Below the pieces are notes generated by a model. The model was not told the DNA's origin and made no database searches. It saw only the letters and a program-made list of their open reading frames with translations. From positions 8,113-72,112 of the forward strand of contig NZ_LMUM01000037.1 of NCBI RefSeq assembly GCF_009765985.1: a DNA stretch of 64,000 nt, given 5' to 3'. The translations under genes and the position numbers were made by a program. Source of the stretch: Acidobacterium sp. S8. GTDB taxonomy: Bacteria; Acidobacteriota; Terriglobia; Terriglobales; Acidobacteriaceae. This document shows positions 1 through 64,000 of this stretch, in pieces; position 1 is the first letter of the stretch; each line of letters begins with the position of its first letter.

Positions 1-192
1 GGCTACGGGACTCTGGTTGGCTTCGAGATAGAGGTGGGTGAGACCAGCAAGACAGGAGAACGCTGGCCCTTTCTGTGGCACATGCTCAGCGTTGGCGGTC
101 TTCCCGCCATCACCGCGCTCTCCGCACTCTTTCCGAATGTAGGCAATTTTCTGTTTTCCTGGATACAGCCGCTGTTGGCAACGCTCCATTAG
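1..192 (+). CDS. C-terminal end of an unidentified membrane protein (partial)
   Basis: The window opens inside a reading frame that runs 63 codons to a TAG at 190-192. The tail has two hydrophobic stretches, one around FLWHMLSVGGLPAITALSAL and one around FLFSWIQPLLATL, so it probably ends in membrane-spanning or membrane-associated helices. The family cannot be recognised from this fragment. The start lies outside the window. Confidence 0.5.
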   Translation, partial: GYGTLVGFEIEVGETSKTGERWPFLWHMLSVGGLPAITALSALFPNVGNFLFSWIQPLLATLH

Positions 193-621
193 TGCTGCGT
201 CTCGATTAGAAGAGCATAGATTTGGCGAGCCCGGATAGGATAAACGCGGTTATGGAAAAGCACAAAACCAGTGAGGCAAGCTGGACCACGGGACTTCGGC
301 AGCAGCCGTTCATGGACTTAGCGGCCTGTTTTGCCGTGCGAATGCCATTCACCCGCCCGCGAAGCGGGCCGCCTTGCGGAGAAATTTTGGTCCAGCCACT
401 GGAAACTGAGCGAAAACTCGGGTCGTGCCAGGCGAATCTACACAACTCAAGATGGGCGAACCCGAACTCCATGTACATCGTCGTATTCATCCCGATCTAA
501 GAATTTGTCCCAAGGATAGGGAGCGCGTCCAAGATGCGATCGCATATTGTTCCAGATGCTTTGTTTCGGGAGTACCAGGGCCCGAGGTGAGACAACGGAA
601 ACTGAAACGCAAAACCTCCCG
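193..621. other. intergenic stretch with no recognisable gene
   Basis: Several short open frames exist on both strands, but none has a ribosome-binding site together with recognisable protein character. The stretch precedes a decayed PIN-domain gene and could hold remains of its antitoxin, but I could not identify one. Confidence 0.4.
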
Positions 622-977
622 ATGGGGCTGACCGTACTCGATACCAATGTCATTGTCTCCGCTGGGATCAAGCGGACGGTTTTCCTGCGCGAATTATTCA
701 GGGTGCCATTCAAGAGGCGAACATCCAAATCGCCGTGAGCCCTTTTGATCGTTGGGGAATACGGGGCGGGCCTAATATTACAATTCGCACAATGACCTTC
801 CTCCGGCGTGGCTGAGGTTCCTGATAGAAGGCGCGCTGCGGTTCCCGGATGGAGCATCCTGCCCACATCCGTTCCCGATCCAGATGACGCATGTTCCTCT
901 CCCTAGCCAAAACAACCGGTGCATGGCTCATTACGGGTAATTTCAAGCACTATCCCACCGAATCGAGAGCGGCGTGA
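622..977 (+). pseudogene. decayed PIN-domain toxin gene (several frameshifts)
   Basis: The frame from the ATG at 622 starts with the PIN-type motif LTVLDTNVIVSAGIKR. After the CGG codon at 673-675 the family-like reading continues one base back as DGFPARIIQGAIQEANIQIA and SPF. A further shift gives IVGEYGAGL, and near the end another frame gives LAKTTGAWLITGNFKHYP before a stop at 977. These pieces match the order of a VapC-like PIN ribonuclease: the N-terminal acidic DTN motif, the middle acidic EY region and the C-terminal TGN/HYP motif. At least three frameshifts make a functional product unlikely. The antitoxin partner was not identified. Confidence 0.65.
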
Positions 978-1289
978 TTGCCCTTACCCTGCGGAGTACC
1001 TGGCCATATTGGATGAAACCTGCTGAATGAATCAAATAGGTCATGTTCCCTGATCGCGCAGGCGTCTAGATGAAGGTTTTTCGATGCTTCCGCCTCCCCG
1101 CGTTGGGTAGGCCGTTTCGGACATTTTCTTTCCCAAAAATATCTCTGAGGGGTCAGTGTGTCGTTTGAGCCAAGTAAATTTGGCCACTTTTGCATATTGT
1201 TGTGCGAGAAGAGTCGAAATCCGTAAGGATAAGAGAAGTACGAAAGTCGAGATATCTGAAGTTGTAGCTCAATAACGCCAAGGCTCAAG
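978..1289. other. intergenic region upstream of the LysR gene
   Basis: No gene is supported here. It should contain the promoter of the LysR-type regulator that starts at 1290. No convincing inverted repeat or terminator was seen. Confidence 0.35.
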
Positions 1290-2261
1290 ATGCAGGACGA
1301 CGTTACGATCTATGACTTGAAATCCGTCATTACAGTGGCGCAGGAGGGCAGCGTATCACGTGCAGCGACACGTCTGCACATGTCTCAGCCTGCGCTGAGC
1401 CGCAGGATCCACCATGTCGAAGCGGTGGTAAAGGTGAGGCTCTTTTTTATCTGGCACGGAGGAGCGCGTTTGACCGAAGCCGGCAAAGCTTGTGTCGAAG
1501 AGATTTTTCACGTTTTAGATCATTACGACCGGGCAGCACGGCGAGCGCGGAATGCGGCAGGACGTGAGGCTGGCGTTCTCGAAGTGGCCTATTCATCATG
1601 CCTTTGCCCAGAGTTGTTAACGATTGTCTCGGACCTTCATTTCGAGCGACCGGATGATCCGGTTCTGAGGATGACAAGCCTGCACACGGTCGGAATTATC
1701 CGAGGTGTATTGGACGGGCAGGACCAGGCGGGGATCGGCTATCTTCCGATCGCCTACTCCGAGCTCGAAACCAGAGAACTGCTGGATGAGGACCTGATGC
1801 TGTGCATTCCGGCGCGGCACCGTCTCTTTCGCCTTAACCTCATCTCTCCGCAAGACCTCGATAGGGAGCCGCTGATCGGTGTATCAGAACATGCGCTGCC
1901 TGAAGTTCATAGGGAGATCACCACCTATTTCGAAGTCCTCGGCATCGACCTGAACGTGATCGCGCAGCCCTTCACATTCTATGAGGCGATCCACATGGTG
2001 GCGGCAGGCAGAGGCCTTGCGATGGTGAGCAGCGGTTGGTCGCACCTGACGAAGGATGGCATTGCCTTCCGGCCTCTGGCGGACAAACTGCTGACCATGA
2101 AGAGCGGAGTCTTTGTGAGGCGGGACAACCGCACCGAGGCCGTCAACGATTTTCAGAATCTGTTATGGACAAGAACGGAAAAGCTCAGGAACGAGCGGCA
2201 AAAGATACGCTCGATCTGCGTCACGGGTCCGCCTGAACACAGGCGGGCAAATGGAAACTGA
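1290..2261 (+). CDS. LysR-family transcriptional regulator
   Basis: This 323-residue protein has the usual LysR layout: an N-terminal winged helix-turn-helix (about residues 8-65) with the signature SRAATRLHMSQPALSRRI, followed by a type-2 periplasmic-binding-protein-like effector domain (about 92-300). LysR proteins bind DNA as tetramers and switch target promoters in response to a small molecule. The effector cannot be inferred here. The next gene on the same strand begins 14 nt downstream and probably shares its transcript. It sits at the far end of the conjugation region, so it is a candidate, not a demonstrated, regulator of that region. Confidence 0.85.
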   Translation: MQDDVTIYDLKSVITVAQEGSVSRAATRLHMSQPALSRRIHHVEAVVKVRLFFIWHGGARLTEAGKACVEEIFHVLDHYDRAARRARNAAGREAGVLEVAYSSCLCPELLTIVSDLHFERPDDPVLRMTSLHTVGIIRGVLDGQDQAGIGYLPIAYSELETRELLDEDLMLCIPARHRLFRLNLISPQDLDREPLIGVSEHALPEVHREITTYFEVLGIDLNVIAQPFTFYEAIHMVAAGRGLAMVSSGWSHLTKDGIAFRPLADKLLTMKSGVFVRRDNRTEAVNDFQNLLWTRTEKLRNERQKIRSICVTGPPEHRRANGN

Positions 2262-2275
2262 CAGATCGGAGGATA

Positions 2276-2905
2276 ATGCGCAGACTTATCTTAGTTTCAC
2301 TGACTGCTTTTCTTATACTCGGCGGCTGCAGCAACGAGAAGAAACCGAACTCGGCCAATTTCACGAAAGCGATCAATCAGTATCTTGCGAAGCACGGCCA
2401 GGTATGCACCTACTTCGCGCAGACGTTTCCGATTGATATTCCCGCATCTGAGTCGAAGGACCAGTATGGCATCGCGCCGCAAATGGCCGCGCTGGAACAT
2501 GCTGGCTTGGTGCATGGACGCAACACGACCGCAGTGATCCAAGGAATGATGGGCGCGCTGGGACCATCGGCTCCGCGGCCCGTGAGGCGTTACGATCTGA
2601 CGAATGAAGGAAAAAAATACGTTCAGGTGAAATCCGACGTTTTAGGTCAGAGCAACGCGTTCTGCTATGGCCAGAAAACGGTGGATTCCGTCGCCAAGTG
2701 GACGGAACCGGCAGCGATGGGACCGTACATGCAAAGCGAGGCCACCTATACCTACAAGATTGCAGACCTCGCGCCGTGGGCGAGACAGGCTCAAGTGCAG
2801 CAGGCATTCGGCGATATACGAATTACTGTCAGCGGTATCTCGAAAGCCGACGAGGTGACAGGATTGGTGTTGACCAACAAGGGCTGGGAAGCTCTTGAGC
2901 AGTAG
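2276..2905 (+). CDS. putative lipoprotein of unknown function
   Basis: The 209-residue product starts with a lipoprotein signal peptide, RRLILVSLTAFLILGGC, with lipobox LGGC and Cys18 as the predicted lipidation site. The remainder is soluble with no family I recognise. The start lies 14 nt after the LysR gene, suggesting co-transcription. Its stop is only 2 nt from the stop of the convergent trbB gene, with no room for a conventional terminator. Envelope location is inferred from the signal alone. Confidence 0.7.
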   Translation: MRRLILVSLTAFLILGGCSNEKKPNSANFTKAINQYLAKHGQVCTYFAQTFPIDIPASESKDQYGIAPQMAALEHAGLVHGRNTTAVIQGMMGALGPSAPRPVRRYDLTNEGKKYVQVKSDVLGQSNAFCYGQKTVDSVAKWTEPAAMGPYMQSEATYTYKIADLAPWARQAQVQQAFGDIRITVSGISKADEVTGLVLTNKGWEALEQ

Positions 2906-2907
2906 TT

Positions 2908-3813
2908 TCAATCGAAAGCTACTGCTTTGATCTCTGTGATGCGCCGCCATTCGTACTGCTTGGCGACGTGCGTGACCATGTCGATGGATCTTCTGCATTC
3001 ATCTTCAACATCTCGCAAATGAACACCGCCTGATCCACGCATGGCAAGTTGAGCCAGCCGACGCAAGGCGTCTTCGGCGCTGTTGGCATGGATGGTAGTC
3101 AACGATCCGCGATGTCCGGTGTTGAGCGCGTCGAGAAAGACACGCGCCTCCAGCCCGCGAATCTCCCCCACGATAATCCTGTCCGGCCTATGGCGGAGCG
3201 CTGCTTTGAGCAGGTCTGCGAACCCAATCTGGCTCTTGTGGGTGTCGAGTTGGGCCTCGGCGGAGATGACATGCGGCTTCCTGATAGAGAGCTCCGCGAC
3301 ATCTTCAAGGATCAGGATGCGGTCCCTTTCAGGGATAAAACCGGCCAGCACATTAGCGAGTGTGGTCTTGCCCGAACTGGTTGCGCCGGAGATCAGCAGG
3401 TTGTCGCCACGCCGCACGGCATCGGCCAGCGTCTTCGCCTGAGCTTCGGTCAGGGTCTTCCGCTCGATCAGATCGTGGATGGTGAAGTTCCGCGCAGTGA
3501 ATTTGCGGATGGTCATCATCGGATTCGGGTTGACCACGGGCGGGATCATCGCGGCCATGCGGCTGCCATCAGGTAGGCGTAGGTTCAGGATGGGAGAATC
3601 AGCGTCGAGTTTTTTTCCGAACTTGTTAGCGATCACTTCGAGGCCAGTGGCGAGCGCGTCTTTCTCAAACCGGACATCCGGCAGAGGCTGAACACGACCT
3701 GCTTCTTCAATCCAGATTGAGCCGTCAGGGTTGACCATGATTTCTGAGATGGTCTCGTTCAGTAGCAAAGACTCGATGGGCTTGAGGAACGGAATGATGA
3801 TGTCAAAGCTCAC
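2908..3813 (-). CDS. trbB: VirB11/TrbB-type secretion ATPase
   Basis: This 301-residue protein is a hexameric traffic ATPase of the VirB11/TrbB family, which powers pilus assembly and substrate transfer at the inner membrane. Visible motifs are Walker A GATSSGKT at residues 143-150, the family Asp-box region around LEDVAEL (169-175), Walker B RIIVGEIRG at 212-220 and the His box GHRGSLTTIHA at 233-243. It is the last gene of the minus-strand conjugation train. Its ATG overlaps the traG stop (ATGA), implying translational coupling. Length is normal for TrbB. All catalytic motifs are intact. Confidence 0.93.
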   Translation of the reverse strand: MSFDIIIPFLKPIESLLLNETISEIMVNPDGSIWIEEAGRVQPLPDVRFEKDALATGLEVIANKFGKKLDADSPILNLRLPDGSRMAAMIPPVVNPNPMMTIRKFTARNFTIHDLIERKTLTEAQAKTLADAVRRGDNLLISGATSSGKTTLANVLAGFIPERDRILILEDVAELSIRKPHVISAEAQLDTHKSQIGFADLLKAALRHRPDRIIVGEIRGLEARVFLDALNTGHRGSLTTIHANSAEDALRRLAQLAMRGSGGVHLRDVEDECRRSIDMVTHVAKQYEWRRITEIKAVAFD

Positions 3814-5846
3814 GCCGGTATCCTCCGGGGATCGAAGCCGATTTGCTCCTGCTCAAACCAGGTCATGCTGATGGGCAGGAAGTCCGGCTTGAGATAGCAG
3901 TATGTCGGCTGCAATGGGGTGATGCCATCGAAGGCGACCACAATTGCCTGCGCGTTTTGGAGATCGAAGAAAACCTTTTCCTCGAAGAGCGGTTCCGTGT
4001 GTTTCTGATACTGCTTGGAGGCGGAGACGGAGCCTTTGTTGGACGAGGTGCGGCCAGAGAGCCATCCGACGTTGGCATTCGTCGAGGATTCGGAGACGGT
4101 GTAGCTGATCCGCGTGCGGTCCGCCTTGCCACAGAGTTCCGATGCGTAGCGCGCGGTCTCAGGATCAGAAGTGGTAAGGAAGACCTTACTGCGGAACGCC
4201 TGCAGCAGGATCTTCACGCCTTCATTGGGGAGCGTGTCTTTCAGGCTGGCGATGCTTTGCGTGGCGACGATAGGGATGCACTTCGGCTGGCGCGAGATCG
4301 AGAGAAATCGCTCGTCGCCCGTAGGATTGTCGCCGCCGACCGTGGCGAAGTTCTGATACTCGTCACAGAGGAAGACAGTTGGACGATAATGCTTCACCGG
4401 CTCTGCATCCATCTTCGGGATGCGCAGCAGTATGGCTCTTTGATAGTCAATCTTCATTAAGGTGCCGATGGTTTTGGCCAGTGCTGGATTCAGGGCTACG
4501 GGAAAGTTCAGGCCAACGACGCTCCCAGTCTCGATCAGATCCTCGAACGGAGGCAGGACGCGGCCTTTGGGATCGCCGGCACATGGCTTGCCGTTATAGA
4601 GTTCCTTCGGCGGGCAGAAGACGCGCCGCACCTGTGGATCGGTCTCGAACAGCGAGAGGAAGACCACGATGCCCTGGATGATCGAGGTCTTGACCTCGGA
4701 GCGGAAGAATTTCCAGTGCTCCCAATACCAGTATCGGACGCTTTCGAAGCGATCATATTGTTCCGGCGAGTATGGCTTCCGGGTAAAGATGAACAACTCC
4801 GTGTTCGTCTCCTGAACCAGCAGCCGTTCCAACTCCTCGGTCCACACGGCTAGGTACTGCTTTGCCTCCTTATTCCACTCGAATCCAAGCGGAGACAGGA
4901 ACGGCTCATGTTTTCGGTAATCACGTCTTCCGATGCCGATGTACTGCGTACCGCTAAAGCGCGATCCGACTTCGATCAGCATCTCTTCCAAACGTCCGGC
5001 GCTGATCACGGTGCGGAAGAGATCGACCAGCGTCAGGTATCCGTCGCGGACGCGATGAAGCAGAATTACATACCGGACCAGATCGGTGTAGGACTGCTGC
5101 CAGAACGGTTCCTTGCCCTTGCCCCAGATCGACGTGATGATGGAGGCGATATTGAATGCCTGTGCGTAGGGATCGAGCGAGTTGTTCAGCGGGTTATAGC
5201 GGATGTCGCCGTCGAGCGAGACCTCGACATAATCCTGCTCTCGTCCGCACCAGTTCAGGATGCGGCGAAGCTGGCGGCAGAGATCGCCTTTTACTTCGAG
5301 CACGACGCCAGAGAGCTTCCGTTCTGGATCGTGGGCGCGATAGGCGAACAACTGCCGCATGGCTGGAAGGACTAGGGCCGCGGTCTTTCCCGATCCGGTT
5401 GCGCCCACGATGCAGGTCCCGGTATAGAGACCGCGTTCGGGGATGGAAAGCCACTGCGGAGTTGGGCTGGTCCTGGGGACAAGCTGGCTGTGGACCTCTC
5501 CGAGGACCAGTGACAAGTCCTGCCTGGTACGTGGATCAGGATACGGAGGGAGCGGCCCGGCCATCTGCTCCGTCTCTCTCTTATATATGTGGATATAAGT
5601 GAGCGAGAAAAAGGTGGAGAGAATCAGGAACGGGGTGCTGTAGAGAAAAAGATCGTAGCTCCAGACGAGAGCGCGAAAGATCGGAGGCTGCTTCAGGGCA
5701 ATCAAACGCAGCATAGGATTCATGATGTTGATGGGGTAGAGACTGCTCAGGGTGATACCGCAGGCCGCGCTCAAGCCGAACGAGAGCAGGATACGATACT
5801 CAATCAGTGAATGGGCGACGCCTTGTAGATGCGCACGAATCTTCAT
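3810..5846 (-). CDS. traG: TraG/VirD4 type IV coupling protein
   Basis: This 678-residue coupling protein would recruit the relaxase-DNA complex to the transfer channel. Two hydrophobic segments occupy about residues 15-50 and 60-88. A P-loop domain follows with Walker A GATGSGKT at 148-155 and a Walker B-like FLCDEYQNF. A strong ribosome-binding site, AAGGAGG, precedes the ATG at 5846 and fixes the start. The gene lies 16 nt downstream of the RHH-like gene and overlaps trbB by 4 nt. The ATPase motifs look intact, so this part of the machine is probably still functional. Confidence 0.93.
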   Translation of the reverse strand: MKIRAHLQGVAHSLIEYRILLSFGLSAACGITLSSLYPINIMNPMLRLIALKQPPIFRALVWSYDLFLYSTPFLILSTFFSLTYIHIYKRETEQMAGPLPPYPDPRTRQDLSLVLGEVHSQLVPRTSPTPQWLSIPERGLYTGTCIVGATGSGKTAALVLPAMRQLFAYRAHDPERKLSGVVLEVKGDLCRQLRRILNWCGREQDYVEVSLDGDIRYNPLNNSLDPYAQAFNIASIITSIWGKGKEPFWQQSYTDLVRYVILLHRVRDGYLTLVDLFRTVISAGRLEEMLIEVGSRFSGTQYIGIGRRDYRKHEPFLSPLGFEWNKEAKQYLAVWTEELERLLVQETNTELFIFTRKPYSPEQYDRFESVRYWYWEHWKFFRSEVKTSIIQGIVVFLSLFETDPQVRRVFCPPKELYNGKPCAGDPKGRVLPPFEDLIETGSVVGLNFPVALNPALAKTIGTLMKIDYQRAILLRIPKMDAEPVKHYRPTVFLCDEYQNFATVGGDNPTGDERFLSISRQPKCIPIVATQSIASLKDTLPNEGVKILLQAFRSKVFLTTSDPETARYASELCGKADRTRISYTVSESSTNANVGWLSGRTSSNKGSVSASKQYQKHTEPLFEEKVFFDLQNAQAIVVAFDGITPLQPTYCYLKPDFLPISMTWFEQEQIGFDPRRIPA

Positions 5847-5862
5847 AAGAAAATTACCTCCT

Positions 5863-6180
5863 TCATGCTCTCGCAGCAGTGGGTGTCATCGATGGATCAG
5901 GCTTAGTCGCTGCATCGGCTACAGAGCGGATCGGTGCGGACGCGGCCTTTGGACTGCTGGCTGGCTGTGCGGAGTTCGGCGGCGCAGTTGCTTTGTATTT
6001 CTGGAAGTCTTCTTCCTGGGCCAGTGCAAAGCGCAGCAGTTCGTTGATGACATAGTTGGTTTCGTTGTTCGACCACTGCGCCAATAACTCAATGTCATCG
6101 GCGACGGTCTGGTCGATGGAGGATTGGAGCTTCGCGCGGCGCACCCGGCTCACTCCGTGAATCAGTTTCAGTCGGCTCAT
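5863..6180 (-). CDS. small RHH-like DNA-binding protein, candidate relaxosome accessory or autoregulator
   Basis: The preferred ATG at 6180 has AGAGAT just upstream and gives 105 residues. An ATG 39 nt further up lacks a comparable site. The N-terminal part, with SSIDQTVADDIELLAQWSNN and NYVINELLRFALAQEEDFQ, resembles ribbon-helix-helix/Arc-type proteins. The C-terminal third is Ala/Pro/Ser-rich and probably disordered. It sits directly upstream of traG and beside an intergenic region full of inverted repeats, the arrangement of MobC/TraY-like accessory proteins. The role is inferred from context; a simple autoregulator is the alternative. Confidence 0.55.
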   Translation of the reverse strand: MSRLKLIHGVSRVRRAKLQSSIDQTVADDIELLAQWSNNETNYVINELLRFALAQEEDFQKYKATAPPNSAQPASSPKAASAPIRSVADAATKPDPSMTPTAARA

Positions 6181-6462
6181 GATTATCTCTTGTGGATGAA
6201 GTTGCGATCTGTCGTGCATCCGTCACGGATAAGTTATGGATCAGTTCTGAATCAGTACCCGATACCGAACCAAGCCGCTTTGTATCTGTCGCAGATGAAT
6301 CTGGTATCAGCAACAGATACGTTCTCGATACCTGAACAGCCGGGGGCGGGAGCGACCAGCGCGGCGGAGCCGACGCGGGAAGTGCGGAGCACTGGGGTCG
6401 CTCCCGCCCCCGGCATACACCCTTCCGTGACCCGGCTATCTCGGTAACTTGTTCTACCCGCA
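6181..6462. promoter_or_regulatory. candidate oriT or control region with small inverted repeats
   Basis: This gap upstream of the RHH-like gene holds several short dyads: ATCCGT-c-ACGGAT, ATCTG-tcg-CAGAT and GTATC-agcaaca-GATAC. GATA/TATC words are repeated throughout, next to the long hairpin described separately. A cluster of dyads beside an RHH gene and traG is typical of transfer origins or autoregulatory operators. No nic-site consensus was recognised, so oriT is only a hypothesis. Confidence 0.4.
6339..6414. repeat. long hairpin with 19-bp perfect arms
   Basis: The arms 6339-6357 and 6396-6414 are exact reverse complements, beginning GCCGGGGGCGGG on the left. They enclose a 38-nt loop with an internal GTGC-gga-GCAC dyad. 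No T-run follows on either strand, so a standard Rho-independent terminator is unlikely. It sits 48 nt downstream of one minus-strand gene and upstream of the next, suiting a transfer-origin hairpin or an atypical terminator. Confidence 0.75.
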
Positions 6463-7506
6463 TCAATAAGCCTCCATCGTGGGGGGCTGGTGTGGGGGCT
6501 GCTGAGGGGGCTGGCTACCTTCTTCGGATTGGCCCTCCTGCCGCAGCGTGTAGATCGGATAGCTGTATGGCAGGAGCTTCGTCGTGAAGGTCACGCGCAG
6601 CGGAGTCTGCTGGAATCGCTCGCGGATTTTGTCGGCGCTTGTGCTCCCGGCCTTCCATGCAGCATAGAGGGCCTGGTGTTCGAGCGTGGTGTAGAGCGCT
6701 TCTCCTTCGCGCAGAAGCTGCAACTCGGAGGACAGGACACCACCGCCTTCGGAGTCGAAGAACTGCCTGGCCCGCAGGAATTTCAGGAAGTGATCGACGC
6801 CCATCGGCGTGAGCGGAGTCACGCCGCGCATCCGGTCGGCGGGAAAGCAGCGCTCGAAGGCGGCCTTTGCCCGTCGCACATTGGCGTCGGTATCGGCGAG
6901 GTAGATCAACTCAGAGGCGGCAAGTGCGCCGAACAGCGGCTGATACTGCTCAAGGAAATTCTCGAACCGGGAGCTGCTGACCTGGCCTTCGTCGAAAAAG
7001 GTAAGGCACGGGACACCGATGTGGGAGACCAGGATGGGAAACCTCTCGGAGAAGTAGAGCGGCCTGCCCACATAGCTTTGCGGTAGTAATTCCAACTTCA
7101 CGCCGCACTGCGTTGTGAAGAAATCCACCTTGGCCGCTTCCGTGAAGAGCACGTCCGCGCTGAGGTGATCGAGCATGAAGTCGAGCACCATGAGCCGGGA
7201 CTTGATGTAGGCGTCGCTCTTGATGCGGCGATGCTGCGATCCGGCAAGGCCGAGAGCAGCATAGACGGGCTTTGCTGTCAGGTGGTAGACATGCCGCTTC
7301 TGCCCGCATTCGATGACTTGGATATGGCGATGGCGAGATGCTTTCGTAAGAAAGCGGATCGCTATCTTTCCGCCTGTTCGCTGCGTGAAAGAGTGGTACT
7401 GGCGACGGAGGAAGTAGCCGGAATGCACGGCAACCAGATACAGGAATGAAGCCTCGCGCTGGACATAGCCGATGGCTTCGAGAGATTGAATGGGGTCGTA
7501 TTCCAT
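6463..7506 (-). CDS. winged-helix protein of the replication-relaxation-like type, element-encoded
   Basis: The 347-residue protein starts at an ATG 2 nt after the stop of its upstream neighbour. The first 85 residues (SLEAIGYVQREASFLYLVAV, then a HVYHLTAKPVYAALG tail) look like a winged-helix domain of the kind seen in replication-relaxation proteins of mobile elements. The middle and C-terminal parts have no motif I recognise. The last 25 residues are Pro/Gln-rich and probably disordered. Pairing with the next gene suggests DNA processing or control during transfer. That role is inference. Confidence 0.5.
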   Translation of the reverse strand: MEYDPIQSLEAIGYVQREASFLYLVAVHSGYFLRRQYHSFTQRTGGKIAIRFLTKASRHRHIQVIECGQKRHVYHLTAKPVYAALGLAGSQHRRIKSDAYIKSRLMVLDFMLDHLSADVLFTEAAKVDFFTTQCGVKLELLPQSYVGRPLYFSERFPILVSHIGVPCLTFFDEGQVSSSRFENFLEQYQPLFGALAASELIYLADTDANVRRAKAAFERCFPADRMRGVTPLTPMGVDHFLKFLRARQFFDSEGGGVLSSELQLLREGEALYTTLEHQALYAAWKAGSTSADKIRERFQQTPLRVTFTTKLLPYSYPIYTLRQEGQSEEGSQPPQQPPHQPPTMEAY

Positions 7507-7508
7507 AG

Positions 7509-8369
7509 CTACAGCTCCAGAATGTTTTCCATGAGGTGGCTGTCGCCCTCGATCTTTGCGGTCAGAGAGGAACGGTCAGCGGCAGAAGCGTAATTGCGGA
7601 ATCCTGCCTGCGCCTTCGAGCGCAGATGGCCGCGGTGGTAGGCGGCGGTGAGGACTTCGATGTCCTCGTGGTCGGTGCGCGAGCCCTGATCCAGATCCAG
7701 GCTCGGGTCCTGACCGGCTTCGCGGGGAAGGACATACTCGATGCGCACGTCGGGAATCTGAATCCCGCCGTCCACGAACGGCAGATTGAACTGCTTGGCG
7801 ACCTGCTCCTTGATTTCGGCCATGCCGTGCGTCGGGTCGGCTTTGCGCTCGCGGTAGATCGCCTTCTGCACGTCGGCTTTGATTTCGTAGTCGAGGCGCA
7901 CGCGGAGGTTTGTGCCGCCCTTGCTCTCGATGCGTTCAGCCTCTTTCCGGTAGGCGCGGTAAATCTGCGAGTCGTGCTCGACTTCGCGTCGCTTGACCAG
8001 ACCGGCATAGACCTTCTGGTCTTTGGGGAGGTCACCATCCTTAATAAGGAGGCGGCGGCCTTCTTTGGTGAGCGTGACCACCTCGACGCGCTCGATGCTG
8101 CGCCGCCGTCCGTCGCGGCGGAGATTGATGTGCGTGGTCTCGATGAGTCCCTTGTCGCGGAGATAGCGGAGATCGTTTTCGAGTGTGCCCGACTTGCCGC
8201 GATAGAGCGACTCGCGGAGGTCCGCTGTGCGGACGACGCGGAAGCGCCCGGCTTCGCGGAGAAGCTGCTTTTCTTCAGGCCGCAGCTCCAGCCCGACGAT
8301 GTTTGTGGCAGCGCGCGATGGACGGCGCGGGTCGTCCGAAGACACAGGACGGCGGCGCTCGCGCGGCAC
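7509..8369 (-). CDS. winged-helix protein, replication-relaxation-like
   Basis: The 286-residue frame opens at a GTG at 8369. After a basic leader it shows ELRPEEKQLLREAGRFRVVR and SGTLENDLRYLRDKGLIET, a winged-helix fold of the replication-relaxation type, with charged helices behind. The start is uncertain. An ATG at 8566 overlaps the upstream stop (ATGA) and looks like a coupled start, but it lies in another frame, and this frame meets a TGA at 8448-8450. Either GTG8369 is right, or a frameshift between about 8370 and 8560 separates an N-terminal Arg/Pro-rich stretch from the body. Confidence 0.6.
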   Translation of the reverse strand: MPRERRRPVSSDDPRRPSRAATNIVGLELRPEEKQLLREAGRFRVVRTADLRESLYRGKSGTLENDLRYLRDKGLIETTHINLRRDGRRRSIERVEVVTLTKEGRRLLIKDGDLPKDQKVYAGLVKRREVEHDSQIYRAYRKEAERIESKGGTNLRVRLDYEIKADVQKAIYRERKADPTHGMAEIKEQVAKQFNLPFVDGGIQIPDVRIEYVLPREAGQDPSLDLDQGSRTDHEDIEVLTAAYHRGHLRSKAQAGFRNYASAADRSSLTAKIEGDSHLMENILEL

Positions 8370-8562
8370 GTCCTGGGCCGGGCTTTCTCCCTGCGAGGAG
8401 TACGAGGGCGGTCCCCGCGAGGGGCGGTCCTCCGATCGTCGGGCTGCTTCAGCCGGTGCTGCAAAGGGTTTTCCGGCACTGTCCGTTTAGGCGTCCGCGC
8501 ATCATTGGGGGAACTGTCGTTCTCATCGCGGCGGCGCGGCAACTCCTGGGGAAGATCGAGTC

Positions 8563-8799
8563 TCATGGCTGTGTCTCCCCATCCTCACCGTGCTCCGCAA
8601 CATCCGACGAAAATTCAATAACAGCCTGCGGAGCCACTGGTTCTGCGGCATCCGGGGTTTTCTGGCCGATGACGCGACGCACGTCGTAGTCGGCCAACCG
8701 CGTGAAGCGGTTCATCTCTTTTTCCGCGGCCTCGCGCATCTGGCGCACTTTGGCGATGAGGTCGGACGTGCGCTCTATATACTGCTCTTCGTTCACCAT
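8563..8799 (-). CDS. small helical protein of unknown function
   Basis: This 78-residue protein is dominated by charged helix (ERTSDLIAKVRQMREAAEKE), compatible with a short coiled coil, followed by an acidic tail. The ATG at 8799 lies 2 nt downstream of the membrane-protein stop, and the stop overlaps an ATG at 8566. It is embedded in the conjugation train, so it is probably a real element gene. No family was recognised. Confidence 0.5.
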   Translation of the reverse strand: MVNEEQYIERTSDLIAKVRQMREAAEKEMNRFTRLADYDVRRVIGQKTPDAAEPVAPQAVIEFSSDVAEHGEDGETQP

Positions 8800-8801
8800 G
8801 G

Positions 8802-9107
8802 CTATCGCTCCTCCTCGTCTCCGAACTGCGCGAGCATTTCGTCCGATAGTTCGCTCTGCCCGGTCTGGATCTCCTGATCGAGATGCCTGAGCTTGCGGCC
8901 TGTATCACGCAGGAAGAACTTGCGCTCGATCCAGATGGTGAGGCCGAGCAGATTGGCGAAGAGCAGAGCGCAGTAAAGCGCGATGCTCTTCAGGTATTGG
9001 TGCAGGATGAGACTGCGCCACGGAGTGAGGAACTGCATCTCGCGCGTCAGCCAGAAGCCGAGGGCTAGGAAGATGAGTGTGGCGACAAAGACGGCATTGG
9101 CGATCAT
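8802..9107 (-). CDS. small two-helix inner-membrane protein
   Basis: The ATG at 9107 is preceded by GAGGACACAATC, favouring a 101-residue product over a longer frame. It has two hydrophobic segments, roughly residues 3-20 (NAVFVATLIFLALGFWLT) and 36-55 (LKSIALYCALLFANLLGLTI). A charged, acidic cytoplasmic tail ends DEEER. Such small membrane proteins are common in conjugation operons, but I cannot assign a function. Followed 2 nt later by the coiled-coil gene. Confidence 0.6.
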   Translation of the reverse strand: MIANAVFVATLIFLALGFWLTREMQFLTPWRSLILHQYLKSIALYCALLFANLLGLTIWIERKFFLRDTGRKLRHLDQEIQTGQSELSDEMLAQFGDEEER

Positions 9108-9213
9108 GATTGTGTCCTCGGGGGATGTCCTTTCCTTCACGCGCGCGAAGCATGCGCGGAAAGATAAAAAGAGGCAGAGAGGCAATAACCTCTCTGCCGA
9201 AAGCACGACGGCA

Positions 9214-9584
9214 CTAGCCGTCGTAATTTTCAATTACGCCAACAGGAGGAATGTCCAGCTTGCGGACATGCGCGGCATGGACTTCATAGACTGGCTGTTT
9301 CAGGTTCACCTCGGCATAGTGGTGAATGATCAACCGGCCTTTGATCTCGACGTAGTCGCCTTGCTTCATCTCGCGTAGCGAGGTGCAGAAACCAGCGCCG
9401 GACAGATCACACGAAACCAGCCGCCGTGGGAAAGCCATTCGTTGGCTGGCCGCCACCAGACGCCGTCGTCCATGCAGACCGTGAGGATGAGGTAAGGGTC
9501 TTTGTCGGTGCGTTTCATCGGCGGGACCTCGGCATCTCTGCCGAGGAACCCGCGAAGTTTCACTGTGTTCCTGAAGAGGCTCAT
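9214..9584 (-). pseudogene. ssb: single-stranded DNA-binding protein paralogue 1, frameshifted
   Basis: The frame from the ATG at 9584 (good GGAGGT site) reads as an OB-fold SSB: FRNTVKLRGFLGRDAEVPP and NEWLSHGGWFRVIC. It then slips into a short wrong-frame tail. One base back, near 9400, the expected continuation appears (LREMKQGDYVEIKGRLIIHH) and runs to the stop at 9214. The gene is 371 nt; one missing base restores 372 nt and 123 residues, matching the intact paralogue at 10024-10431. Its ATG overlaps the stop of the second ssb copy. Sequencing error is an alternative to genuine decay. Confidence 0.75.
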
Positions 9585-9991
9585 GGCTGAACCTCCGTGT
9601 TGTAGTCATCGGAGTCGCCGTAATCGACCAATGCTTCTGGCCGATCCAGCCTCTGAATGCGGACGGCAGGGACGGCATAGGTCGAGTGCTTCACCGGAAA
9701 GCGTTCGCCGGCAACGACTACGCCATGCTCCTGCTCCAGAGCGCGCAACTCACCTTCGACTTTCAGGTAGTCGCCGCGCCTCATGCCGCAGAAGAACGTG
9801 CCTGGGCAGATGATGCGATGCCAGTCGGTGCGCGGTATTCACTCGTTCTTGCCGAGATCCCATCTGCCGGAGACGGTCGCCAGCAGCAGAACTGCGAAGG
9901 AGTCTTCGGTGATTCCGTGTGAGGGGGGCGCCTCGGCATTTTTGCCGAGGAATCCGCGTAAGAGGACGTTATTGGCAAAGAGAGTCAGCAT
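9581..9991 (-). pseudogene. ssb: single-stranded DNA-binding protein paralogue 2, in-frame stop
   Basis: From the ATG at 9991, preceded by GGGAGGTG, 50 codons read as the SSB N-terminal half (NNVLLRGFLGKNAEAPP ... GKNE). A TGA follows at 9841-9839. The same frame resumes as IPRTDWHRIIC and GDYLKVEGELRALE and ends at 9581. The intact neighbour has the motif KNEW here, so the stop replaces a conserved Trp codon (TGG to TGA, third base). With the stop suppressed it is a normal 136-residue SSB. Retention of the start, ribosome-binding site and downstream frame suggests recent inactivation. Confidence 0.8.
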
Positions 9992-10023
9992 GTCGCACCT
10001 CCCGTGAGGGAGGACAACGCCGC

Positions 10024-10431
10024 TTACGCGGCGTCATCCTCCGTGATGGGATCGGCGTCGAGGTTCTCCCCCTTGGCCGGTGCTGCCAGCTTCTTCACGG
10101 TGTTGGCGCGCACTTCCTTGTCGCGGAAGGTGACCTTGACCTTGCTCTTGCTCTGCCCGACTTCCTTCTCGTACTCCGTCGAGCGCAGCTCGCCTTCGAC
10201 TTCCACGTAGTCGCCCTTCTTCAGGCCCTTCGCGTAGTCAGCGGACTTGCCGAAGGCGACGATGCGGTGCCATTCGGTGTGGTTCACCCACTCGTTCTTC
10301 TGCTGGTCCTTGTAGCCGGACTTGGTGGCGAGCGAGAGGACGACTACCGTCTTCTGATTGCGGGTTGCGAAGTTCTCGGCATCCTTGCCCAGGAAGCCCT
10401 TCAGAGTGATTTTGTTTTCGTAGAGTGCCAT
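10024..10431 (-). CDS. ssb: single-stranded DNA-binding protein (intact copy)
   Basis: This 135-residue OB-fold protein starts at the ATG at 10431, placed by an AGGAG site. It carries ENKITLKGFLGKDAE, KNEWVNHTEWHRIVAFG and GLKKGDYVEVEGELRS, the usual SSB core. The C-terminus ends in DADPITEDDAA, acidic but without the classical DDDIPF tip that recruits partner proteins in chromosomal SSBs. Element-borne SSBs coat the incoming strand during conjugation. It is the first of three tandem ssb genes and the only undamaged one. A duplicated hairpin leader ends 94 nt upstream. Confidence 0.9.
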   Translation of the reverse strand: MALYENKITLKGFLGKDAENFATRNQKTVVVLSLATKSGYKDQQKNEWVNHTEWHRIVAFGKSADYAKGLKKGDYVEVEGELRSTEYEKEVGQSKSKVKVTFRDKEVRANTVKKLAAPAKGENLDADPITEDDAA

Positions 10432-10524
10432 TGCTTTTCTCCTGTTTGGATTTGCCCTGTTTTTACTCGGGGACACTCTTGCGCGAAGCGACGTGAGGTG
10501 CCCCGCTCCCAAGGCCGAGCGGCG

Positions 10525-10604
10525 CTTTTTCGGAAGGTTCGGAAAATCTTTTCGTCCGCGTTCTGTGCGGAGATTTGCCGAAAAGATTTCTGAAAGCCGA
10601 AACC
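10525..10604 (-). promoter_or_regulatory. structured leader element, copy 1 (upstream of ssb)
   Basis: The block holds an 11-bp outer stem (10544-10554 with 10579-10589, AAATCTTTTCG/CGAAAAGATTT) around an inner stem TCCGC/GCGGA (10555-10559 with 10567-10571). The flanks match a second copy at 22007-22072: a 20-plus-base word starting CTTTTTCGGAAGGTTCGG on one side and GAAAGCCGAAACC on the other. The element ends 94 nt before the ssb start; copy 2 ends 92 nt before the methyltransferase start. Weaker similarity extends along the whole leader. A shared promoter, ssDNA promoter or riboregulator is inferred. Confidence 0.65.
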
Positions 10605-10606
10605 CT

Positions 10607-11020
10607 CTAGGGCGGCGCAGCCGAAGCAGAGCCGTGCCGTGCCGCAGGGCGCGGGATAAGCACCGAGCGAGTGACCGAGTGAGACATGGGAAAAATCCGG
10701 GAGAGATGGCGCTCTAGGGAAACATCCGTCTGAAGGTGTCTGGACGGGGGATGCGTAAGATTCGCAACCCGCACGCCGGAGTCGTCGTCCTGTCCCGCCT
10801 CCGATGCGGCGTTGACCAGCGGGGAGTGGATGAACCACGCTCGGCAGCCTTCCGCATCGTTTCCTATCTGCCGACACTTTGCGGAGGGCGGTTCCTGGGC
10901 GACTACGTGGAAGGCGAAACTGCGCGGTCTAAAGTACGAGTGAATGCGGGTTGGGCGAAGGTCAAGGTCTTCTCTCTTTCGCAAGGAAAGCGCCAACACC
11001 GTGAAGGAGCGGAGGCTCAT
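10607..11020 (-). CDS. hypothetical protein, weakly supported
   Basis: A 137-codon frame begins at an ATG at 11020 that overlaps the dcm stop (ATGA) and has AGGAGAGAGCC upstream, the same coupling seen elsewhere in this train. The product starts MSLRSFTVLALSLRKRED, faintly reminiscent of an ssb N-terminus, then has no recognisable domain and runs up to the duplicated leader. It may be a real small gene, a decayed one or chance. Confidence 0.3.
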   Translation of the reverse strand: MSLRSFTVLALSLRKREDLDLRPTRIHSYFRPRSFAFHVVAQEPPSAKCRQIGNDAEGCRAWFIHSPLVNAASEAGQDDDSGVRVANLTHPPSRHLQTDVSLERHLSRIFPMSHSVTRSVLIPRPAARHGSASAAPP

Positions 11021-12819
11021 GGCTCTCTCCTAGCGCTGTGCTCACGGAGGATTTGATCGACGGCGGCGATGCGTTGTCCGATCCAGCGCATGACGGGGAC
11101 AGCCATCGAATTGCCGAGAGCTTTGTAGCGGGGGCCATCGGCTGCGAGCTTGCCACGGTACTCGACCAGCGTGTATCCGTCGGGGAATCCCTGCAACCGC
11201 TCGCACTCGCGCGGCGTCAGCCTACGCACGGCCATTTGGGGCGTCATCACGTCATCGACTCGCCCACCTTCGCCGCCACGCTGAAGGGTCCCGGCCATGT
11301 CGGTCGATGCCGTGAGTTCTCCAGACCAGGAGATGGACTGCTTCTGAAGCACAGCCGTCGTCGAGCTGTTCTCCATGCTGCCGGGAGCGCGGGTACGAAG
11401 GCTCCCCGCAACTTCGGTCGATGAAGCGGCGCTTGCCGTGCCGTCGCTTCCGTGGAGGGTGAACGCGACGGTAGCCGCATTCCGGCCCGATGCATTCTGG
11501 CTTGTTCCAAGCGAGTGCATCACATCGCCGGCCAGAACGTCACCGGACTGGTTCTGCGAAAATGCGATGGCTACCTGTCCGCCGCCATTCGAGTGGCTTC
11601 GATCATGTCCGATGCCGCGCAGCGTCGGCGCAACATCGCTCGCATCAGCGCCGGAGTCCTTTGCGGAGAAGGCGACATAGCATTGCTGTTTCAAGCCTGG
11701 CTGCGCCGCCAGCGCGCCGACTGTTTTACCGTCTCCGCCGTGCAGCCGCACCTCGTCACGGCTGTTTTGCGCAAAGGCGACAGCCTGAGCGCAACCGCTC
11801 TCCAGAGTGTGAGCAATGTCCTTGGAGAAGCCGCTGCCGTTGGACTGGGTATGTGCGGTGCAGATGGCGACAGGCACCGCGGGCGTTCCGCGCCCGGTGC
11901 CGTCCTCGCTCGCGTCGAAGCCATCGGCTGAGAGCGCATGAGCAATCAGCGTCTCTGTCTCGTAATCCTGTCTGCCCATGCCTCCGGCATTCAGGCAATG
12001 CGAGATTTCATTTGTTAATGAGAGGACGCCCGCGCCTAGTTGATTGCGGACGAAGCCATCCTTGCATCCTGTGTCGATGGTGGGGGCGGTGTCTGTGAGG
12101 CGACCGCCAGCAGGGCCGACTTCAACGCCTCCGGCAGCTCCTTGCCGCGCTTCTCGGCGCGGCGGAGGATACCCCGACAGGCCCGCGAACTCAAGAAATA
12201 CGGCTGCGGGACCTCTCCAGTCTCCAAGATGTCCGACAACGAAGACGCGACGGCGTCGTTGGGGTACTCCGAAAAATCTAGCGTCCAGAATTCGGTAGGC
12301 GATCCCATACCCGCACTCGACCAGCATTCTGAGGAAGGCTCCAAACGTCCGTCCTCCGTCGATCGACAGGACACCGGGGACGTTCTCCCACACCAGCCAA
12401 GCGGGCCGGAGGCGATCAGCAAGTCGAGCAAACTCGATGGTGAGGTTGCCACGCGGATCATCCAGTCCCGCTCGCTTACCGGCGACGGAGAAAGACTGGC
12501 AAGGTGTTCCTCCGGCCAGAAGGTCGATTGTTCCCACATCGTCTTTACCTATCTTTGTGAAATCGCCCCCATTGATGATCGCGCCATCGGCAGGCAGAGC
12601 AATGATGTTGCGAACGGCCGCCGCGCGCTGCTTAGCCTCTTTGCGCGTTGTTGCTCCATGTGGACTAGGCATGTACACAAGGCGCGATGCGCGATAGCGC
12701 GAGCGCAGCAGCCAGCAACAGAACGGGTCGATCTCCGCGAACATGGCGGGTTGCCAGCCGAGAGGTTGCCATGCAACCGATACGGCCTCGATGCCGGAGC
12801 AGACAGAGAGGTACTTCAT
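11017..12819 (-). CDS. C5-cytosine DNA methyltransferase (Dcm/phage type)
   Basis: This 600-residue protein methylates cytosine at C5 in a specific sequence. Motif I is YLSVCSGIEAVSVAW at the N-terminus. Motif IV is GGTPCQSF with the catalytic Cys107, motif VI is WENVPG (144-149) and motif VIII is QRRRRVFVVG (187-196). The C-terminus has RRLTPRECERLQGFP and the motif X-like YKALGNSMAVPVM. A long, repetitive target-recognition region rich in Gly/Ser/Asn fills about residues 215-520. The ATG at 12819 overlaps the upstream stop, favouring it over a start 39 nt further up. No restriction enzyme is adjacent, so protection of the element from host restriction is likely. Confidence 0.92.
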   Translation of the reverse strand: MKYLSVCSGIEAVSVAWQPLGWQPAMFAEIDPFCCWLLRSRYRASRLVYMPSPHGATTRKEAKQRAAAVRNIIALPADGAIINGGDFTKIGKDDVGTIDLLAGGTPCQSFSVAGKRAGLDDPRGNLTIEFARLADRLRPAWLVWENVPGVLSIDGGRTFGAFLRMLVECGYGIAYRILDARFFGVPQRRRRVFVVGHLGDWRGPAAVFLEFAGLSGYPPPRREARQGAAGGVEVGPAGGRLTDTAPTIDTGCKDGFVRNQLGAGVLSLTNEISHCLNAGGMGRQDYETETLIAHALSADGFDASEDGTGRGTPAVPVAICTAHTQSNGSGFSKDIAHTLESGCAQAVAFAQNSRDEVRLHGGDGKTVGALAAQPGLKQQCYVAFSAKDSGADASDVAPTLRGIGHDRSHSNGGGQVAIAFSQNQSGDVLAGDVMHSLGTSQNASGRNAATVAFTLHGSDGTASAASSTEVAGSLRTRAPGSMENSSTTAVLQKQSISWSGELTASTDMAGTLQRGGEGGRVDDVMTPQMAVRRLTPRECERLQGFPDGYTLVEYRGKLAADGPRYKALGNSMAVPVMRWIGQRIAAVDQILREHSARREP

Positions 12820-13202
12820 GCGCCGCCCCGAGGTTGCGGGCCACGCTTCCGCGCGCACAACACATCGAGAGCGCCGAGGATATGGGCCATAGAGGTATTG
12901 CGGCCATAAAGCACCATGTCCGCGTAGCGGATAGGTGCGAGATCGCCGGCACGGTCAACGAGCAGGAGCGGAATGTGCAAATCTGATTCGAGTAGGCGAT
13001 GGATCAACCTGCCGGCGGGGTCGCCCTGTCTTGCGTGGATCAGGACGCCGCAGACAAGCTCACTTGCCATCATGACGGCAGCGGCACTCCGGCTGTCGTC
13101 AACGGCAGTGACATCGTAGGGTTGAAGACGGAGCGCGAAGGCCGTAGCGGATAGCAATTCACGGTCGGGACAATAGAGCAAGATGGGTTTCTTCGGTCGC
13201 AT
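12816..13202 (-). CDS. receiver-like (CheY-fold) protein, probably degenerate
   Basis: The 128-residue product begins KKPILLYCPDRELLSATAFA and contains VDDSRSAAAVMMAS, VCGVLIHARQGDPAG and IPLLLVDRAGD. This spacing recalls a response-regulator receiver fold but lacks a clear phospho-acceptor Asp and conserved Lys. No output domain is present. It starts 5 nt after the virB8-like gene and overlaps the methyltransferase start by ATGA. A regulatory or adaptor role is possible; the assignment rests on pattern similarity only. Confidence 0.45.
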   Translation of the reverse strand: MRPKKPILLYCPDRELLSATAFALRLQPYDVTAVDDSRSAAAVMMASELVCGVLIHARQGDPAGRLIHRLLESDLHIPLLLVDRAGDLAPIRYADMVLYGRNTSMAHILGALDVLCARKRGPQPRGGA

Positions 13203-13207
13203 GGCGC

Positions 13208-13885
13208 TTAACTCCCGAACGCCTGATCTTCGTGAACGTAGCTGATGACGAGGCCAAGAGGATTGGTGAGCAGCATCTGGTTGGGCACTTGGTCGCGGAA
13301 GCTGTAGATGACGTTCGCCGTCCAGCGTTCCCGCCGCTGTTCCTGCTGGTCGCCGGGGGAACGGAAGACTTTCTCAAACTCCACATGCGCGCGATAGGGA
13401 AGCTGGCGCGCGTCTTCGAGCACCACAGCCTTGATCTCGATGTCCACATTGGGCTGGCCGGGATCGAGCAGGAAGTTTTCGAGGGTCTTCTGCTGGTTCA
13501 CCTTTGCCAGCGTTGTCGACTGCAACGGATCGGAGAGAAAACTCAACGACTGCGAGAAGTCGCGTTGCAGCGTGGCGTGATTGCGTCCGTAGTAAAGCTC
13601 GCACCAGCGGGCGAGATAGTATTTGCTGACGCGCTCGACAGGGATTTTCGAGAAGTCGTCATAGTTCATCACCTGCCCGCGCCCGATGTCGTAGACCGCG
13701 ATGACAAGCGGCTTCAGCCGGGAGGCAGCGGTCTCGGCTCTCCAGAGGAACGCAAGCAACGCGAGCGTGACGAGGGAGAGCACGAGCAGCGCGATCTTCA
13801 GGTAGGTGTTGGTCACGACAGGCTCGGCATAGAGTTCGAGAAACCTGTGCCCCGCTTCGGTGGTAGAAAAAGATGTCTTTGTCAT
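13208..13885 (-). CDS. VirB8/TrbF-type T4SS inner-membrane protein
   Basis: The preferred ATG at 13885 gives 225 residues and a short cytoplasmic tail (TTEAGHRFLELYAEPVV). One transmembrane helix follows (IALLVLSLVTLALLAFLW, about 30-47), then a periplasmic domain with DFSQSLSFLSDP and a C-terminal WTANVIYSFRD, the VirB8/TrbF layout. This protein nucleates assembly of the channel and links the ATPases to the outer parts. It follows trbL by 4 nt in the operon. Confidence 0.75.
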   Translation of the reverse strand: MTKTSFSTTEAGHRFLELYAEPVVTNTYLKIALLVLSLVTLALLAFLWRAETAASRLKPLVIAVYDIGRGQVMNYDDFSKIPVERVSKYYLARWCELYYGRNHATLQRDFSQSLSFLSDPLQSTTLAKVNQQKTLENFLLDPGQPNVDIEIKAVVLEDARQLPYRAHVEFEKVFRSPGDQQEQRRERWTANVIYSFRDQVPNQMLLTNPLGLVISYVHEDQAFGS

Positions 13886-13889
13886 GGCG

Positions 13890-14714
13890 TTAACTCCCCA
13901 TCGGGTTGACCCAGGTTCCGGCGCGGCCACTGAGAATCGCGCCGGTCAGCTCCGGTATCTTGATCAGGCCGTAGATGCAGACCATGAGCGTGATAAAGAG
14001 GGCGGGCAGCACGGTCAGCGCATTCGAGATGCTGATGCTGCCGATGACCTGAAACATCGACGTGAGCACCTTGGCGAAGACGTAGATGAAGGCCGAGGCG
14101 ATAACTTGATAGAAGCTGAAGCCGATGAATGCCTTGAACCAGCCCCAGAAGAGCCAGTCCATCTTCGGCACAATGAACCAGGGAATGAACATCGGTCCGA
14201 TGAGCACGCAGACTGCCGAAGCGACAAGGCCGTATGCGATAACGGCAAAGGCCACAGCCTCCATCGCGGCGAGAATCACAGCGATCAGAAGGTAGGTCAG
14301 GTCTTCGAGGATGCTGTACTTGCCCGGCGGGGTGCCGAGCTGCTTTTCCGCATCGAGGACGGTGTTGACGATCTGCTGGGTCTGGTCCGACTCGATCTGG
14401 TTGGAGATGTTCTGGGCTTCCTTTGTCACAAGATCGCTGAAGCTGTAGCCGATACCTGGGATCGGCGACGAATAATACGTCAGCATGCCGAGGCCGAAGG
14501 AGATCATCAGGATCAGGTCGGCGAACTTGGCGAAATGGAATCCGCCGCCATGCCCCTGCGCGGCGGACAGCGCGGATTTGATGCCGAACCAGGCAATCAG
14601 GATCACGGCCAAGCCACGGAAAATATCCAGTCCCGTAGCCTGCAGCGTGGCGCTGTTCGACGTGATCAGTTGGGTGATTGCCTGGTTCAGAGCGGTAAAA
14701 GGGTTTGGCTGCAT
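13890..14714 (-). CDS. trbL: TrbL/VirB6-type polytopic channel protein
   Basis: The 274-residue protein has about six hydrophobic segments, including GLAVILIAWFGIKSALSAA, FADLILMISFGLGMLTYY, LLIAVILAAMEAVAFAVIAY and LFITLMVCIYGLIKIPELTG. Its position between virB5-like and virB8-like genes and its topology fit TrbL/VirB6, which forms the inner-membrane part of the T4SS channel. The ATG lies 3 nt after the trbJ stop. TrbL is often longer, so this is a compact version. Confidence 0.8.
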   Translation of the reverse strand: MQPNPFTALNQAITQLITSNSATLQATGLDIFRGLAVILIAWFGIKSALSAAQGHGGGFHFAKFADLILMISFGLGMLTYYSSPIPGIGYSFSDLVTKEAQNISNQIESDQTQQIVNTVLDAEKQLGTPPGKYSILEDLTYLLIAVILAAMEAVAFAVIAYGLVASAVCVLIGPMFIPWFIVPKMDWLFWGWFKAFIGFSFYQVIASAFIYVFAKVLTSMFQVIGSISISNALTVLPALFITLMVCIYGLIKIPELTGAILSGRAGTWVNPMGS

Positions 14715-14717
14715 GGC

Positions 14718-15587
14718 TCAGTGTCCTGTGGTTGAGAGGGAGACGGAGTGGATGGAATCGCTCACGCCGGAGGTCATGTTCTGCATCAGCGTGGGGAAGT
14801 TCTGCTGGAAGTAGATCGACTGGTTCATAAGCCGATTGCGTTCGTCCAGTTGTTCTTTCTCATCGAGGGCCTGTTGCGCGGCCTGTGCGGCGAGGATCTG
14901 GTTGGTGTCCTGCTGCGAGTGAATCTGCAACATGGTGGCGGAATTGATCTTGCCGAGCAGGGCGTTCGAGGTCTGCTGCGAGGGATCGTTCGAGTAGGTG
15001 TCGGATTCGAGATTGGCCAGCTTCTGCTGGAAGGTCTGCGAATCAGAACGAATCGTTCCTAACGTGGACAGCGAATTGGTCAGTGTCGCCTGGCCGAGTT
15101 CGGAGGACGCATATTGGTTCTTAATGACAGCCTGGGTTGTAGCGTCCTGGCTGGAGAGGCCGCTGCCGGGATAGCTCTGCAACGGAATGACAGCGGCGCT
15201 ATATGCCGACGTGACGCGAGTGGGATTGCCAAGATCGAGCGCGTTGATCCACGCGGACGTGTTGCCATAAGTGTTGGGCGCTGACATGGAAGAGAGATTG
15301 GTCCACATGGAGAAATCTGACTTATAACGTACGGCGAGGTTCTGCGGCATCTTCGACATCTGGTAGGCGAGGTTGTAGGCGGCAATGACCTGGGTCATCG
15401 TTTTGTAGGTGGAGGTGTAAATCTGCTCTGCGGTTTGGAGGCTCTGCGACCCCTGCTCGATCTGCTGGATTGCATGGGCGCTTTGTGTGGGGTCGTAGAC
15501 GATGCCTGATCCGAATTGCGCGTGTGCCACAGGCGCGAGCGCGAGAACGGGTGGAAGAGCGAAATAAGCGAGTCTGCTGATCTTCAT
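14718..15587 (-). CDS. trbJ: TrbJ/VirB5-like periplasmic pilus protein
   Basis: The 289-residue product has a Sec signal peptide (LAYFALPPVLALAPVAHA, cleavage near Ala-Gln at 23/24). A long helical mature part with IQQIEQGSQSLQTAEQIYTS and many Gln-rich coiled segments is typical of TrbJ/VirB5 proteins at the pilus tip or base. Its ATG overlaps the stop of the small lipoprotein gene. Identity is supported mainly by layout and operon position. Confidence 0.8.
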   Translation of the reverse strand: MKISRLAYFALPPVLALAPVAHAQFGSGIVYDPTQSAHAIQQIEQGSQSLQTAEQIYTSTYKTMTQVIAAYNLAYQMSKMPQNLAVRYKSDFSMWTNLSSMSAPNTYGNTSAWINALDLGNPTRVTSAYSAAVIPLQSYPGSGLSSQDATTQAVIKNQYASSELGQATLTNSLSTLGTIRSDSQTFQQKLANLESDTYSNDPSQQTSNALLGKINSATMLQIHSQQDTNQILAAQAAQQALDEKEQLDERNRLMNQSIYFQQNFPTLMQNMTSGVSDSIHSVSLSTTGH

Positions 15588-15730
15588 GACAAGTCCTTTC
15601 TGTGAGCGCCGAGCGCAAGCAACGGCGCATTGGTAATGTAGCGATAGGGAGAGGGTTTCTTCGGAGGCGAGGGGGAGGCGCAGCCGACCACGAGCAGGCC
15701 GAGAAGCGCGAGCATTGCCACGCGCGTCAC
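15584..15730 (-). CDS. VirB7-like small lipoprotein
   Basis: A 48-codon gene starts at GTG15730, overlapping the virB10 stop as GTGA, and ends overlapping the trbJ ATG as ATGA. The product begins MTRVAMLALLGLLVVGCASP, with a lipobox VVGC, and continues with a short Pro/Lys-rich tail. In VirB-type systems VirB7 is a tiny lipoprotein that stabilises VirB9 in the outer-membrane core. Size, lipobox and position beside virB9/virB10/virB5 fit that role; an entry-exclusion lipoprotein (TrbK-like) is the alternative. Confidence 0.8.
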   Translation of the reverse strand: MTRVAMLALLGLLVVGCASPSPPKKPSPYRYITNAPLLALGAHRKDLS

Positions 15731-16959
15731 ATCACCCCCGGCATGTCGTGGTTCTCATACGCGGGCAGCAGCATGTCCTGCGTGAGATAAATCTTGATGC
15801 GGTGGCCTTCGCGGATGGTGATGGTGGGTGGAATGTTGATGAACTTGTCGAGAACGTTGGCGCTGGAGGTAGCGAGGCTCTCGGCCATACCCTGCCGGTA
15901 CATACTGGAACCGTTCTCCTCGTAGCCGGAGTCGGTCGTTGCTTCGGCTGCGCCGGCGATGATGCCGAGCGCGATCGATGCACCGAAGATTTGGATGTAG
16001 TGGTTGTTGACCTTGTCTTTCAGGCCCGTCTCACCGGCCTGATCGAGACCGTGGAACTGGTCGAGATCGACGTTGTAACCGTCAGGCATGATCATGCGGT
16101 GGAAGGCGACAGCGAGGCGCTTCTGGCCGAACCCAGAGACCTTCTGCGCATTGCCAAGAATGAACGTGCCTTCGGGAATCAGCACATGCTGGCGGTCCCG
16201 GCTGTAGACGGGGTTGGTCACCATGATCTTGACCGATCCGATAAACTCCCCATCGAGGCGAGTCACCAGAGAGGTGTCGATGGTGGTTCCCTCGAAGAGC
16301 ACATAAGGCTGACCGTGAGCGGAGTTGACGTTCACCTCTGGCGGGTGCTTTTCATTGGCATCAGAGTGCTGCGAAGCAGGCACGATGGATGAAGCGGGAG
16401 AGTTATTCGTTGATGGAGTGCCTCTGACAGCAGCGGGAGCAGATGAGGCCGCGCCAGGAATCGTGTCATCGCCGGAAACAAGGTTCGACGCGAAGCGCGC
16501 TTTGAAGGCCAGCGCCTTTTCCGCGTCCGCAATGGGATCACGCGGCGGCTCAGTGGAGGGTGGCGACTGCGTAGCAGGAGCCATGCCATTTGGCTGTGCG
16601 GATGGATTGTTGCTGGTAACAGGGCCAGTAGTATTGTCTTTCTGCGCCTGGGCCTGCTGTTGCTGGCTCTGCCGCTGGGCGGCGCTGAGGTCCTGCTCCA
16701 GTTCGTGAATCTTCTGCTGATTCACATCCGTGGACAGAGCGGCGGACGATGGCGTTGTGCCGGTGGCCGAGGGCTTCGGGTGGTTCTTCGAGAACATCAC
16801 CGCCATCAGAATCAGGACGGCGAGGCCCGCGACGACATAACCCTGCGCCTGCTTTGGAACGACGCCTTCCGGCAGCCTGCGCTTGTCAACGACGGCTGGA
16901 GGTGCTGCTGCCGTCTCCTGTTCCTGTGCTGTCGTGATGTTTGCTTTTTCCTCTGCCAT
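15727..16959 (-). CDS. trbI: VirB10/TrbI-type T4SS protein
   Basis: This 410-residue protein spans the envelope. It has a cytoplasmic N-terminus and one transmembrane helix (GYVVAGLAVLILMAVMFSKN, about 41-60). A Pro/Gln-rich linker follows with ELEQDLSAAQRQSQQQQAQA, then the conserved beta-barrel domain with LFEGTTIDTSLVTRLDGEF, YSRDRQHVLIPEGTFILG and RLAVAFHRMIMPDG. These are hallmarks of VirB10/TrbI, which senses ATP use and opens the outer-membrane pore. The virB9 stop lies 8 nt upstream. Confidence 0.93.
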   Translation of the reverse strand: MAEEKANITTAQEQETAAAPPAVVDKRRLPEGVVPKQAQGYVVAGLAVLILMAVMFSKNHPKPSATGTTPSSAALSTDVNQQKIHELEQDLSAAQRQSQQQQAQAQKDNTTGPVTSNNPSAQPNGMAPATQSPPSTEPPRDPIADAEKALAFKARFASNLVSGDDTIPGAASSAPAAVRGTPSTNNSPASSIVPASQHSDANEKHPPEVNVNSAHGQPYVLFEGTTIDTSLVTRLDGEFIGSVKIMVTNPVYSRDRQHVLIPEGTFILGNAQKVSGFGQKRLAVAFHRMIMPDGYNVDLDQFHGLDQAGETGLKDKVNNHYIQIFGASIALGIIAGAAEATTDSGYEENGSSMYRQGMAESLATSSANVLDKFINIPPTITIREGHRIKIYLTQDMLLPAYENHDMPGVM

Positions 16960-16967
16960 CGGCGCAC

Positions 16968-17720
16968 CTACTGGCCTTTCCGCTCGAAGGTGAGCTTGTG
17001 CTTGCCGATTTCGAGGTATCCCTTGTCCACCACCTGCGGGATGACGTAGGTGCCATCGGTGAGCTGATAGGTAATGAGGTCGGGTTTTCCGTCCTTCACC
17101 TCGTAGACAGAAAACTTCTCAGCAGCCGAGGACTTGATGTAGGTGAACTTGTCATCGTGGTAGATCGCCGACACACTGAAGGGCGCAGCGTTTTTGTAGG
17201 CGTAATCGAACTTCAGCGCCTGCGTGGGGTAATTGGCGCGGTACTCTTCGAGTGCCTGCGTAGCCCGGTGCTGCGCAAGCTGCGCCTGCTGCTGCGCAAC
17301 GGCGACTTCGGATGCCGGCAGCAGCTTGTCTGCGCCGTTCGCCGCGGCAATGGACGAGGGGTCACTCGGCTCGATGACCACCTTCAGATCCGGCTCGGTG
17401 GACTCGTCATCGTCCAGCGTGAACGAGTACACCGTGCCCTTGTCGGTGATCAGGTTGAGGTTCGAGTGGATGCCTTCCTTTGCCGGGTGCAGGAAGCAAT
17501 AGTTGCCGACAGCGTCGATGATCCAGAAGTCCTTGTCGCCTGTAGCGACCTGAAGGATCTTCTCGGTGACGGGGAGTTGAATGAGCGTGGTGTAGCGCAT
17601 CTTCGCGCGCACGCTCACGATGTCGTTCTGGTGGTAGTGGACGATGCGGGCCGATTGCTGGCCGTGAGCAACGGTCGCAACCAGGCCGAGCACCAGCGGG
17701 AAGATGGGAGCGCGGTTCAT
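16968..17720 (-). CDS. trbG: VirB9/TrbG-type outer-membrane core protein
   Basis: The 250-residue protein begins with a signal peptide (APIFPLVLGLVATVAHG). It carries VirB9-type beta-rich sequence: MRYTTLIQLPVTEKILQVAT, DFWIIDAVGNYCFLHPA, SNLNLITDKGTVYSFTL and a C-terminal domain with DGTYVIPQVVDKGYLEIG. VirB9/TrbG joins VirB10 and VirB7 in the outer-membrane ring. Its ATG overlaps the trbE stop (ATGA). Length is normal for the family. Confidence 0.9.
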   Translation of the reverse strand: MNRAPIFPLVLGLVATVAHGQQSARIVHYHQNDIVSVRAKMRYTTLIQLPVTEKILQVATGDKDFWIIDAVGNYCFLHPAKEGIHSNLNLITDKGTVYSFTLDDDESTEPDLKVVIEPSDPSSIAAANGADKLLPASEVAVAQQQAQLAQHRATQALEEYRANYPTQALKFDYAYKNAAPFSVSAIYHDDKFTYIKSSAAEKFSVYEVKDGKPDLITYQLTDGTYVIPQVVDKGYLEIGKHKLTFERKGQ

Positions 17721-20203
17721 CGATTCACCTCATTCGGTTCTGTGGGTTGTGTGGGGTTGGGGTAGTCCTGGACCAGACGCAGGAGTCCCTGCTCCGGCCC
17801 GAAGCGGGCGAAGTATTGCTGCTTGAGGATGTTGTCGCGGGGCGTGTTCGTCGCCATCCAGTAGCTCAGCGGATCGACCGAGAGCCGGAGCTTCTTCGCA
17901 TACTGCGGCTGTTTGAAGAGCAGGTCACGCTTGGGCACCAGCGATTCCAACAGCTCGAGGTCTGTGTCGTTCAATTGGAAGGCTTCGGCGTACAGCTTGC
18001 GGTCGATGCCCGGATTGGCGAGGAAGATACGGCTGGGGCAGGACTCGTTGACCAGTTGCAGCAGGTTGTTCGAGACCAGCTCGATCATCGATTGCGTGGT
18101 CAGGATCATGGCGCCGTTCAGCTTCCGCCACGTCTTCTCGGCTCTCATCACCCAGTCGTGAATGATCTGGCGTTTGAAGAAAATCCATGCCTCGTCGATG
18201 ACGAAGAGCTTGAAGGTGGCGATGTTCTCGCGCTTTTCGATCTCCGAGGCTGCGCGCTGTAGCAGATAAAACAGCATCGGCTCCAGTACATCGGGATACT
18301 TATCCCACCCGTCGAAGTTGAAGGTCTGGAAGCGGGAGAAGGTCAGCGTGTCCTCGACGTTGTCGAAGAGATAGCCGAACTGCCCGGACTGCAGCCAGCG
18401 ATGCAGGCGTTCGCCGAGCGGACCGAGGATCGACGCAAAGTTGGTCAGCGTCCTGATCTCACGCGGAAGCTTGTACACGCGCTCGATGCCGGCGAACAGG
18501 GCCTTCTCGTCCTCCGGCGTCAGGTCATAGCGTCCGCCCGCCTCGATCAGCACACGAAGGAAGAGATAAAGGAAGTTCTGGTTCTCGTGTGTCGGCGCCA
18601 GTGAAAATGGATTGATGCTGAAGCCGGGGTCTTTCAGCCCGACGTTGAGATAGCTCCCACCGAAGGACTGCGTCAGCATCTGGTAGCTCGCGCCGAGGTC
18701 GAAGACGAAGGTCAGCGGGTTATATTTCTGTGCCGACTGGATGAGGAAATTTGTGGTGAAGGATTTGCCACTGCCGATAGCGCCGAGGATGAAGGCATTG
18801 GGCACATCGCCCCAGTGTAGATTCAGGTAGTATGGCGTCCCGTGCGTCGATTCGAGGACGGCGAGGTATTCCTTGTCCAGTTGCGGGTTCCACTTCGAGC
18901 CTGCGTCGATGGTGAACAGGAACGACAGGTCCGCGTAGTTCGAGTTGAGTGCCCACTGCTTGCGAAGATTGAACTGCCGATTGCCTGGGACAGTCGCAAA
19001 GAACGCATTGAGCAGGTTGTAGCGTTCCTCATACAAGAGACCGTCATGCTGCGTGAACAGCTTCTGAAACTCCGCGACCGTATGCTCCACCTTCACGCGG
19101 TCTTCGTCGTAGATGACGACCGACAGCGTGAACTCGCCGAAGTTCTTGCCCTCCATGCCGAGCGCAGTCAGGGCCGAGCCTAGCTCGGCGACCGCTGCTT
19201 CTTTCGAGTCATCGACCAGCTCATCCTTCGGGCCGGTGTTCTGGCGGTCCTGAAGGTTCGAGACGAAACTGGTCTTCGAGTTGTGGTGATGACGGCGGCG
19301 CGAGGCGATCTCTTTCCGGGCCTTGGCGTTATCGACCGGATGCCACTCGGTGACGACGTGGAAGTTCGCGGGAACATCGAAGAGGCCCTGCAGCAGCAGG
19401 GGCCGCGTCTCGGAGGGAAGCTCTTTCAGTGTGAGGACGCGAAGGTAATCGTCCTCCACGCGCAGGTAGCCGCGATGCGCCTACAGCTCCGAGTCGCATA
19501 ACTGCCGGTCGATGCACTGCGCGCTGTATAGACGCGCATTCTGATTCTTGGAGGGGCGGAAGTTGACGAGACTGCGCAGTATGCGAAACGTCTCCTCCGC
19601 CCCTGGCAGCGTGACCGTCATGAGGTCGTTTAGCTGCCCACTCAAACTCTGTACTTTCTGCTGCAACCGCAGGCGGTCGCGCTCGATCTGTTCGTAAATC
19701 AGCGTGCGTTCCTTATTGCCGGAGAAGAGGCCGCGCAAGTCGCGCAGCGACGCGCCGGGTTGCTTCGGTAGTTGCGCGAGCGCGTGCAGTAGGCCAGTCT
19801 TCTGGTAGCTGCCATCGATCATGACGACCCAGAAGATTTCTATGCTGTAGAGCCGGTCGGCTTTCGATTGCAGGAAGGCGCTGCGCTGTTCTACCGCCGC
19901 GCGCACGAGTGGATTCTCATACTCGGCGTGGGGTATCGCGGGTCGGTTGTGCTTGAAGAGGATCTGATAAAGGCGGCACCTGTCATCAAGCGAGCGCAGG
20001 GCGGCTTCGAGACGCTTGACCGCATAGTCGCGTCCGGCATGGTCGAGGCTCTCGTAGTCGATGCCTCCAATCTTCAGCACGGTGCCGAGGTCGCCGGATT
20101 TAGTGAGGAACGAGCGCGAGTCCCAGAACCCAAACAGGTTGATCTGTGCGGGAAATGAGCCAGCCTCTTTCCAGTCCTTCGTGATGTCGTCAACTCTGAC
20201 CAT
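17717..20203 (-). pseudogene. trbE: VirB4/TrbE conjugation ATPase interrupted by an in-frame TAG
   Basis: One frame of 829 codons runs from the ATG at 20203 (GCGAGG upstream) to 17717, broken only by TAG at 19483-19481, codon 241. The N-terminal part ends CIDRQLCDSEL; beyond the stop the reading continues AHRGYLRVEDDYLRVLTLKE without loss of similarity. The C-terminal half keeps Walker A GAIGSGKS and Walker B LFVIDEAW. VirB4/TrbE energises pilus biogenesis and is essential for transfer. A GTG at 19459, 21 nt after the stop, might allow weak reinitiation. Decay, suppression or a sequencing error would each explain it. Confidence 0.85.
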
Positions 20204-20501
20204 CGAGCCTCGCAATGCGTATCTCTGTGTCATCGGTTTTCATGGGGTCGTAGCGGCGGCTGAACTTGCCGGAGTTGAAGAGCACGCGCAGAATTTCCAC
20301 GTCATGCTTCGTGGCAATGCGGGCAATAATGACGCTCACGACAAAGAGCAAGATGCCGCCGACCAGCGAGTGAAGGAGTGAGAAGACGGAGCCTCCGGTG
20401 ATCAGCGCGACGAAGAACAGCCTTCGCTCCGCGCCAAGCACGGTCAGCGGGCGGTTCATCGCTTTATAAACTTTGTTCTGTCGTGAGCCGCCCTCTGCCA
20501 T
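20190..20501 (-). CDS. trbD: VirB3/TrbD-type small membrane protein
   Basis: The 103-residue protein starts at the ATG at 20501 with AAAGGAG upstream. It has one long or two short hydrophobic segments (RLFFVALITGGSVFSLLHSL and GGILLFVVSVIIARIATKH) after a basic N-terminus with RPLTVLGAERR, the VirB3/TrbD pattern. VirB3 works with VirB4 in pilin handling at the inner membrane. Its end overlaps the trbE start by 14 nt, indicating tight coupling. Confidence 0.85.
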   Translation of the reverse strand: MAEGGSRQNKVYKAMNRPLTVLGAERRLFFVALITGGSVFSLLHSLVGGILLFVVSVIIARIATKHDVEILRVLFNSGKFSRRYDPMKTDDTEIRIARLDGQS

Positions 20502-20558
20502 GCGCTTCTCCTTTCCACCTTCGAGTTATGGGTTGTTGTTGGGCCTGCCGGCGAAGGG

Positions 20559-20888
20559 CTACGACGGGAAAAGCCAGGCCATGAAGTTCACCGCCCCGAC
20601 CGCCATGCCGATGCCGAAGACAATGCCGGCGAGCATCTTCTTCGACTGGCCCTCGCCGTAGGCGAACATGAGTCCGCCCACGACGATGGCGACCAGCGAC
20701 AGGCCGGTGGCGATGGTGCCGGTGAACGCGGTCTTGAGCACGTTCACCGCGTTGTCCCACGGATCGCTGCCGGACTGGGCATAGACCGGCAGAGCCGCGA
20801 GGAACATCAGGGATGGAATGGCTAGTCTCCGGGCATGGGTGTGCCATCGCCGGAGGCCAGGTGGTTTGGTTGGAAGTGTGTTCTGCAT
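20559..20888 (-). CDS. trbC: VirB2/TrbC-type pilin
   Basis: A GGAGGG site before the ATG at 20888 fixes the start and gives 109 residues. A long signal peptide (LAIPSLMFLAALPVYAQ) is followed by DPWDNAVNVLKTAFTGTIAT and two hydrophobic helices (GLSLVAIVVGGLMFAYG and IVFGIGMAVGAVNFMAWLFP), the standard conjugative pilin layout. It is the first gene of the transfer operon. The promoter-like element at 20942-21020 lies directly upstream. Confidence 0.9.
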   Translation of the reverse strand: MQNTLPTKPPGLRRWHTHARRLAIPSLMFLAALPVYAQSGSDPWDNAVNVLKTAFTGTIATGLSLVAIVVGGLMFAYGEGQSKKMLAGIVFGIGMAVGAVNFMAWLFPS

Positions 20889-20948
20889 AGGCTCCCTCCA
20901 TCTGCTTTTCCGGCGAGTGGATACTCCCGGCTGCAAGGATGTGGAGCG

Positions 20949-21020
20949 AATATAGGATTGGGCCGCTGGGCCGTCTAATGCTTTTTAGGGGGTGGGGTAT
21001 GCAGATTCTGCATACCCTCG
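20949..21020 (-). promoter_or_regulatory. palindromic operator plus promoter, copy A (T4SS operon)
   Basis: An 11-bp inverted repeat with a 1-nt centre (20995-21005 and 21007-21017, arms GGGTATGCAGA) is followed, in the operon direction, by CCCCACCCCC, then TAAAAAGCAT (20987-20978) and a -10-like TATATT at 20954-20949. Copy B at 22359-22427 has the same parts in the opposite orientation, with exactly 33 nt between the first base of TAAAAAGCAT and of the -10 in both. The -35 positions are poor. An activator-dependent promoter is therefore inferred, with the palindrome centred near -63. Confidence 0.7.
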
Positions 21021-21180
21021 AACGTCGCGCTTGAACGGCTGAAAAGGCCGGGTGTATGCGACATCGGACGGAGGTGGAGGAGATGCCAAGCCATTCCTTC
21101 CCGACATGGCCAGCAAAGAAAAACCGCACCGTGGCGCGAGTCAAGGCGGCGGGAACAACGACTCAGGATTGGGTTCGCCT

Positions 21181-21915
21181 TTACGCGCGGCGCGGTGCGG
21201 GCAAAATGCACTCAGTCGGGAAGGAAGGAGAGGACCGCCTTGCGATCCTCTCTTTCACGCGCCCTAGCCGCTGACTCGCTGCCAGGTGGTACTCAGCATC
21301 CAACTCAATGCCGAGATACTTTCTGTTGATCAGCAACGCAGCCGCGCAGGTTGACCCGCTGCCAGCGAAGGAATCGAGCACCAGCTCACCCGGCAACGTG
21401 AAGCTGCGAATCAACTGCGCCAGCACTGCAACAGGCTTCTGGGTTGGATGCAGCTTGTTGCCGCTGTATGGCATCTCGATCACATCCATGAGCGGCTGCT
21501 TCGGCAATGGTGGTCTGCCCTTTGCCAGCAGGAATGCCTGCTCATGCTGATAGCGAAGGAACCTGCTCTTCGAGCTGTAGCTTTTGCGAAACACGATGTG
21601 TCCGACAGGCTGAAAACCCGCGTCTTTCCATGCTGCGAAGAAGGCATCGACTTTGCTCCAGCCGTAAAAAATCACAGCGACTCGATCCTGCTTGAGTACG
21701 CGATATGCTTCCTTCATTGCGGGCTTGAGCCAGTCGGCGTTCGCATCGTTCTGAATGGTGCGTCCATCGCGGTCGCGGTAGTTCACCAGGTATGGAGGGT
21801 CGGTCAGAATGAAGTCCACGCTATTCGCTGGCATCTGGCGCATGATCTCGATGCAATCTCCCTGCGCGATGGTGTTGATGAGTTGACTGGTCTGATTGTT
21901 CTGGATGGCCTGCAT
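21181..21915 (-). CDS. beta-class DNA methyltransferase (adenine-N6 or cytosine-N4)
   Basis: An AAAGGAG site before the ATG at 21915 defines a 244-residue enzyme. The catalytic motif DPPY is at residues 39-42 and the SAM-binding motif FAGSGST at 183-189. This order (catalytic before SAM motif) is the beta class used by solitary and type II methyltransferases. HPTQKPVAVLAQLIRSF supports the fold. The gene stands alone between two outward-facing promoter elements, with no partner nuclease, and has a hairpin leader shared with ssb. Anti-restriction of the incoming element or epigenetic control is the likely role. Confidence 0.9.
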   Translation of the reverse strand: MQAIQNNQTSQLINTIAQGDCIEIMRQMPANSVDFILTDPPYLVNYRDRDGRTIQNDANADWLKPAMKEAYRVLKQDRVAVIFYGWSKVDAFFAAWKDAGFQPVGHIVFRKSYSSKSRFLRYQHEQAFLLAKGRPPLPKQPLMDVIEMPYSGNKLHPTQKPVAVLAQLIRSFTLPGELVLDSFAGSGSTCAAALLINRKYLGIELDAEYHLAASQRLGRVKERIARRSSPSFPTECILPAPRRA

Positions 21916-22006
21916 GGCTTGATCTCCTTTGTGATCCCGGAGTGATCTCTCAGGACACCTCCCGCAAGCGCGCGCGAGAGGACCGCTCCCTAGTGCCGCA
22001 GGCGTG

Positions 22007-22072
22007 CTTTTTCGGAAGGTTCGGAAATCTTTTTTGCGTTTGTTGCACAAAGATTGTTCGAAAGCCGAAACC
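22007..22072 (-). promoter_or_regulatory. structured leader element, copy 2 (upstream of the methyltransferase)
   Basis: This copy shares CTTTTTCGGAAGGTTCGG and CGAAAGCCGAAACC with copy 1 at 10525-10604. Its own stem is AATCTTT/AAAGATT (22026-22032 with 22049-22055). The stem sequences differ while the pairing is kept, a compensatory pattern that supports a selected structure. It ends 92 nt before the methyltransferase ATG. Further similarity reaches to about 22160, including AGCCGAAGCAGA and GGGCGCGGG. Confidence 0.65.
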
Positions 22073-22358
22073 GCAAGGCCGCGCAATGATAGGGTCCCCG
22101 GCAGGTCCGCACTTGACTTGCTGGGGTGGTAGCCGAAGCAGAACACCAAGCGCCGACGGGCGCGGGCTGCTTTTCTCTCGCGGTGCCTGAGAGAACACGC
22201 AGCACACAGGAGATCGATCTTCGCTTGCAGGCTTCCGAACGAAACGGGCCAGTCATTCACCTGTTTCGCAATAAGGAAGACTTCCAGCCAGATGCATAAA
22301 GAATGATTCACTCTGACAGATAAGAGAAGGGGAATAAACAACTTATAGCAGAGCGAGT

Positions 22359-22427
22359 GGGGTATACGGAATCTGTATACCCCACCCCTAAAAAGCATAG
22401 CCTCCAGTCAAAAAATGTTCCTATCTT
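22359..22427 (+). promoter_or_regulatory. palindromic operator plus promoter, copy B (xis-int)
   Basis: Arms GGGGTATAC (22359-22367) and GTATACCCC (22375-22383) flank GGAATCT. ACCCC, TAAAAAGCAT (22389-22398) and a -10-like TATCTT (22422-22427) follow. This is the inverted counterpart of the element before trbC. It lies about 90 nt upstream of the excisionase start and points toward it, so one regulator could fire excision and transfer together. Confidence 0.7.
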
Positions 22428-22514
22428 CCGTCTCGCGGGCCTTCATCATCCTGGAGCCGCTGAATTTTGCGCACTGGGACGTACCGCCTGAAGGCTTCGT
22501 CCGTGAGGTCAACT

Positions 22515-22772
22515 ATGTCAAACTCAATTTTCTCTTCTCCGCTCAAACCAGAGCCGTTCGTCAACGCTGAGCGTGCAGCGCTCTTTCTTGATATGCCACG
22601 AAAGACCCTGTTGGGGCTTGCCCGCCTGGGTAAGCTGCCGGCGCACGGAATCCCCGGCAAACGCAGGAAACACGCATGGCGTTTTCGTATTTCCGAACTC
22701 GATCTCTGGATGCGTACAGAGGTAACATCAGGTAGCGACCAGGGCCTTTCATCAGAAAGGAAGTTTCTATGA
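22515..22772 (+). CDS. xis: excisionase-like helix-turn-helix protein (element 1)
   Basis: The ATG at 22515, with GAGGT upstream, gives an 85-residue protein with a MerR/Xis-type winged helix: VNAERAALFLDMPRKTLLGL, ARLGKLPAHGIPG and WRFRISELDLWM. Its stop overlaps the integrase start (ATGA). A homologue sits in the same place beside the second integrase (39548-39781), supporting an xis-int module. Such proteins bend attachment-site DNA and bias the integrase toward excision. Confidence 0.8.
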   Translation: MSNSIFSSPLKPEPFVNAERAALFLDMPRKTLLGLARLGKLPAHGIPGKRRKHAWRFRISELDLWMRTEVTSGSDQGLSSERKFL

Positions 22773-23950
22773 AAAGGCCTCGTTATCAGTTCGGAAGCCT
22801 ATATATGGAGTCGCGTAGAAACGGCCCCGATGTATGGGTCTATCGCTGGCGTGAAACCAACCAGCAAGGCAGCCGCCAGCTGCGAAAGCAAATCCTGGGA
22901 ACGGTAAAGGAACTACGGAACCAGGCAGATGCGTTCAGGGCGGCGGAGACGTTTCGCCTCAGTATTAACCGTCAGGCGGTCGAGCACGCAGGACCGCCAC
23001 CAACCCTTCGTAAGCTCATCGAGCACTACCGATTGAAGGAACTGCCGATGGATCATCACGAAGGCAAAAGAAGGTCGACGAAGATGGGCTACATCAGCAA
23101 TCTCGACAACCACATCGTGCCGCGCTGGGGAGACTATCTTCCGAGCCGCGTCACGACGATCGAGGTTGAGGAGTGGCTGAAGTCGCTCGTGCTTGCACCC
23201 GCAAGCCGGGCGAAAGTACGCAACGTGTTGAGCATGATCTTTCGTCATGGCATGCGCTGGGGATGGCTCGATAAGAACCCGGTAACGATGGTGCGGGTCA
23301 GCTCAAAGCGTCTGCGGCGCCCGGACGTGCTTACGGCGGAGGAGTTCCGTTCTCTACTGGAAGCTCTGCCGCAACGCGAACGTCTGTTAGGCACGATCTG
23401 TGCGACCACGGGTCTGCGGATCGGCGAGGTACTCGGTCTGAAGTGGGAAGACATTAACTTCACCACGCACATGGCCGATGTCCTTCGCTCCTATTCGGAC
23501 GGCGCCGTCGGTCCCTGCAAGACGGAAATCTCCGAGCAGCCCGTACCGCTCGATGAGATTGTCTTGGAAGGACTGCAGGGATGGCGGCAGGTCTCAGGCT
23601 ACCCGGAAGCTAGCGACTGGGTCTTCGCCAGCGATCATCACTTCGGCAAAACTCCGCTTTGGCCTGACAGCCCTCGGACCAAAATCCTGCAGCCCATCGC
23701 TCGACGGGTGGGCATCACGAAACGGATTGGCTGGCATACGTTCCGGCGCACATACAGCTCATTGCTGGCTTCAACTGGCAACGATGTGAAGGTGGTTCAG
23801 GAACTGATGCGCCACTCCAAAATCAGCACGACGATGGAGGTCTACGCGCAGGCGGGCATGGAGCAGAAGCGTGTCGCGCAGCGCAGGGCCGTCGATGTTC
23901 TACTGGGTAGGAAACCGAGGATTGCTACCATCGAGGGCGCAGAACTGTGA
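22769..23950 (+). CDS. int: tyrosine recombinase integrase (element 1)
   Basis: This 393-residue enzyme has the phage-integrase layout: an N-terminal arm-binding part, a SAM-like core-binding domain (about 78-175) and a catalytic domain. The active-site set is visible: Arg217 in TTGLRIGEVLGLKW, Lys251, His323/Arg326 in HTFRRTYSSLL, His349 in MRHSKISTT and the nucleophile Tyr359. It is coupled to xis by ATGA and lies just left of a tRNA-Ala 3'-end repeat at 24019. It is intact, so excision of element 1 may still be possible even though its trbE is broken. Confidence 0.93.
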   Translation: MKRPRYQFGSLYMESRRNGPDVWVYRWRETNQQGSRQLRKQILGTVKELRNQADAFRAAETFRLSINRQAVEHAGPPPTLRKLIEHYRLKELPMDHHEGKRRSTKMGYISNLDNHIVPRWGDYLPSRVTTIEVEEWLKSLVLAPASRAKVRNVLSMIFRHGMRWGWLDKNPVTMVRVSSKRLRRPDVLTAEEFRSLLEALPQRERLLGTICATTGLRIGEVLGLKWEDINFTTHMADVLRSYSDGAVGPCKTEISEQPVPLDEIVLEGLQGWRQVSGYPEASDWVFASDHHFGKTPLWPDSPRTKILQPIARRVGITKRIGWHTFRRTYSSLLASTGNDVKVVQELMRHSKISTTMEVYAQAGMEQKRVAQRRAVDVLLGRKPRIATIEGAEL

Positions 23951-23952
23951 TG

Positions 23953-24000
23953 TTCCCATACTGTTCCCACGAAAGTGGCCCAGTTCCCGGAAGTGGTAGC
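23953..24000. repeat. TTCCC direct repeats, putative arm sites of integrase 1
   Basis: Three close TTCCC words (TGTTCCCAT, TGTTCCCAC, AGTTCCCGG) lie between the end of int1 and the tRNA-derived repeat. Spaced short repeats beside an attachment core are typical integrase arm sites. They differ from the CGTATCG repeats at the ends of element 2, as expected for different integrases. Confidence 0.35.
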
Positions 24001-24063
24001 CTAAGTTGTTGAGTTGTTTGGTGGACCTGATCGGGATCGAACCGATGACCTCTTCCATGCCAT
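24001..24063. other. attachment site (junction of element 1 and element 2), tRNA-Ala 3'-end copy
   Basis: Bases 24019-24063 are identical to 41053-41097, the 3' 45 bases of the tRNA-Ala gene including CCA. The 18 bases to the left (24001-24018) match 41035-41052 at 15 positions. After 24063 identity stops within the anticodon loop, so this is a truncated tRNA copy and not a functional tRNA gene. Confidence 0.88.
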
Positions 24064-24141
24064 AGTCCCAACATTAGGCTTTTCAATAACTTACAAGACC
24101 CCGGTGGCTCCCTAAGTCCTTGTAAGCTGACATGACGCCTA

Positions 24142-24174
24142 AACCGACGTATCGCAAAACGTATCGCGTTTTGG
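24142..24174. repeat. subterminal repeat of element 2, left end
   Basis: AACCGACGTATCG followed by AACGTATCGCGTTTT closely matches 40992-41022 at the right end (AACCAACGTATCG, then AGCGTATCGCGTTTT) in the same orientation. Each copy contains two CGTATCG words. These are good candidates for the arm-type binding sites of integrase 2. Confidence 0.6.
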
Positions 24175-24185
24175 TGCATGAATCC

Positions 24186-24647
24186 TCAGCTCGGCAAGAA
24201 ACCGCGTCGTGCCCTGAGTTCTAGACGCAGCTCCTCGCGGAGTGCTTTGCTCTTCCTCAGCCGCTTGAAAAACTCCTCCAGAACGCTCACCATAATCGCA
24301 TTCACGCTCACACCCTCCTCTTCCGCCCAGGCTCGGATCACGGTTCGAGCTTCGACTCCAACATGCAAAAGCTGAGGTTTGGATAGCGGGAGTCCAGCCT
24401 TGCGAGTCTGCGTGATCGTTACGTCCTTCCGTTCGACGTTACGAAGGGCAAAAAGAACTACCCTCGAAAGATCGCCTGCCACGCGCGCCTCCTCGGTGAC
24501 CGCCTCCCGGAGATCAATGGGTAGGCGCAGGGTCATGCCAGCGCGGTCTTCCGTCCAGCGCTGTCCCTCGCGGTTCACGTTTCGACTTGTCTTCCGTATT
24601 GCCAACGCGTCTGACTTCCTGCCCAAGTTGACTTGCTCCGCAAACAT
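24186..24647 (-). CDS. RHH/Arc-like DNA-binding protein
   Basis: The 153-residue product contains AGMTLRLPIDLREAVTEEAR, an RHH-type strand and helix, then VAGDLSRVVLFALRN. A C-terminal helical part (RTVIRAWAEEEGVSVNAIMV) looks like a second RHH or helix-turn-helix unit. It lies at the left end of element 2. A perfect 8-bp dyad stands 43 nt upstream of its start (24690-24711). A truncated copy of gene and dyad occurs at 33718-33976. Autoregulation through the dyad is inferred. The start is uncertain because no strong ribosome-binding site precedes ATG24647. Confidence 0.6.
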   Translation of the reverse strand: MFAEQVNLGRKSDALAIRKTSRNVNREGQRWTEDRAGMTLRLPIDLREAVTEEARVAGDLSRVVLFALRNVERKDVTITQTRKAGLPLSKPQLLHVGVEARTVIRAWAEEEGVSVNAIMVSVLEEFFKRLRKSKALREELRLELRARRGFLPS

Positions 24648-24689
24648 AAAGGTCCGATCGAGACCTCATCGCGAGTGGTCGTTCTGTGG

Positions 24690-24711
24690 TATTGAAATGG
24701 AACTTTCAATA
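24690..24711. promoter_or_regulatory. inverted-repeat operator upstream of the RHH gene
   Basis: TATTGAAA and TTTCAATA form 8-bp perfect arms around TGGAAC. The related site at 33955-33976 keeps seven of eight pairs. Position upstream of an RHH gene fits an autoregulatory operator. Confidence 0.5.
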
Positions 24712-24967
24712 GACGACATGATTCTAGCGTAAAAGAGCGTAGCCTTGCCGCCACAAGAGGCTATCAAATGAGCGCCTACCTTCCTAAATACTCTTGTAGA
24801 GTGGCCACCGTACCTGAAATTTGCGCGGGTTTAGAGAGAGACGCCGTACTCGTCCGTATGTAGCCTCCCGATTCTGGTTAATCTTCGTGGCGCGTGGTGG
24901 CCTTGCAACACGACGACGGAGCTGGGTGCTGAGCGTGCTCACCGCAGGGCCCTTGTATCCTCGAGAA

Positions 24968-25744
24968 ATGGCCGAGATACAAAATCCCGTAGGACCACTA
25001 GTCAAGGCTGATGCTGTGAACTTCACTAGAGAGCAGATAGAGAGGCTACTCGCGGCTGCATGCAACTTCCAGGGTCAGGGCATGGCAGCACGCGAAAAAT
25101 GCCGCGAGGACTTCCGCGATGCTGAGCGTGAGGACGACAATACCCTGCGGATAATGGTCGACGGGCTGGTTGGTTCACTTCAGGATAAGCTCTCCCAACC
25201 GATCGAGAAGGTAGATCCGGGGATCTCCTATCAGATCGGCTTGGTGACCTCCTACGTCCGAACTCACTTCATCGTCACCGATCTGATCCTGAACGGCGAC
25301 CTGGTCGAGGCCGTGACGCTGATCCGGAAGCAACTCGAATCCGTCGCCCGCTTGAATGAACTGGACAAGCGGCCACTAGACAAACTTGAGGGCAAGACCC
25401 CAAACATACGTATGTTCTTCAGGCACGGGGGCGGAGAGATGTATGGGCACCTTTCAGAGGTGGCTCACTTTTCGAAATCGCGCGTTTCCGAACTGATGCA
25501 TGTGATCCAGAACGGGGATCGTATCGGGCCAAGTCTCTATCCGGTCTTCACCGAGCACAGTTTCGCGTGCCTCGATATGCACCACTTCGTTTCGATCTAC
25601 TTCCTGGCGTGGATCACAGAGAAGCTGTCCGAATGGTATCCGCACATCGATCACCAGGAAGGGAGGACGATGGTCGGCCTGACTATCGCATATGCCAAGA
25701 AAATCGACGTAATTCGGTTTCCGGATCGACAGCCGGAACCCTGA
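24968..25744 (+). CDS. helical protein of unknown function (DUF5677-like appearance)
   Basis: The ATG at 24968 (GAGAA upstream) gives 258 residues. The protein is mostly alpha-helical, with FTREQIERLLAAACNFQGQG near the start and LILNGDLVEAVTLIRKQLES in the middle. The latter resembles DUF5677-type proteins found in defence islands and as orphans. No catalytic motif is clear; HGGGEMYGHLSEVAHFSKSR holds conserved-looking His/Glu residues. It lies 217 nt upstream of the reverse-transcriptase pair on the same strand, so it could belong to that system, but linkage is not shown. Confidence 0.55.
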   Translation: MAEIQNPVGPLVKADAVNFTREQIERLLAAACNFQGQGMAAREKCREDFRDAEREDDNTLRIMVDGLVGSLQDKLSQPIEKVDPGISYQIGLVTSYVRTHFIVTDLILNGDLVEAVTLIRKQLESVARLNELDKRPLDKLEGKTPNIRMFFRHGGGEMYGHLSEVAHFSKSRVSELMHVIQNGDRIGPSLYPVFTEHSFACLDMHHFVSIYFLAWITEKLSEWYPHIDHQEGRTMVGLTIAYAKKIDVIRFPDRQPEP

Positions 25745-25825
25745 TCTGGGTTCATCTGTCATTGCGTCTTGCCAGAATTATCGCGATTGTCTCAACATTC
25801 CAGGCTCGCATCGAAGACGGCATTT

Positions 25826-25846
25826 ACATAGGGTCAAAACCTATGT
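25826..25846. repeat. short hairpin between the helical protein and the RT operon
   Basis: ACATAGG and CCTATGT form a 7-bp perfect stem around GTCAAAA. There is no following T-run, so an operator or RNA hairpin is more likely than a terminator. It lies 116 nt before the first RT-operon gene. Confidence 0.4.
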
Positions 25847-25961
25847 GAACCAGCTAGTCTGAATGCCTGCGGACCATCATTTCGCCTCTTATGTGTGAGC
25901 CGGCGTTTGGTGGGAGAAGCACCGGCGTTCTATCGTTTCTGCATGACCTGGCGCACCCACA

Positions 25962-26348
25962 ATGTTCGGTTACAGCTTCGGGATCTCCGACGGGCGGATT
26001 ACGCTTGGCGATGGTAGCGAAGTCGATTGCCTACAGAAGGTCCACCCAATCGGGCGGCATGTAGCCGCCGGCTTCGCGGGTTCAGTTAACATCGGCTTCG
26101 CCATGATCGATGAGCTGCGACGTCTGGCCGACTATAAAGACCCTCGGATAGCATGTGACCCGGAAGCAGTGCGAAAGCAGTGGCCGGGCTGCGCCCGGGC
26201 GGTGTTCAACCGGTTCGGCCCCGAAGACCAGACCGACCAGTGTCACCTCATGCTGTTCATGGTGCACCCGCTCCAACACGGCGGGAATTCAGGCGGTCTG
26301 TTGGAAGCGACGATACAATCGAGCTTCCCGGTGATTGAACCCGAATGA
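25962..26348 (+). CDS. Ntn-hydrolase/HslV-like protein paired with the reverse transcriptase
   Basis: The 128-residue product shows ISDGRITLGDGSEVDCLQKV, PIGRHVAAGFAGSV and GFAMIDELRRLADY, the order seen in HslV/proteasome-beta proteins (an xGDGxVxxG stretch, then AGFAG and a helix). A normal N-terminal nucleophile (Thr, Ser or Cys after Met) is absent: the protein begins MFGYSFG. An in-frame TGA lies upstream at about 25944, so no longer start exists. It may be a catalytically dead sensor/scaffold or a truncated protease. The stop overlaps the reverse-transcriptase ATG (ATGA), strongly linking the two. Confidence 0.6.
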   Translation: MFGYSFGISDGRITLGDGSEVDCLQKVHPIGRHVAAGFAGSVNIGFAMIDELRRLADYKDPRIACDPEAVRKQWPGCARAVFNRFGPEDQTDQCHLMLFMVHPLQHGGNSGGLLEATIQSSFPVIEPE

Positions 26349-28450
26349 TTACGAAAACATCGCTAATCTCGCTGCGCAACCTCGACCTTGCTCTGTCCCG
26401 GATCCTCACTGCGAAAAATCACCAGCATAAGCGCATGTTCCGACACATCTATCAGGCCTACGAGCCGGGGCGCCGGGCGAACCTGCTTCTGCTACACGAA
26501 AAGCTCAGGGGTGGATGGAAGGCCACCCGTCCGATCCGCATTTACATGCCGAAGCCCTCCGGCCTGCTTCGTCCCCTCACGCTCCTGACGCTCGAGGATC
26601 AAATCGTCCTGCAGGCTATCGCGAACCAGGTCGCAAAGCAGACCTTCGAACGGAGGCGCGATGTGCAGGGACAGTCGGTTTTCAGCAACTGCCTGAGCAA
26701 GGATCCGAACTCGATCTTCTTTCTTCAGGATTGGCGATCTACCTATCACCAGTTCCAAGTCCGACTCGCGCGCCACCTGGCGGCCGGCAATCAGTGGATC
26801 GCACACTTCGATCTGGCGGCTTTCTACGAGACGATCTCACACCGCGCTCTCCAGACGATCGTAGCGCCTTCCGGTGGAGGGAACGAGCTTTGGTCGCTCA
26901 TTCGCGAGTGGCTGTGCGTATGGACGTCCGAACAGGGAGGCATTCCGGTGGACCACGGCATACCCCAAGGGCCGATGGCGTCGGATTTCCTGGCGGAGGT
27001 GTTTCTCCTGCCGCTCGACGAGGCCATGAAGCGCACTGGCATCCCCTACATCCGGTATGTGGATGACATTCGCGTCCTTGCGAAAAGCGAGGAAGAGGCG
27101 CGACGAGCAGCAATCGTGCTGGAAATAGAATGTCGGCGTTGGAGTCTGATACCGCAAGGCTCCAAGTTCAAAGTCTCGCATGCGAGAACCATTGCCGAAG
27201 CTCTCGGTACGCTGCCCAGCATCGCGGAATCGACAGGTCGCGATGTGGACGAAGGCGAACTCGACGATGCATCGGCCGTGAGCATCCTGCGCGACGCCAT
27301 CAAGGGTCGGCCGCCGCGTGTCGTGGACAAGAGCCGGCTGCGCTATGTTCTTTACCGGGCAGGTGCTTCCCCCAGTGTGCTCCGGAGGACGATCGATCTG
27401 CTCCCTCGGCATCCTGAGCATATCGATGCCTTCGCCGCATACTTGCAAAACTATTCGAAGTCCCGGCCGGTCGAGCGGCTGGTCTGGAGCATGCTCGGGT
27501 CCGGAGTTCTTTACGACTACGTTGAGGCCGAATTGTGGATGATCGCAGCCCGCATGGGCTCCGCCCAGACGCTCGCCGGTCTGCTTCAGAGGGCCCAGCT
27601 GCAGGCAAGACGACGGCCCCTATCGTTCTCGATGCGCCGTGCGCTGCTGACGTTTTTCGTGAGTTGCCGCAACGTCGGGGTCTATACGAACGGCATGACC
27701 ATTAAGCGTCTGCGGGCTCAAACCCCATACATCCAGTCACTCATCGTTCCTCACTTCGTCAGCGGAGATTTCAAGGCCGGCGGCATAGCCTCCGAGCTGG
27801 TGAAGGCTGCGCTTCCGGGAATGGTTCTGGCAGGCCAGATGGTCGACCGCTCCATCACTGTCGAAGAACTCGGCGTTCAAGTCGCTGAACTGGAACCGGA
27901 GGTGAGAAACGTATTCCATGGCCTCGGCCTGATTGAGGGACCGAAGCAACCGCGCTTCGATCAAGTCGGCGATGTACTCCGGATTCGCTACGGCATCCCG
28001 TACTGGAAAGGATGGCGGGGACTCCTTGCCAGCAATTATCAGCACGCGCTGCAGGTCTTGCTTACGGCCGAGAACAAGTTCCTGCCTGATAGCTCGGGCT
28101 GGTTGTCCTCACAAAACTCCTTCAACGATGCGGTGTTCAGGGCGCTTCAGGCCTATCTTCAGAGCAAGGGGCTGCCTGGTGCGATGACCATGCTCGATCC
28201 GAAGGGCAAGCTGCACCCATTCGGCCGCCTGCTCGACAAAGACACGGCGTTCTCAAGAGCATTCCCTACGATGTCGGCTTCGCTTCGCGCTGGAAACGAT
28301 CGACGTAATAGCATACCGGACAGCCATCCGTTTGAGTTCAAAAGCGGAAAGCGGACCAAGCGCCTGCGTGTCCGCGAACGCGATGAATTAAAGGCCAAAT
28401 TCACAAGCGCCTACGGAGAGATCGTCACCTTCGTGAATGCGCAACCATAA
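26345..28450 (+). CDS. defence-type reverse transcriptase (UG/Abi-like) with long C-terminal domain
   Basis: This 701-residue protein has the RT core: RIYMPKPSGLLRPLTLLTLE (65-84), motif A AHFDLAAFYETISH with Asp156, motif B GIPQGPMAS (205-213) and motif C YVDD (238-241). There is no maturase or HNH intron domain and no adjacent group II intron structure. About 370 residues of helical sequence follow the RT, as in Abi/UG (DRT) antiviral reverse transcriptases. It is coupled to the Ntn-like gene and followed by about 400 nt of non-coding, structured DNA. I cannot place it in a named DRT class. Confidence 0.88.
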   Translation: MITKTSLISLRNLDLALSRILTAKNHQHKRMFRHIYQAYEPGRRANLLLLHEKLRGGWKATRPIRIYMPKPSGLLRPLTLLTLEDQIVLQAIANQVAKQTFERRRDVQGQSVFSNCLSKDPNSIFFLQDWRSTYHQFQVRLARHLAAGNQWIAHFDLAAFYETISHRALQTIVAPSGGGNELWSLIREWLCVWTSEQGGIPVDHGIPQGPMASDFLAEVFLLPLDEAMKRTGIPYIRYVDDIRVLAKSEEEARRAAIVLEIECRRWSLIPQGSKFKVSHARTIAEALGTLPSIAESTGRDVDEGELDDASAVSILRDAIKGRPPRVVDKSRLRYVLYRAGASPSVLRRTIDLLPRHPEHIDAFAAYLQNYSKSRPVERLVWSMLGSGVLYDYVEAELWMIAARMGSAQTLAGLLQRAQLQARRRPLSFSMRRALLTFFVSCRNVGVYTNGMTIKRLRAQTPYIQSLIVPHFVSGDFKAGGIASELVKAALPGMVLAGQMVDRSITVEELGVQVAELEPEVRNVFHGLGLIEGPKQPRFDQVGDVLRIRYGIPYWKGWRGLLASNYQHALQVLLTAENKFLPDSSGWLSSQNSFNDAVFRALQAYLQSKGLPGAMTMLDPKGKLHPFGRLLDKDTAFSRAFPTMSASLRAGNDRRNSIPDSHPFEFKSGKRTKRLRVRERDELKAKFTSAYGEIVTFVNAQP

Positions 28451-28569
28451 CCATGGGGCGCGGTTCGTGGCTGGGCGGGGTCTGCGCGATCACCGGCATC
28501 GTCCTTGTTGGGACCGATCGAGGAGTTGGCTCTGCTTGCCGCGGCTTCGCGTCAATTAATCGACGGTCG

Positions 28570-28712
28570 ATTCTCTTGAGAATAGAGAAGCGCAAGCTTC
28601 TCATATCCGGCCACCACCCGGAGCGGAGATGGCGGTCAAGGCCGTGAAGCGCCGCGCTAGCGGTCGCAGCGGAGAGCCTTGACGGACACCGGAGCGGAGG
28701 GTAAGAGCTCCG
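28570..28712 (+). ncRNA. candidate structured RNA downstream of the reverse transcriptase
   Basis: In the gene-free gap 28451-28850 three stems follow closely. GAGAAGC/GCTTCTC closes a GCAA tetraloop at 28585-28602. GTCAAGGC/GCCTTGAC (28635-28642 with 28676-28683) encloses a further CCGC/GCGG hairpin. CGGAGC/GCTCCG lies at 28690-28712. A TTCT/AGAA hairpin precedes them at 28571-28582. A stable GNRA loop and nested stems beside an antiviral-type RT suggest a template or partner RNA. No sequence match to a known RNA is claimed; strand is assumed from the operon. Confidence 0.4.
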
Positions 28713-28850
28713 CACAAACGAATGGTCTGTCAATTTTTGATACCGATCTCTCTTATTCCCATTGTTTGTCTCGCGCAGACAGGATTCGGTAGCTGATGTT
28801 CATGAACCAAGCGTAGGGTCGGAGAGGTTGAACACTTTTCGCCTCACTTG

Positions 28851-30404
28851 ATGCCGCCCTCTATCGTCAATTCGACTCCGCCCACCACCCGTGCGGCTCA
28901 GTATGTCCGAATGTCAACGGAACATCAGCAGTATTCTCCGCAAAACCAGTCTGACACCATCACGAAATATGCCATCGCTCACAATATGGACATCGTCGCC
29001 ACATACGACGACCACGGGCGAAGCGGGCTCAACCTCGCGGGCCGGGATGGGCTAAGTCAGCTTCTGAAGGATGTTGAGCAAGGGCGCACAAGCTTCACGG
29101 ACCTCCTGGTTTACGACGTGAGCCGCTGGGGACGGTTCCAGGACGCCGACGAAAGCGCGTATCACGAATATGTTTTGAAGCGAGCAGGTATCCGCGTTCA
29201 CTATTGCGGCGAGCAGTTCGCAAACGATGGGAGCATGGCGTCTGCGCTGATGAAGACGCTCAAACGAACCATGGCGGGGGAATATAGCCGGGAGCTGTCT
29301 GTCAAAGTCTTTGCGGGGCAATGCCGCCTCATTGAGCTTGGATTCAGGCAAGGCGGCCCGGCTGGTTACGGTCTCCGACGCCAGCTCATTGATCGTGACG
29401 GCAAAGAAAAGGGATTACTAGCGCGAGGAGAGCGGAAAAGCCTACAGACGGACCGTGTTGTTCTGGTGCCTGGTCCTGAAGCAGAAATTCTTGTTGTGCG
29501 GGACCTGTTCTCTCGTTTTGTGGAAAACGGGCAATCAGAAAAGAACTTAGCCTTCTACCTCAACAGCAAGGATGTACTGTCTGACATGGAGAAACCTTGG
29601 ACGAGGGCGACGATTCATCAAATTCTCACGAATCCTAAGTATGTCGGCGCCAATGTGTACAACCGTCGTTCATACAAGTTGAAGATGAAGCGGCTGGTAA
29701 ACCCACCTGAAATGTGGATCTCTCGCAACGAAGCATTCAAGGCAATCGTTCCCACGGATGTCTTTTTGCAAGCCCGCCGGATCATCGATGCTCGACATGT
29801 GCATTTGACAGACGATGACTTGCTCGCGCGGTTGCGAGTGCTGTTAGAGCGATGCGGGAAGCTGTCGGGGCTACTTATCGATGAGGCAGAAGATATGCCT
29901 TCAAGTTCAATTTACGTGTCGCGGTTCGGCGGTCTCCATAGAGCTTACGAGCTCATTGATTGGAGCGACCGGCGAGACTCCAGCTTTATTGAAGCAAATC
30001 GAGAGCTGCGTCGGCGGCATCAAGATCTAGTCAAAATCATCGTTGCGGATTTGCGAGCTACTGGGGCGCACGTAGAGGTAGACGACCGTTCCGACTTGCT
30101 AACCATCAATCACGAATACACGGCGTCTCTCATCCTTTCAAGGTGTCAGGAGACGAAAGCGCAGTCTCAACGATGGCGACTCCGGTTTGATGCTGGGCTA
30201 GTTCCGGACATCACCATTGCCGGTCGGCTGAATCCAGGAAATCAGACCGTTAAGGACTACTACCTGCTTCCAAGCATTGATCTCCTCTGGAAGCGGCTCA
30301 GTCTTGCCGCTGACAATGGAGTCTTGTTGGACCTATATAGATTCGACACCCTCAATCTATTTTTGAACCTCGCAAAAAGAGTTCCAGTGGAGGACGTAGC
30401 GTGA
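28851..30404 (+). CDS. large serine recombinase
   Basis: The ATG at 28851 gives 517 residues; a TTG just before it is the alternative. The resolvase catalytic domain starts AAQYVRMSTEHQ with nucleophile Ser22 and includes YDDHGRSGLNLAGRDGLSQL, LLVYDVSRWGRF and the long helix region LMKTLKRTMAGEYSRELSVK. A recombinase domain follows (GGPAGYGLRR ... WTRATIHQILTNPKYVGANV). Large serine recombinases integrate, excise or invert DNA. It heads a three-gene operon with two ParB-like genes, overlapping the first by GTGA. Its target site is unknown. Confidence 0.9.
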   Translation: MPPSIVNSTPPTTRAAQYVRMSTEHQQYSPQNQSDTITKYAIAHNMDIVATYDDHGRSGLNLAGRDGLSQLLKDVEQGRTSFTDLLVYDVSRWGRFQDADESAYHEYVLKRAGIRVHYCGEQFANDGSMASALMKTLKRTMAGEYSRELSVKVFAGQCRLIELGFRQGGPAGYGLRRQLIDRDGKEKGLLARGERKSLQTDRVVLVPGPEAEILVVRDLFSRFVENGQSEKNLAFYLNSKDVLSDMEKPWTRATIHQILTNPKYVGANVYNRRSYKLKMKRLVNPPEMWISRNEAFKAIVPTDVFLQARRIIDARHVHLTDDDLLARLRVLLERCGKLSGLLIDEAEDMPSSSIYVSRFGGLHRAYELIDWSDRRDSSFIEANRELRRRHQDLVKIIVADLRATGAHVEVDDRSDLLTINHEYTASLILSRCQETKAQSQRWRLRFDAGLVPDITIAGRLNPGNQTVKDYYLLPSIDLLWKRLSLAADNGVLLDLYRFDTLNLFLNLAKRVPVEDVA

Positions 30405-31270
30405 ACGAGCAACAAGTTGAATCGATTCTCATCTCAGAAATCCGAATTACGAACCCACGATCACGGAATCGACTCAAGTGGCAATTGGTCGTTCAAAGCA
30501 TCGCAACCGTAGGTTTGAAGCGGCCTATCACCGTAGCGCGAAGACCTCATTCAAATTCCGACGGCAAACGCTACGATTTGGTATGCGGACAAGGGCGCAT
30601 GGAGGCTTTTGTCGAGCTTGGTGAAATGTTCATTCCAGCAATCATCATCGAAGCACCAGAACAAGATCGTCAATTGATGAGCCTGGTCGAAAATATAGCC
30701 AGAAGACCGGCATCGACCCATGCGATTTTGTTCGAAGTTAGGGTTCTGCGTGAGAGGGGGCACTCAAGCGAGCAGATCGCTCGTAAGCTTGGCCTGGACC
30801 GGGCGTACCTTTATGGAATCTGCAATCTCATTGATAAAGGAGAAGAATTTCTTGTCTCTTCCGTAGAGGCCGGTCGCATCCCGCTGAGCGTTGCCGTAGA
30901 AATCGCCACTGGCAACAATCATGAGATCTCCAGGGCATTGTCGGAAGCTTACGAGAAGGGCGATCTGCGTGGGGCGCGCATCTCGGCCGCTCGCCGGGTC
31001 ATAAGCCAGAGGTTAGAAAGACAAAGGCTTCAAGGGAAGACCGCGCCGACGCGCCGCAAACTGACCGGCGAAGCTCTAGTCCAGGAGTATAAGCAAAAGA
31101 TTCGTGAGCAGACCGCCTTAGTGGTGAAGGCGAACCGCACAAGAGATCGGCTGATTTTGCTCACATCCGCCGTTCGAATCCTATTTGCAGATGAGAATTT
31201 TCGCACTCTTTTGAAGGCCGAAGGCGTTCAGTCTGTGCCTGCGGAGCTTGCAGGAAGGATCCAACAATGA
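30401..31270 (+). CDS. ParB-like protein (first of pair)
   Basis: This 289-residue protein starts at GTG30401 with GGAGG upstream. It has a ParB N-terminal fold: ILISEIRITNPRSRNRLKWQ, SIATVGLKRPITVA and YDLVCGQGRMEAFVELGE, the degenerate counterpart of the ParB nucleotide-binding box. A helix-turn-helix follows (HSSEQIARKLGLDRAYLYGI), then RepB-like helices. ParB proteins are CTP-dependent DNA clamps in partition. Here, coupled to a serine recombinase and a second ParB in an integrated island, it more likely recognises DNA for recombination or silencing. That role is inferred. Confidence 0.8.
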   Translation: MNEQQVESILISEIRITNPRSRNRLKWQLVVQSIATVGLKRPITVARRPHSNSDGKRYDLVCGQGRMEAFVELGEMFIPAIIIEAPEQDRQLMSLVENIARRPASTHAILFEVRVLRERGHSSEQIARKLGLDRAYLYGICNLIDKGEEFLVSSVEAGRIPLSVAVEIATGNNHEISRALSEAYEKGDLRGARISAARRVISQRLERQRLQGKTAPTRRKLTGEALVQEYKQKIREQTALVVKANRTRDRLILLTSAVRILFADENFRTLLKAEGVQSVPAELAGRIQQ

Positions 31271-32181
31271 AGCGCGCATCCGCGAATTTGCGTTCTGCCT
31301 TTCAGAACAACATCCTGACGCTGCCGCTGAGCTCGATCGTCCCACAGAGGAGCGCAACTGCGGAAGCGCTCCGTTCCTCCATTTTCAAACAAATTCTGGC
31401 GTCTGTGCGCGAGATCGGCCTAATCGAGCCGCTGGTCGTCTATCCGCGGGAGGGAAAGGGCTTTCTGCTTTTGGATGGACATCTCAGATTTGAGGCTCTC
31501 AAGATATTGGGGAGTGAGGAGGTTAACTGCATCGTCTCCACGGATGATGAGAGCTACACGTACAACAAACGAGTGAACCACATACCACCCGTTGCCCAAC
31601 ACTTCATGCTCATGGAAGCTATAAAGAGCGGAGTTGCAGAGGAGCGTATCGCCGCCACCCTAAACGTTGACGTGGCGGCGATTCGGAGGCGGGTGCAGAT
31701 GCTTGAAGGAATTTGCCCCGAGGTAGTCGAGATGTTGCGGGATCGGAAGCTAAGCCTGGACCTGTTCCCGGTACTGCGAAAGATGAAAGCAATTGGACAG
31801 ATAGCGACGGTCGAGCTAATGGTCCTCCGCAATGACTATTCTGTCGCGTTTGCAAAGACCAGGCTCGCCATCAGTCCTCCGGCGCTCCTCGCGAAGACTT
31901 CAACTGCACGTCAACACACTGCTAATGCTGACGCTGCAGATGCACTCCTCGGCGATGATACAGATGGTCTCATTCAGAATCTGAAGGCAATTGAAGAGAC
32001 CTACGGCACCGACGTTCTGACGCTTACGGTAAGCTGTGCCTATCTTGACCGGCTGTTCAATGAAGAAAAGATTACGAGCTATTTGGAACGACATCATCCA
32101 GGCCCTCTGGAAACGCTGAAGACGATTATCTCGGCTTTTAGACCCCCTTCAACACTGGAGAAAGGCGCGACCGCGCAATAA
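31267..32181 (+). CDS. ParB/RepB-like protein (second of pair)
   Basis: The ATG at 31267 overlaps the previous stop (ATGA). The 304-residue product has a clearer ParB box, LPLSSIVPQRS, VREIGLIEPLVVYP and FLLLDGHLRFEALKILG. A helix-turn-helix (ERIAATLNVDVAAIRRRVQM) and a RepB plasmid-partition domain (CPEVVEMLRDRKLSLDLFPV, AYLDRLFNEEKI) follow. It is the last gene of the recombinase-ParB-ParB operon. The two ParB proteins are different in sequence, suggesting a heteromeric complex and not a recent duplication. Confidence 0.82.
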   Translation: MKRASANLRSAFQNNILTLPLSSIVPQRSATAEALRSSIFKQILASVREIGLIEPLVVYPREGKGFLLLDGHLRFEALKILGSEEVNCIVSTDDESYTYNKRVNHIPPVAQHFMLMEAIKSGVAEERIAATLNVDVAAIRRRVQMLEGICPEVVEMLRDRKLSLDLFPVLRKMKAIGQIATVELMVLRNDYSVAFAKTRLAISPPALLAKTSTARQHTANADAADALLGDDTDGLIQNLKAIEETYGTDVLTLTVSCAYLDRLFNEEKITSYLERHHPGPLETLKTIISAFRPPSTLEKGATAQ

Positions 32182-32377
32182 TGTAGAGTGAGGCGTGCGA
32201 TCCAACATAAGAGCTCAAGTTCAGTTCGGCTCATAGCTTTGGTCTTCAATCTTCACAAGCAGTCTTCCCAAAACCGAGTACTGCGGGTGCTGATTTAGAG
32301 CTCGCTGAGATGCGCTATATGCCGTTTAACTAGTCCAGCTACTATTAGGTCCACAGCCAAAAGTAGGCGCATTGGGT

Positions 32378-33319
32378 ATGCGAATATTCGTTGCCATTAC
32401 GGATCAAGATTGGTTCAACCTTCACGCGTCAAGTGTGCAGATTGACGAGGTAAACTTCTGGCGACCATCACCTACGGCTAATTTCAAGGCGCTCCAGCCG
32501 GGAGAATTGATGCTCTTCAAATTGCATTCTCCCCTCAATTTCATTGCCGGTGGTGGCTTTTTCACCAGATTTCTTCATCTAGCACTGAGCCTGGCCTGGG
32601 ATAGCTTCGGTAGGGCGAACGGCGTCGTCTCTGTTGAAGAAATGAGAATGCGGATAGGGAAATATCGGCACGTAGATTTCGCGTCAAGTGATGATCCGAA
32701 TGTAGGGTGCATTCTGCTTGCTGAGCCATTCTTCTGGCCCAGGGAGCTTTGGATTTCCCCTCCCGCTGAATTCAGTCGAAATAATCAAGTGGGGCAAGGC
32801 TTCGATGCCGAATCCGGTGCCGGCAAGGCATTGTGGGCTGCGGTATCCGAGCGTCTTGCCGTTCACCCGCCGCCGAAAATCGAAACCGCAACCGCGACAC
32901 TTTCGGCGATCGAATCGAATGGTTATGGAAAACCTCAAATCGTCCACCCACGACTAGGCCAGGGTACCTTCCGGGTTTTGGTGACGGAGGCGTATGAGCG
33001 GCGCTGTGCAATCACTGGCGAACGCACGCTGCCTGTCCTCGATACGGCGCACATCATGCCATTCTCCATTTGCCAGCGGCACGAGCTCTCAAATGGAATC
33101 CTGATGCGCAGCGACCTGCACCGGCTATTTGACGGTGGCTACCTGACCATAGACCCCGCTGACCGAAAGGTAGTTGTCAGCAAACGCATTCGTCAGGAGT
33201 TTGATAACGGTAAGGAATATTATCGACTTGAGGGACAACAGATCCGCGAACCAAATAACCTCGCATTCAGACCGTTAACAGAGAACATCGAATATCACGC
33301 ATACCACAGATTTCGATAG
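32378..33319 (+). CDS. HNH endonuclease with N-terminal PUA/SRA-like domain, candidate type IV restriction enzyme
   Basis: The ATG at 32378 is preferred over a TTG two codons earlier; 313 residues. The N-terminal half (FVAITDQDWFNLHA, VNFWRPSP, LQPGELMLFKLHSPLNFIAG) resembles PUA-like modified-base readers. The C-terminal half carries an HNH motif: YERRCAITGERTLPVLDTAH with His225, Asn239 in SNGILMRSDLHRLFDGG and His248. This reader-plus-HNH design is known from enzymes that cut modified DNA. It stands alone, 196 nt after the ParB operon, in a defence-rich island. Confidence 0.75.
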   Translation: MRIFVAITDQDWFNLHASSVQIDEVNFWRPSPTANFKALQPGELMLFKLHSPLNFIAGGGFFTRFLHLALSLAWDSFGRANGVVSVEEMRMRIGKYRHVDFASSDDPNVGCILLAEPFFWPRELWISPPAEFSRNNQVGQGFDAESGAGKALWAAVSERLAVHPPPKIETATATLSAIESNGYGKPQIVHPRLGQGTFRVLVTEAYERRCAITGERTLPVLDTAHIMPFSICQRHELSNGILMRSDLHRLFDGGYLTIDPADRKVVVSKRIRQEFDNGKEYYRLEGQQIREPNNLAFRPLTENIEYHAYHRFR

Positions 33320-33717
33320 CCTGACCATGCCCTTTTTTCGATCTGTCCTCAGTTTCAAGTAGCTAGTCATTTCTTGCCCGCCCTTCGAGGCGATTGCAAC
33401 TCCGCATTTATGCAAGCGACTTACAGACAGCTTTTCGCAATACGCCGACCTAGTCATTTAACAACGAACGGTCGGAACGATAGTCTGAAGGCGGACCTAG
33501 CAGGTTCGAGGTTCGGTGCTATCCAACCCGCATTTAGCTGCACTGTGATTCTTCTTCACCTCTTGTGCATGCGGGCCCGATCTTGCACGATGTCTGGATC
33601 CAATTGTCTGCTTGTGGCTGTCGGGGCTGGCCGCTAACCTCACAGTGTGTAAAGACTCGAGTTGGGAACCGTCAATGACGGTCGAGATGAGGTCGTTTTG
33701 ATAGTTCACATAGAAAC
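33320..33717. other. gene-free stretch before the RHH remnant
   Basis: No gene is supported. Short open frames lack ribosome-binding sites and protein character. The right part abuts a truncated copy of the left-end RHH gene, so this segment may be junction DNA from a past rearrangement. Confidence 0.35.
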
Positions 33718-33976
33718 GGAGCGCGAAAAGAACCACCCGCGAAAGATCGCCGGCTACCCGCGCCTCTTCCGTGACCACCTCCTGGAGGTCGATTGGGAGG
33801 CGCAGAGTCATCGCGGCCCGGTGTTCCGCCCACCGCTGCTCACGTTTCTAACGATTGTCTTTGTTGCTAACCGATCCTTCTTCCCAGTGCGAGTCGTCGG
33901 CGCAGTCGAAGGACAGCGACCTCAATTCAATCTCACCGTTTTTGTCTCTCATTCTATTGAAATGAAACTTTCAACA
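33718..33976 (-). pseudogene. truncated duplicate of the RHH gene with its operator
   Basis: Reading leftward, EQRWAEHRAAMTLRLPIDLQ, EVVTEEARVAGDLSRVVLFALR matches the N-terminal half of the RHH protein at 24186-24647. Similarity then stops at about 33718 and the frame runs into unrelated sequence. The dyad (33955-33976) and adjacent bases also match the left copy. An internal duplication or insertion of a related element is likely. No functional C-terminal half remains. Confidence 0.65.
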
Positions 33977-34078
33977 GAAGAGGCAATCTTACGATAGAGA
34001 GGCAGAGGCGCCCCGATGACCGGCTCTCTTGCCGACTCATTTATGATGAGGACGCATGTTTGGAGCTTCCTTTCAAGA

Positions 34079-37000
34079 ATGAGCGACCTAAACGAGGGCC
34101 TGTACGACCAGCTCGTCACTCGCCGCGTTCGTGAGTCTCTCGATCGGCAGGCCACCCTTGGTCTGAAATCGTTGGTTGAAGCGATCGAAGAGAACGATCA
34201 CCCGGATTATCTCGCACGTCACCTAATTCGACAGATAAAGGCCGCCCTTCGTGGATTACCTGCGGAAGACCGTAATCGTCGGCAGATCGACCTAGCGAAT
34301 TCTCTTTTGGACTTCGTGCGCGATCCGGCAGATTCGATCGAATTAGATCCTGTCGATGTACCCGGCCAAGTTCTTCGCGCTATCTACCGCGGCGCTGATG
34401 CACCAAAGCCGCCATCCACGCCCCTTAGCGTTACTAGCCTGCTCATGAATGCGTTGGATGAACCTCGTCTCGGCTTCGAACTTGAACGCGAAATGGCCAC
34501 CGCCGATCGCGTATTTATGGTGGTCAGCTTCATCCAGTGGCGTGGGTGGCAGCGACTCAAAAGCGCATTTCACGAACTCGCGACCCGCCAGGTTCCAATT
34601 CGACTCCTCACGACGACCTATATTGGAGCCACCGATTTCCGAGCTATCGAGGAAATTTCGCGGCTGCCGAATGTCGAGTTGCGAATCTCACTGGATGGGC
34701 GTCGGCGACGTCTCCATGCCAAATCATGGCTGTTTCAGAGGGACAATGGCTTCAGCAGCATCTATGTTGGTTCCGCCAACTTGTCTGGACCCGCTCTTGA
34801 AGACGGCATCGAATGGACAGTCAAGCTGAGCGAAGTGGAAGCACCTCACATTGTCGAACGCTTCCGCGGAGCGTTCGACTCTCTCTGGTGTGATGAGGAA
34901 TTCGAGCAGTTCCGACCAGACGATGAAGATTTTTGCCGGCGGGTGAAGCAGTCTTTGGAATATGCGAAGCGCGGGCCAGGAGGCCGCGATTCCGGACCAC
35001 CAGTGTTCTTTGATCTTCGGCCGCATCCCTACCAACAAGCCACCCTCGATCAACTTGAGACAGAACGGATCGATAAAGGGCATTTCCGCAATCTCGTCGT
35101 CGCCCCAACAGGGACGGGCAAGACGCTGATCGCGGCCTTCGACTATGCTCGCCAATCCTTCTCGGGACCTAGACCGAGGTTGCTGTTTCTAGCGCACCGA
35201 GAAGAGTTGCTGCGCCAGGCCCGTGATCGATTCCGTCACGTGTTGCGCGACGAGTCTTTTGGAGATCTGTTAGGCGGTGGAGAAGAACCGAGTAGTTACG
35301 AGCATCTATTCGCGACGATTCAGAGCTTTCGTAGCCGAGGTCTACTTGAAACTCAGGGCGAGACACATTGGGAATACGTCGTGCTCGACGAAGCACACCA
35401 CGTGCCGGCGGAGAGCTATCGCGAGATCGTCGCTTCTTTGCGGCCGCGCATTTTGTTGGGATTGACCGCTACCCCAGAGCGCATGGACGGAGAGAGCATC
35501 CTGCCGTGGTTCGGAAATCGAATCGCAGACGAGATGCGTCTCTGGCATGCAGTTGAACGCCAGTACCTGGTGCCATTCGACTACTACGGAGTTCACGACG
35601 GCACCGACCTAACCGGACTTTCCTGGAGCCGCGGTTCATACGCCATCGGCGAACTCGAACAACGCTACGTTGGCAATACGCGGCGGGCGAACCTAATCAT
35701 AAGGGAGTTTTGCGAGTTCTATGGCGACTGGCGTCTTGCGCGAGGATTGGGGTTCTGCGTCAGTATCGCCCACGCCCAATTCATGGCTGAGTCGTTTCGC
35801 CAGGCAGGGATACCTGCCTTGGCTATTACCAGTGAATCCCCTGATGACGAGAGGGCGCAGGCCGCCATGCGATTACGCAATCGAGAGGTCAACGTTCTAT
35901 TTAGCGTTGATCTCTTTAATGAGGGTGTGGACATCCCGGAGGCAGATTGCGTCCTCTTTCTGAGACCGACTGAGAGCTCAACCGTCTTTCTCCAACAGTT
36001 AGGGCGCGGACTTCGTCTGGATACAGGTAAAACGACTTGCCTTGTCCTTGATTTCATTGGAAACCAGAGGCGAGAATTTCGATTTGATCAGAGATTCCTT
36101 GCTCTGTTCGGCGGAACGCGCCAGCAAGTAATTCGGCAGATTGAGACTGGGATCACACGGCTGCCCGGCAACTGTTACTTCCGGCTCGACAAAGAGTCCA
36201 GAAAAGTAGTCTTGGAGAATTTGAAAGCACAGTTGCAGGTGAGTCGGGCTCGGATGGTCACGGAGCTAAACGCCCTGGCCGGCCACCTCGGGCGGCGGCC
36301 CACACTGATCGAATATCTTGCCGAAACGCACTATGAGCTTTCAGACGTTTACAAGCCTTCTATCGGCGGTTGGTATGCGCTCCTCAACGAAGGACGATTC
36401 CTTGAAGACCCGCTGACGGAAGCCGACGTTCTCCTGTCGAAGCGTTTCCAACTCTTGCTTCACATCGATTCGACCCGCCGGCTGCGATTTTACCTATATC
36501 AATTGAGCGCAAGACAGGTTGGCCTTGAGCCGATGCCGCCTTTGGAACAGCGTATGGTCCAAATGCTTACCTTTCGCCTATTGCAGAGCGAAGCGCGACA
36601 AACGGACACTGATTGGGACGCCGGATTGGTGCGACTTCAGCAAAACAACTTGGCAAGAGGTGAGTTACAGGAACTCTGCGAAGCAATGTTGGATCTGGTG
36701 AAGCTGCATACTGACGAAAGACCGTTGATGGATGAATGCCCTCTCTTCCTCCATCGGCAATACACGCGCGATGAGGTCCTGGTTGGACTAGGTTTACCGA
36801 ATCTTGTTGGAGCGCGTCAGACTCAGACCGGCCGCCTTTGGATTGAATCATCAAATACGGAGATCTTCTTCGTGACGCTAGACAAGTCTGAGAAAACTTT
36901 TTCCCCCTCAACACGCTACGAGGACTTTGCGCTAAGTCCTACCCGATTTCATTGGCAATCCCAGAGCACCACCGGCGAGAACTCTCCTACCGGCCAGAGG

Positions 37001-37195
37001 TACTCACGTCAGCGAGAGAATGGCGCTAGATTCTTATTGTTCGTCCGACCTAGAAAGGGTGACCCATTCTTATTTCTTGGGCCTCTGCGATACGTTTCGC
37101 ATTCAGGAAGCCGGCCTATGAGCATTTACTGGGACTTAGATTTCCCTATGCCAGCCTGGTTCTTCGAGCTTTGCGCCTCACTGCGTGCGGCGTAA
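34079..37195 (+). CDS. PLD-DEAH superfamily 2 helicase, defence-associated type
   Basis: The start at 34079 (MSDLNEGLYDQL) fits the family better than an ATG 63 nt upstream; 1038 residues. A phospholipase D-like domain (about 110-260) has one HKD-type motif, HAKSWLF with His213/Lys215, followed by GSANLSG. A superfamily 2 helicase core follows: Walker A APTGTGKT (342-349), DEAH (437-440), GLTATPERMDG and LFNEGVDIP and QQLGRGLR in the second RecA domain. A long DUF3427-like C-terminus completes it. PLD plus helicase in one chain suggests nuclease-helicase action on foreign DNA. It appears to be a stand-alone gene. Confidence 0.88.
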   Translation: MSDLNEGLYDQLVTRRVRESLDRQATLGLKSLVEAIEENDHPDYLARHLIRQIKAALRGLPAEDRNRRQIDLANSLLDFVRDPADSIELDPVDVPGQVLRAIYRGADAPKPPSTPLSVTSLLMNALDEPRLGFELEREMATADRVFMVVSFIQWRGWQRLKSAFHELATRQVPIRLLTTTYIGATDFRAIEEISRLPNVELRISLDGRRRRLHAKSWLFQRDNGFSSIYVGSANLSGPALEDGIEWTVKLSEVEAPHIVERFRGAFDSLWCDEEFEQFRPDDEDFCRRVKQSLEYAKRGPGGRDSGPPVFFDLRPHPYQQATLDQLETERIDKGHFRNLVVAPTGTGKTLIAAFDYARQSFSGPRPRLLFLAHREELLRQARDRFRHVLRDESFGDLLGGGEEPSSYEHLFATIQSFRSRGLLETQGETHWEYVVLDEAHHVPAESYREIVASLRPRILLGLTATPERMDGESILPWFGNRIADEMRLWHAVERQYLVPFDYYGVHDGTDLTGLSWSRGSYAIGELEQRYVGNTRRANLIIREFCEFYGDWRLARGLGFCVSIAHAQFMAESFRQAGIPALAITSESPDDERAQAAMRLRNREVNVLFSVDLFNEGVDIPEADCVLFLRPTESSTVFLQQLGRGLRLDTGKTTCLVLDFIGNQRREFRFDQRFLALFGGTRQQVIRQIETGITRLPGNCYFRLDKESRKVVLENLKAQLQVSRARMVTELNALAGHLGRRPTLIEYLAETHYELSDVYKPSIGGWYALLNEGRFLEDPLTEADVLLSKRFQLLLHIDSTRRLRFYLYQLSARQVGLEPMPPLEQRMVQMLTFRLLQSEARQTDTDWDAGLVRLQQNNLARGELQELCEAMLDLVKLHTDERPLMDECPLFLHRQYTRDEVLVGLGLPNLVGARQTQTGRLWIESSNTEIFFVTLDKSEKTFSPSTRYEDFALSPTRFHWQSQSTTGENSPTGQRYSRQRENGARFLLFVRPRKGDPFLFLGPLRYVSHSGSRPMSIYWDLDFPMPAWFFELCASLRAA

Positions 37196-37235
37196 ACGAG
37201 GAGCACTTTAGAAAGCAGGTCGGTTTACCTTTCGC

Positions 37236-38414
37236 CTAGCGTGACAATCTTTTGAGTAATGTGTCCAGCGGCATGATCTCAGTCTTTGCGTCGTGCTTGT
37301 AACTCTCCCGCCCTGGGTAAACGACGATCTGATGGTTGGCTTTGACGTCGGCGCAGCCAATATAAAAGCCTTTACTGGGCTTCGGATCGCTGAGCGAACG
37401 CTTCATCTCGATTGCCCATCGCTCACTTGGCGCGGTCTCCAAAACCAGGTCAATCTCGGCTCCGACAGAGGTGCGGTAAAACCACGCCTGGGTGTTGGCC
37501 GGTACCGCACTCAAGATGTTCTCTATGAGCATTCCCTCCCAGCTCGATCCGACCACGGGATGCCCCAATAAGGTCTCCTGATCGCGTATCCCCAGCAGCG
37601 TATGCAGAAGTCCGCTATCCCGCACATAAACCTTTGGGGAGCGGACAAGACGCTTGCCGACATTGGAAGCCCATGGCTGCAGACGACGCACAAGCAGGAG
37701 GTCAACCATGATGTCGAGATATCTGCCCACCGTTTGGCCGCTGATTCCCAAGCCCGCCGCAAGCTGCGCCGCGTTCAGCATCTGGCCCTGATTGTGTCCG
37801 AGCATCTGCCAAAAGCGGTGAAGCGTCTCGGCTGGAACGCGTGGACCTAACGAGGGAACGTCCCGTTCCAGATAGGTCTGGATGAAGGCCGCGCGCCATT
37901 CGAAGCTCTGAACTTCGGTTTCCGCGAGGAAGCTGTCTGGGAAGCCGCCACGCACCCAAAGAGTTTGGCCGGCATTGGGGGAGAAACCAAGTACTTCGCT
38001 TTCCAGGAATGGGGTCAGCTCCATATAGGCGATTCTGCCCGCAAGCGTCTCCGCAGATTGCTGCAAGAGATCAATAGAGGCCGATCCGAGTAAAAGGAAC
38101 TGGCCGGTGCGTTTCCCCTTTCGCTTTCTCCGGTCGATCAAGCTACGCAGAGTTTGAAAGATTCCTGGAAGACGGTGGATCTCGTCCAGGATCACGAGCC
38201 GATCTTCGTAATCAGAAAGGTAGAGTTCTGGATCCGCAAGCTTGGCACGATCTGAAGGGAGTTCCAAGTCGAGGTACAACGCTGAATTGTCAGCCTCGCT
38301 GGTGAGACTGAGGGCAAGCGTTGTTTTGCCGACCTGCCTGGGCCCGAGCAAAGCAACGGCGGGGAACTGACCTAAAAGCTGAAGGAGCCGGGTTTTGGCT
38401 GCACGCTGAATCAT
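37236..38414 (-). CDS. AAA-type ATPase with DUF4143-like C-terminus
   Basis: The 392-residue protein carries Walker A GPRQVGKT (24-31) and Walker B LVILDEIHRLP (74-84). The C-terminus, with SSWEGMLIENILSAVP and AEIDLVLE, recalls the DUF4143 domain and its restriction-endonuclease-like D-ExK pattern (EIDLVLE ... WAIEMKRS). Members are widespread in bacteria and archaea; the function is unsettled. It faces the helicase gene convergently. The start at 38414 is preferred over the ATG nine bases upstream because both lack a strong site and family proteins start close to the P-loop. Confidence 0.85.
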   Translation of the reverse strand: MIQRAAKTRLLQLLGQFPAVALLGPRQVGKTTLALSLTSEADNSALYLDLELPSDRAKLADPELYLSDYEDRLVILDEIHRLPGIFQTLRSLIDRRKRKGKRTGQFLLLGSASIDLLQQSAETLAGRIAYMELTPFLESEVLGFSPNAGQTLWVRGGFPDSFLAETEVQSFEWRAAFIQTYLERDVPSLGPRVPAETLHRFWQMLGHNQGQMLNAAQLAAGLGISGQTVGRYLDIMVDLLLVRRLQPWASNVGKRLVRSPKVYVRDSGLLHTLLGIRDQETLLGHPVVGSSWEGMLIENILSAVPANTQAWFYRTSVGAEIDLVLETAPSERWAIEMKRSLSDPKPSKGFYIGCADVKANHQIVVYPGRESYKHDAKTEIMPLDTLLKRLSR

Positions 38415-38967
38415 ACCTTGCAATTATTCCACATCGCGGAAGAAATGCTAGGTAAATCTGCGGGCCCAACACTTTCTATATCAATTTCCAGATGAGTCTT
38501 GAACAGGCCTCACCAACACCATTGCGCGCATGCGCTCAGATCATCGCGAACGGAAGGATTCGGTGGTCCGGCGCAAGCAGAGCTGAAGCCTGCAATTTCG
38601 CACCGAAAAATATGCAATTTGAATGTGACGCACATTGCCCCTCTAAAGGTACATATGTGCGGCAGGATATCCTTCACAAAACAAATGGGATAGAAGAGCA
38701 AAACCCTCAAAGTGCGTCTGCGCTTTATGTTCCACTACCGCTCTTTCCCTGAAAGACAGCTCGAACCGAAGCGTTCCTCCACCGCTCTCTGAGCCTCAGA
38801 AAGCGCGGTCTTCGACCGCAATAAAAGCCGCACTCTGGCAGACAAAGTCTCATTCGCCCTCACCGCCCTTGACGATGAGGGAAAGTGCTATCAAATGCTG
38901 CCTAGTGCTGCAAAGTGAGGGAAAGTGAGGGTAGTCAAAGAGATAAATGGACGACCGCCTTGCATGA
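38415..38967. other. intergenic region with GAGGGAAAGTG repeats
   Basis: No gene is supported. Near 38876-38935 the word GAGGGAAAGTG occurs twice, 44 nt apart, with further partial GTGAGGG and AGTGCT repeats between. Such iteron-like repeats could bind the product of the next gene (38968-39483). No origin of replication can be asserted. Confidence 0.35.
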
Positions 38968-39483
38968 ATGAAAATCCAATGGCAAACTCTTATTGAAATG
39001 TACTCGTCAATAAATAACGAGGTGGCTGAGGTGAGCGCACTCGTCGAACGGCTCCGAGCAAGAAAGGATCTCCTTCCGCTCAAGGCCAGGGGACTTAGGA
39101 GATTTGCTGTTGAGTTGAACGCCATCTCTGAAGTCGGTCTGCCCTGGAAAGCGGTTTGGCGGATATTGCGGGAGGTGGGATACCAAGGGACATACCGGCA
39201 GTTTGTGGCGATGGCGAATCGGCTAACGGGTAAACCTAATCGGACTAGAACGAAGACCAAGAACCTCCCTGCGCCGACCGCAGAAAAGCATCCACAGCCC
39301 GCCGCAGCGTCCGTAGCGAATCAGGGTACCGGGCAAAATAACAAACCCGAATGGCAAATCCGAAGAGAAGAAGAAATGGCGAGATTGGATCGCCTCGCCG
39401 AGGAGAACCGGGCCAGGGATACCCAGCTCAGTCGACCGAAGCTTTTTAAGCCTACGCCGTTCGAGGGTAGACATGAGGAATGA
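38968..39483 (+). CDS. small element-encoded regulatory/TraK-like protein
   Basis: The 171-residue product has an N-terminal coiled part (INNEVAEVSALVERLRARKD). A helix-turn-helix-like stretch follows (LPWKAVWRILREVGYQGTYR, then QFVAMANRL), similar to small proteins that accompany conjugation or plasmid-control genes. The rest is a disordered, charged C-terminus. It lies just upstream of xis2-int2 and downstream of short repeats, so a regulator of the island is plausible. Assignment is by pattern only. Confidence 0.5.
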   Translation: MKIQWQTLIEMYSSINNEVAEVSALVERLRARKDLLPLKARGLRRFAVELNAISEVGLPWKAVWRILREVGYQGTYRQFVAMANRLTGKPNRTRTKTKNLPAPTAEKHPQPAAASVANQGTGQNNKPEWQIRREEEMARLDRLAEENRARDTQLSRPKLFKPTPFEGRHEE

Positions 39484-39547
39484 TCGAACTCTTGAAAGCC
39501 AAGGAAGCAGTGTTGTTCGCGTTGCAAATGTCCAGATGAGGTGAGAG

Positions 39548-39781
39548 ATGGAACTCCTGAATACGCCCACGACGCACGAACCGTTTGTCGCTCCTGAACG
39601 TGCCGCGGCTTTCCTGGCCCTGTCACGGAAGACTGTGCTCAAACTGGCCCGGAGAGGCGACCTGCCGGCGCATCCCGTAGGTCGAGGAGTGCGCCAGATG
39701 TGGCGATTTCGCCTCTCGGAACTCTCTCGATGGTTGGAGTGTGAAGCGGTAAAATTGGACCAGCCATCGGGGTCGGAATGA
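39548..39781 (+). CDS. xis: excisionase-like helix-turn-helix protein (element 2)
   Basis: This 77-residue protein matches the element 1 excisionase in layout: PFVAPERAAAFLALSRKTVL, LARRGDLPAHPVGRG and WRFRLSELSRWLE. A GAGGTGAGAG site precedes the ATG. It lies 12 nt upstream of the integrase. The two xis-int pairs are related but clearly diverged, so element 2 was not copied recently from element 1. Confidence 0.8.
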   Translation: MELLNTPTTHEPFVAPERAAAFLALSRKTVLKLARRGDLPAHPVGRGVRQMWRFRLSELSRWLECEAVKLDQPSGSE

Positions 39782-39793
39782 GAGGAATGTCTC

Positions 39794-40990
39794 TTGAATC
39801 GACCACGGTATCAACACGGCTTTTTCAGCCGTCATCAGCGCAAGAAGGGGCCAGAAGTCTGGGTTTATCGATGGCGGGATATTGACGCCAAAGGTAAACC
39901 CAAAATGCGTGCTCTTGTAATTGGTTCAGTGAAGCAGTACCCAACGGAAACGGCGGCATGGAAAGCCGTTTCCACACTGCGCCTCGACGTTAACCATCAC
40001 ACCTCCCGTCCTGAAGGTTTGCCAGAAACATTTGAGCAATTGGTAGAACACTACCGGTTGATCGAGTTGGATCTGGAAAAAGAATCCGAGCGGAAGGTCG
40101 TACAGACAAAGCAGACCTACGCTGTTTATCTGAAGGCAAGAATCGTTCCGCGTTGGGGCCATTACCGTCTTCGGGAGATCAAAGCGGTAGCGGTGGAGCG
40201 GTGGCTTGGCTCCATCGACGATTTAGCGAATGGGACCAAAGCGAAGATCAAGGGCATCATGAGTGAAGTCTTCCAACACGCGATCCGCTATGGCTGGCTC
40301 AATGATGGAGAAAACCCCATCTTTGCCGTCCGCCAGAGCACCAAGCGGAAGCGGGTCACGGAACCACTGGAAGTGGCAGAGTTCCGTGCGCTCATTCTGG
40401 AGTTGCCGCAGAGGATGCGCGTCATTGGCATCGTGGCTGCGACTACAGGGCTGCGGATAAGCGAAGTCCTGGGACTGAAGTGGATGGACATCGACTGGAA
40501 GACGTTGCAGATGGACGTTACCCGGTCGGTCGTGGACGGCATTGTGGGGAAGTGCAAGACAGAGACCTCCCGCAGGCCGGTCCCCATCGATGAGTTAACC
40601 ACAGCCGAGTTGTTGGCCTGGAAGCGGGAAACCTGCTACGCAGAGCCGGAGGACTGGGTCTTCGCCAGCGAACGAGTTCAGGGCAAAATGCCGCCCTGGG
40701 CCGATACGCTTCTGGATCGCTTCCTGCAACCTGCTGCGAAACGGGCCGGAATCACCAAGTGGGTCGGTTTCCATACCTTCCGGCACACCTACTCAACGCT
40801 GCTCAAAGCAAACGGGGAAGATGTCAAAGTGGTGCAGGAGTTGATGCGCCACGCCAACATCTCCACGACGATGAACATTTACACGAAGGCCCTGACTTCA
40901 GCCAAGCGAGAAGCGCAGAGCCGGGTGGTCGATGTTCTTCTGGACCGTTCAAGAAATGTCGTAGAAAGTGCTGCGGAGGATGCAGCATGA
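39794..40990 (+). CDS. int: tyrosine recombinase integrase (element 2)
   Basis: The 398-residue integrase starts at TTG39794, the position that aligns with the ATG of integrase 1 and has a GAGAGGA site. Catalytic residues are Arg221 (TTGLRISEVLGLKW), Lys255, His327/Arg330 (HTFRHTYSTLL), His353 and Tyr363 (NIYTK). It is 63 nt from the tRNA-Ala gene, the standard position for an integrase using the tRNA 3' end as attachment site. The two integrases share the same target but have different flanking arm repeats. Confidence 0.93.
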   Translation: MNRPRYQHGFFSRHQRKKGPEVWVYRWRDIDAKGKPKMRALVIGSVKQYPTETAAWKAVSTLRLDVNHHTSRPEGLPETFEQLVEHYRLIELDLEKESERKVVQTKQTYAVYLKARIVPRWGHYRLREIKAVAVERWLGSIDDLANGTKAKIKGIMSEVFQHAIRYGWLNDGENPIFAVRQSTKRKRVTEPLEVAEFRALILELPQRMRVIGIVAATTGLRISEVLGLKWMDIDWKTLQMDVTRSVVDGIVGKCKTETSRRPVPIDELTTAELLAWKRETCYAEPEDWVFASERVQGKMPPWADTLLDRFLQPAAKRAGITKWVGFHTFRHTYSTLLKANGEDVKVVQELMRHANISTTMNIYTKALTSAKREAQSRVVDVLLDRSRNVVESAAEDAA

Positions 40991-40991
40991 G

Positions 40992-41022
40992 AACCAACGT
41001 ATCGAAAGCGTATCGCGTTTTT
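40992..41022. repeat. subterminal repeat of element 2, right end
   Basis: AACCAACGTATCG and AGCGTATCGCGTTTT correspond to the left-end copy at 24142-24174 in direct orientation. The repeat begins immediately after the integrase stop and lies just inside the right attachment site. Confidence 0.6.
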
Positions 41023-41034
41023 TCTGCGAATCCG

Positions 41035-41097
41035 CTAAGTTGTTGGGTTTATTGGTGGACCTGATCGGGATCGAACCGATGACCTCTTCCATGCCAT
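41035..41097. other. right attachment site of element 2, overlapping the tRNA-Ala 3' end
   Basis: The 45 bases 41053-41097 are identical to 24019-24063, and the 18 bases to the left are 15/18 identical. Together these bound a 17-kb island. Integration here restores the complete tRNA gene. Confidence 0.88.
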
Positions 41098-41128
41098 GGA
41101 AGCGCGCTCCCAGCTGCGCCACAGGCCC
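41053..41128 (-). tRNA. tRNA-Ala (anticodon GGC)
   Basis: The minus strand folds as a full cloverleaf. Acceptor GGGCCTG pairs with CAGGTCC, including the G3-U70 wobble that identifies alanine tRNAs. The D-arm is GCGC/GCGC, anticodon stem CTTCC/GGAAG with loop ATGGCAT (anticodon GGC), and T-arm ATCGG/CCGAT with loop TTCGATC. The encoded CCA end is present. The gene hosts the integrated elements on its 3' side. Confidence 0.95.
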
Positions 41129-41267
41129 ACATTAACGAAGGACTGTTCTTATTTTCTAGGATGACTAACGTTTCGTCAAACTGAGTCTCTGGAAATCCCT
41201 GTTTCGTCATCATGGACTGTGTTCACACGAAGCAACCATCATAAGGAAGGCCGCATCGGGAAACTAT

Positions 41268-41960
41268 ATGCAATTTATAAGTCGAAGTGTTTCCTGGCGG
41301 CTGATTGGTGCCGGTTCGCTAGCTATTTCCCTGAGTGCAGGAATGTCTTTTTGTCAGACTAACGCCGCCGGAGCCAACGCCGCAGCACAGACGGCCCAGG
41401 TGCCCGCGAAACCCTCCGATATTATGCAACCCGCCCTTAACAATGTGAGCCATACGATGGCCGGATTAAATATTTCGCGATGGAAGGCTCCCGGCGAGGT
41501 GCGCTCTGCTACGCAAGACAACACCACTTCCATCCAGCATGATCTCAGCAACACTCTTCCGGGTTTGCTCGCGACTGCTGATGCTGCACCAACCCAGGTC
41601 TCGGCCGTATTTCCTGTTTATCGCAACATTGATGCTCTTTACGATGTACTCTTACGCGTCTCGCAGACGGCCGAACTTGCGGCGCCGCAGAATGAAGCCA
41701 ACAGCGTTGCCGATGCGCTGCATACTCTGGAATCGGCTCGGACTGAGCTGGGCAACATGATCGTGAATATTTCAAAGACGGCCGAGGAAGAGGCAATCAA
41801 GCTCCGCGCCGCCGTCCAGCAGGCGGCAACCGTGCAGCCTGCAGCACCGGCGAAAACCACGGTCGTGAATGACGGTCCAGCAAAACCTGCCAGCACGACT
41901 AAAAAGAAGAAGAAACCTGTAACCCCGCCGGCTACGCCGCCAGACCAACAACCGCAATAA
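41268..41960 (+). CDS. secreted hypothetical protein, Ala/Pro-rich
   Basis: The 230-residue protein has a Sec-type signal (WRLIGAGSLAISLSAGMSFC, then Gln). A helical middle (DALHTLESARTELGNMIVNI) and a disordered tail rich in Pro, Lys and Ala ending TPPDQQPQ follow. No family is recognised. It is a single-gene unit with its own terminator at 42000-42035. An envelope location is likely. Confidence 0.75.
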   Translation: MQFISRSVSWRLIGAGSLAISLSAGMSFCQTNAAGANAAAQTAQVPAKPSDIMQPALNNVSHTMAGLNISRWKAPGEVRSATQDNTTSIQHDLSNTLPGLLATADAAPTQVSAVFPVYRNIDALYDVLLRVSQTAELAAPQNEANSVADALHTLESARTELGNMIVNISKTAEEEAIKLRAAVQQAATVQPAAPAKTTVVNDGPAKPASTTKKKKKPVTPPATPPDQQPQ

Positions 41961-41999
41961 AAAAGACTGCCTGGCCTATGGTGGGCACCTACTGCCACA

Positions 42000-42035
42000 A
42001 ACGCCTCTTCTTGATTGAAGAGGCGTTTCGCTTTA
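42000..42035 (+). terminator. Rho-independent terminator
   Basis: AACGCCTCTTC and GAAGAGGCGTT form an 11-bp perfect stem around TTGATT, followed by the T-rich TTCGCTTT. It lies 40 nt after the stop of the preceding plus-strand gene. Confidence 0.85.
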
Positions 42036-42100
42036 TGTGACGGAATCTGTCAACGTCCGAAGAATAGTGCAGCGCTTCCGGCCGGATAGCTATTTCAGGC

Positions 42101-42128
42101 AAAAAAAGGGCCCCTCGGGGGAGGGGCC
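42101..42128 (-). terminator. Rho-independent terminator of the OmpA-like gene
   Basis: On the minus strand GGCCCCT and AGGGGCC pair around CCCCCG, followed by CTTTTTTT (42107-42101). It lies 50 nt beyond the stop of the OmpA-like gene. Confidence 0.85.
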
Positions 42129-42177
42129 AATCTGCCTTGGTTCTCTCGTTGTGTGAGAGCTTGGTTGCGGACCTTTT

Positions 42178-43161
42178 TTATTGTTGTGGTTGTCCCGCTG
42201 GTTGCGACGCAGCACCCTGAGGGGAGGGCTGCGCGGAAGACTGCTGCGTCGCACCAATCGGCGAACTCGCATTCGAGGAAGGCGAGTTCAAGGCCGCTAA
42301 ACTGTTTTGCATCGTCGATACACGAACCACGCTACCGGTCGCTGCCGTGCCATCCGAACTTTCAAGCTTGGCATTGCCCATCGCAACCTGATGGATGCGA
42401 TAGACCGGAATCTGGTGCTCGGTCACGAGGTAGCGGACAACTGCATCCGCCATGTGCTGCGAACTCTGGATACCTGCCTGACCACGGGTGCGCGAATATC
42501 CTTCGACTTCGACGATGTAACCCTTTTGACCCTGGAGCTGGGTTGCAATCTGATCGAGAGCATCTTTAGCTTTCGCGTTCAGGGTGGTCTGGCCGGAGCG
42601 GAAACGTATTTCCGTGTCGTTTACCTTCTGATATTGGTCTATTCCAGCCACCGTGGTATTCAGCTTACCTGTCTGATTACTGGCCTGTTGAGCCGTCGAC
42701 TGAGCCTGATTTGCCGTGCTGCTGGCGGTCTGGGCGGTCTGGTTTGCCTGATCAGCCGTACTCTGAGCCTGATGAATGCCGGCCTGAGCTCGCGAATCGA
42801 CATCCTTGATGTCATTAGCGTTTTTGGCCGTCAGTTGATCCAACTCATTCAGGCGGTCTTTTACGGGGCTCAACTGCCGATTTACCCACTTCTTGCGGGC
42901 AAATGGATTCATGTGGCCCCAGAAACCTTCATTCGACTTGGTGGGGAGGGGCTGACCTGTTGCGTACGTGCTGTTATCGTTCGGGTTCATTCCATTTGCT
43001 GTACCACTGGCCGAAGCGCCCGTCTGCACTTGTGCATTGGGGGTGGGGGAGGGCGGTGGGGAGGACTGACCCGATTGTGCAAACGCTGGGATTCCGAGGC
43101 TCGCTGCGAGAACCAATGTTGCTACTATGCGGAGATCTGGATTTTTTTTAGTCATTTTCAT
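42178..43161 (-). CDS. OmpA-family protein with coiled-coil domain
   Basis: The ATG at 43161 follows AAGGATACAAAACG and gives 327 residues. A signal peptide (IVATLVLAASLGIPAFAQ) is followed by a Pro/Ser/Gly-rich part. A Gln/Ala heptad-like stretch (QSTADQANQTAQTASSTANQ) comes next, with the C-terminal OmpA-like peptidoglycan-binding domain (EIRFRSGQTTLNAKAKDALD, IVEVEGYSRTRG). The expected role is anchoring the outer membrane or a complex to peptidoglycan. The coiled part resembles Lpp/trimeric helix spacers. Confidence 0.8.
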   Translation of the reverse strand: MKMTKKNPDLRIVATLVLAASLGIPAFAQSGQSSPPPSPTPNAQVQTGASASGTANGMNPNDNSTYATGQPLPTKSNEGFWGHMNPFARKKWVNRQLSPVKDRLNELDQLTAKNANDIKDVDSRAQAGIHQAQSTADQANQTAQTASSTANQAQSTAQQASNQTGKLNTTVAGIDQYQKVNDTEIRFRSGQTTLNAKAKDALDQIATQLQGQKGYIVEVEGYSRTRGQAGIQSSQHMADAVVRYLVTEHQIPVYRIHQVAMGNAKLESSDGTAATGSVVRVSTMQNSLAALNSPSSNASSPIGATQQSSAQPSPQGAASQPAGQPQQ

Positions 43162-43433
43162 CGTTTTGTATCCTTCGTAGTAACTTCCTGCTAAGAACAC
43201 ACTCCGGATGCTGCGCAGCGTCCCTTACGCAGAGATAAATAGCAGTTGGCTTGCCAAACTCACCGCAGAGATGGAACAAAGTTGTTAGGGTTATTGAATT
43301 GAATAACTTGCGGGTTGAATGACGGAAATATCCACAGGAAAGCTTTTGATATGAGTTCCGAAGTTTCGAGCGGAATCGAGCGCAGTTTACGCTTTAGATA
43401 GGAAAAATTTGCCTAGTGGGAGCGGAGTAGAAA

Positions 43434-43970
43434 TTACTTGCTGCTGGTCTGGATAATGCGTACTTCAGGATATTGGCCATTCCAATCGCCGACTATCTGA
43501 TCGAGAACTATGCGAAAATCGCGCCGATCCCCAGGTTTTATCGGATCGGCAGAGACAGGCTCTGTATCGACATACGGTTCGCGTGTGCGGATGAGAGCCA
43601 GCTGTTGAGTTTCTTTTTGTGCGAGCTGATTGCCGAAGTCGCGAAAGGCTAATTGCACCGTGATCGAGGAAATGGTCTGGGCGCCGGTATTAGTCAGCTG
43701 GCCGTCTACATAAGTCACTTTGCCTCCCGCGAAGTTGTGCGATTCGCTCATCTGGAGGCCGGTAATTGGCAAACTGGCTGCATAGGGATCAGCCGCGGCT
43801 AGTGCGGCTCCGCCGGGATTGTATGGGGCGGCCTTTTTCCCGCCAAAGATGAACAAAAGCAGCAAACCTGCGATCACAACCGCGCCAGCGATGATCCAGG
43901 GAAGAAAGGAACGGGACTCCTTTTCGGTTGTTTTGGAAAGAAATCCGGATGCATTCTGCTGATCGTTCAT
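43434..43970 (-). CDS. DUF2393-like single-pass membrane protein
   Basis: The 178-residue protein has a short cytoplasmic N-terminus, one transmembrane helix (FLPWIIAGAVVIAGLLLLFI, about 23-42) and an extracytoplasmic beta-rich domain. The pattern VDGQLTNTGAQTISSITVQL and PGDRRDFRIVLDQIVGDWNG is that of DUF2393/FxLYD-type domains. Function is unknown. It is a single gene. Confidence 0.65.
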   Translation of the reverse strand: MNDQQNASGFLSKTTEKESRSFLPWIIAGAVVIAGLLLLFIFGGKKAAPYNPGGAALAAADPYAASLPITGLQMSESHNFAGGKVTYVDGQLTNTGAQTISSITVQLAFRDFGNQLAQKETQQLALIRTREPYVDTEPVSADPIKPGDRRDFRIVLDQIVGDWNGQYPEVRIIQTSSK

Positions 43971-44250
43971 CAGTTGGATTTTACATCTGAGCCAGGAAAA
44001 TCCTCGATCCGGGCTATTTGTATGTCACGAAATCGCGCATTTCGTCACGATTTAGATGTGATTTCGAGGCTTTTTAAGGCTGGATTTGAGGGTCAGTAAT
44101 GCCGACGACACACCATCGCGCAAAAATTTACATATTTCGCACCTACTGAAGTCAAAACCGTGTCTAAATGGTACAGAACTACAGAAAGCTCATCCGGGTC
44201 ACGAGCTGAAGCAAATGGGCTAAAGATACCGTTACGAATTTGAGGCTGAA

Positions 44251-44388
44251 ATGGAAAACCTCCCTGAAACGCCTACCCTTCGAGCAGTAGTCAGGGCCGA
44301 CGCCATGCCGAGAAAAGCCGCCGATTATGTTTATCAGGCAGCAACGGTGGTTGCGGCTTTGCTGCTGCTTTTGACAGCGGCTGTCTGA
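44251..44388 (+). CDS. short single-helix membrane protein
   Basis: A 45-codon frame starts at ATG44251 with GAGG upstream and ends 9 nt before the convergent dnaC-like stop. The product has a polar N-terminus (ENLPETPTLRAVVRAD) and a C-terminal hydrophobic helix (ATVVAALLLLLTAAV). It is too short for family assignment but has the makings of a real small membrane protein. Confidence 0.5.
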   Translation: MENLPETPTLRAVVRADAMPRKAADYVYQAATVVAALLLLLTAAV

Positions 44389-44397
44389 TTTTTCTGT

Positions 44398-45153
44398 TCA
44401 GGCGAATCGCGCCCGCCGCTCACCGCGGCGGAAATCGCTGCCGGTCATCTCCACGACGACACACATCTCAGCCAGACGAGAGCGCATGCGTTCCCCGATA
44501 CGGTCGCCCAAGGTTTCTTCGCGCATGGCGCGGTTCGCGGCTCCGGTCCCGCCGGGCGACTGGTCGGCGTAGTTCGTGGTGATGATCGTCGTACGTTTGT
44601 CGTTGTAGCGGGTATTGAGGATGTGGGCGACGGTATCCCATACCCAATCAGTTGGCTTGGCCGCGCCCAGCTCGTCGATCACCAGCACCTCGGCATCGAA
44701 GACCGGCCTGAGAATTTCCAGCTCCGTCGTGGATACCTGCGGGTTGTAGGAGTTCTGAATTTCCTTGAGCAGCTCGCGGTAGTCGCAAAAGAGGCCATGG
44801 ACGCCTTTTTCAACGATCAGCGCCTGGAGAATTCCTACGCTCAGGTGGGTTTTACCTACTCCGATGGATCCAGTAAAGAGCAATCCCTGTCCGTCGGTGC
44901 CCACCGGGTAATTGTCCACGAACTGGCGCGCCCTTTGAGCGGCCATGGTCTGCGATCGGTCGATGCCCTGGCCGTCGAATTTGTAGTTTTCCAACGAACA
45001 GTGCTCGTAGCGGCGCGGAATACCGGCTCGAACCAGAAGCTGTCTCCGGCGACGCTCAAACTGACATTCGCAGGCTTCGGCTGCCTGGGTGCCGTTTTTT
45101 TGCCGGACCACCCGCATTCCCATTCCATCGCACTTTGGGCAGACTTCACTCAT
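44398..45153 (-). CDS. DnaC/IstB-like AAA+ ATPase with N-terminal zinc-binding motif
   Basis: The 251-residue protein begins with a Cys cluster (C5-x2-C8 and C28-x-C30) likely to bind zinc. The AAA+ core has Walker A TGSIGVGKT (94-102) and Walker B VLVIDELGAA, and its NTRYNDKRTTIITTNYAD sensor region is typical of DnaC/DnaI helicase loaders. It could load the replicative helicase. No transposase lies beside it, which argues against IstB. It is probably monocistronic. Confidence 0.85.
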   Translation of the reverse strand: MSEVCPKCDGMGMRVVRQKNGTQAAEACECQFERRRRQLLVRAGIPRRYEHCSLENYKFDGQGIDRSQTMAAQRARQFVDNYPVGTDGQGLLFTGSIGVGKTHLSVGILQALIVEKGVHGLFCDYRELLKEIQNSYNPQVSTTELEILRPVFDAEVLVIDELGAAKPTDWVWDTVAHILNTRYNDKRTTIITTNYADQSPGGTGAANRAMREETLGDRIGERMRSRLAEMCVVVEMTGSDFRRGERRARFA

Positions 45154-45323
45154 GGCTTTGCTTAGTATCGCAGGGGAGGATGTGTATATCCAGACCGGCG
45201 TTTCTCCGGTTCGCTAGAGGAACTTCTGCCGCTGAGGACGCTAAGAAAGCATAGCTCGCAGCTGTTGTGGTGGGCGCTGTGTCATCCTTCTTCACATTCG
45301 GAGCCAGGGGATGGGGAATGTGA

Positions 45324-45360
45324 TGTCCCACCCTTCGCTTCGCTCAGGATGGGGCACCCA
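45324..45360. repeat. REP-like palindrome
   Basis: TGTCCCACCCTTC, then GCTTCGCTCAGGATGGGGCAC forms an imperfect hairpin (CCCACCCT against AGGATGGG with one mismatch). Short intergenic palindromes of this style are frequent between genes in many acidobacterial genomes. Confidence 0.45.
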
Positions 45361-45388
45361 GGTTTTTGCCGATCAGCATGCTAATCCC

Positions 45389-46963
45389 TTATCGGGCGGA
45401 CGCTGTCCTGTGGGTGGTTTCGGGGAGCGCCCAGGCGAAGAGCACGCCACCGCTGCTGGTCATGACATACTGCCGCCCGTCGAGTTCATAGGTGGAAGGC
45501 GAACTTTGCATCCCTGCACCTGTGCCGGCATGCCAAAGTGTCTTGCCATTGCTGGTATCCAGTGCGAGGACGTTTCCGTACGCGTCTCCAGTGAAGGTCA
45601 AGCCGGATTCGGTGGTCAGCACGCCTGCACCCGCACCTCCGCGGCCAACGTCGTGGCTCCAACGAATTTTGCCGGTTTGATAGTCGATCGCCTCGATGAC
45701 ACCTTTACCCCAAACGCCATAGTCAGCTCCTGCCCAGCCATAATTGCCGTCGGCAGGCTTGGCGAAGTAAATGCTGTAGCTCGGGTGGGCATCCACGATA
45801 AAAAGGCCGGTTTTTTGATCGAAACTAGGTGCGCGGAAATTGGTGAGACCGCCTTCATCCGGCGCGATAAAACGACCATCGGGCGCAGGTTCCTTGTCCG
45901 GGTTCGGAATGGGGCGGCCGTCTTTATCGACGCCGAGAGCCCAGTTCACAGGGCCAAATGGGGTGGTGAGCAAACTCTTCCCATTGGTGCGGTCGAGAAC
46001 GAAGAAGTAGCCATTGCGAGAAGACTGCATGAGCATCTTGCGCGGCTGACCGTGGAAATCGCGGTCGACAAGGACAGGTGTTTCGACGGCGTCCCAATCA
46101 TGCGTGTCATGGGGTGAGACGGAGAAGCCCCATGCGAGTTTTCCGGTGTCGGGATTGAGAGCGACAATGCTGCAGGTATAGTGGTTGTCGCCGGGACGAG
46201 TTTTGCCGTTGAGAACAGGTGTGGGATTGCCGGTGCCCCAGTAGAGGAGATTTAGGTCGGGGTCGTAGGTGCCGGTCATCCACGTCATGCCGCCGGTGGT
46301 GCTGTTCGGCGTTCCGGCTGGAGGCGTGCTGTTCCATTGCCACTGTGCTTCTCCGGTTTCAGGATCGACGGAACGCAGATAGCCAGACAGATTGTCGAAG
46401 TCTCCGGAGACGCCGACGATCACGTGGTTGCGGACGACAAGCGGCGCCATCGTGGTCCAGTAGCCCTTGGTTACGTCGGCAATCTGGACACTCCAACGGA
46501 TCGTGCCATCTTTGGCGTTGAGCGAGATGAGGTGGCAGTCGGGAGTGAGGTAGTAAAGCCATCCCTTATACATGGCAACACCGCGCTGGCCGATATGGTC
46601 GCCCTGATCGGTGGGCTTGTTGTAGTGCCAAAGCATGTGGCCGGAGCGGGCATCGACAGCCCAGATGTGATCGGGAACGGTGAAATAGAGAACGCCATCG
46701 ACCAGCAGCGGCGTGGACTTGATGGACGCGCCCTGGTTGGTCTGGAACGCCCAGGCAAGGCCGAGATTCCCGACATTTTGCGGCGCGATCTGCGTGAGAT
46801 GGCTATGCCGCCGCCCGGTGTAGTCACCGTGATAGTTCGGCCAGGTGTCCGGCGCGGGATGCGCGATCGTGTCAGGATCAAGGTTTTGCGCGACCGACGC
46901 GTGCGGCATCAAGGGCAGGAGTGCGGCCGTAGCAAAGACCAAAGCGTGTTTCAAAAACTTCAT
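45389..46963 (-). CDS. PQQ-dependent dehydrogenase-like beta-propeller protein, periplasmic
   Basis: The 524-residue protein has a signal peptide (HALVFATAALLPLMPHASVA). Repeated quinoprotein blades follow: NLGLAWAFQTNQGASIKSTP, LYFTVPDHIWAVDARSGHML, FVLDRTNGKSLLTTPFG and GNVLALDTSNGKTLWHAGTG. Such enzymes oxidise alcohols, aldehydes or sugars using PQQ. No haem c domain is fused, so electrons may pass to the tri-haem cytochrome encoded upstream. The disulphide-forming Cys pair of methanol dehydrogenases is absent. The substrate is unknown. Confidence 0.83.
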   Translation of the reverse strand: MKFLKHALVFATAALLPLMPHASVAQNLDPDTIAHPAPDTWPNYHGDYTGRRHSHLTQIAPQNVGNLGLAWAFQTNQGASIKSTPLLVDGVLYFTVPDHIWAVDARSGHMLWHYNKPTDQGDHIGQRGVAMYKGWLYYLTPDCHLISLNAKDGTIRWSVQIADVTKGYWTTMAPLVVRNHVIVGVSGDFDNLSGYLRSVDPETGEAQWQWNSTPPAGTPNSTTGGMTWMTGTYDPDLNLLYWGTGNPTPVLNGKTRPGDNHYTCSIVALNPDTGKLAWGFSVSPHDTHDWDAVETPVLVDRDFHGQPRKMLMQSSRNGYFFVLDRTNGKSLLTTPFGPVNWALGVDKDGRPIPNPDKEPAPDGRFIAPDEGGLTNFRAPSFDQKTGLFIVDAHPSYSIYFAKPADGNYGWAGADYGVWGKGVIEAIDYQTGKIRWSHDVGRGGAGAGVLTTESGLTFTGDAYGNVLALDTSNGKTLWHAGTGAGMQSSPSTYELDGRQYVMTSSGGVLFAWALPETTHRTASAR

Positions 46964-47008
46964 AACAGTTATGTGACCTCGTCAATAGATGCGGGTGCAG
47001 CCGAGCAC

Positions 47009-48049
47009 CTATCGCAGGGTTTGCAAGTATGCCATTAAATTGTGGATGTCGGCGTCAGTGTATTTGCTGAAGAGTTCCACGTGACCGTTCGCCGGATCTT
47101 CGACCGTGTAGTGGACGCGGTTCACAGACCATGAGTGATAAGTGCCACTGTCATCGCGTATGCCGACGGTGAACTCGTCGAGATAGATGACCAGACCGCG
47201 GATTTTTTCTCCTGACGGAAGGCTGACCGTTGCGTAGCGTTTGGCTTCGCGCGGGTAGAGCATCTGCTCTTCAAGTTGCAGGCCCTCAAGGCGGGAGGCA
47301 ATCCCTTTCAGGTCTCCGGTGGCCGAGTGGCAGCTGGCGCAGGCATGGTCGAAGTATTGCTTTCCAGCTTCGACATTGCCTGTCTGCAAGTCAGAGACAT
47401 CGACACCGCGGCGGCTGCCGGGATGCGCGGCGGCCTTGGACTGCTGCGAGTGAATGAAGGCCACGAGAGAAGCGACCTCGTCGTTCGAGAAATTAAAGGC
47501 AGGCATCTTCTTTTCCGGGCGGCCGTTGTGAATCACTTCAGAGATTTTGTTGCCGTTCACATCCGCGAGAACGAGTTTGGACCGCGTGAGGTCAGGTCCT
47601 GTTTCACCACCTGCGGCATCACGTCCATGGCAGAAGGCGCAGTTGCGCTGGAAGAGGCGTTGGCCAGCTTCGGCAGCACTCGTGGAAACGGTGGCTGAGT
47701 GCGCGGGCGCGGAAAGATCGTCCGTGGTGAGGAAATGCAGCAGCTCTGATAACTCACCGTCCTGAAGCGTAGGGAAGGCGGGCATGCGGCCCTTGCCTTT
47801 ATGAATGAGATCGGTAATCTGCTGCGGATTGAGCTGGCGGCCCACATCGAGCAAGGGAGGGAAGCCTGGAATATTGCCCTCGCGTTGCTCACCATGACAG
47901 ATGGAGCAGTGTTTTGCATAGGACTGTGCGCCGACGGACGCGGCAACATGCGCCGGTTCTGTGCCAGCGGGCGGCGCCTGCGCGCTCATCACAGCGGGAG
48001 AAATTCCGAGAAGAACGGCGAAAAGTGTTGCAGTGTGAATTTTCTTCAT
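47009..48049 (-). CDS. tri-haem cytochrome c
   Basis: The ATG at 48049 follows GGAAGG and puts the signal peptide (ATLFAVLLGISPAVMSA) at the N-terminus; an earlier ATG at 48121 overlaps the oxidase stop but would bury the signal. The 346-residue protein has three haem-binding motifs, CSICH (48-52), CAFCH (135-139) and CASCH (235-239). Each has a downstream Met region such as GRMPAF and KKMPAF. The C-terminal part is a beta-rich domain that could bind a partner. It lies between a multicopper oxidase and a PQQ propeller, an electron-transfer arrangement. Confidence 0.85.
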   Translation of the reverse strand: MKKIHTATLFAVLLGISPAVMSAQAPPAGTEPAHVAASVGAQSYAKHCSICHGEQREGNIPGFPPLLDVGRQLNPQQITDLIHKGKGRMPAFPTLQDGELSELLHFLTTDDLSAPAHSATVSTSAAEAGQRLFQRNCAFCHGRDAAGGETGPDLTRSKLVLADVNGNKISEVIHNGRPEKKMPAFNFSNDEVASLVAFIHSQQSKAAAHPGSRRGVDVSDLQTGNVEAGKQYFDHACASCHSATGDLKGIASRLEGLQLEEQMLYPREAKRYATVSLPSGEKIRGLVIYLDEFTVGIRDDSGTYHSWSVNRVHYTVEDPANGHVELFSKYTDADIHNLMAYLQTLR

Positions 48050-48117
48050 GAACCGATGGTTACCTTCCATCACAATTTTGGCTTCCGTACAGATGCTGTC
48101 TGAATCCGAGTTGGTGG

Positions 48118-49515
48118 TCATCCTGCGTACTTGATGAGCTGCATAAATCCGTAGTCCATGTGCAGCTGCTGATGACAGTGCATGAGGGTATCGCCGGGAT
48201 TGTCGGCGACGAAATCTACAGCGACGCTGTCGAGCGGCATGACATTGATGACATCTTTCTTGAGGCCGCTGATCTGTTTATCGCCGATGCGCGTCACTTC
48301 GAATGTGTGGCGGTGGAGATGCATAGGGTGCTGATCTCCGCTGCCGTTGCGGAAGACGAGCCGATAACGCTTGCCTTTTTGCACGATGAGAGGATCGATG
48401 TCTGGCCATGACTTGTTATTGATGGTCCAGGTATCGAACTTCGATCCGTGAAGTGCGCCGATGTCGCGAAATGTCAGGGTAAAGGTCTGGTCGGGCTCAG
48501 GGGCAGCCGTTGTATTGGCAAACTGCGTGTAGTCCCATTCAGCGGGCGCGGGATCTTTCCATACGGGCGCGCCTTTTTTGCCTGCGTATTCGACGACGAT
48601 GCCGAGGCCCATCTGCCGCGACTTTTCGTTCGTTGAGCCAAGTATCCAGACACCCGGCGAGTTCATTTCGACGACGGCATCGACGCGCTCGGCAACGGCG
48701 AGCGAGAGAACTTCGACTGATTTCGGATTGGGGACCGGATTGCCGTCCATGGCGATGATCTTGAAGGTGTGGCCGGGAAGCGCGAGCACGACATTTTCCG
48801 TGCCGCTGGCATTAAGCAGGCGCATAAGGATGCGCTGACCCTGCTTGACGCGGATCGGCTCGCCTGCACCCAGCATGTGGGAGTTGATGGTGGCGTACTT
48901 GTAGCCGACATCGGAGCCGGTGGTTTGAGGCATATTGGAGGACTGCTCTCGCATGGTATCGACCATGGGAACGAATGAGGGCTCCCAGTGATGAATGGCG
49001 AGGTTGATCTCCTGATCGTAGTGCGCGGGCTGCTCGCTGCCTTCGATCAGCAGAAAGCCGAATTGGCCGGTATAGGTGCCGATGGCGAGATTGTCGTTGG
49101 CGGTGGCGTGGGTGTGATACCAGCGCGTGCCCGAGGGGCGAGGCGTGAAGGAATAACGCTGCGTGTGGCCGGCAGGAATCATCGGGGAGCCTTCTTCCAT
49201 CGCTCCGTCATTGAGCGAATCGATGGCGAGGCCGTGCCAGTGGACGATGTCGGCATTATCGGTTGCGTTGGTCACGTCGATGGAGACTGGGACGCCTTCG
49301 CGCAGGCGAAGCAGCGGGCCGGGAACCTGTCCGTTATAGGCAAGTGTCTTTATTGAAACGCCGGGACCGATATCAAGCGTGCAGGGTTCGATGCGAAGGG
49401 CATGGTCGGCTTTTGCGGCGTCGGGAGCGAGCGCGAAGGATCGCGGCACAAGCCCTTGAAGCGAACTGCCTGCGAATACCAGGGCCGACGATGAAATAAA
49501 GTTTCTTCTATTCAT
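48118..49515 (-). CDS. multicopper oxidase (laccase/CopA-like)
   Basis: The 465-residue protein starts with a Tat-like signal (NRRNFISSSALVFAGSSLQG). All four copper-ligand motifs are visible: HWHG (92-95), WYHTHA (132-137), HPMHLHRHTF near residue 403 and HCHQQLHMDYGFM near the C-terminus, where the T1 axial Met lies. Three cupredoxin domains are expected. Such enzymes oxidise phenols, metals or other small reductants with O2. It is the first gene of a cluster with a tri-haem cytochrome and a PQQ protein. Confidence 0.9.
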   Translation of the reverse strand: MNRRNFISSSALVFAGSSLQGLVPRSFALAPDAAKADHALRIEPCTLDIGPGVSIKTLAYNGQVPGPLLRLREGVPVSIDVTNATDNADIVHWHGLAIDSLNDGAMEEGSPMIPAGHTQRYSFTPRPSGTRWYHTHATANDNLAIGTYTGQFGFLLIEGSEQPAHYDQEINLAIHHWEPSFVPMVDTMREQSSNMPQTTGSDVGYKYATINSHMLGAGEPIRVKQGQRILMRLLNASGTENVVLALPGHTFKIIAMDGNPVPNPKSVEVLSLAVAERVDAVVEMNSPGVWILGSTNEKSRQMGLGIVVEYAGKKGAPVWKDPAPAEWDYTQFANTTAAPEPDQTFTLTFRDIGALHGSKFDTWTINNKSWPDIDPLIVQKGKRYRLVFRNGSGDQHPMHLHRHTFEVTRIGDKQISGLKKDVINVMPLDSVAVDFVADNPGDTLMHCHQQLHMDYGFMQLIKYAG

Positions 49516-49587
49516 AATCTGTTGATTCCTGCCAAAGTGGATGCGCTTTCATTTGGCATTGTTTTTCACTAGGGAAATAAAGTTTCA

Positions 49588-50547
49588 CTATACCCACCAC
49601 GCGGCGCCGGGCGTTTCCTTAATGACGACTTCATTCAGGAATTGCGCGGCTTTGGTCAGGCCTTCTTCTGCTGAGAGGAGGCTGTCTTCGTGCTCGATGG
49701 ATAGTACGTTGTCGTAGCCATACATGCGCAGCGTCGATACGAATTCTTTCCACCACTCCGCGCCGTGGCCATAGCCGCAGGTGCGGAAGATCCATCCGCG
49801 ATTGCGCTCGTCGGTGTAGGGCTTGGTGTCGAGCACGCCGGTGCGTGGGAGATTGGCAGAGTAGATCTGCGTATCTTTCGCGTGAACGTGGAAGATGGCG
49901 TCTCCGAGGACGCGGATGGCGGCGATTGGGTCGATTCCTTGCCAGAACATGTGGCTGGGGTCGTAGTTGCAGCCGATGGATGGTCCGGCGATCTCGCGAA
50001 GGCGGAGCAGGGTTTCCGGGCTGTAGACGACGAAGCCGGGATGCATCTCGATGGCGATTTTGACATTGTGCTGGGCGGCGAATTCGGCGCGCTTGATCCA
50101 GTAAGGAGTGACGACTTCTTTCCATTGCCATGCCAGGACGTCGAGATATTCGGGCGGCCAGGGGCAGGTGACCCAGTTGGGAGCTTTCGCGTCGGGCGAG
50201 TCGCCGGGGCAGCCGGAGAAATCGACGACAACAGGGATGCCGAGTTTTTCTGCGAGCAGGATGGTTTTGCGATTGACCTCCTGCGCCGCTTCGGCCTGTT
50301 TGGGATCGGGATGAAGGGGGTTGCCGTGGCAGCTTAGCGCGCTGACGGATACACCGGAGTCGTCCAGAGTCTTGCGGAATTCTTTCAGGGCGTCGGCATC
50401 GTCCAGCATGGAGAGCTTGCAGTGGGCATCGCCCGGGTAGTTGCCGGTGCCGAGTTCCACTGTTGTGATGTTCAGGGCCTTGAGCTTGGCCAGAACATCC
50501 TTCAGCGGCAGTTGCGAAAGCAGCGGTGTAAATACTCCCAATTTCAT
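49588..50547 (-). CDS. sugar phosphate isomerase/epimerase family TIM-barrel protein
   Basis: The 319-residue protein has the AP2Ec/IolE-like fold: KLGVFTPLLSQLPLKDVLAK, ITTVELGTGNYPGDAHCKLS, FDFSGCPG-type segments and IAIEMHPGFVVYS plus IGCNYDPSHMFWQGIDP, where metal-binding Glu, Asp and His lie. Substrates in this family are sugars or inositol derivatives. It follows a Gfo/Idh/MocA gene by 30 nt and is probably co-transcribed with it in a carbohydrate pathway that cannot be named. Confidence 0.85.
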   Translation of the reverse strand: MKLGVFTPLLSQLPLKDVLAKLKALNITTVELGTGNYPGDAHCKLSMLDDADALKEFRKTLDDSGVSVSALSCHGNPLHPDPKQAEAAQEVNRKTILLAEKLGIPVVVDFSGCPGDSPDAKAPNWVTCPWPPEYLDVLAWQWKEVVTPYWIKRAEFAAQHNVKIAIEMHPGFVVYSPETLLRLREIAGPSIGCNYDPSHMFWQGIDPIAAIRVLGDAIFHVHAKDTQIYSANLPRTGVLDTKPYTDERNRGWIFRTCGYGHGAEWWKEFVSTLRMYGYDNVLSIEHEDSLLSAEEGLTKAAQFLNEVVIKETPGAAWWV

Positions 50548-50577
50548 TCCTGCATTGCTCCTTATGAACTGTGCTGC

Positions 50578-51750
50578 CTAGCTGTTTGACGGCGAGTGTT
50601 GCACGTTTTGCCATGCGCCGCCTGCTGCGTGGCTTTTCAACATGGCTTCGACAAGGCATGTTGAGCGGTAGCCATCTTCAAATGTAGCGAGCGCGGCTGG
50701 CCTGGCTTCCGGCTTTCCGCCTTCGCGGACCCACTGATACGCGTCACTCATAATGTTGCGGAAGGCGTCGGCCCATGATTCCTGGTGGCCGCCGGGCAGG
50801 TGGACGTAGGGAAGGACATCCTTGGAAACCAGCGAGGGGTCCTTCGCCATGATGCTGTTGGGTTGATTGTGCCGCCCGATCCAGAGCTCGTTCTGCTCTT
50901 CCTGTCTCCATTTAAGGGAGAGCGTTCTACCGTTTACTTCGAGTTGCAGGTCATTCTTGTGACCGGGCAGTACCTGTCCTACGGAAAAAGAGCCCTTCGC
51001 GCCGTTTTCGAAGCGGAGGAGGACGCTGGCTAAGTCTTCTGCATGCACTTCTACGGGCTGGCGATCGCTACCGCCTTTGGTGGAAAAGGCTTCTGCCGAT
51101 GTGCCGGAGGAATAACGGACGGGAATGACGGTGGTAAGGTCGGCGAGTACGTAGGCGATCTTCAAGCCGGAGACATGTTCGGCGAGATCGCACCAGTGAG
51201 AGCCGATGTCTCCCAAGGCAGAGGTTGTTCCGCCTTTCGCAGGGTCGGAGCGCCACGAATAGACGTTTGGGTCGGTCATCCAGTCTTGAAGATAGTAGCC
51301 GTGGACGAAGCTGAGGTCCCCTGTTTCGCCGCGTGCGATCATGCCGCGTGCCTGTTGCACTAAGGGATTGCCGCGGTAATTGAAGGTGACGACATGGGCT
51401 ACTTTTGCGGCGATGGCGGCGTCGCGCAGCTGGCGACCTTCGTTCGCATTCAGGGCCAGCGGCTTATCGGAGATGACGTGTTTGCCTGCCGCAAGGGCAG
51501 CCATCGTAACCGGAAGGTGCAGATGGTTGGGCGTGGTGTTATGGATGACCTGGATGTCAGGATCGGCGATCAGGGCTTTATAGTCGCCATAGGAGCGGTC
51601 AATCTTATATTCATGCGCCTTCTTTTCGGCTGATGCCTGGGAGGAGCCGGCGACGGCAACAATATCTACGTCTCCAAGTCGCCTGACGGCATCAATGTGG
51701 TGCGCTGCAACGAATCCCGGGCCGATGAGGCCCATTCCGATCTTTTTCAT
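50578..51750 (-). CDS. Gfo/Idh/MocA-family NAD(P)-dependent oxidoreductase
   Basis: The 390-residue enzyme has an N-terminal Rossmann domain (GMGLIGPGFVAAHHIDAVRR, VIHNTTPNHLHLPVTMAALA) with the conserved GKHVISDKPLA motif, whose Lys is catalytic. A C-terminal domain follows with GTTSALGDIGSHWCDLAEHV. These enzymes oxidise or epimerise sugars and inositols. It is the first gene of a two-gene unit with the TIM-barrel isomerase downstream. Confidence 0.88.
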   Translation of the reverse strand: MKKIGMGLIGPGFVAAHHIDAVRRLGDVDIVAVAGSSQASAEKKAHEYKIDRSYGDYKALIADPDIQVIHNTTPNHLHLPVTMAALAAGKHVISDKPLALNANEGRQLRDAAIAAKVAHVVTFNYRGNPLVQQARGMIARGETGDLSFVHGYYLQDWMTDPNVYSWRSDPAKGGTTSALGDIGSHWCDLAEHVSGLKIAYVLADLTTVIPVRYSSGTSAEAFSTKGGSDRQPVEVHAEDLASVLLRFENGAKGSFSVGQVLPGHKNDLQLEVNGRTLSLKWRQEEQNELWIGRHNQPNSIMAKDPSLVSKDVLPYVHLPGGHQESWADAFRNIMSDAYQWVREGGKPEARPAALATFEDGYRSTCLVEAMLKSHAAGGAWQNVQHSPSNS

Positions 51751-52114
51751 CCGGTGCTGTGTGTCCTCTACAAGGAATATGCTAAAACGCCGCGCTTCTT
51801 ATCGTGTTCCAGTCGTGAGAAATTACATTCAGCCTGAAATGCGAAACCTCTCCGATGGAAGATAGCGAAGACGGGTAAGGCAGAGGAAATGCAGCAGTTT
51901 TTTCGAAGAGAACACAACAACTCCCCTTCCATTACTGAAAATATCTTATTGCCAAAGAAGCATATCGCTTTAGCTATAGAACTGTGAAGGGCTTGAGCTG
52001 AATTTGGGCGGAATAGTCCAATGCCGTGATGATGGAAATCATCCGAAAAGCCTGATGGGAGCGATTGAAATGTGAATACCTTCATTTCGCAGGCAATGAA
52101 TATTTTTCCGTGAA
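51751..52114. other. intergenic region with no recognised gene
   Basis: Located between the divergent-looking start of the Gfo/Idh gene and the smpB stop, this 364-nt AT-richer stretch must hold the promoter of the oxidoreductase operon. No conserved motif, RNA structure or open frame was supported. Confidence 0.4.
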
Positions 52115-52657
52115 CTACTGGCGGCGAGAGCGAACGATGGCGGCTTTGGCTTCCTTATCAGCTTCGCGGCGGCGTTCGGTTTCACGCTTATCCCAGTCTT
52201 GTTTGCCCTTGGCGACGGCCAGTTCGCATTTGACACGGCCATTGCGGAAATAAAGGCGAGTGGGAATGAGCGTAAATCCCTTCTGCTGCGTCTTGATGAG
52301 TAGTTTGCGAATTTCTTCCTGGTGCAGCAGCAGCTTCCTCGTGCGGAGCGACTCGTGGTTGGTGTAGTTGCCGTGGGAATACGGACCGATATGCGCGTTC
52401 AACAGAAAGGCTTCGCCATCTTTAATGATGCCGTAAGCGTCTTTGAGATTGGCCTTGCCTTCACGGATGGATTTGACCTCCGTGCCACGGAGGGCTACGC
52501 CCGTCTCGATCTTGTCCGAAAGGAAGTAATTATGCCCGGCCGCGCGGTTCACGGCGGCGTCACGCGAACCGGCTGCGACGGGGTCGCGGGGTTTCGCCTG
52601 GGTTTTGACTTTTTGCGGGGCTGCGGGAGCCACCTGATGGCTGGTTTGGCGTGCCAT
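52115..52657 (-). CDS. smpB: SmpB, tmRNA-binding protein
   Basis: The preferred ATG at 52657 gives 180 residues, slightly long because of an N-terminal Ala/Pro/Lys leader. The SmpB core is clear: AAGHNYFLSDKIETGVALRG, TEVKSIREGKANLKDAYGII, NAHIGPYSHGNYTNHESLRT and LIPTRLYFRNGRVKCELAVA. A basic C-terminal tail (DKRETERRREADKEAKAAIV) inserts into the ribosomal mRNA channel. SmpB works with tmRNA to rescue stalled ribosomes. The tmRNA gene is not in this window as far as I can see. Confidence 0.95.
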   Translation of the reverse strand: MARQTSHQVAPAAPQKVKTQAKPRDPVAAGSRDAAVNRAAGHNYFLSDKIETGVALRGTEVKSIREGKANLKDAYGIIKDGEAFLLNAHIGPYSHGNYTNHESLRTRKLLLHQEEIRKLLIKTQQKGFTLIPTRLYFRNGRVKCELAVAKGKQDWDKRETERRREADKEAKAAIVRSRRQ

Positions 52658-52839
52658 GGGTACGAATCCTAATGCTAGCATGTGGACGGATGATAGCTGT
52701 TCCCCGGGAGGCCGCTGCTATAATCGGTCATCGCCCGGGAATGAAAAGAAACAAGTTGCTGGCTGAATTTTCTCTCTCCAAGCGTGCTCCGCAAGCCGCT
52801 CCCGAGGCCTTTTCCCCAGAGATGTTTACCTGGAGTTGC

Positions 52840-55167
52840 ATGAAACGTCGAACCGTGAAGCCGGGTGCCGCGAAGCTGGTACTCTTTTCCATCGCATTGT
52901 GTGTTTTCTTTGGCTTTTCCACGAGCGCCCACGCGCAGTCTGCAAAGAAATGGTTTAAGCAGGCGGAGGACGCGGAAGCGAGAGAAGACGTTCAAACGGC
53001 CTATGATGACTACTACAAGGCCTTTCAGAAGGACCCCAAGGATCTGCGCTACAAGGCAGCTTATGAGCGCATGCGCTTCCCGGCTGCCACGGCCCATGTA
53101 AAACAGGGCGAGAAGCTGCGCGATCAGGGCGACAACACGGGGGCGCTGACCGAGTTTCTGCACGCGCTCGAGATCGATCCAAGTAATGAACTGGCGCAGC
53201 AGGAGATCCAGGCGACACGCGAAAAGATGAACGCGCCTCCGACCCAGGAGACCTCGGTTCCCCTGAATGCAAATCCTGTTTTCAGTGATATCAGCGGTCC
53301 GCCACAGCTGAAACCAATGTCGAATGAGCCGCTGACGATTCACTCAATCGAAGACAGCAAGATCGTCTACCAGACGGTAGGCAAGCTCGCCGGCATCAAT
53401 GTGCTCTTTGATCCGGACTACACCTCGAAGCGCATCCAAGTGGACCTGACAAACGTAGATCTGTATGACGCGCTGCGGATTGTCGGCACCATCTCGGGCA
53501 CATTCTGGCGCCCCATTACCGCGAATACCATTTTTGTGGCGCAGAACAATCGCGGCAAGCGCGCAGAGCTGGATGAGCAGGCGGTACAGACCTTCTATCT
53601 CACGAACGTATCGCAGCAACAGGACTTGAACGATGTGCAGACTGCACTGCGCAACGTGTTTACCGCTGGGCACCTGTACGCCGTGCCGAGCCAAAACGCG
53701 ATCATCATGCGCGGTACGCCGGATGAGCTGTTGCTGGCGCAGAAGCTCATTAACGATCTGGACAAGGCGCGCGCCGAGGTTGTAATCGACATCGCGGTCA
53801 TGGAAGTAAACCGCGATAAGACGCGGCAGATCGGTATTCAGCTTCCACAGACGGCGACGATCAATTTTCAGCAATCCAATGCAAACCAGACTTCGTCTTC
53901 TTCTTCTTCTTCCTCATCATCTTCCTCAGGTACATCATCGGGCACGAGTACAACGGGCGGCCTGACCCTGAATGACCTGGCGCATTTGAACGCCACGAAC
54001 TTCGCTGTGACCATCGGACAGGCGCAGGCAAATCTCCTGCTGACCGATTCTGATTCTAAGATTCTGCAGAACCCGCGCATTCGCGCCTCCGACGGACAGG
54101 AAGCGACCCTGAAGATTGGTGAAAAGTATCCGGTCGCCACCGGTTCTTACCAGACGGGCGCAGCCACTGCGATCGTCAGCTCACTGGTGAACACGCAGTT
54201 CCAGTACATGGACGTGGGCGTGAACATCAATATGAAGCCCCAGATCCACTATGACCGCGACGTGACGGTGAAGATGAAGATCGAGGTCTCGACCATCGGT
54301 CCTGTGCTGAATCTGGGCGGCATCAGCCAGCCGGTCATTCTGAATAACAGCGCTGAGGAAACCATTCGTCTGAAAGAGGGCGAGGCCAGCATTATCGGCG
54401 GCATCCTTACCAAGTCGAGCACCCGCTCGTTGAGCGGCACCCCGGGGCTGGCAGAATTGCCTATCCTGCGATACATCTTTGGTTCTGAAACGCGCGAGAC
54501 GCAGGACGATGAGATTGTCTTTCTGGTGATTCCGCATGTGGTGCGTGCAGCCCAGATTTCTCCTCTGAATACGCGCCAGATTGATACGGGCACAACGAAC
54601 TCGATCGAGTTGCGCAGAATACAGGCCCCGGGCACTCCGCCGCAGGCGACCCCGGCAGTGGCACAGCCGGGCAGTCAGGGAATTCCCGGCCAATCGGCCG
54701 AGGCGGCAGCTCAGAACGCGCTGGGACAGATGCAACAGCAGGCCAATGCCGGTGCTCCTGTGAGTCTGCAACTGGCAGCTCCTCCGGCCCCGCAGAAGGT
54801 GGGAACGACGTTCCAGGTTCCGGTCAATCTTTCGGGCGGCCAGGACGTATTCTCCGTGCCACTGCAGATGCAATATGACAGCTCCAAGCTCAGTCTGATC
54901 AATGTCGATGTCGGAAACTTCCTCGGCAAAGACGGACAGGCGGTAGCGCTCGTGCATCGCGATGACGGCAACGGCGGCGTAACGATCTCAGCCTCGAGAC
55001 CTCCGGGTGCGGCTGGCATCAGCGGAAACGGACCGGTGGTTGTACTCACTTTCCAGGCAAAGGCTCCGGGCGATGCTTCGGTTGCCATCTCGCGGCCTGT
55101 GGTGAGGAACAGCTCCCAGCAACCGGTGCCGGCCATGGGTTCGCAGGCAGTCGTACACGTGCAGTGA
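52840..55167 (+). CDS. type II/IV pilus-type secretin with TPR and cohesin-like domains
   Basis: The ATG at 52840, with TGGAG upstream, gives 775 residues and a clean signal peptide (AKLVLFSIALCVFFGFSTSA). N-terminal TPR-like repeats are followed by secretin N-domains (IHSIEDSKIVYQTVGKLAGI, YDALRIVGTISGTFW). A 12-Ser tract at about 53893-53928 and the secretin core (VGVNINMKPQIHYDRDVTVK, EGEASIIGGILTKSSTRSLS, DDEIVFLVIPHVVR) come next. The last 130 residues look like a cohesin/BIg-type domain (GTTFQVPVNLSGGQDVFSVP). Outer-membrane pore for pseudopilin-driven export; pseudopilin genes follow. Confidence 0.9.
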   Translation: MKRRTVKPGAAKLVLFSIALCVFFGFSTSAHAQSAKKWFKQAEDAEAREDVQTAYDDYYKAFQKDPKDLRYKAAYERMRFPAATAHVKQGEKLRDQGDNTGALTEFLHALEIDPSNELAQQEIQATREKMNAPPTQETSVPLNANPVFSDISGPPQLKPMSNEPLTIHSIEDSKIVYQTVGKLAGINVLFDPDYTSKRIQVDLTNVDLYDALRIVGTISGTFWRPITANTIFVAQNNRGKRAELDEQAVQTFYLTNVSQQQDLNDVQTALRNVFTAGHLYAVPSQNAIIMRGTPDELLLAQKLINDLDKARAEVVIDIAVMEVNRDKTRQIGIQLPQTATINFQQSNANQTSSSSSSSSSSSSGTSSGTSTTGGLTLNDLAHLNATNFAVTIGQAQANLLLTDSDSKILQNPRIRASDGQEATLKIGEKYPVATGSYQTGAATAIVSSLVNTQFQYMDVGVNINMKPQIHYDRDVTVKMKIEVSTIGPVLNLGGISQPVILNNSAEETIRLKEGEASIIGGILTKSSTRSLSGTPGLAELPILRYIFGSETRETQDDEIVFLVIPHVVRAAQISPLNTRQIDTGTTNSIELRRIQAPGTPPQATPAVAQPGSQGIPGQSAEAAAQNALGQMQQQANAGAPVSLQLAAPPAPQKVGTTFQVPVNLSGGQDVFSVPLQMQYDSSKLSLINVDVGNFLGKDGQAVALVHRDDGNGGVTISASRPPGAAGISGNGPVVVLTFQAKAPGDASVAISRPVVRNSSQQPVPAMGSQAVVHVQ

Positions 55168-55322
55168 AGCAGGGCGCGGTTCGCGTGGCGGTCATGCAGC
55201 GAATTTTGCGAGAGGACTGGCTTTCGATATCGCGCTTGTGCGCGAACTGACAAGGCAGGTCCTTCGCGGCGCTCTGGAAACAAAACGAAAAACGCTTAAG
55301 GCAACAACATCTTTGGAATAGT

Positions 55323-55796
55323 GTGACTGTTTGCTTGAAATCACGGAGTAGAGGCGGTGAGGCGGGGCTCACGCTTGTAGAGCTGATCGTGACGGTTGCG
55401 ATCCTCGCCATCCTTGCTTCAGCGGCAATTCCTCTGACTCGGTTGACTGTGAAACGGGAGAAAGAGCGCGAGCTTCACTACGACTTGTGGACGATGCGCG
55501 ACGCAATCGACCATTACAAGGATGCGGCTGACCGAGGAGCCTTTCAGACAAAGGTAGACAGCTTCAACTATCCGCCGGATTTGCAGACGCTGGTAGACGG
55601 CGTGGATGTGCAGGGGAAAAAGGTGCGCTTTTTGCGGCGCATCCCCGTCGATCCTATGACGGGCAAGGACGAGTGGGGGATGCGGTCGATGCAGGATGAC
55701 CCGACCAGCGACTCGTGGGGCGGCCAGAACGTCTTCGATGTGTCTTCCAAGTCGGATGGAACAGCGTTGGATGGGACGAAGTTTAACACGTGGTGA
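55323..55796 (+). CDS. type II secretion pseudopilin (GspG/PulG-like)
   Basis: The GTG start at 55323 places a prepilin leader immediately before GLTLVELIVTVAILAILASA, with Glu at mature position 5. The 157-residue product has the long N-terminal helix and a C-terminal globular region ending DGTALDGTKFNTW; RRIPVDPMTGKDEWG matches major pseudopilins. It is cleaved and methylated by prepilin peptidase (not in the window). The secretin gene lies 155 nt upstream. Its stop touches the start of the second pseudopilin. Confidence 0.87.
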   Translation: MTVCLKSRSRGGEAGLTLVELIVTVAILAILASAAIPLTRLTVKREKERELHYDLWTMRDAIDHYKDAADRGAFQTKVDSFNYPPDLQTLVDGVDVQGKKVRFLRRIPVDPMTGKDEWGMRSMQDDPTSDSWGGQNVFDVSSKSDGTALDGTKFNTW

Positions 55797-56206
55797 TGAT
55801 GCGGATGACGAGAAGAAGACGCGGGCAGGATGGATTTACGCTGGTCGAACTGATGGTGGTGATGCTCATCATCGGCGTGCTGGCAGCGATTGCGATTCCG
55901 TCTTATATATCGTCTCTAAAATCGGCGCGTGAAGCGGTGCTGAAGGAAGATCTGCACGTATTGCGGCAGGCGATCGATTCCTACACGATGGACAAAGAGA
56001 AAGGACCGCAGTCCCTCGACGACCTGGTGCAGGATGGCTATATCAAAGATGTGCCGGTGGATCCCATGACGCACAGCAACAGCACCTGGGTGACGGCGAT
56101 GAGCGACACGCTTGAGAGCGTGGACCAGTCGGAGCCGGGAATTAATGACGTGCACAGTGGTTCGGATGAGATGGGAACGAACGGCCAGCCTTATTCGAGC
56201 TGGTAA
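55796..56206 (+). CDS. second type II pseudopilin
   Basis: Starting at ATG55796 (other in-frame starts at 55790, 55793, 55799 and 55805), the 136-residue protein has the prepilin motif GFTLVELMVVMLIIGVLAAI and a short C-terminal domain with VPVDPMTHSNSTW. It resembles the first pseudopilin and may be a paralogue. One-base overlap of start and stop codons implies coupling. Confidence 0.85.
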   Translation: MMRMTRRRRGQDGFTLVELMVVMLIIGVLAAIAIPSYISSLKSAREAVLKEDLHVLRQAIDSYTMDKEKGPQSLDDLVQDGYIKDVPVDPMTHSNSTWVTAMSDTLESVDQSEPGINDVHSGSDEMGTNGQPYSSW

Positions 56207-56246
56207 TTCCAGACCTCGTTCAGTCTGACGGCATCCAAGCATCTAG

Positions 56247-56993
56247 ATGACTGAGCAGAATTATCCCGACACAGCCGAAATATTCGATCGATTTACGGCA
56301 CTCGCGTCTATTGCCCTGGAAGCGGGTGGGCTGCTGGTTTTCGCGGGTGAATTAGATCGTCGCGGTATGGCAATCGCAGTTGCAAGCAATATTGCAGGCG
56401 CCGCCTCGCTGGCAGTGGATGGGAATGCTGAACGCGCGAAGCAGGCGCTGCGGCAGGGTATCTGCGATTTCATGGTCAACAGCCTGGATGAGGCGTTGCG
56501 CATTCTGAAAAATGAAATTCGCAAGAAACAGCCAGTATCGGTGGTGCTGGTAAGCGATCCAGCGCAGTCTGCGGCTGCGATGCTGGAGCGCGGAGTTCAG
56601 CCTGACCTTGTGGCTGGCGAAGGGCTGCAGTCAGAAAAATTTGTTGAGCGCGGAGCGAAGGTGCTTCCCGCTGCAGTGGCTACGGTCGGTTCGCTGGTCG
56701 TGACGTGGAGCGTTTCACAGGATGCCGCGAAGTGGCTGCCGCTTGTCGATGCTGTGGCTGCGGAAGCATTGGGGAGCGATGAGGACTCGCGTGTGAAATG
56801 GCTGCGGCTTGGCCCGCGCTATCTGCAGAAACAACTGTCGAAAGAAAGATATGTACGATTCACTGCCGATGAATTGGTCAGGTTTGTAGGACTCCTGCAG
56901 CAGCGCATTCACTCGGGTGAGATTGCCGTTCCGGTTGAGATTTTGAGCGACGGCCAGCCGGTGATTCAGCCCTCATCTTCTGCTGCGGTGTAG
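56247..56993 (+). CDS. unknown protein, faintly urocanase-like
   Basis: The 248-residue protein has AVASNIAGAASLAVDGNAER and VNSLDEALRILKNEIRKKQP, then VSVVLVSDPAQSAAAMLERG. These fragments recall the NAD-binding part of urocanate hydratase (SLDEAL ... RPLSVGL ... RGVxPDLV), but the protein is far shorter than an urocanase and lacks its flanking domains. Its end overlaps the convergent engB stop by 28 nt. Function is unassigned. Confidence 0.55.
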   Translation: MTEQNYPDTAEIFDRFTALASIALEAGGLLVFAGELDRRGMAIAVASNIAGAASLAVDGNAERAKQALRQGICDFMVNSLDEALRILKNEIRKKQPVSVVLVSDPAQSAAAMLERGVQPDLVAGEGLQSEKFVERGAKVLPAAVATVGSLVVTWSVSQDAAKWLPLVDAVAAEALGSDEDSRVKWLRLGPRYLQKQLSKERYVRFTADELVRFVGLLQQRIHSGEIAVPVEILSDGQPVIQPSSSAAV

Positions 56994-57568
56994 ATCGCAG
57001 ACCACACCTCTTTCAATCCAGCACCCGTTTTCGAGGAGCAAAGCAACAGGTCTTCAACCGCGAGGCCTTTTCGCAGCTCTGCTTGCGCTTTGACGCGCGC
57101 ATTTCCGGAGAGACGGTCAGCCTTGGTTCCGATCACGAGAATGCGGCGGTCATGCGCCTGCAGGAAATGAATGAGCTGCGCATCGCTCTTCTGCGGCGGG
57201 ATATTGCTGTCTACTAGGCAGAGGCAGAGCGCGAGGGTTGGGCGTTCGGCAAGGTAGGGCTCGATGAATTTGGGCCATTCGGAGGAGATGGATTTCGAGA
57301 GCTTCGCATAGCCGTATCCGGGCAGATCGGCGAAGTAAAGCTGGGGCTGCTGGCGGTCGGGCGAATCGGTAATGGAGAAAAAATTGATGGAGCGTGTGCG
57401 TCCGGGTGTAGACGAGATGTGCGCCTGCTTCGAGCCCAGGAGAGCATTGAGCAGGCTGGATTTGCCGACGTTGGAGCGGCCGAGGAATGCGACCTCGGGA
57501 ATGGAGGGCGCGGGGAAGTGCTCAGGCGAGAATGCGGAGAGTAGGAATTTGGGATATACGCGTTGCAT
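56966..57568 (-). CDS. engB: EngB/YsxC ribosome-biogenesis GTPase
   Basis: The 200-residue GTPase shows G1 GRSNVGKSSL (31-40), G2 SSTPGRTRSINFF, G3 DLPGYGYAKLSK, G4 TKADRL and G5 SSKTGAG, in order. EngB (YihA/YsxC) is required for late 50S-subunit assembly. Length is typical. It converges on the preceding gene with a short overlap. Confidence 0.95.
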   Translation of the reverse strand: MQRVYPKFLLSAFSPEHFPAPSIPEVAFLGRSNVGKSSLLNALLGSKQAHISSTPGRTRSINFFSITDSPDRQQPQLYFADLPGYGYAKLSKSISSEWPKFIEPYLAERPTLALCLCLVDSNIPPQKSDAQLIHFLQAHDRRILVIGTKADRLSGNARVKAQAELRKGLAVEDLLLCSSKTGAGLKEVWSAIYTAAEDEG

Positions 57569-57656
57569 GGTGAAAGGCCAAGTATAGAAGAGATTGAATC
57601 TGCATGCGGTGCCGGCCTTCCTCTTTTCTGCTTCATTCCTGATATATCTATGAGGG

Positions 57657-58745
57657 ATGAATTTTCTTCAGCGAATGCGCGCATTGCGTGGGCAGATGAA
57701 GAAGCAGGGATTGGATGCGCTGCTGGTGTCGCATCTTCCGAATGTGCGCTATCTGTGCGGTTTTACCGGATCGAATGCAGTGCTGGCGGTAACAGCGAAA
57801 CGCTCGGCCATGTTTACAGATGGCCGCTATACGGCACAGGCAAAGGAAGAGACCCAAGGCGCGCGCCCAGTGATTGCGAAGAAGTCGGCGCTGCGTGAGG
57901 CTTGCGCATGGCTGGATGCGGCTGGCGTGGCGCGGGCTTATTTTGATCCGGAACAGACGACGGTTTCCGCGCTGGACATGATGCGGGGAGCGTTGACTGC
58001 GGGGAAGCGACGCGGCTTCTTTCACCCGCTGGGAAAGCCAGCGGTTTCTGCTCTGCGCATGGTGAAGGATGCGGATGAGCTGTTGCTCATGGAGCAGGCG
58101 GCACTACTCGGCTGCAATCTGTTTACGGCTGTGCTACCGCATATACAGAGCGGAGCGACTGAATCGGAGATTGCCGCTGATCTCGAATTTTTTGCTCGCA
58201 GCATGGGTGCAGAGGGCATGTCATTTGAGACGATCGTAGCTTCCGGGAAGCGCTCGGCGTTACCGCATGGGCGGGCCACAACCGCGAAGTTGCCGCGCAA
58301 CGGCTTCGTAACATTGGACTTCGGTGTTATCCTCAAAGGTTATTGCTCCGATATGACGCGCACTGTGCACCTTGGAAAGCCGGGCAGGGAAGCGCAGTTC
58401 GCGTATGATGCGGTGCTGGAGGCGCAGGAGGCTGCGGTTGCCGCGGTTCAACCTGGCGCGACGTGCGGCGAAGTGGATGAAGCCGCGCGCGCGGTGCTTA
58501 AAAAAGCAGGGCTGGCGCAGTACTTTACGCATTCCACTGGGCATGGCGTGGGCATTGAGATTCACGAGTCGCCGCGCGTGGCCGCAGGTCAGGAACAATT
58601 GCTTGCGCCCGGTATGGTGATTACGATTGAGCCGGGTATTTATATTGAAGGGAAGTTTGGCATTCGTATTGAAGACATGGTTGCCGTGACGGAAAACGGC
58701 GGAAAAATTCTGACGCCTGCACCGAAGGCGTTGATCCAGCTATGA
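57657..58745 (+). CDS. M24-family aminopeptidase P / prolidase
   Basis: The 362-residue protein has a creatinase N-domain (FLQRMRALRGQMKKQGLDAL, FTGSNAVLAVTAKRSAMFTD) and the pita-bread catalytic domain. Metal ligands are present: Asp221 (TLDFGV), Asp232 (CSDMTRTVH), His296 (STGHGVGIEIHE), Glu325 (TIEPGIYI) and Glu339 (RIEDMV). It removes residues before proline from peptides in the cytoplasm. accB starts 28 nt downstream, so the three genes are probably one operon. Confidence 0.92.
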   Translation: MNFLQRMRALRGQMKKQGLDALLVSHLPNVRYLCGFTGSNAVLAVTAKRSAMFTDGRYTAQAKEETQGARPVIAKKSALREACAWLDAAGVARAYFDPEQTTVSALDMMRGALTAGKRRGFFHPLGKPAVSALRMVKDADELLLMEQAALLGCNLFTAVLPHIQSGATESEIAADLEFFARSMGAEGMSFETIVASGKRSALPHGRATTAKLPRNGFVTLDFGVILKGYCSDMTRTVHLGKPGREAQFAYDAVLEAQEAAVAAVQPGATCGEVDEAARAVLKKAGLAQYFTHSTGHGVGIEIHESPRVAAGQEQLLAPGMVITIEPGIYIEGKFGIRIEDMVAVTENGGKILTPAPKALIQL

Positions 58746-58773
58746 TGCCTGAGAACTTGAGAGACATTCAAAG

Positions 58774-59274
58774 ATGAATCCAGAAGAGATGAAAGAGCTC
58801 AAGGAACTGATTGAGTTTCTGAAAGAAAACAAGATTGGCGAGTTTGATCTTGAACGCGGCGAGCTGAAGGTTCGCATCAAGTTTGCGCAGGAAGGCTCTG
58901 CCGCGGATCTCGCGGGTTTGAGCCGCTTACTGGCATCCGCACCGGCTCCAGCAACATTGCCTGCGGTGCAAGCTGCTGCTGCTCCGAGTGGCGCGCCTGC
59001 ACCGGCTCCGGCTGCTGAGAACGAAGACGCTTCCCTGCATATTGTGAAGTCGCCGATCGTGGGAACATTTTACGAGTCGCCCTCGCCTGGCACGCCTGCA
59101 TTTGTGAAGGCCGGCGACCAGGTGGAGCAGGGCCAGGTCCTTTGCATTATCGAGGCCATGAAGCTGATGAATGAGATCGAGTCCGACGCATCGGGCGAGA
59201 TCGTCAAGCGCTTTGTGCAGAATGGTCAGCCGGTGGAATACGGCCAGCAGCTCTTTGCGGTTCGTCCGCGCTAG
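58774..59274 (+). CDS. accB: biotin carboxyl carrier protein of acetyl-CoA carboxylase
   Basis: The 166-residue protein has a short helical N-domain, an Ala/Pro-rich linker (APAPATLPAVQAAAAPSGAP) and the C-terminal biotinyl domain with IVKSPIVGTFYESPSPGTP and the biotinylated Lys130 in IEAMKLMNEIE. It carries carboxybiotin between AccC and the carboxyltransferase in fatty-acid synthesis. accC follows 6 nt later. Confidence 0.95.
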   Translation: MNPEEMKELKELIEFLKENKIGEFDLERGELKVRIKFAQEGSAADLAGLSRLLASAPAPATLPAVQAAAAPSGAPAPAPAAENEDASLHIVKSPIVGTFYESPSPGTPAFVKAGDQVEQGQVLCIIEAMKLMNEIESDASGEIVKRFVQNGQPVEYGQQLFAVRPR

Positions 59275-59280
59275 GTTTCT

Positions 59281-60657
59281 ATGTTTCGAAAAGTTCTAAT
59301 CGCCAACCGTGGCGAAATTGCGCTGCGTGTGATTTGTGCCTGCAAGGAACTGGGGATTCGCACGGTAGCGGTGTATTCCGAGGCCGACCGCAACTCGCTG
59401 CACGTGCGCTTTGCGGATGAAGCGATCTGCATTGGACCTCCGCGCTCGGCGGAGAGCTATCTAAACGTTCCAGCGGTCATCAGCGCGGCGGAGATTGCCG
59501 ATGTGGATGCGATTCATCCCGGCTATGGATTGCTGAGCGAGAACGCGAACTTCGCCGAAGTCTGCCGCGCTTCGAACATCAAGTTCATTGGACCACCGCC
59601 AGAAGTGACGCGGCTGATGGGCGAGAAGGAAAAAGCGCGTCAGGCGATGAAGAAGGCCAAGGTGCCGATTCTTCCTGGCTCCGATGGGGTCATCGCGAGC
59701 GAAGATGAGGCGCTGGAGTGGGCGAAGTCTGTCGGCTTCCCGGTCATTCTGAAAGCGACTGCGGGCGGTGGTGGACGCGGCATGCGTGTGGTGCGCTCGG
59801 CAGAAGAACTACCGGGGCTTTTTCAAGCTGCGAGCAGCGAGGCTTCGAATGCCTTCGGCAACGGCTCTCTCTACATGGAGAAGTTTATTGAGCGGCCGCG
59901 GCACATCGAGTTCCAGATTCTGGCCGATGAGCATGGCAATGTGATTTCGCTTGGCGAGCGCGAGTGTTCGATCCAGAGACGGCACCAGAAGCTGATTGAG
60001 GAAGCGCCATCGCTACAGGTAACGCAGAAGATGCGCGACGAGATCGGCAAGACGCTGAAGCGTTCGCTCGAACATGTCGGTTACCAGAATGCGGGCACGA
60101 TTGAATTTCTGATGGATGAAGACGGCAAGATGTACTTCATCGAGATGAATACGCGCATCCAGGTGGAGCATCCGGTGACCGAGCTGGTGACTGGTATCGA
60201 TCTCGTCAAGGCGCAATTGCGCATCGCTTCAGGCGAAAGGCTGTCGAGCATTCTGCCGGAGCCGACGACGATTCGAGGGCATGCGATTGAGTGCCGCATC
60301 AATGCAGAGCATCCGGAGAAGTTCACGCCATCAGCAGGTAAGATAAACGTCTTCAACGTTCCCGGAGGCAATGGCATTCGTGTAGACACGGCGCAATATG
60401 CCGAGGGAGTTGTACCGCCGTATTACGACTCGCTGATTGCCAAACTGATTGCGCATGGCAAAGACCGCCAAGAGGCAATGGCTCGCATGCAGCGCGCTCT
60501 CGATATGTTTGTCGTCGAGGGGATTCACACGACGATTCCGCTGCATCGTGGGATTTTTCAGGATGAGGAATTCCGCGAAGGCAACTTCGATACGAAGTTC
60601 ATGGAGCGTTATTTCGAGCGCGAAAAAGAGCGGAAAGAAGCAGAAGGAATTCAGTAA
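59281..60657 (+). CDS. accC: acetyl-CoA carboxylase, biotin carboxylase subunit
   Basis: The 458-residue enzyme shows the full biotin-carboxylase signature: [37 protein letters not shown], the glycine-rich ATP loop [29 protein letters not shown] and [16 protein letters not shown] with the catalytic Arg/Glu set. It uses ATP and bicarbonate to carboxylate biotin on AccB. Its stop overlaps the stop of the convergent ankyrin gene by 7 nt. Confidence 0.97.
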
Positions 60658-61982
60658 TTCCCTAGCTCGTCTTTCTCTGCGTTCGATCGAGGCTCTTCAC
60701 CGAACCAATACCAGTTCGGCTCGGCGTAGCTTCCATGTTGCTCTAACCAACCGTCGATTCGCGGATTCACGGGCACGTGGCGTGCTGGGAGTTCAGCGCC
60801 TGCGGCTATCAGTGTTTCGATGATGCCGATATAGATCTCCGGATCGCCACCGTGCGCTGCCGACCATAGTGTCTGGCCGAAGACTGTTCCGCCGTAGATG
60901 TTCTTCATCTCGAGCGGCGGATTGTGCTGCAGTAGGATTTTGACTGTGTTCAGATGGCCGCCGATGACGGCGCAGTGCAAGCCGGTCTGGCCGTCGTCGC
61001 CCTGCGTTGCAGGATCGACGCCTCTCTCCAGAAGAAACTCAACCATTCCGGTATGGCCATATAGACATGCGTACCGAAATCCTGATTCCAGCTGTTTCCT
61101 TGTTGCGGATGGCTTCAGAGCGCCGTCATCGTTGAAGTAGCTTTTGGCCAGATCAAGACGGCCAATGCCTGCCGCCGATTCCAGCGTTAAGCCAGCGCCA
61201 CGGCTGGCGAGAAATGCCGCAGCCTTTGTACGACCATTTGCCAGACATCCCAATACAGCCGGATGGTTGTTGCCTGCAGTGCGTGGCTGGTCAATGGTTG
61301 CGCCGTGGTCGAGCAAGGTCTGGAGAAGCGGTTCCTGCACTCCGGCAAGTTCAGGATGAATGCTGGTTGCAGCCAGGCCGAGTGTGGTGGCTCCTCCGCC
61401 GTAGACATTTGCTGTTGCATCGATTTCCGCTCCAGCTTCGAGCAGCAGGTTCGTGATCTGCACAATGTTTTTCGGAGTCTTCTGGCGATAATTTTCGACA
61501 CCATTTGCGGCGACGTAGAGCAACAGCGTGGCTTGATGCTCGCGTGTCGAACGCATACGGACGAGTGGTGGATCTTCGTGCAGTAATCGTTGCAGCACAG
61601 ATAGTTTGCCGGTGACGATTGCGTCAGCAGCGGCCTCGAATCTGCCGACGGACGAGTTTTCCCGCGTGAGGGCTTCCATGTGTCGCGTGAATTTGGGCCA
61701 GCTTTCGAAGCCATGCGAGCGAGCGATCACAAACTGCGCGTTAGTGAGTGTGCATTTCTCGGCAAGCTTTTCCCGAGCGAAGGATTCGGTCCGGTTCGCA
61801 TCTGCGAGTGACGGCTTGCTACCTGCCCGTTGTGCCAGTGTTTCGATCCATCGATTCGTCCACTCGCTGATGGCGTTTCCGTCATGTGACTTTCCGGCTT
61901 TGACGAGTTCTTTGGCGAGTTTTCTATAACGTTCCAGGCTGGGACGAGGAGGAAGAGGCAGGGCATCCTGCGGGTTGGGCAT
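60651..61982 (-). CDS. ankyrin-repeat protein
   Basis: The 443-residue protein has an N-terminal helical domain ([20 protein letters not shown]) then ankyrin repeats: [60 protein letters not shown] and [20 protein letters not shown]. Ankyrin repeats mediate protein binding. No catalytic domain or signal peptide is seen, so it is probably cytosolic. Similar stand-alone proteins are common in Acidobacteriota, function unknown. Confidence 0.8.
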
Positions 61983-62189
61983 ACGAATCTCCTTTCAGTG
62001 CATGCCTGGAGTCCGCACGAATCAGGCTGAAAGAAGGTTCGCGACCTTCAGTTGTGAAACTCGTTGGGTGGGCAGAGCCCTTTCCGCGGACTGGATGCGC
62101 CCCGAGCGCTGCTCTTCTCTTATCACAGCGGTGCAAGGGAGGGCAATGAAGTGTCAGGAAACGTCGAATTTGTTTATCCTGAGAGGGCT

Positions 62190-62828
62190 ATGTCATTCTC
62201 GTTACCTTCGCTTTATCCCATTCTGGATGCCTCTCTGCTGCCTTCCTTTGAACGCGGTGTCTATCTGGTACACACTGTGACTGAACTGGAGATGGCAGGC
62301 GTTACGTTGCTGCAATATCGCAATAAGCAGGGCAGCGATGACGAGATTCTTATCGATGCAGACAGGATGAGGAAGGCTGCCACGAGCGCGGTCACGCTTA
62401 TCATGAATGATCATCCGGAGCTTGCCGTACGTGCGAATTTCGATGGCGTCCATGTGGGGCAGGACGATGAATCTGTTGCCGAAGCTCGAAGGATTGTTGG
62501 CCCGAACCGGATGGTTGGAATCTCGACCCACAACCTTGAGCAGGTAGCGGCCGCCGATGCGCTCCCTGTGGACTATCTTGCGATCGGGCCAGTATTTATG
62601 ACGACTTCCAAGCTGAATCCTGACGCGGTGGTGGGGCTGGACGGCGTGCGTGCGGCGCGCAGGCTGACGCGCAAGCCATTGGTTGCGATTGGCGGCATTA
62701 CGTTTGAGAATGCGTTTGAAGTGCTCGCGGCCGGGGCTGATTCGGTTGCTGTGATCTCAATGTTGTTTGGATCGGCAGAGGAACCGGCGAAGATCGCTCG
62801 GGAATTTCTTGCGATTGCTGGGCGATGA
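62190..62828 (+). CDS. thiE: thiamine-phosphate synthase
   Basis: The ATG at 62190, with GAGAGGG upstream, gives 212 residues, the normal ThiE length; a longer frame from 62064 has no support. The TIM barrel is recognisable: LYPILDASLLPSFERGVYLV, LLQYRNKQGSDDEILIDADR, TLIMNDHPELAVRANFDGVH (NDH), VHVGQDD, STHNLEQVAAADALPVDYLA, IGPVFMTTSK and KPLVAIGGIT. ThiE joins the thiazole and pyrimidine phosphates. No TPP riboswitch was recognised upstream. Confidence 0.92.
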   Translation: MSFSLPSLYPILDASLLPSFERGVYLVHTVTELEMAGVTLLQYRNKQGSDDEILIDADRMRKAATSAVTLIMNDHPELAVRANFDGVHVGQDDESVAEARRIVGPNRMVGISTHNLEQVAAADALPVDYLAIGPVFMTTSKLNPDAVVGLDGVRAARRLTRKPLVAIGGITFENAFEVLAAGADSVAVISMLFGSAEEPAKIAREFLAIAGR

Positions 62829-62901
62829 TGGCTGCGCTTTCCTGCCGTTTCGTAAAGTACGAAAGATGGGCCCCAGATTTCGACTCCCGGACATGCTGCT
62901 T

Positions 62902-63438
62902 TTACGGCGTTGCGGGCGCGTCCTTTGAAGTAAGACCTTTCCAATCTTTCACCAGGGCGCTGAGCGCATCGTCGAAATTGCGATCGTGAGTCTTCTGCAG
63001 ATTTGCACTTTCAATGGATTCGGTGAGCGTCCACAGGATGTAGTGCGTGGCGCGGTCGAAGATGGTCAGGCGCAGCATAGGCAGCGGGTCAGACGATCCT
63101 TTTGTCTTGTCGGCATCTTTAGGACCACTGGGCGCGACGAGCTGCAGCTGCACAACGAGATCGGCCTCTGCCGGGTCGGCGACAAGCGTGAATTTCCCCG
63201 ATGATTGCAGCGCAGCATAGAACTGGTTATATGCGCGATCGGAGCTGCCGCTGAAAGGATGCGGGAAGAGTCCGCTGTCGGCTCCGGCATTGGATAGAAA
63301 AATCTTTTTGGCCGTATAAACTTTGGGTGGAAAAGGAGGGGCTTTCTCCGTTGACGCCTGCTGCGCTAGTACCATGGTTGCAGTGAGTAAGATGATACTG
63401 AGAATGGATGACCAAACTGCTTTTGTTTTATGAAGCAT
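62902..63438 (-). CDS. secreted hypothetical protein
   Basis: The ATG at 63438 follows GGGGAAAACC and exposes a signal peptide (AVWSSILSIILLTATMVLAQ); 178 residues. The mature part has KIFLSNAGADSGLFPHPFSG, FYAALQSSGKFTLVADPAEA and DLVVQLQLVAP, then LRLTIFDRATHYILWTLTES. This pattern is common in acidobacterial secreted proteins of unknown function. A longer frame exists upstream but would bury the signal. Confidence 0.75.
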   Translation of the reverse strand: MLHKTKAVWSSILSIILLTATMVLAQQASTEKAPPFPPKVYTAKKIFLSNAGADSGLFPHPFSGSSDRAYNQFYAALQSSGKFTLVADPAEADLVVQLQLVAPSGPKDADKTKGSSDPLPMLRLTIFDRATHYILWTLTESIESANLQKTHDRNFDDALSALVKDWKGLTSKDAPATP

Positions 63439-63686
63439 GATGGTTTTCCCCAGGTAGACAATATCCATACAGGTGGACGGCACAGAATAAAAAATGGTTT
63501 CGATTGTTAGGGAGTGCGCAGCCGTCTTCAAAAGCTAACAATCGCATTTCGGATTCTTAGAACGGCCGCAGTATCAAGTTTCGCGCGTGCTGGTACCAAA
63601 CTGACTACCGGTGCGCTGATGGAATGAAGCAAGCCCTTCCCAAAGTCATGGCGCAATTCGGAAATTTCCGGTAGAACAAACATCAA

Positions 63687-64000
63687 GTGACCACGAGCAC
63701 CCGACCTTCTCCAATACAAACGAACGCAGACAGCCCGCATCTGGTGCAACGGCTGGGGCTGTTCAGCTCGACGGCAATTGTCATCGGCTCGATGATTGGC
63801 TCGGGCATTTTTATCGTTCCGGCGGAGATTGGTCGCGGTGTGGGTTCGCCCGCGCTGCTGATTGGCGCCTGGCTGGTGACAGCAGTCATGACGATCATCG
63901 GCGCACTCAGTTATGGCGAGCTGGCGGCGATGATGCCCAAAGCAGGCGGACAATATGTTTATCTGAGAGAAGCCCTGGGCCCCCTGTGGGGCTTTCTTTT
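63687..64000 (+). CDS. amino acid permease (APC family), N-terminal part
   Basis: A GTG at 63687 starts a frame that runs off the window after about 104 codons. After a polar leader it reads RLGLFSSTAIVIGSMIGSGI, the conserved first transmembrane segment of APC-family transporters, then AEIGRGVGSPALLIGAWLVT and LSYGELAAMMPKAGGQYVYL, the family substrate/cation-binding region. It is expected to be an inner-membrane amino-acid importer. Confidence 0.85.
   Translation, partial: MTTSTRPSPIQTNADSPHLVQRLGLFSSTAIVIGSMIGSGIFIVPAEIGRGVGSPALLIGAWLVTAVMTIIGALSYGELAAMMPKAGGQYVYLREALGPLWGFL

Follow-up and report, generated by a model that had tools for sequence, protein, structure and literature searches.

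A UG19-class reverse transcriptase with a predicted C-terminal HEPN domain, adjoining a decayed HslV-like gene in Acidobacterium sp. S8

The 64,000-nucleotide stretch of Acidobacterium sp. S8 DNA that was analysed (the window) contains a reverse transcriptase (RT) gene that overlaps, by ATGA, the end of a short open reading frame, which raises the question of whether the two frames constitute a functional unit. An earlier note, made from the sequence alone, had proposed such a unit, namely a bipartite system in which the RT is coupled to an Ntn-hydrolase-like partner, possibly with an RNA from the stretch that follows. Both frames exist and their overlap is real:

25962 to 26348, forward strand: ORF128, an open frame left by a gene remnant, starting at an internal Met
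26345 to 28450, forward strand: a single gene of 701 aa, encoding a UG19-class RT with a predicted C-terminal HEPN domain

The comparison of the RT with PADLOC profiles ranked RT_UG19 first (E 2.2e-152; profile positions 4-561 of 562, RT residues 5-697), by a wide margin over the remaining UG classes in the list, of which UG21 came next (E 1.2e-56). The assignment of this protein to the UG/DRT defence group is therefore confirmed, and the RT, for whose pair with ORF128 the earlier note could name no DRT class, falls in the described class UG19, whose profile it matches in full length and from which no tested feature sets it apart. UG19 is a catalogued but little-studied class of phage-defence RTs, and a full-text search of the literature for its name yielded one relevant paper, in which it occurs once. 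The UG class scheme itself reportedly originates from Mestre et al. 2022 (NAR). The catalytic YxDD motif of the RT is intact (YVDD, residues 238-241, positions 27056-27067), as had been noticed, and in an alignment of 36 sequences Y238, D240, and D241 are invariant and V239 is nearly so. The comparison with the relative of 75% amino acid identity (L027) gave a dN of 0.18 and a saturated dS of 2.03 (dN/dS of about 0.09), which indicates that the RT is under purifying selection; the DNA similarity between these two loci is limited to the RT open reading frame, except for one base. The RT is not a group II intron maturase, in agreement with the earlier reading, since its score with TIGR04416 (90.5 bits) is below the curated cut-off of 300. 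Plasmid and phage records yielded many distant RT matches, none of which, among the matches listed, covered 80% of the RT. Two relatives of 33% identity come from viral contigs.

The C-terminal part of the RT had been described as helical, and the AlphaFold2 model of the full-length protein (mean pLDDT 90) bears this out for most of it. Our modelling adds the detail that this part is composed of a helical-repeat region followed by a predicted HEPN domain:

26345 to 27214, forward strand: RT fingers/palm, about residues 1-290, assigned by structural match to GsI-IIC RT (6ar1_A)
27251 to 27994, forward strand: predicted helical-repeat region, about residues 303-550, resembling Abi/DRT polymerases in structural comparison
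28013 to 28441, forward strand: predicted HEPN domain, residues 557-699, assigned by a separate model, structure matches, and the Rx6H motif
28304 to 28327, forward strand: Rx6H motif RNSIPDSH, residues 654-661, with R654 and H661

The best match of the model was to 6ar1_A (Z 24.2, rmsd 3.0 over 264 residues, model residues 2-292). The matches to AbiA, AbiK, DRT4, DRT6, and UG15 extend further, to model residues 498-592, while those to DRT2 and DRT9 stop at residues 297-331, which indicates that the helical region is of the AbiA/AbiK rather than of the DRT2/DRT9 type. The HEPN part was scarcely probed by this full-length comparison, because the RT domain fills its match list. When modelled separately (mean pLDDT 93.9), the C-terminal domain retrieved HEPN structures at ranks 1-15, the best with a Z of 9.2 (rmsd 3.4 over 119 residues), a value within the range where helical bundles can match through a common arrangement alone. 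Eight of these structures were identified as HEPN by title and three by other material; the remaining four are taken to be HEPN proteins as well. Foldseek alone found nothing below E 1 for this domain, its best match being the HEPN domain 3o10 (E 1.4). At the sequence level, no Pfam HEPN model recognised the domain in the 36 members scanned and no Pfam family matched more than one of them (one member grazes Hypoth_Ymh, E 0.17), and the domain profile had no match among PDB sequences. The R and H of the Rx6H motif show no variation: all 36 homologues, down to 23% identity, carry R654 and H661.

The predicted three-part arrangement of RT, helical region, and C-terminal HEPN domain with Rx6H is common to the window RT and AbiA of Lactococcus (PDB 8oz7), whose motif RNSNPVSH (residues 581-588) and the RNSIPDSH of the window RT both follow the pattern RNxxPxSH. 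This likeness is architectural and does not imply membership in the AbiA family, as the window RT scores 21.1 bits with TIGR04499 against a curated cut-off of 250. The C-terminal part of an AbiA relative matched the C-terminal profile of the window RT weakly (E 0.018, probability 2.5%), the comparison sequence being the C-terminal piece of one split AbiA gene from 398 genomes of the phylum of genome G945. Searches for AbiA relatives found none among 297 genomes from the phylum to which the window belongs, nor in two genomes of the loci, but no control gave a signal in either search, so that AbiA relatives may nonetheless be present there.

We consider it probable that the window RT is a single-gene, AbiA-like UG19 RT-HEPN defence effector that requires neither a partner protein nor an adjacent ncRNA. 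By analogy to AbiA and AbiK, phage infection would lead to a protein-primed, probably untemplated synthesis of ssDNA; the modelled helical region is in accordance with that of the untemplated Class 1 UG/Abi polymerases. Priming would involve a hydroxyl residue close to the active site, for which Y36, conserved in 32 of the 36 sequences, is a candidate. The HEPN domain would serve dimer formation and might cleave RNA or act by binding nucleic acids, and the infected cell would in consequence halt the phage or itself. A study of AbiA (PMC11077055) describes no RNase activity on the RNAs tried and no influence of Rx6H substitutions on defence; hence, by analogy, the predicted HEPN domain of the window RT may be structural. 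The UG19 class gains in this way an anatomy of RT, helical region, HEPN domain with invariant Rx6H, and a frequent hsdS neighbour, the definition of which makes direct mutant tests possible.

The last of these elements follows from the neighbourhoods of related RT genes. An HsdS domain was found in 8 of the 25 upstream genes of RT relatives that were scanned, and others of these genes encode Eco57I/MmeI-type, HsdR, or GmrSD domains. Possibly, and we propose it tentatively, UG19 RTs are RT-HEPN effectors wired to restriction and often located directly behind hsdS, the window copy being a free-standing, island-borne one. If so, a DNA-synthesising polymerase would form a second line of defence once restriction has been overcome, and would switch its C-terminal RNase or be switched by it. 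A precedent of a HEPN protein connected with restriction is PrrC, which is located in its own type I restriction-modification (R-M) locus. PrrC, RloC, and other HEPN effectors of R-M operons have the HEPN domain in common with the window protein and contain an ABC ATPase where the latter has an RT. The Rx6H RNase PrrC is released upon blocked restriction. According to PMC3710099, HEPN proteins of R-M operons are proposed to work in this manner. A position directly after hsdS, which some relatives of the window RT occupy, is a further feature in common with such effectors. These data, together with the invariant Rx6H, could also be explained by a HEPN domain that is the true effector and an RT that acts as its sensor or inhibitor, restrained by a nearby restriction system like PrrC. 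We regard this explanation as unlikely, as no R-M gene adjoins the window RT, the HNH and type IV-like genes being separated from it by 4-6 kb on its downstream side, and as defence by AbiA is, according to PMC11077055, retained after the motif substitutions.

The RT gene, which we favour as a self-sufficient effector, is probably carried on a 17-kb tRNA-Ala island delimited as follows:

24018 to 24063, forward strand: exact 46-nt copy of the 3' end of tRNA-Ala, which probably marks the left edge of the island
39794 to 40987, forward strand: tyrosine integrase at the right end, adjoining tRNA-Ala
41052 to 41097, forward strand: 46 nt at the 3' end of tRNA-Ala, repeated exactly at the left edge, which probably mark the right edge of the island
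41053 to 41128, reverse strand: tRNA-Ala, with the right-hand repeat at its 3' end

The Phage_integrase family had one match among the 24 open reading frames scanned, and this match was assigned to 39794-40987 because the end of this frame resembles the end of the other integrase at the DNA level.

The stretch downstream of the RT had been read as structured and non-coding, and as a possible source of an RNA partner:

28453 to 28712, forward strand: stretch 3' of the RT, with no evidence for a functional RNA

The RT might copy an adjacent ncRNA in the manner of Class 2 DRTs, with the RNA located in 28453-28850 or in the leader. The use of an adjacent ncRNA by DRT2, DRT9, DRT10, and DRT3a, as described in the literature, and the roughly 400 nt 3' of the RT in which no gene is convincing would agree with this proposal. 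However, the folding energy of 28453-28712 has a z of -1.26 (25 of 200 shuffles fold equally well), the Rfam scan of this stretch found no family at gathering score, and no conservation was detected. The search of the genome for a second copy of the stretch found none at E <= 0.01, and the DNA flanking related RTs, including those of 75% and 63% identity, gave no match to it, in a comparison past which a strongly diverged ncRNA could slip. The helical region of the RT, moreover, resembles that of AbiA/AbiK and not that of DRT2/DRT9, and we consider the copying of an adjacent RNA improbable. The flank matches shared by L035, L037, and L039 were rejected as a conserved RNA, as they correspond to hsdS ends and hsdR starts, i.e., to HsdS and HsdR coding sequence (an identity read from DNA and, for hsdS, confirmed with Pfam in L037). 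Further flank matches among the relatives concern L052 and L058 (405 nt, upstream) and L047 and L049 (43 nt).

The upstream partner in the proposed pair is, according to our analysis, a decayed piece of a gene of an HslV-like family and is unrelated to the RT:

25950 to 26294, forward strand: HslV/Ntn-like gene remnant; of a relative of 261 aa, residues 5-119 alone are matched

The HslV/proteasome resemblance ascribed to ORF128 holds as to family origin, since the profile of its family matches HslV sequences first (13 of them head the 20 matches listed, best E 0.0013), while for ORF128 alone it is weak (E 0.021 and 14.9 bits with Pfam Proteasome, the cut-off of which is 22.4; HslV models, E 0.024-0.028). 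Full-length family members comprise about 261-267 aa and start with M-T-W, whereas ORF128 starts with M-F-G. The ATG of the M-T-W start, at 25943, lies in another frame than the remnant, which has 8 nt fewer than the nearest relative in this region, and the candidate nucleophile Thr is consequently lost. The homology ends near residue 111, the last ~17 codons of ORF128 lying beyond it, inside the RT leader, and more than half of the family length is missing. ORF128 thus contains neither an N-terminal Thr/Ser/Cys nucleophile nor a complete Ntn hydrolase domain, and the missing Thr, correctly noticed before, is explained by gene breakage. No other match was found in the genome at E <= 1, and the scan of viral contigs with ORF128 gave four pattern matches and no true relative.

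A six-frame profile search of 106 loci and the window found no relative of ORF128 in the 88 non-window RT-bearing loci (83 distinct), 10 of 79 of which start less than 500 nt upstream of the match (L030, L033, L035, L036, L068, L069, L075, L082, L087, and L104). The profile matched only the window and its copies (L001, L007, and L011) and loci collected because of their Ntn-like genes (L010, L012-L015, and the longer versions L020-L023); the weak relatives L016-L019 were not matched. Conversely, none of seven loci of Ntn relatives (L010 and L020-L025, with L018 and L019 left out) contains an RT. The Ntn-like neighbour, expected beside related RTs, is absent even from RTs 63-75% identical to that of the window, and this, together with the placement of the RT in the described class UG19, leaves the pairing unsupported. 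The reading of ORF128 as a truncated, catalytically inactive protein of Ntn fold, which would act as sensor or scaffold and be translated together with the RT, as the gene order, the ATGA overlap, and a frame open for 128 codons might suggest, is very improbable and largely refuted, and the bipartite Ntn-RT system was rejected, given the broken state and foreign C-terminus of ORF128 and its lack of a relative in 88 RT loci.

An attractive but false lead is thereby removed. The presumably self-sufficient RT, with its short leader, would have come to adjoin a broken, truncated Ntn-like gene, and the ATGA overlap would be a by-product of this junction; a broken gene located 5' of a defence gene can by such an overlap imitate an operon. 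The leader contains one further feature:

26314 to 26319, forward strand: the hexamer TACAAT, which may serve the RT gene as -10 element, 25 nt upstream of its ATG (a weak, post hoc assignment)

This hexamer was not seen in L027, the closest relative, and is found 27 nt upstream of the ATG in the relatives L026 and L005.

The two overlapping open reading frames reported in the earlier note are read in the sequence of the window as follows:

25962-26348, plus strand, open reading frame ORF128
26345-28450, plus strand, open reading frame of the reverse transcriptase (RT), 701 codons, with an ATGA common to both frames

The RT, with YVDD at residues 238-241, belongs, as an intact copy, to a defence-RT class already described and lies beside a broken, unrelated gene. 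Its best PADLOC match is RT_UG19 (E 2.2e-152, residues 5-697), followed by UG21 (E 1.2e-56), while its scores with intron maturase and AbiA models are far under the cut-offs of these models, which supports the earlier assignment of this protein to the UG/DRT-type defence RTs and not to intron maturases. The DRT class scheme used here is that of PMC12632851 and PMC13174585, whose passages on this scheme do not name UG19; our literature search found this name as a single table mention in one relevant paper. The RT has one match in its own genome, and UG19 matches at E <= 1e-40 are present in 8 of 399 genomes of the host's class, own genome counted. In the comparison with its closest relative found (locus L027, 75% at the amino acid level), the dN of 0.18 against a saturated dS of 2.03 indicates that the RT is under purifying selection and that its gene is probably functional.

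The proposal that the RT and the Ntn-like gene form a bipartite system is contradicted by the gene context of relatives. A six-frame search of the window and of 106 collected loci with an Ntn family profile, down to E 10 with HMMER default filters, matched exclusively the window's copies and the loci fetched as Ntn relatives. No Ntn relative was found in any of the other RT-bearing loci, 88 in number (L002-L006, L008, L009, and L026-L106; 83 distinct, as five are duplicates judged by contig name and length), although 10 of 79 RT-relative loci of one set start less than 500 nt before the RT match, which leaves the upstream neighbour out of view. Conversely, tblastn gave no RT match in seven loci of Ntn relatives (L010 and L020-L025; L018 and L019 were left out). 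The DNA similarity between the window and L027 extends a single base upstream of the RT start and stops within the RT gene. In the loci compared, an Ntn-partnered RT is very unlikely, and the apparent pairing of ORF128 with the RT is an artefact of gene decay.

As read from the sequence, ORF128 is a remnant of a broken Ntn-like gene. The family itself likely has an HslV-like Ntn fold, since its profile matches HslV first (13 HslV sequences head the 20 listed, best E 0.0013). Its full-length members (in L022, L023, and plasmid record P0003) comprise about 261-267 aa and start with M-T-W, in L023 from a TTG codon; the gene of L020 starts likewise, but appears interrupted further on. The Thr that follows the start Met may be the catalytic residue. 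In the window, the family start (ATGACCTGG at 25943) is out of frame with ORF128, the TGG-to-CACC interval is 8 nt shorter than in L020, and an in-frame stop immediately precedes ORF128. The match to the 261-aa protein of L022 spans only residues 5-119 (window 25950-26294), the end of ORF128 beyond this homology lies inside the RT leader, and the genome contains no second match to the L022 protein at E <= 1. The HslV/Ntn-like character noticed earlier likely holds for the family, of which ORF128 covers a part, and the lack of an evident N-terminal nucleophile was noted correctly. Among 397 genomes of the order, 9 have an ORF128 match at E <= 0.001, own genome counted (four of the other eight, L012-L015, are convincing), and on one Vibrio plasmid among 72,556 plasmid records. 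A TACAAT found post hoc 25 nt before the RT start has a similar counterpart in L026 and L005, at a distance of 27 nt from the start, and none seen in L027, and is a weak signal. Within the Ntn family, the genes of L020 and of L021, the latter with an internal stop, both look broken. In L020 (4819-6062), the Ntn-like gene overlaps by ATGA an upstream HEAT-repeat gene, which is more plausible as its true partner than any RT. A 307-aa frame just upstream of the remnant (24821-25744) has no match in Pfam, NCBIfam, or PADLOC.

A structured non-coding RNA downstream of the RT was not supported: region 28453-28712 folds at -116.4 kcal/mol, as compared to -109.9 on average for shuffles (z -1.26; 25 of 200 equally good), a tRNA is the sole Rfam match in the window, no second copy of the region was found in the genome, and no similarity was found between the flanks of this RT and of its relatives. 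Flank matches in L035, L037, and L039 were rejected as a conserved RNA, since on reading they proved to be coding ends of hsdS and hsdR; others link L052 with L058 and L047 with L049.

Among 43 loci, 28 same-strand genes of at least 130 aa lie within 250 bp upstream of RT relatives, and 25 of them were scanned (143-, 145-, and 137-aa frames of L032, L040, and L054 were dropped). Methylase_S (HsdS) was found in 8 of the 25, as a raw count; the carriers, assigned by reading the sequences, are L037, L039, L043, L046, L050, L063, L064, and L067. Since L043 and L046 belong to a single MAG and have the same upstream protein, a count of 7 of 24 is safer. Two genes carry Eco57I/MmeI-type domains, one HSDR_N, and one GmrSD_C, the other upstream genes being ordinary household ones (e.g., tRNA synthetase, dehydratase). 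Among a further 59 neighbours on the same strand, 8 match type I methyltransferase models. This theme has been described before, as AbiA-type HEPN domains fused to RTs, in operons with R-M systems, were tabulated in 2013 (PMC3710099). In the Desulfofustis MAG, UG19-like RTs occur in three copies, each on its own unitig (L043, L046, and L099); their frames are short or interrupted, and two of the copies follow an hsdS-like gene. They may represent variants of a strain or artefacts of the assembly.

The AlphaFold2 model of the RT (36 sequences) has a mean pLDDT of 90 and a pTM of 0.87. In its RT part, the model is similar to group II intron RTs, with 6ar1_A at Z 24.2 (rmsd 3.0, 264 residues). 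Alignments with AbiA (378 residues, Z 19.8, rmsd 4.4), AbiK (421, 18.0, 4.2), DRT4 (432, 17.6, 5.1), DRT6 (428, 18.9, 4.5), and UG15 (451, 16.2, 6.2) also extend across the helical region and end at model residues 498-592, whereas those with DRT2 and DRT9 stop at 297-331. The helical C-terminus described earlier comprises a region that resembles AbiA and AbiK, and its last part is a predicted HEPN domain. The last 185 residues modelled alone (pLDDT 93.9) retrieved HEPN structures at ranks 1-15 and an unrelated one at rank 16; the best, 2hsb (rmsd 3.4, 119 aligned), has a Z of 9.2, which is within the range that helical bundles can reach through common arrangement. Eight of the fifteen are HEPN by title (2hsb, 3o10, 7ae2, 7ae8, 7ae9, 7ae6, 8xdj, and 1o3u), and 6m6u, 7bxo, 6m6w, and 1ufb are presumably HEPN as well. 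For SO_3166 (5yep) and RnlA (6y2p, 6y2r), this identity was taken from an abstract and another structure title. Foldseek alone gave weak matches, the best (E 1.4) being a HEPN domain. R654 and H661 are invariant in the 36-row alignment and belong to the motif RNSIPDSH, which resembles RNSNPVSH of AbiA (581-588; PMC11077055) and RNSNPLSH of an AbiA relative that matches 8oz7 at E 4e-30. Profile comparison with this relative aligned exactly the motif stretch, at E 0.018 and a probability of 2.5%. Based on fold and motif, we predict with good confidence that the domain is an AbiA-like HEPN, and we have little confidence in its common ancestry with AbiA's own domain.

By analogy to AbiA and AbiK (PMC11077055), the RT would upon infection synthesize DNA without a template, priming it on its own hydroxyl residue. 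Candidate primers are Y36, conserved in 32 of 36 sequences, or a Ser/Thr in or ahead of loop 294-302, which is poorly ordered in the model. The HEPN domain would provide dimerisation and perhaps RNA cleavage; in AbiA, according to the same source, Rx6H substitutions had no influence on defence and no RNase was seen. No partner of the RT was found in the loci compared.

The RT is probably carried on a 17-kb island with an integrase at its right end:

24018-24063, 46-nt exact repeat of the tRNA-Ala 3' end, left bound
32372-33319, HNH endonuclease resembling phosphorothioation-dependent restriction proteins, below cut-off
34016-37195, type IV-like restriction helicase, PLD match below threshold
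41052-41097, 46-nt exact repeat of the tRNA-Ala 3' end, right bound

Two integrase gene ends with their repeats (23401-24063 and 40438-41097) are 66% identical, which suggests that islands stand in tandem at a single tRNA gene. The repeat core occurs a third time on a different contig of the genome (C21:64038-64062, exact for a 25-nt pattern), with no tRNA gene found within 3 kb. A 123-nt direct repeat (24441-24563 and 33716-33838, 80% identical) sits inside two similar minus-strand frames ('MTLRLPIDL...') that flank the RT/ParB block; the first of these frames has an Arc match below threshold. In region 28848-32181, the gene of a large serine recombinase precedes two ParB/RepB-like genes that overlap each other, a set that seemed unusual for an integrated island.
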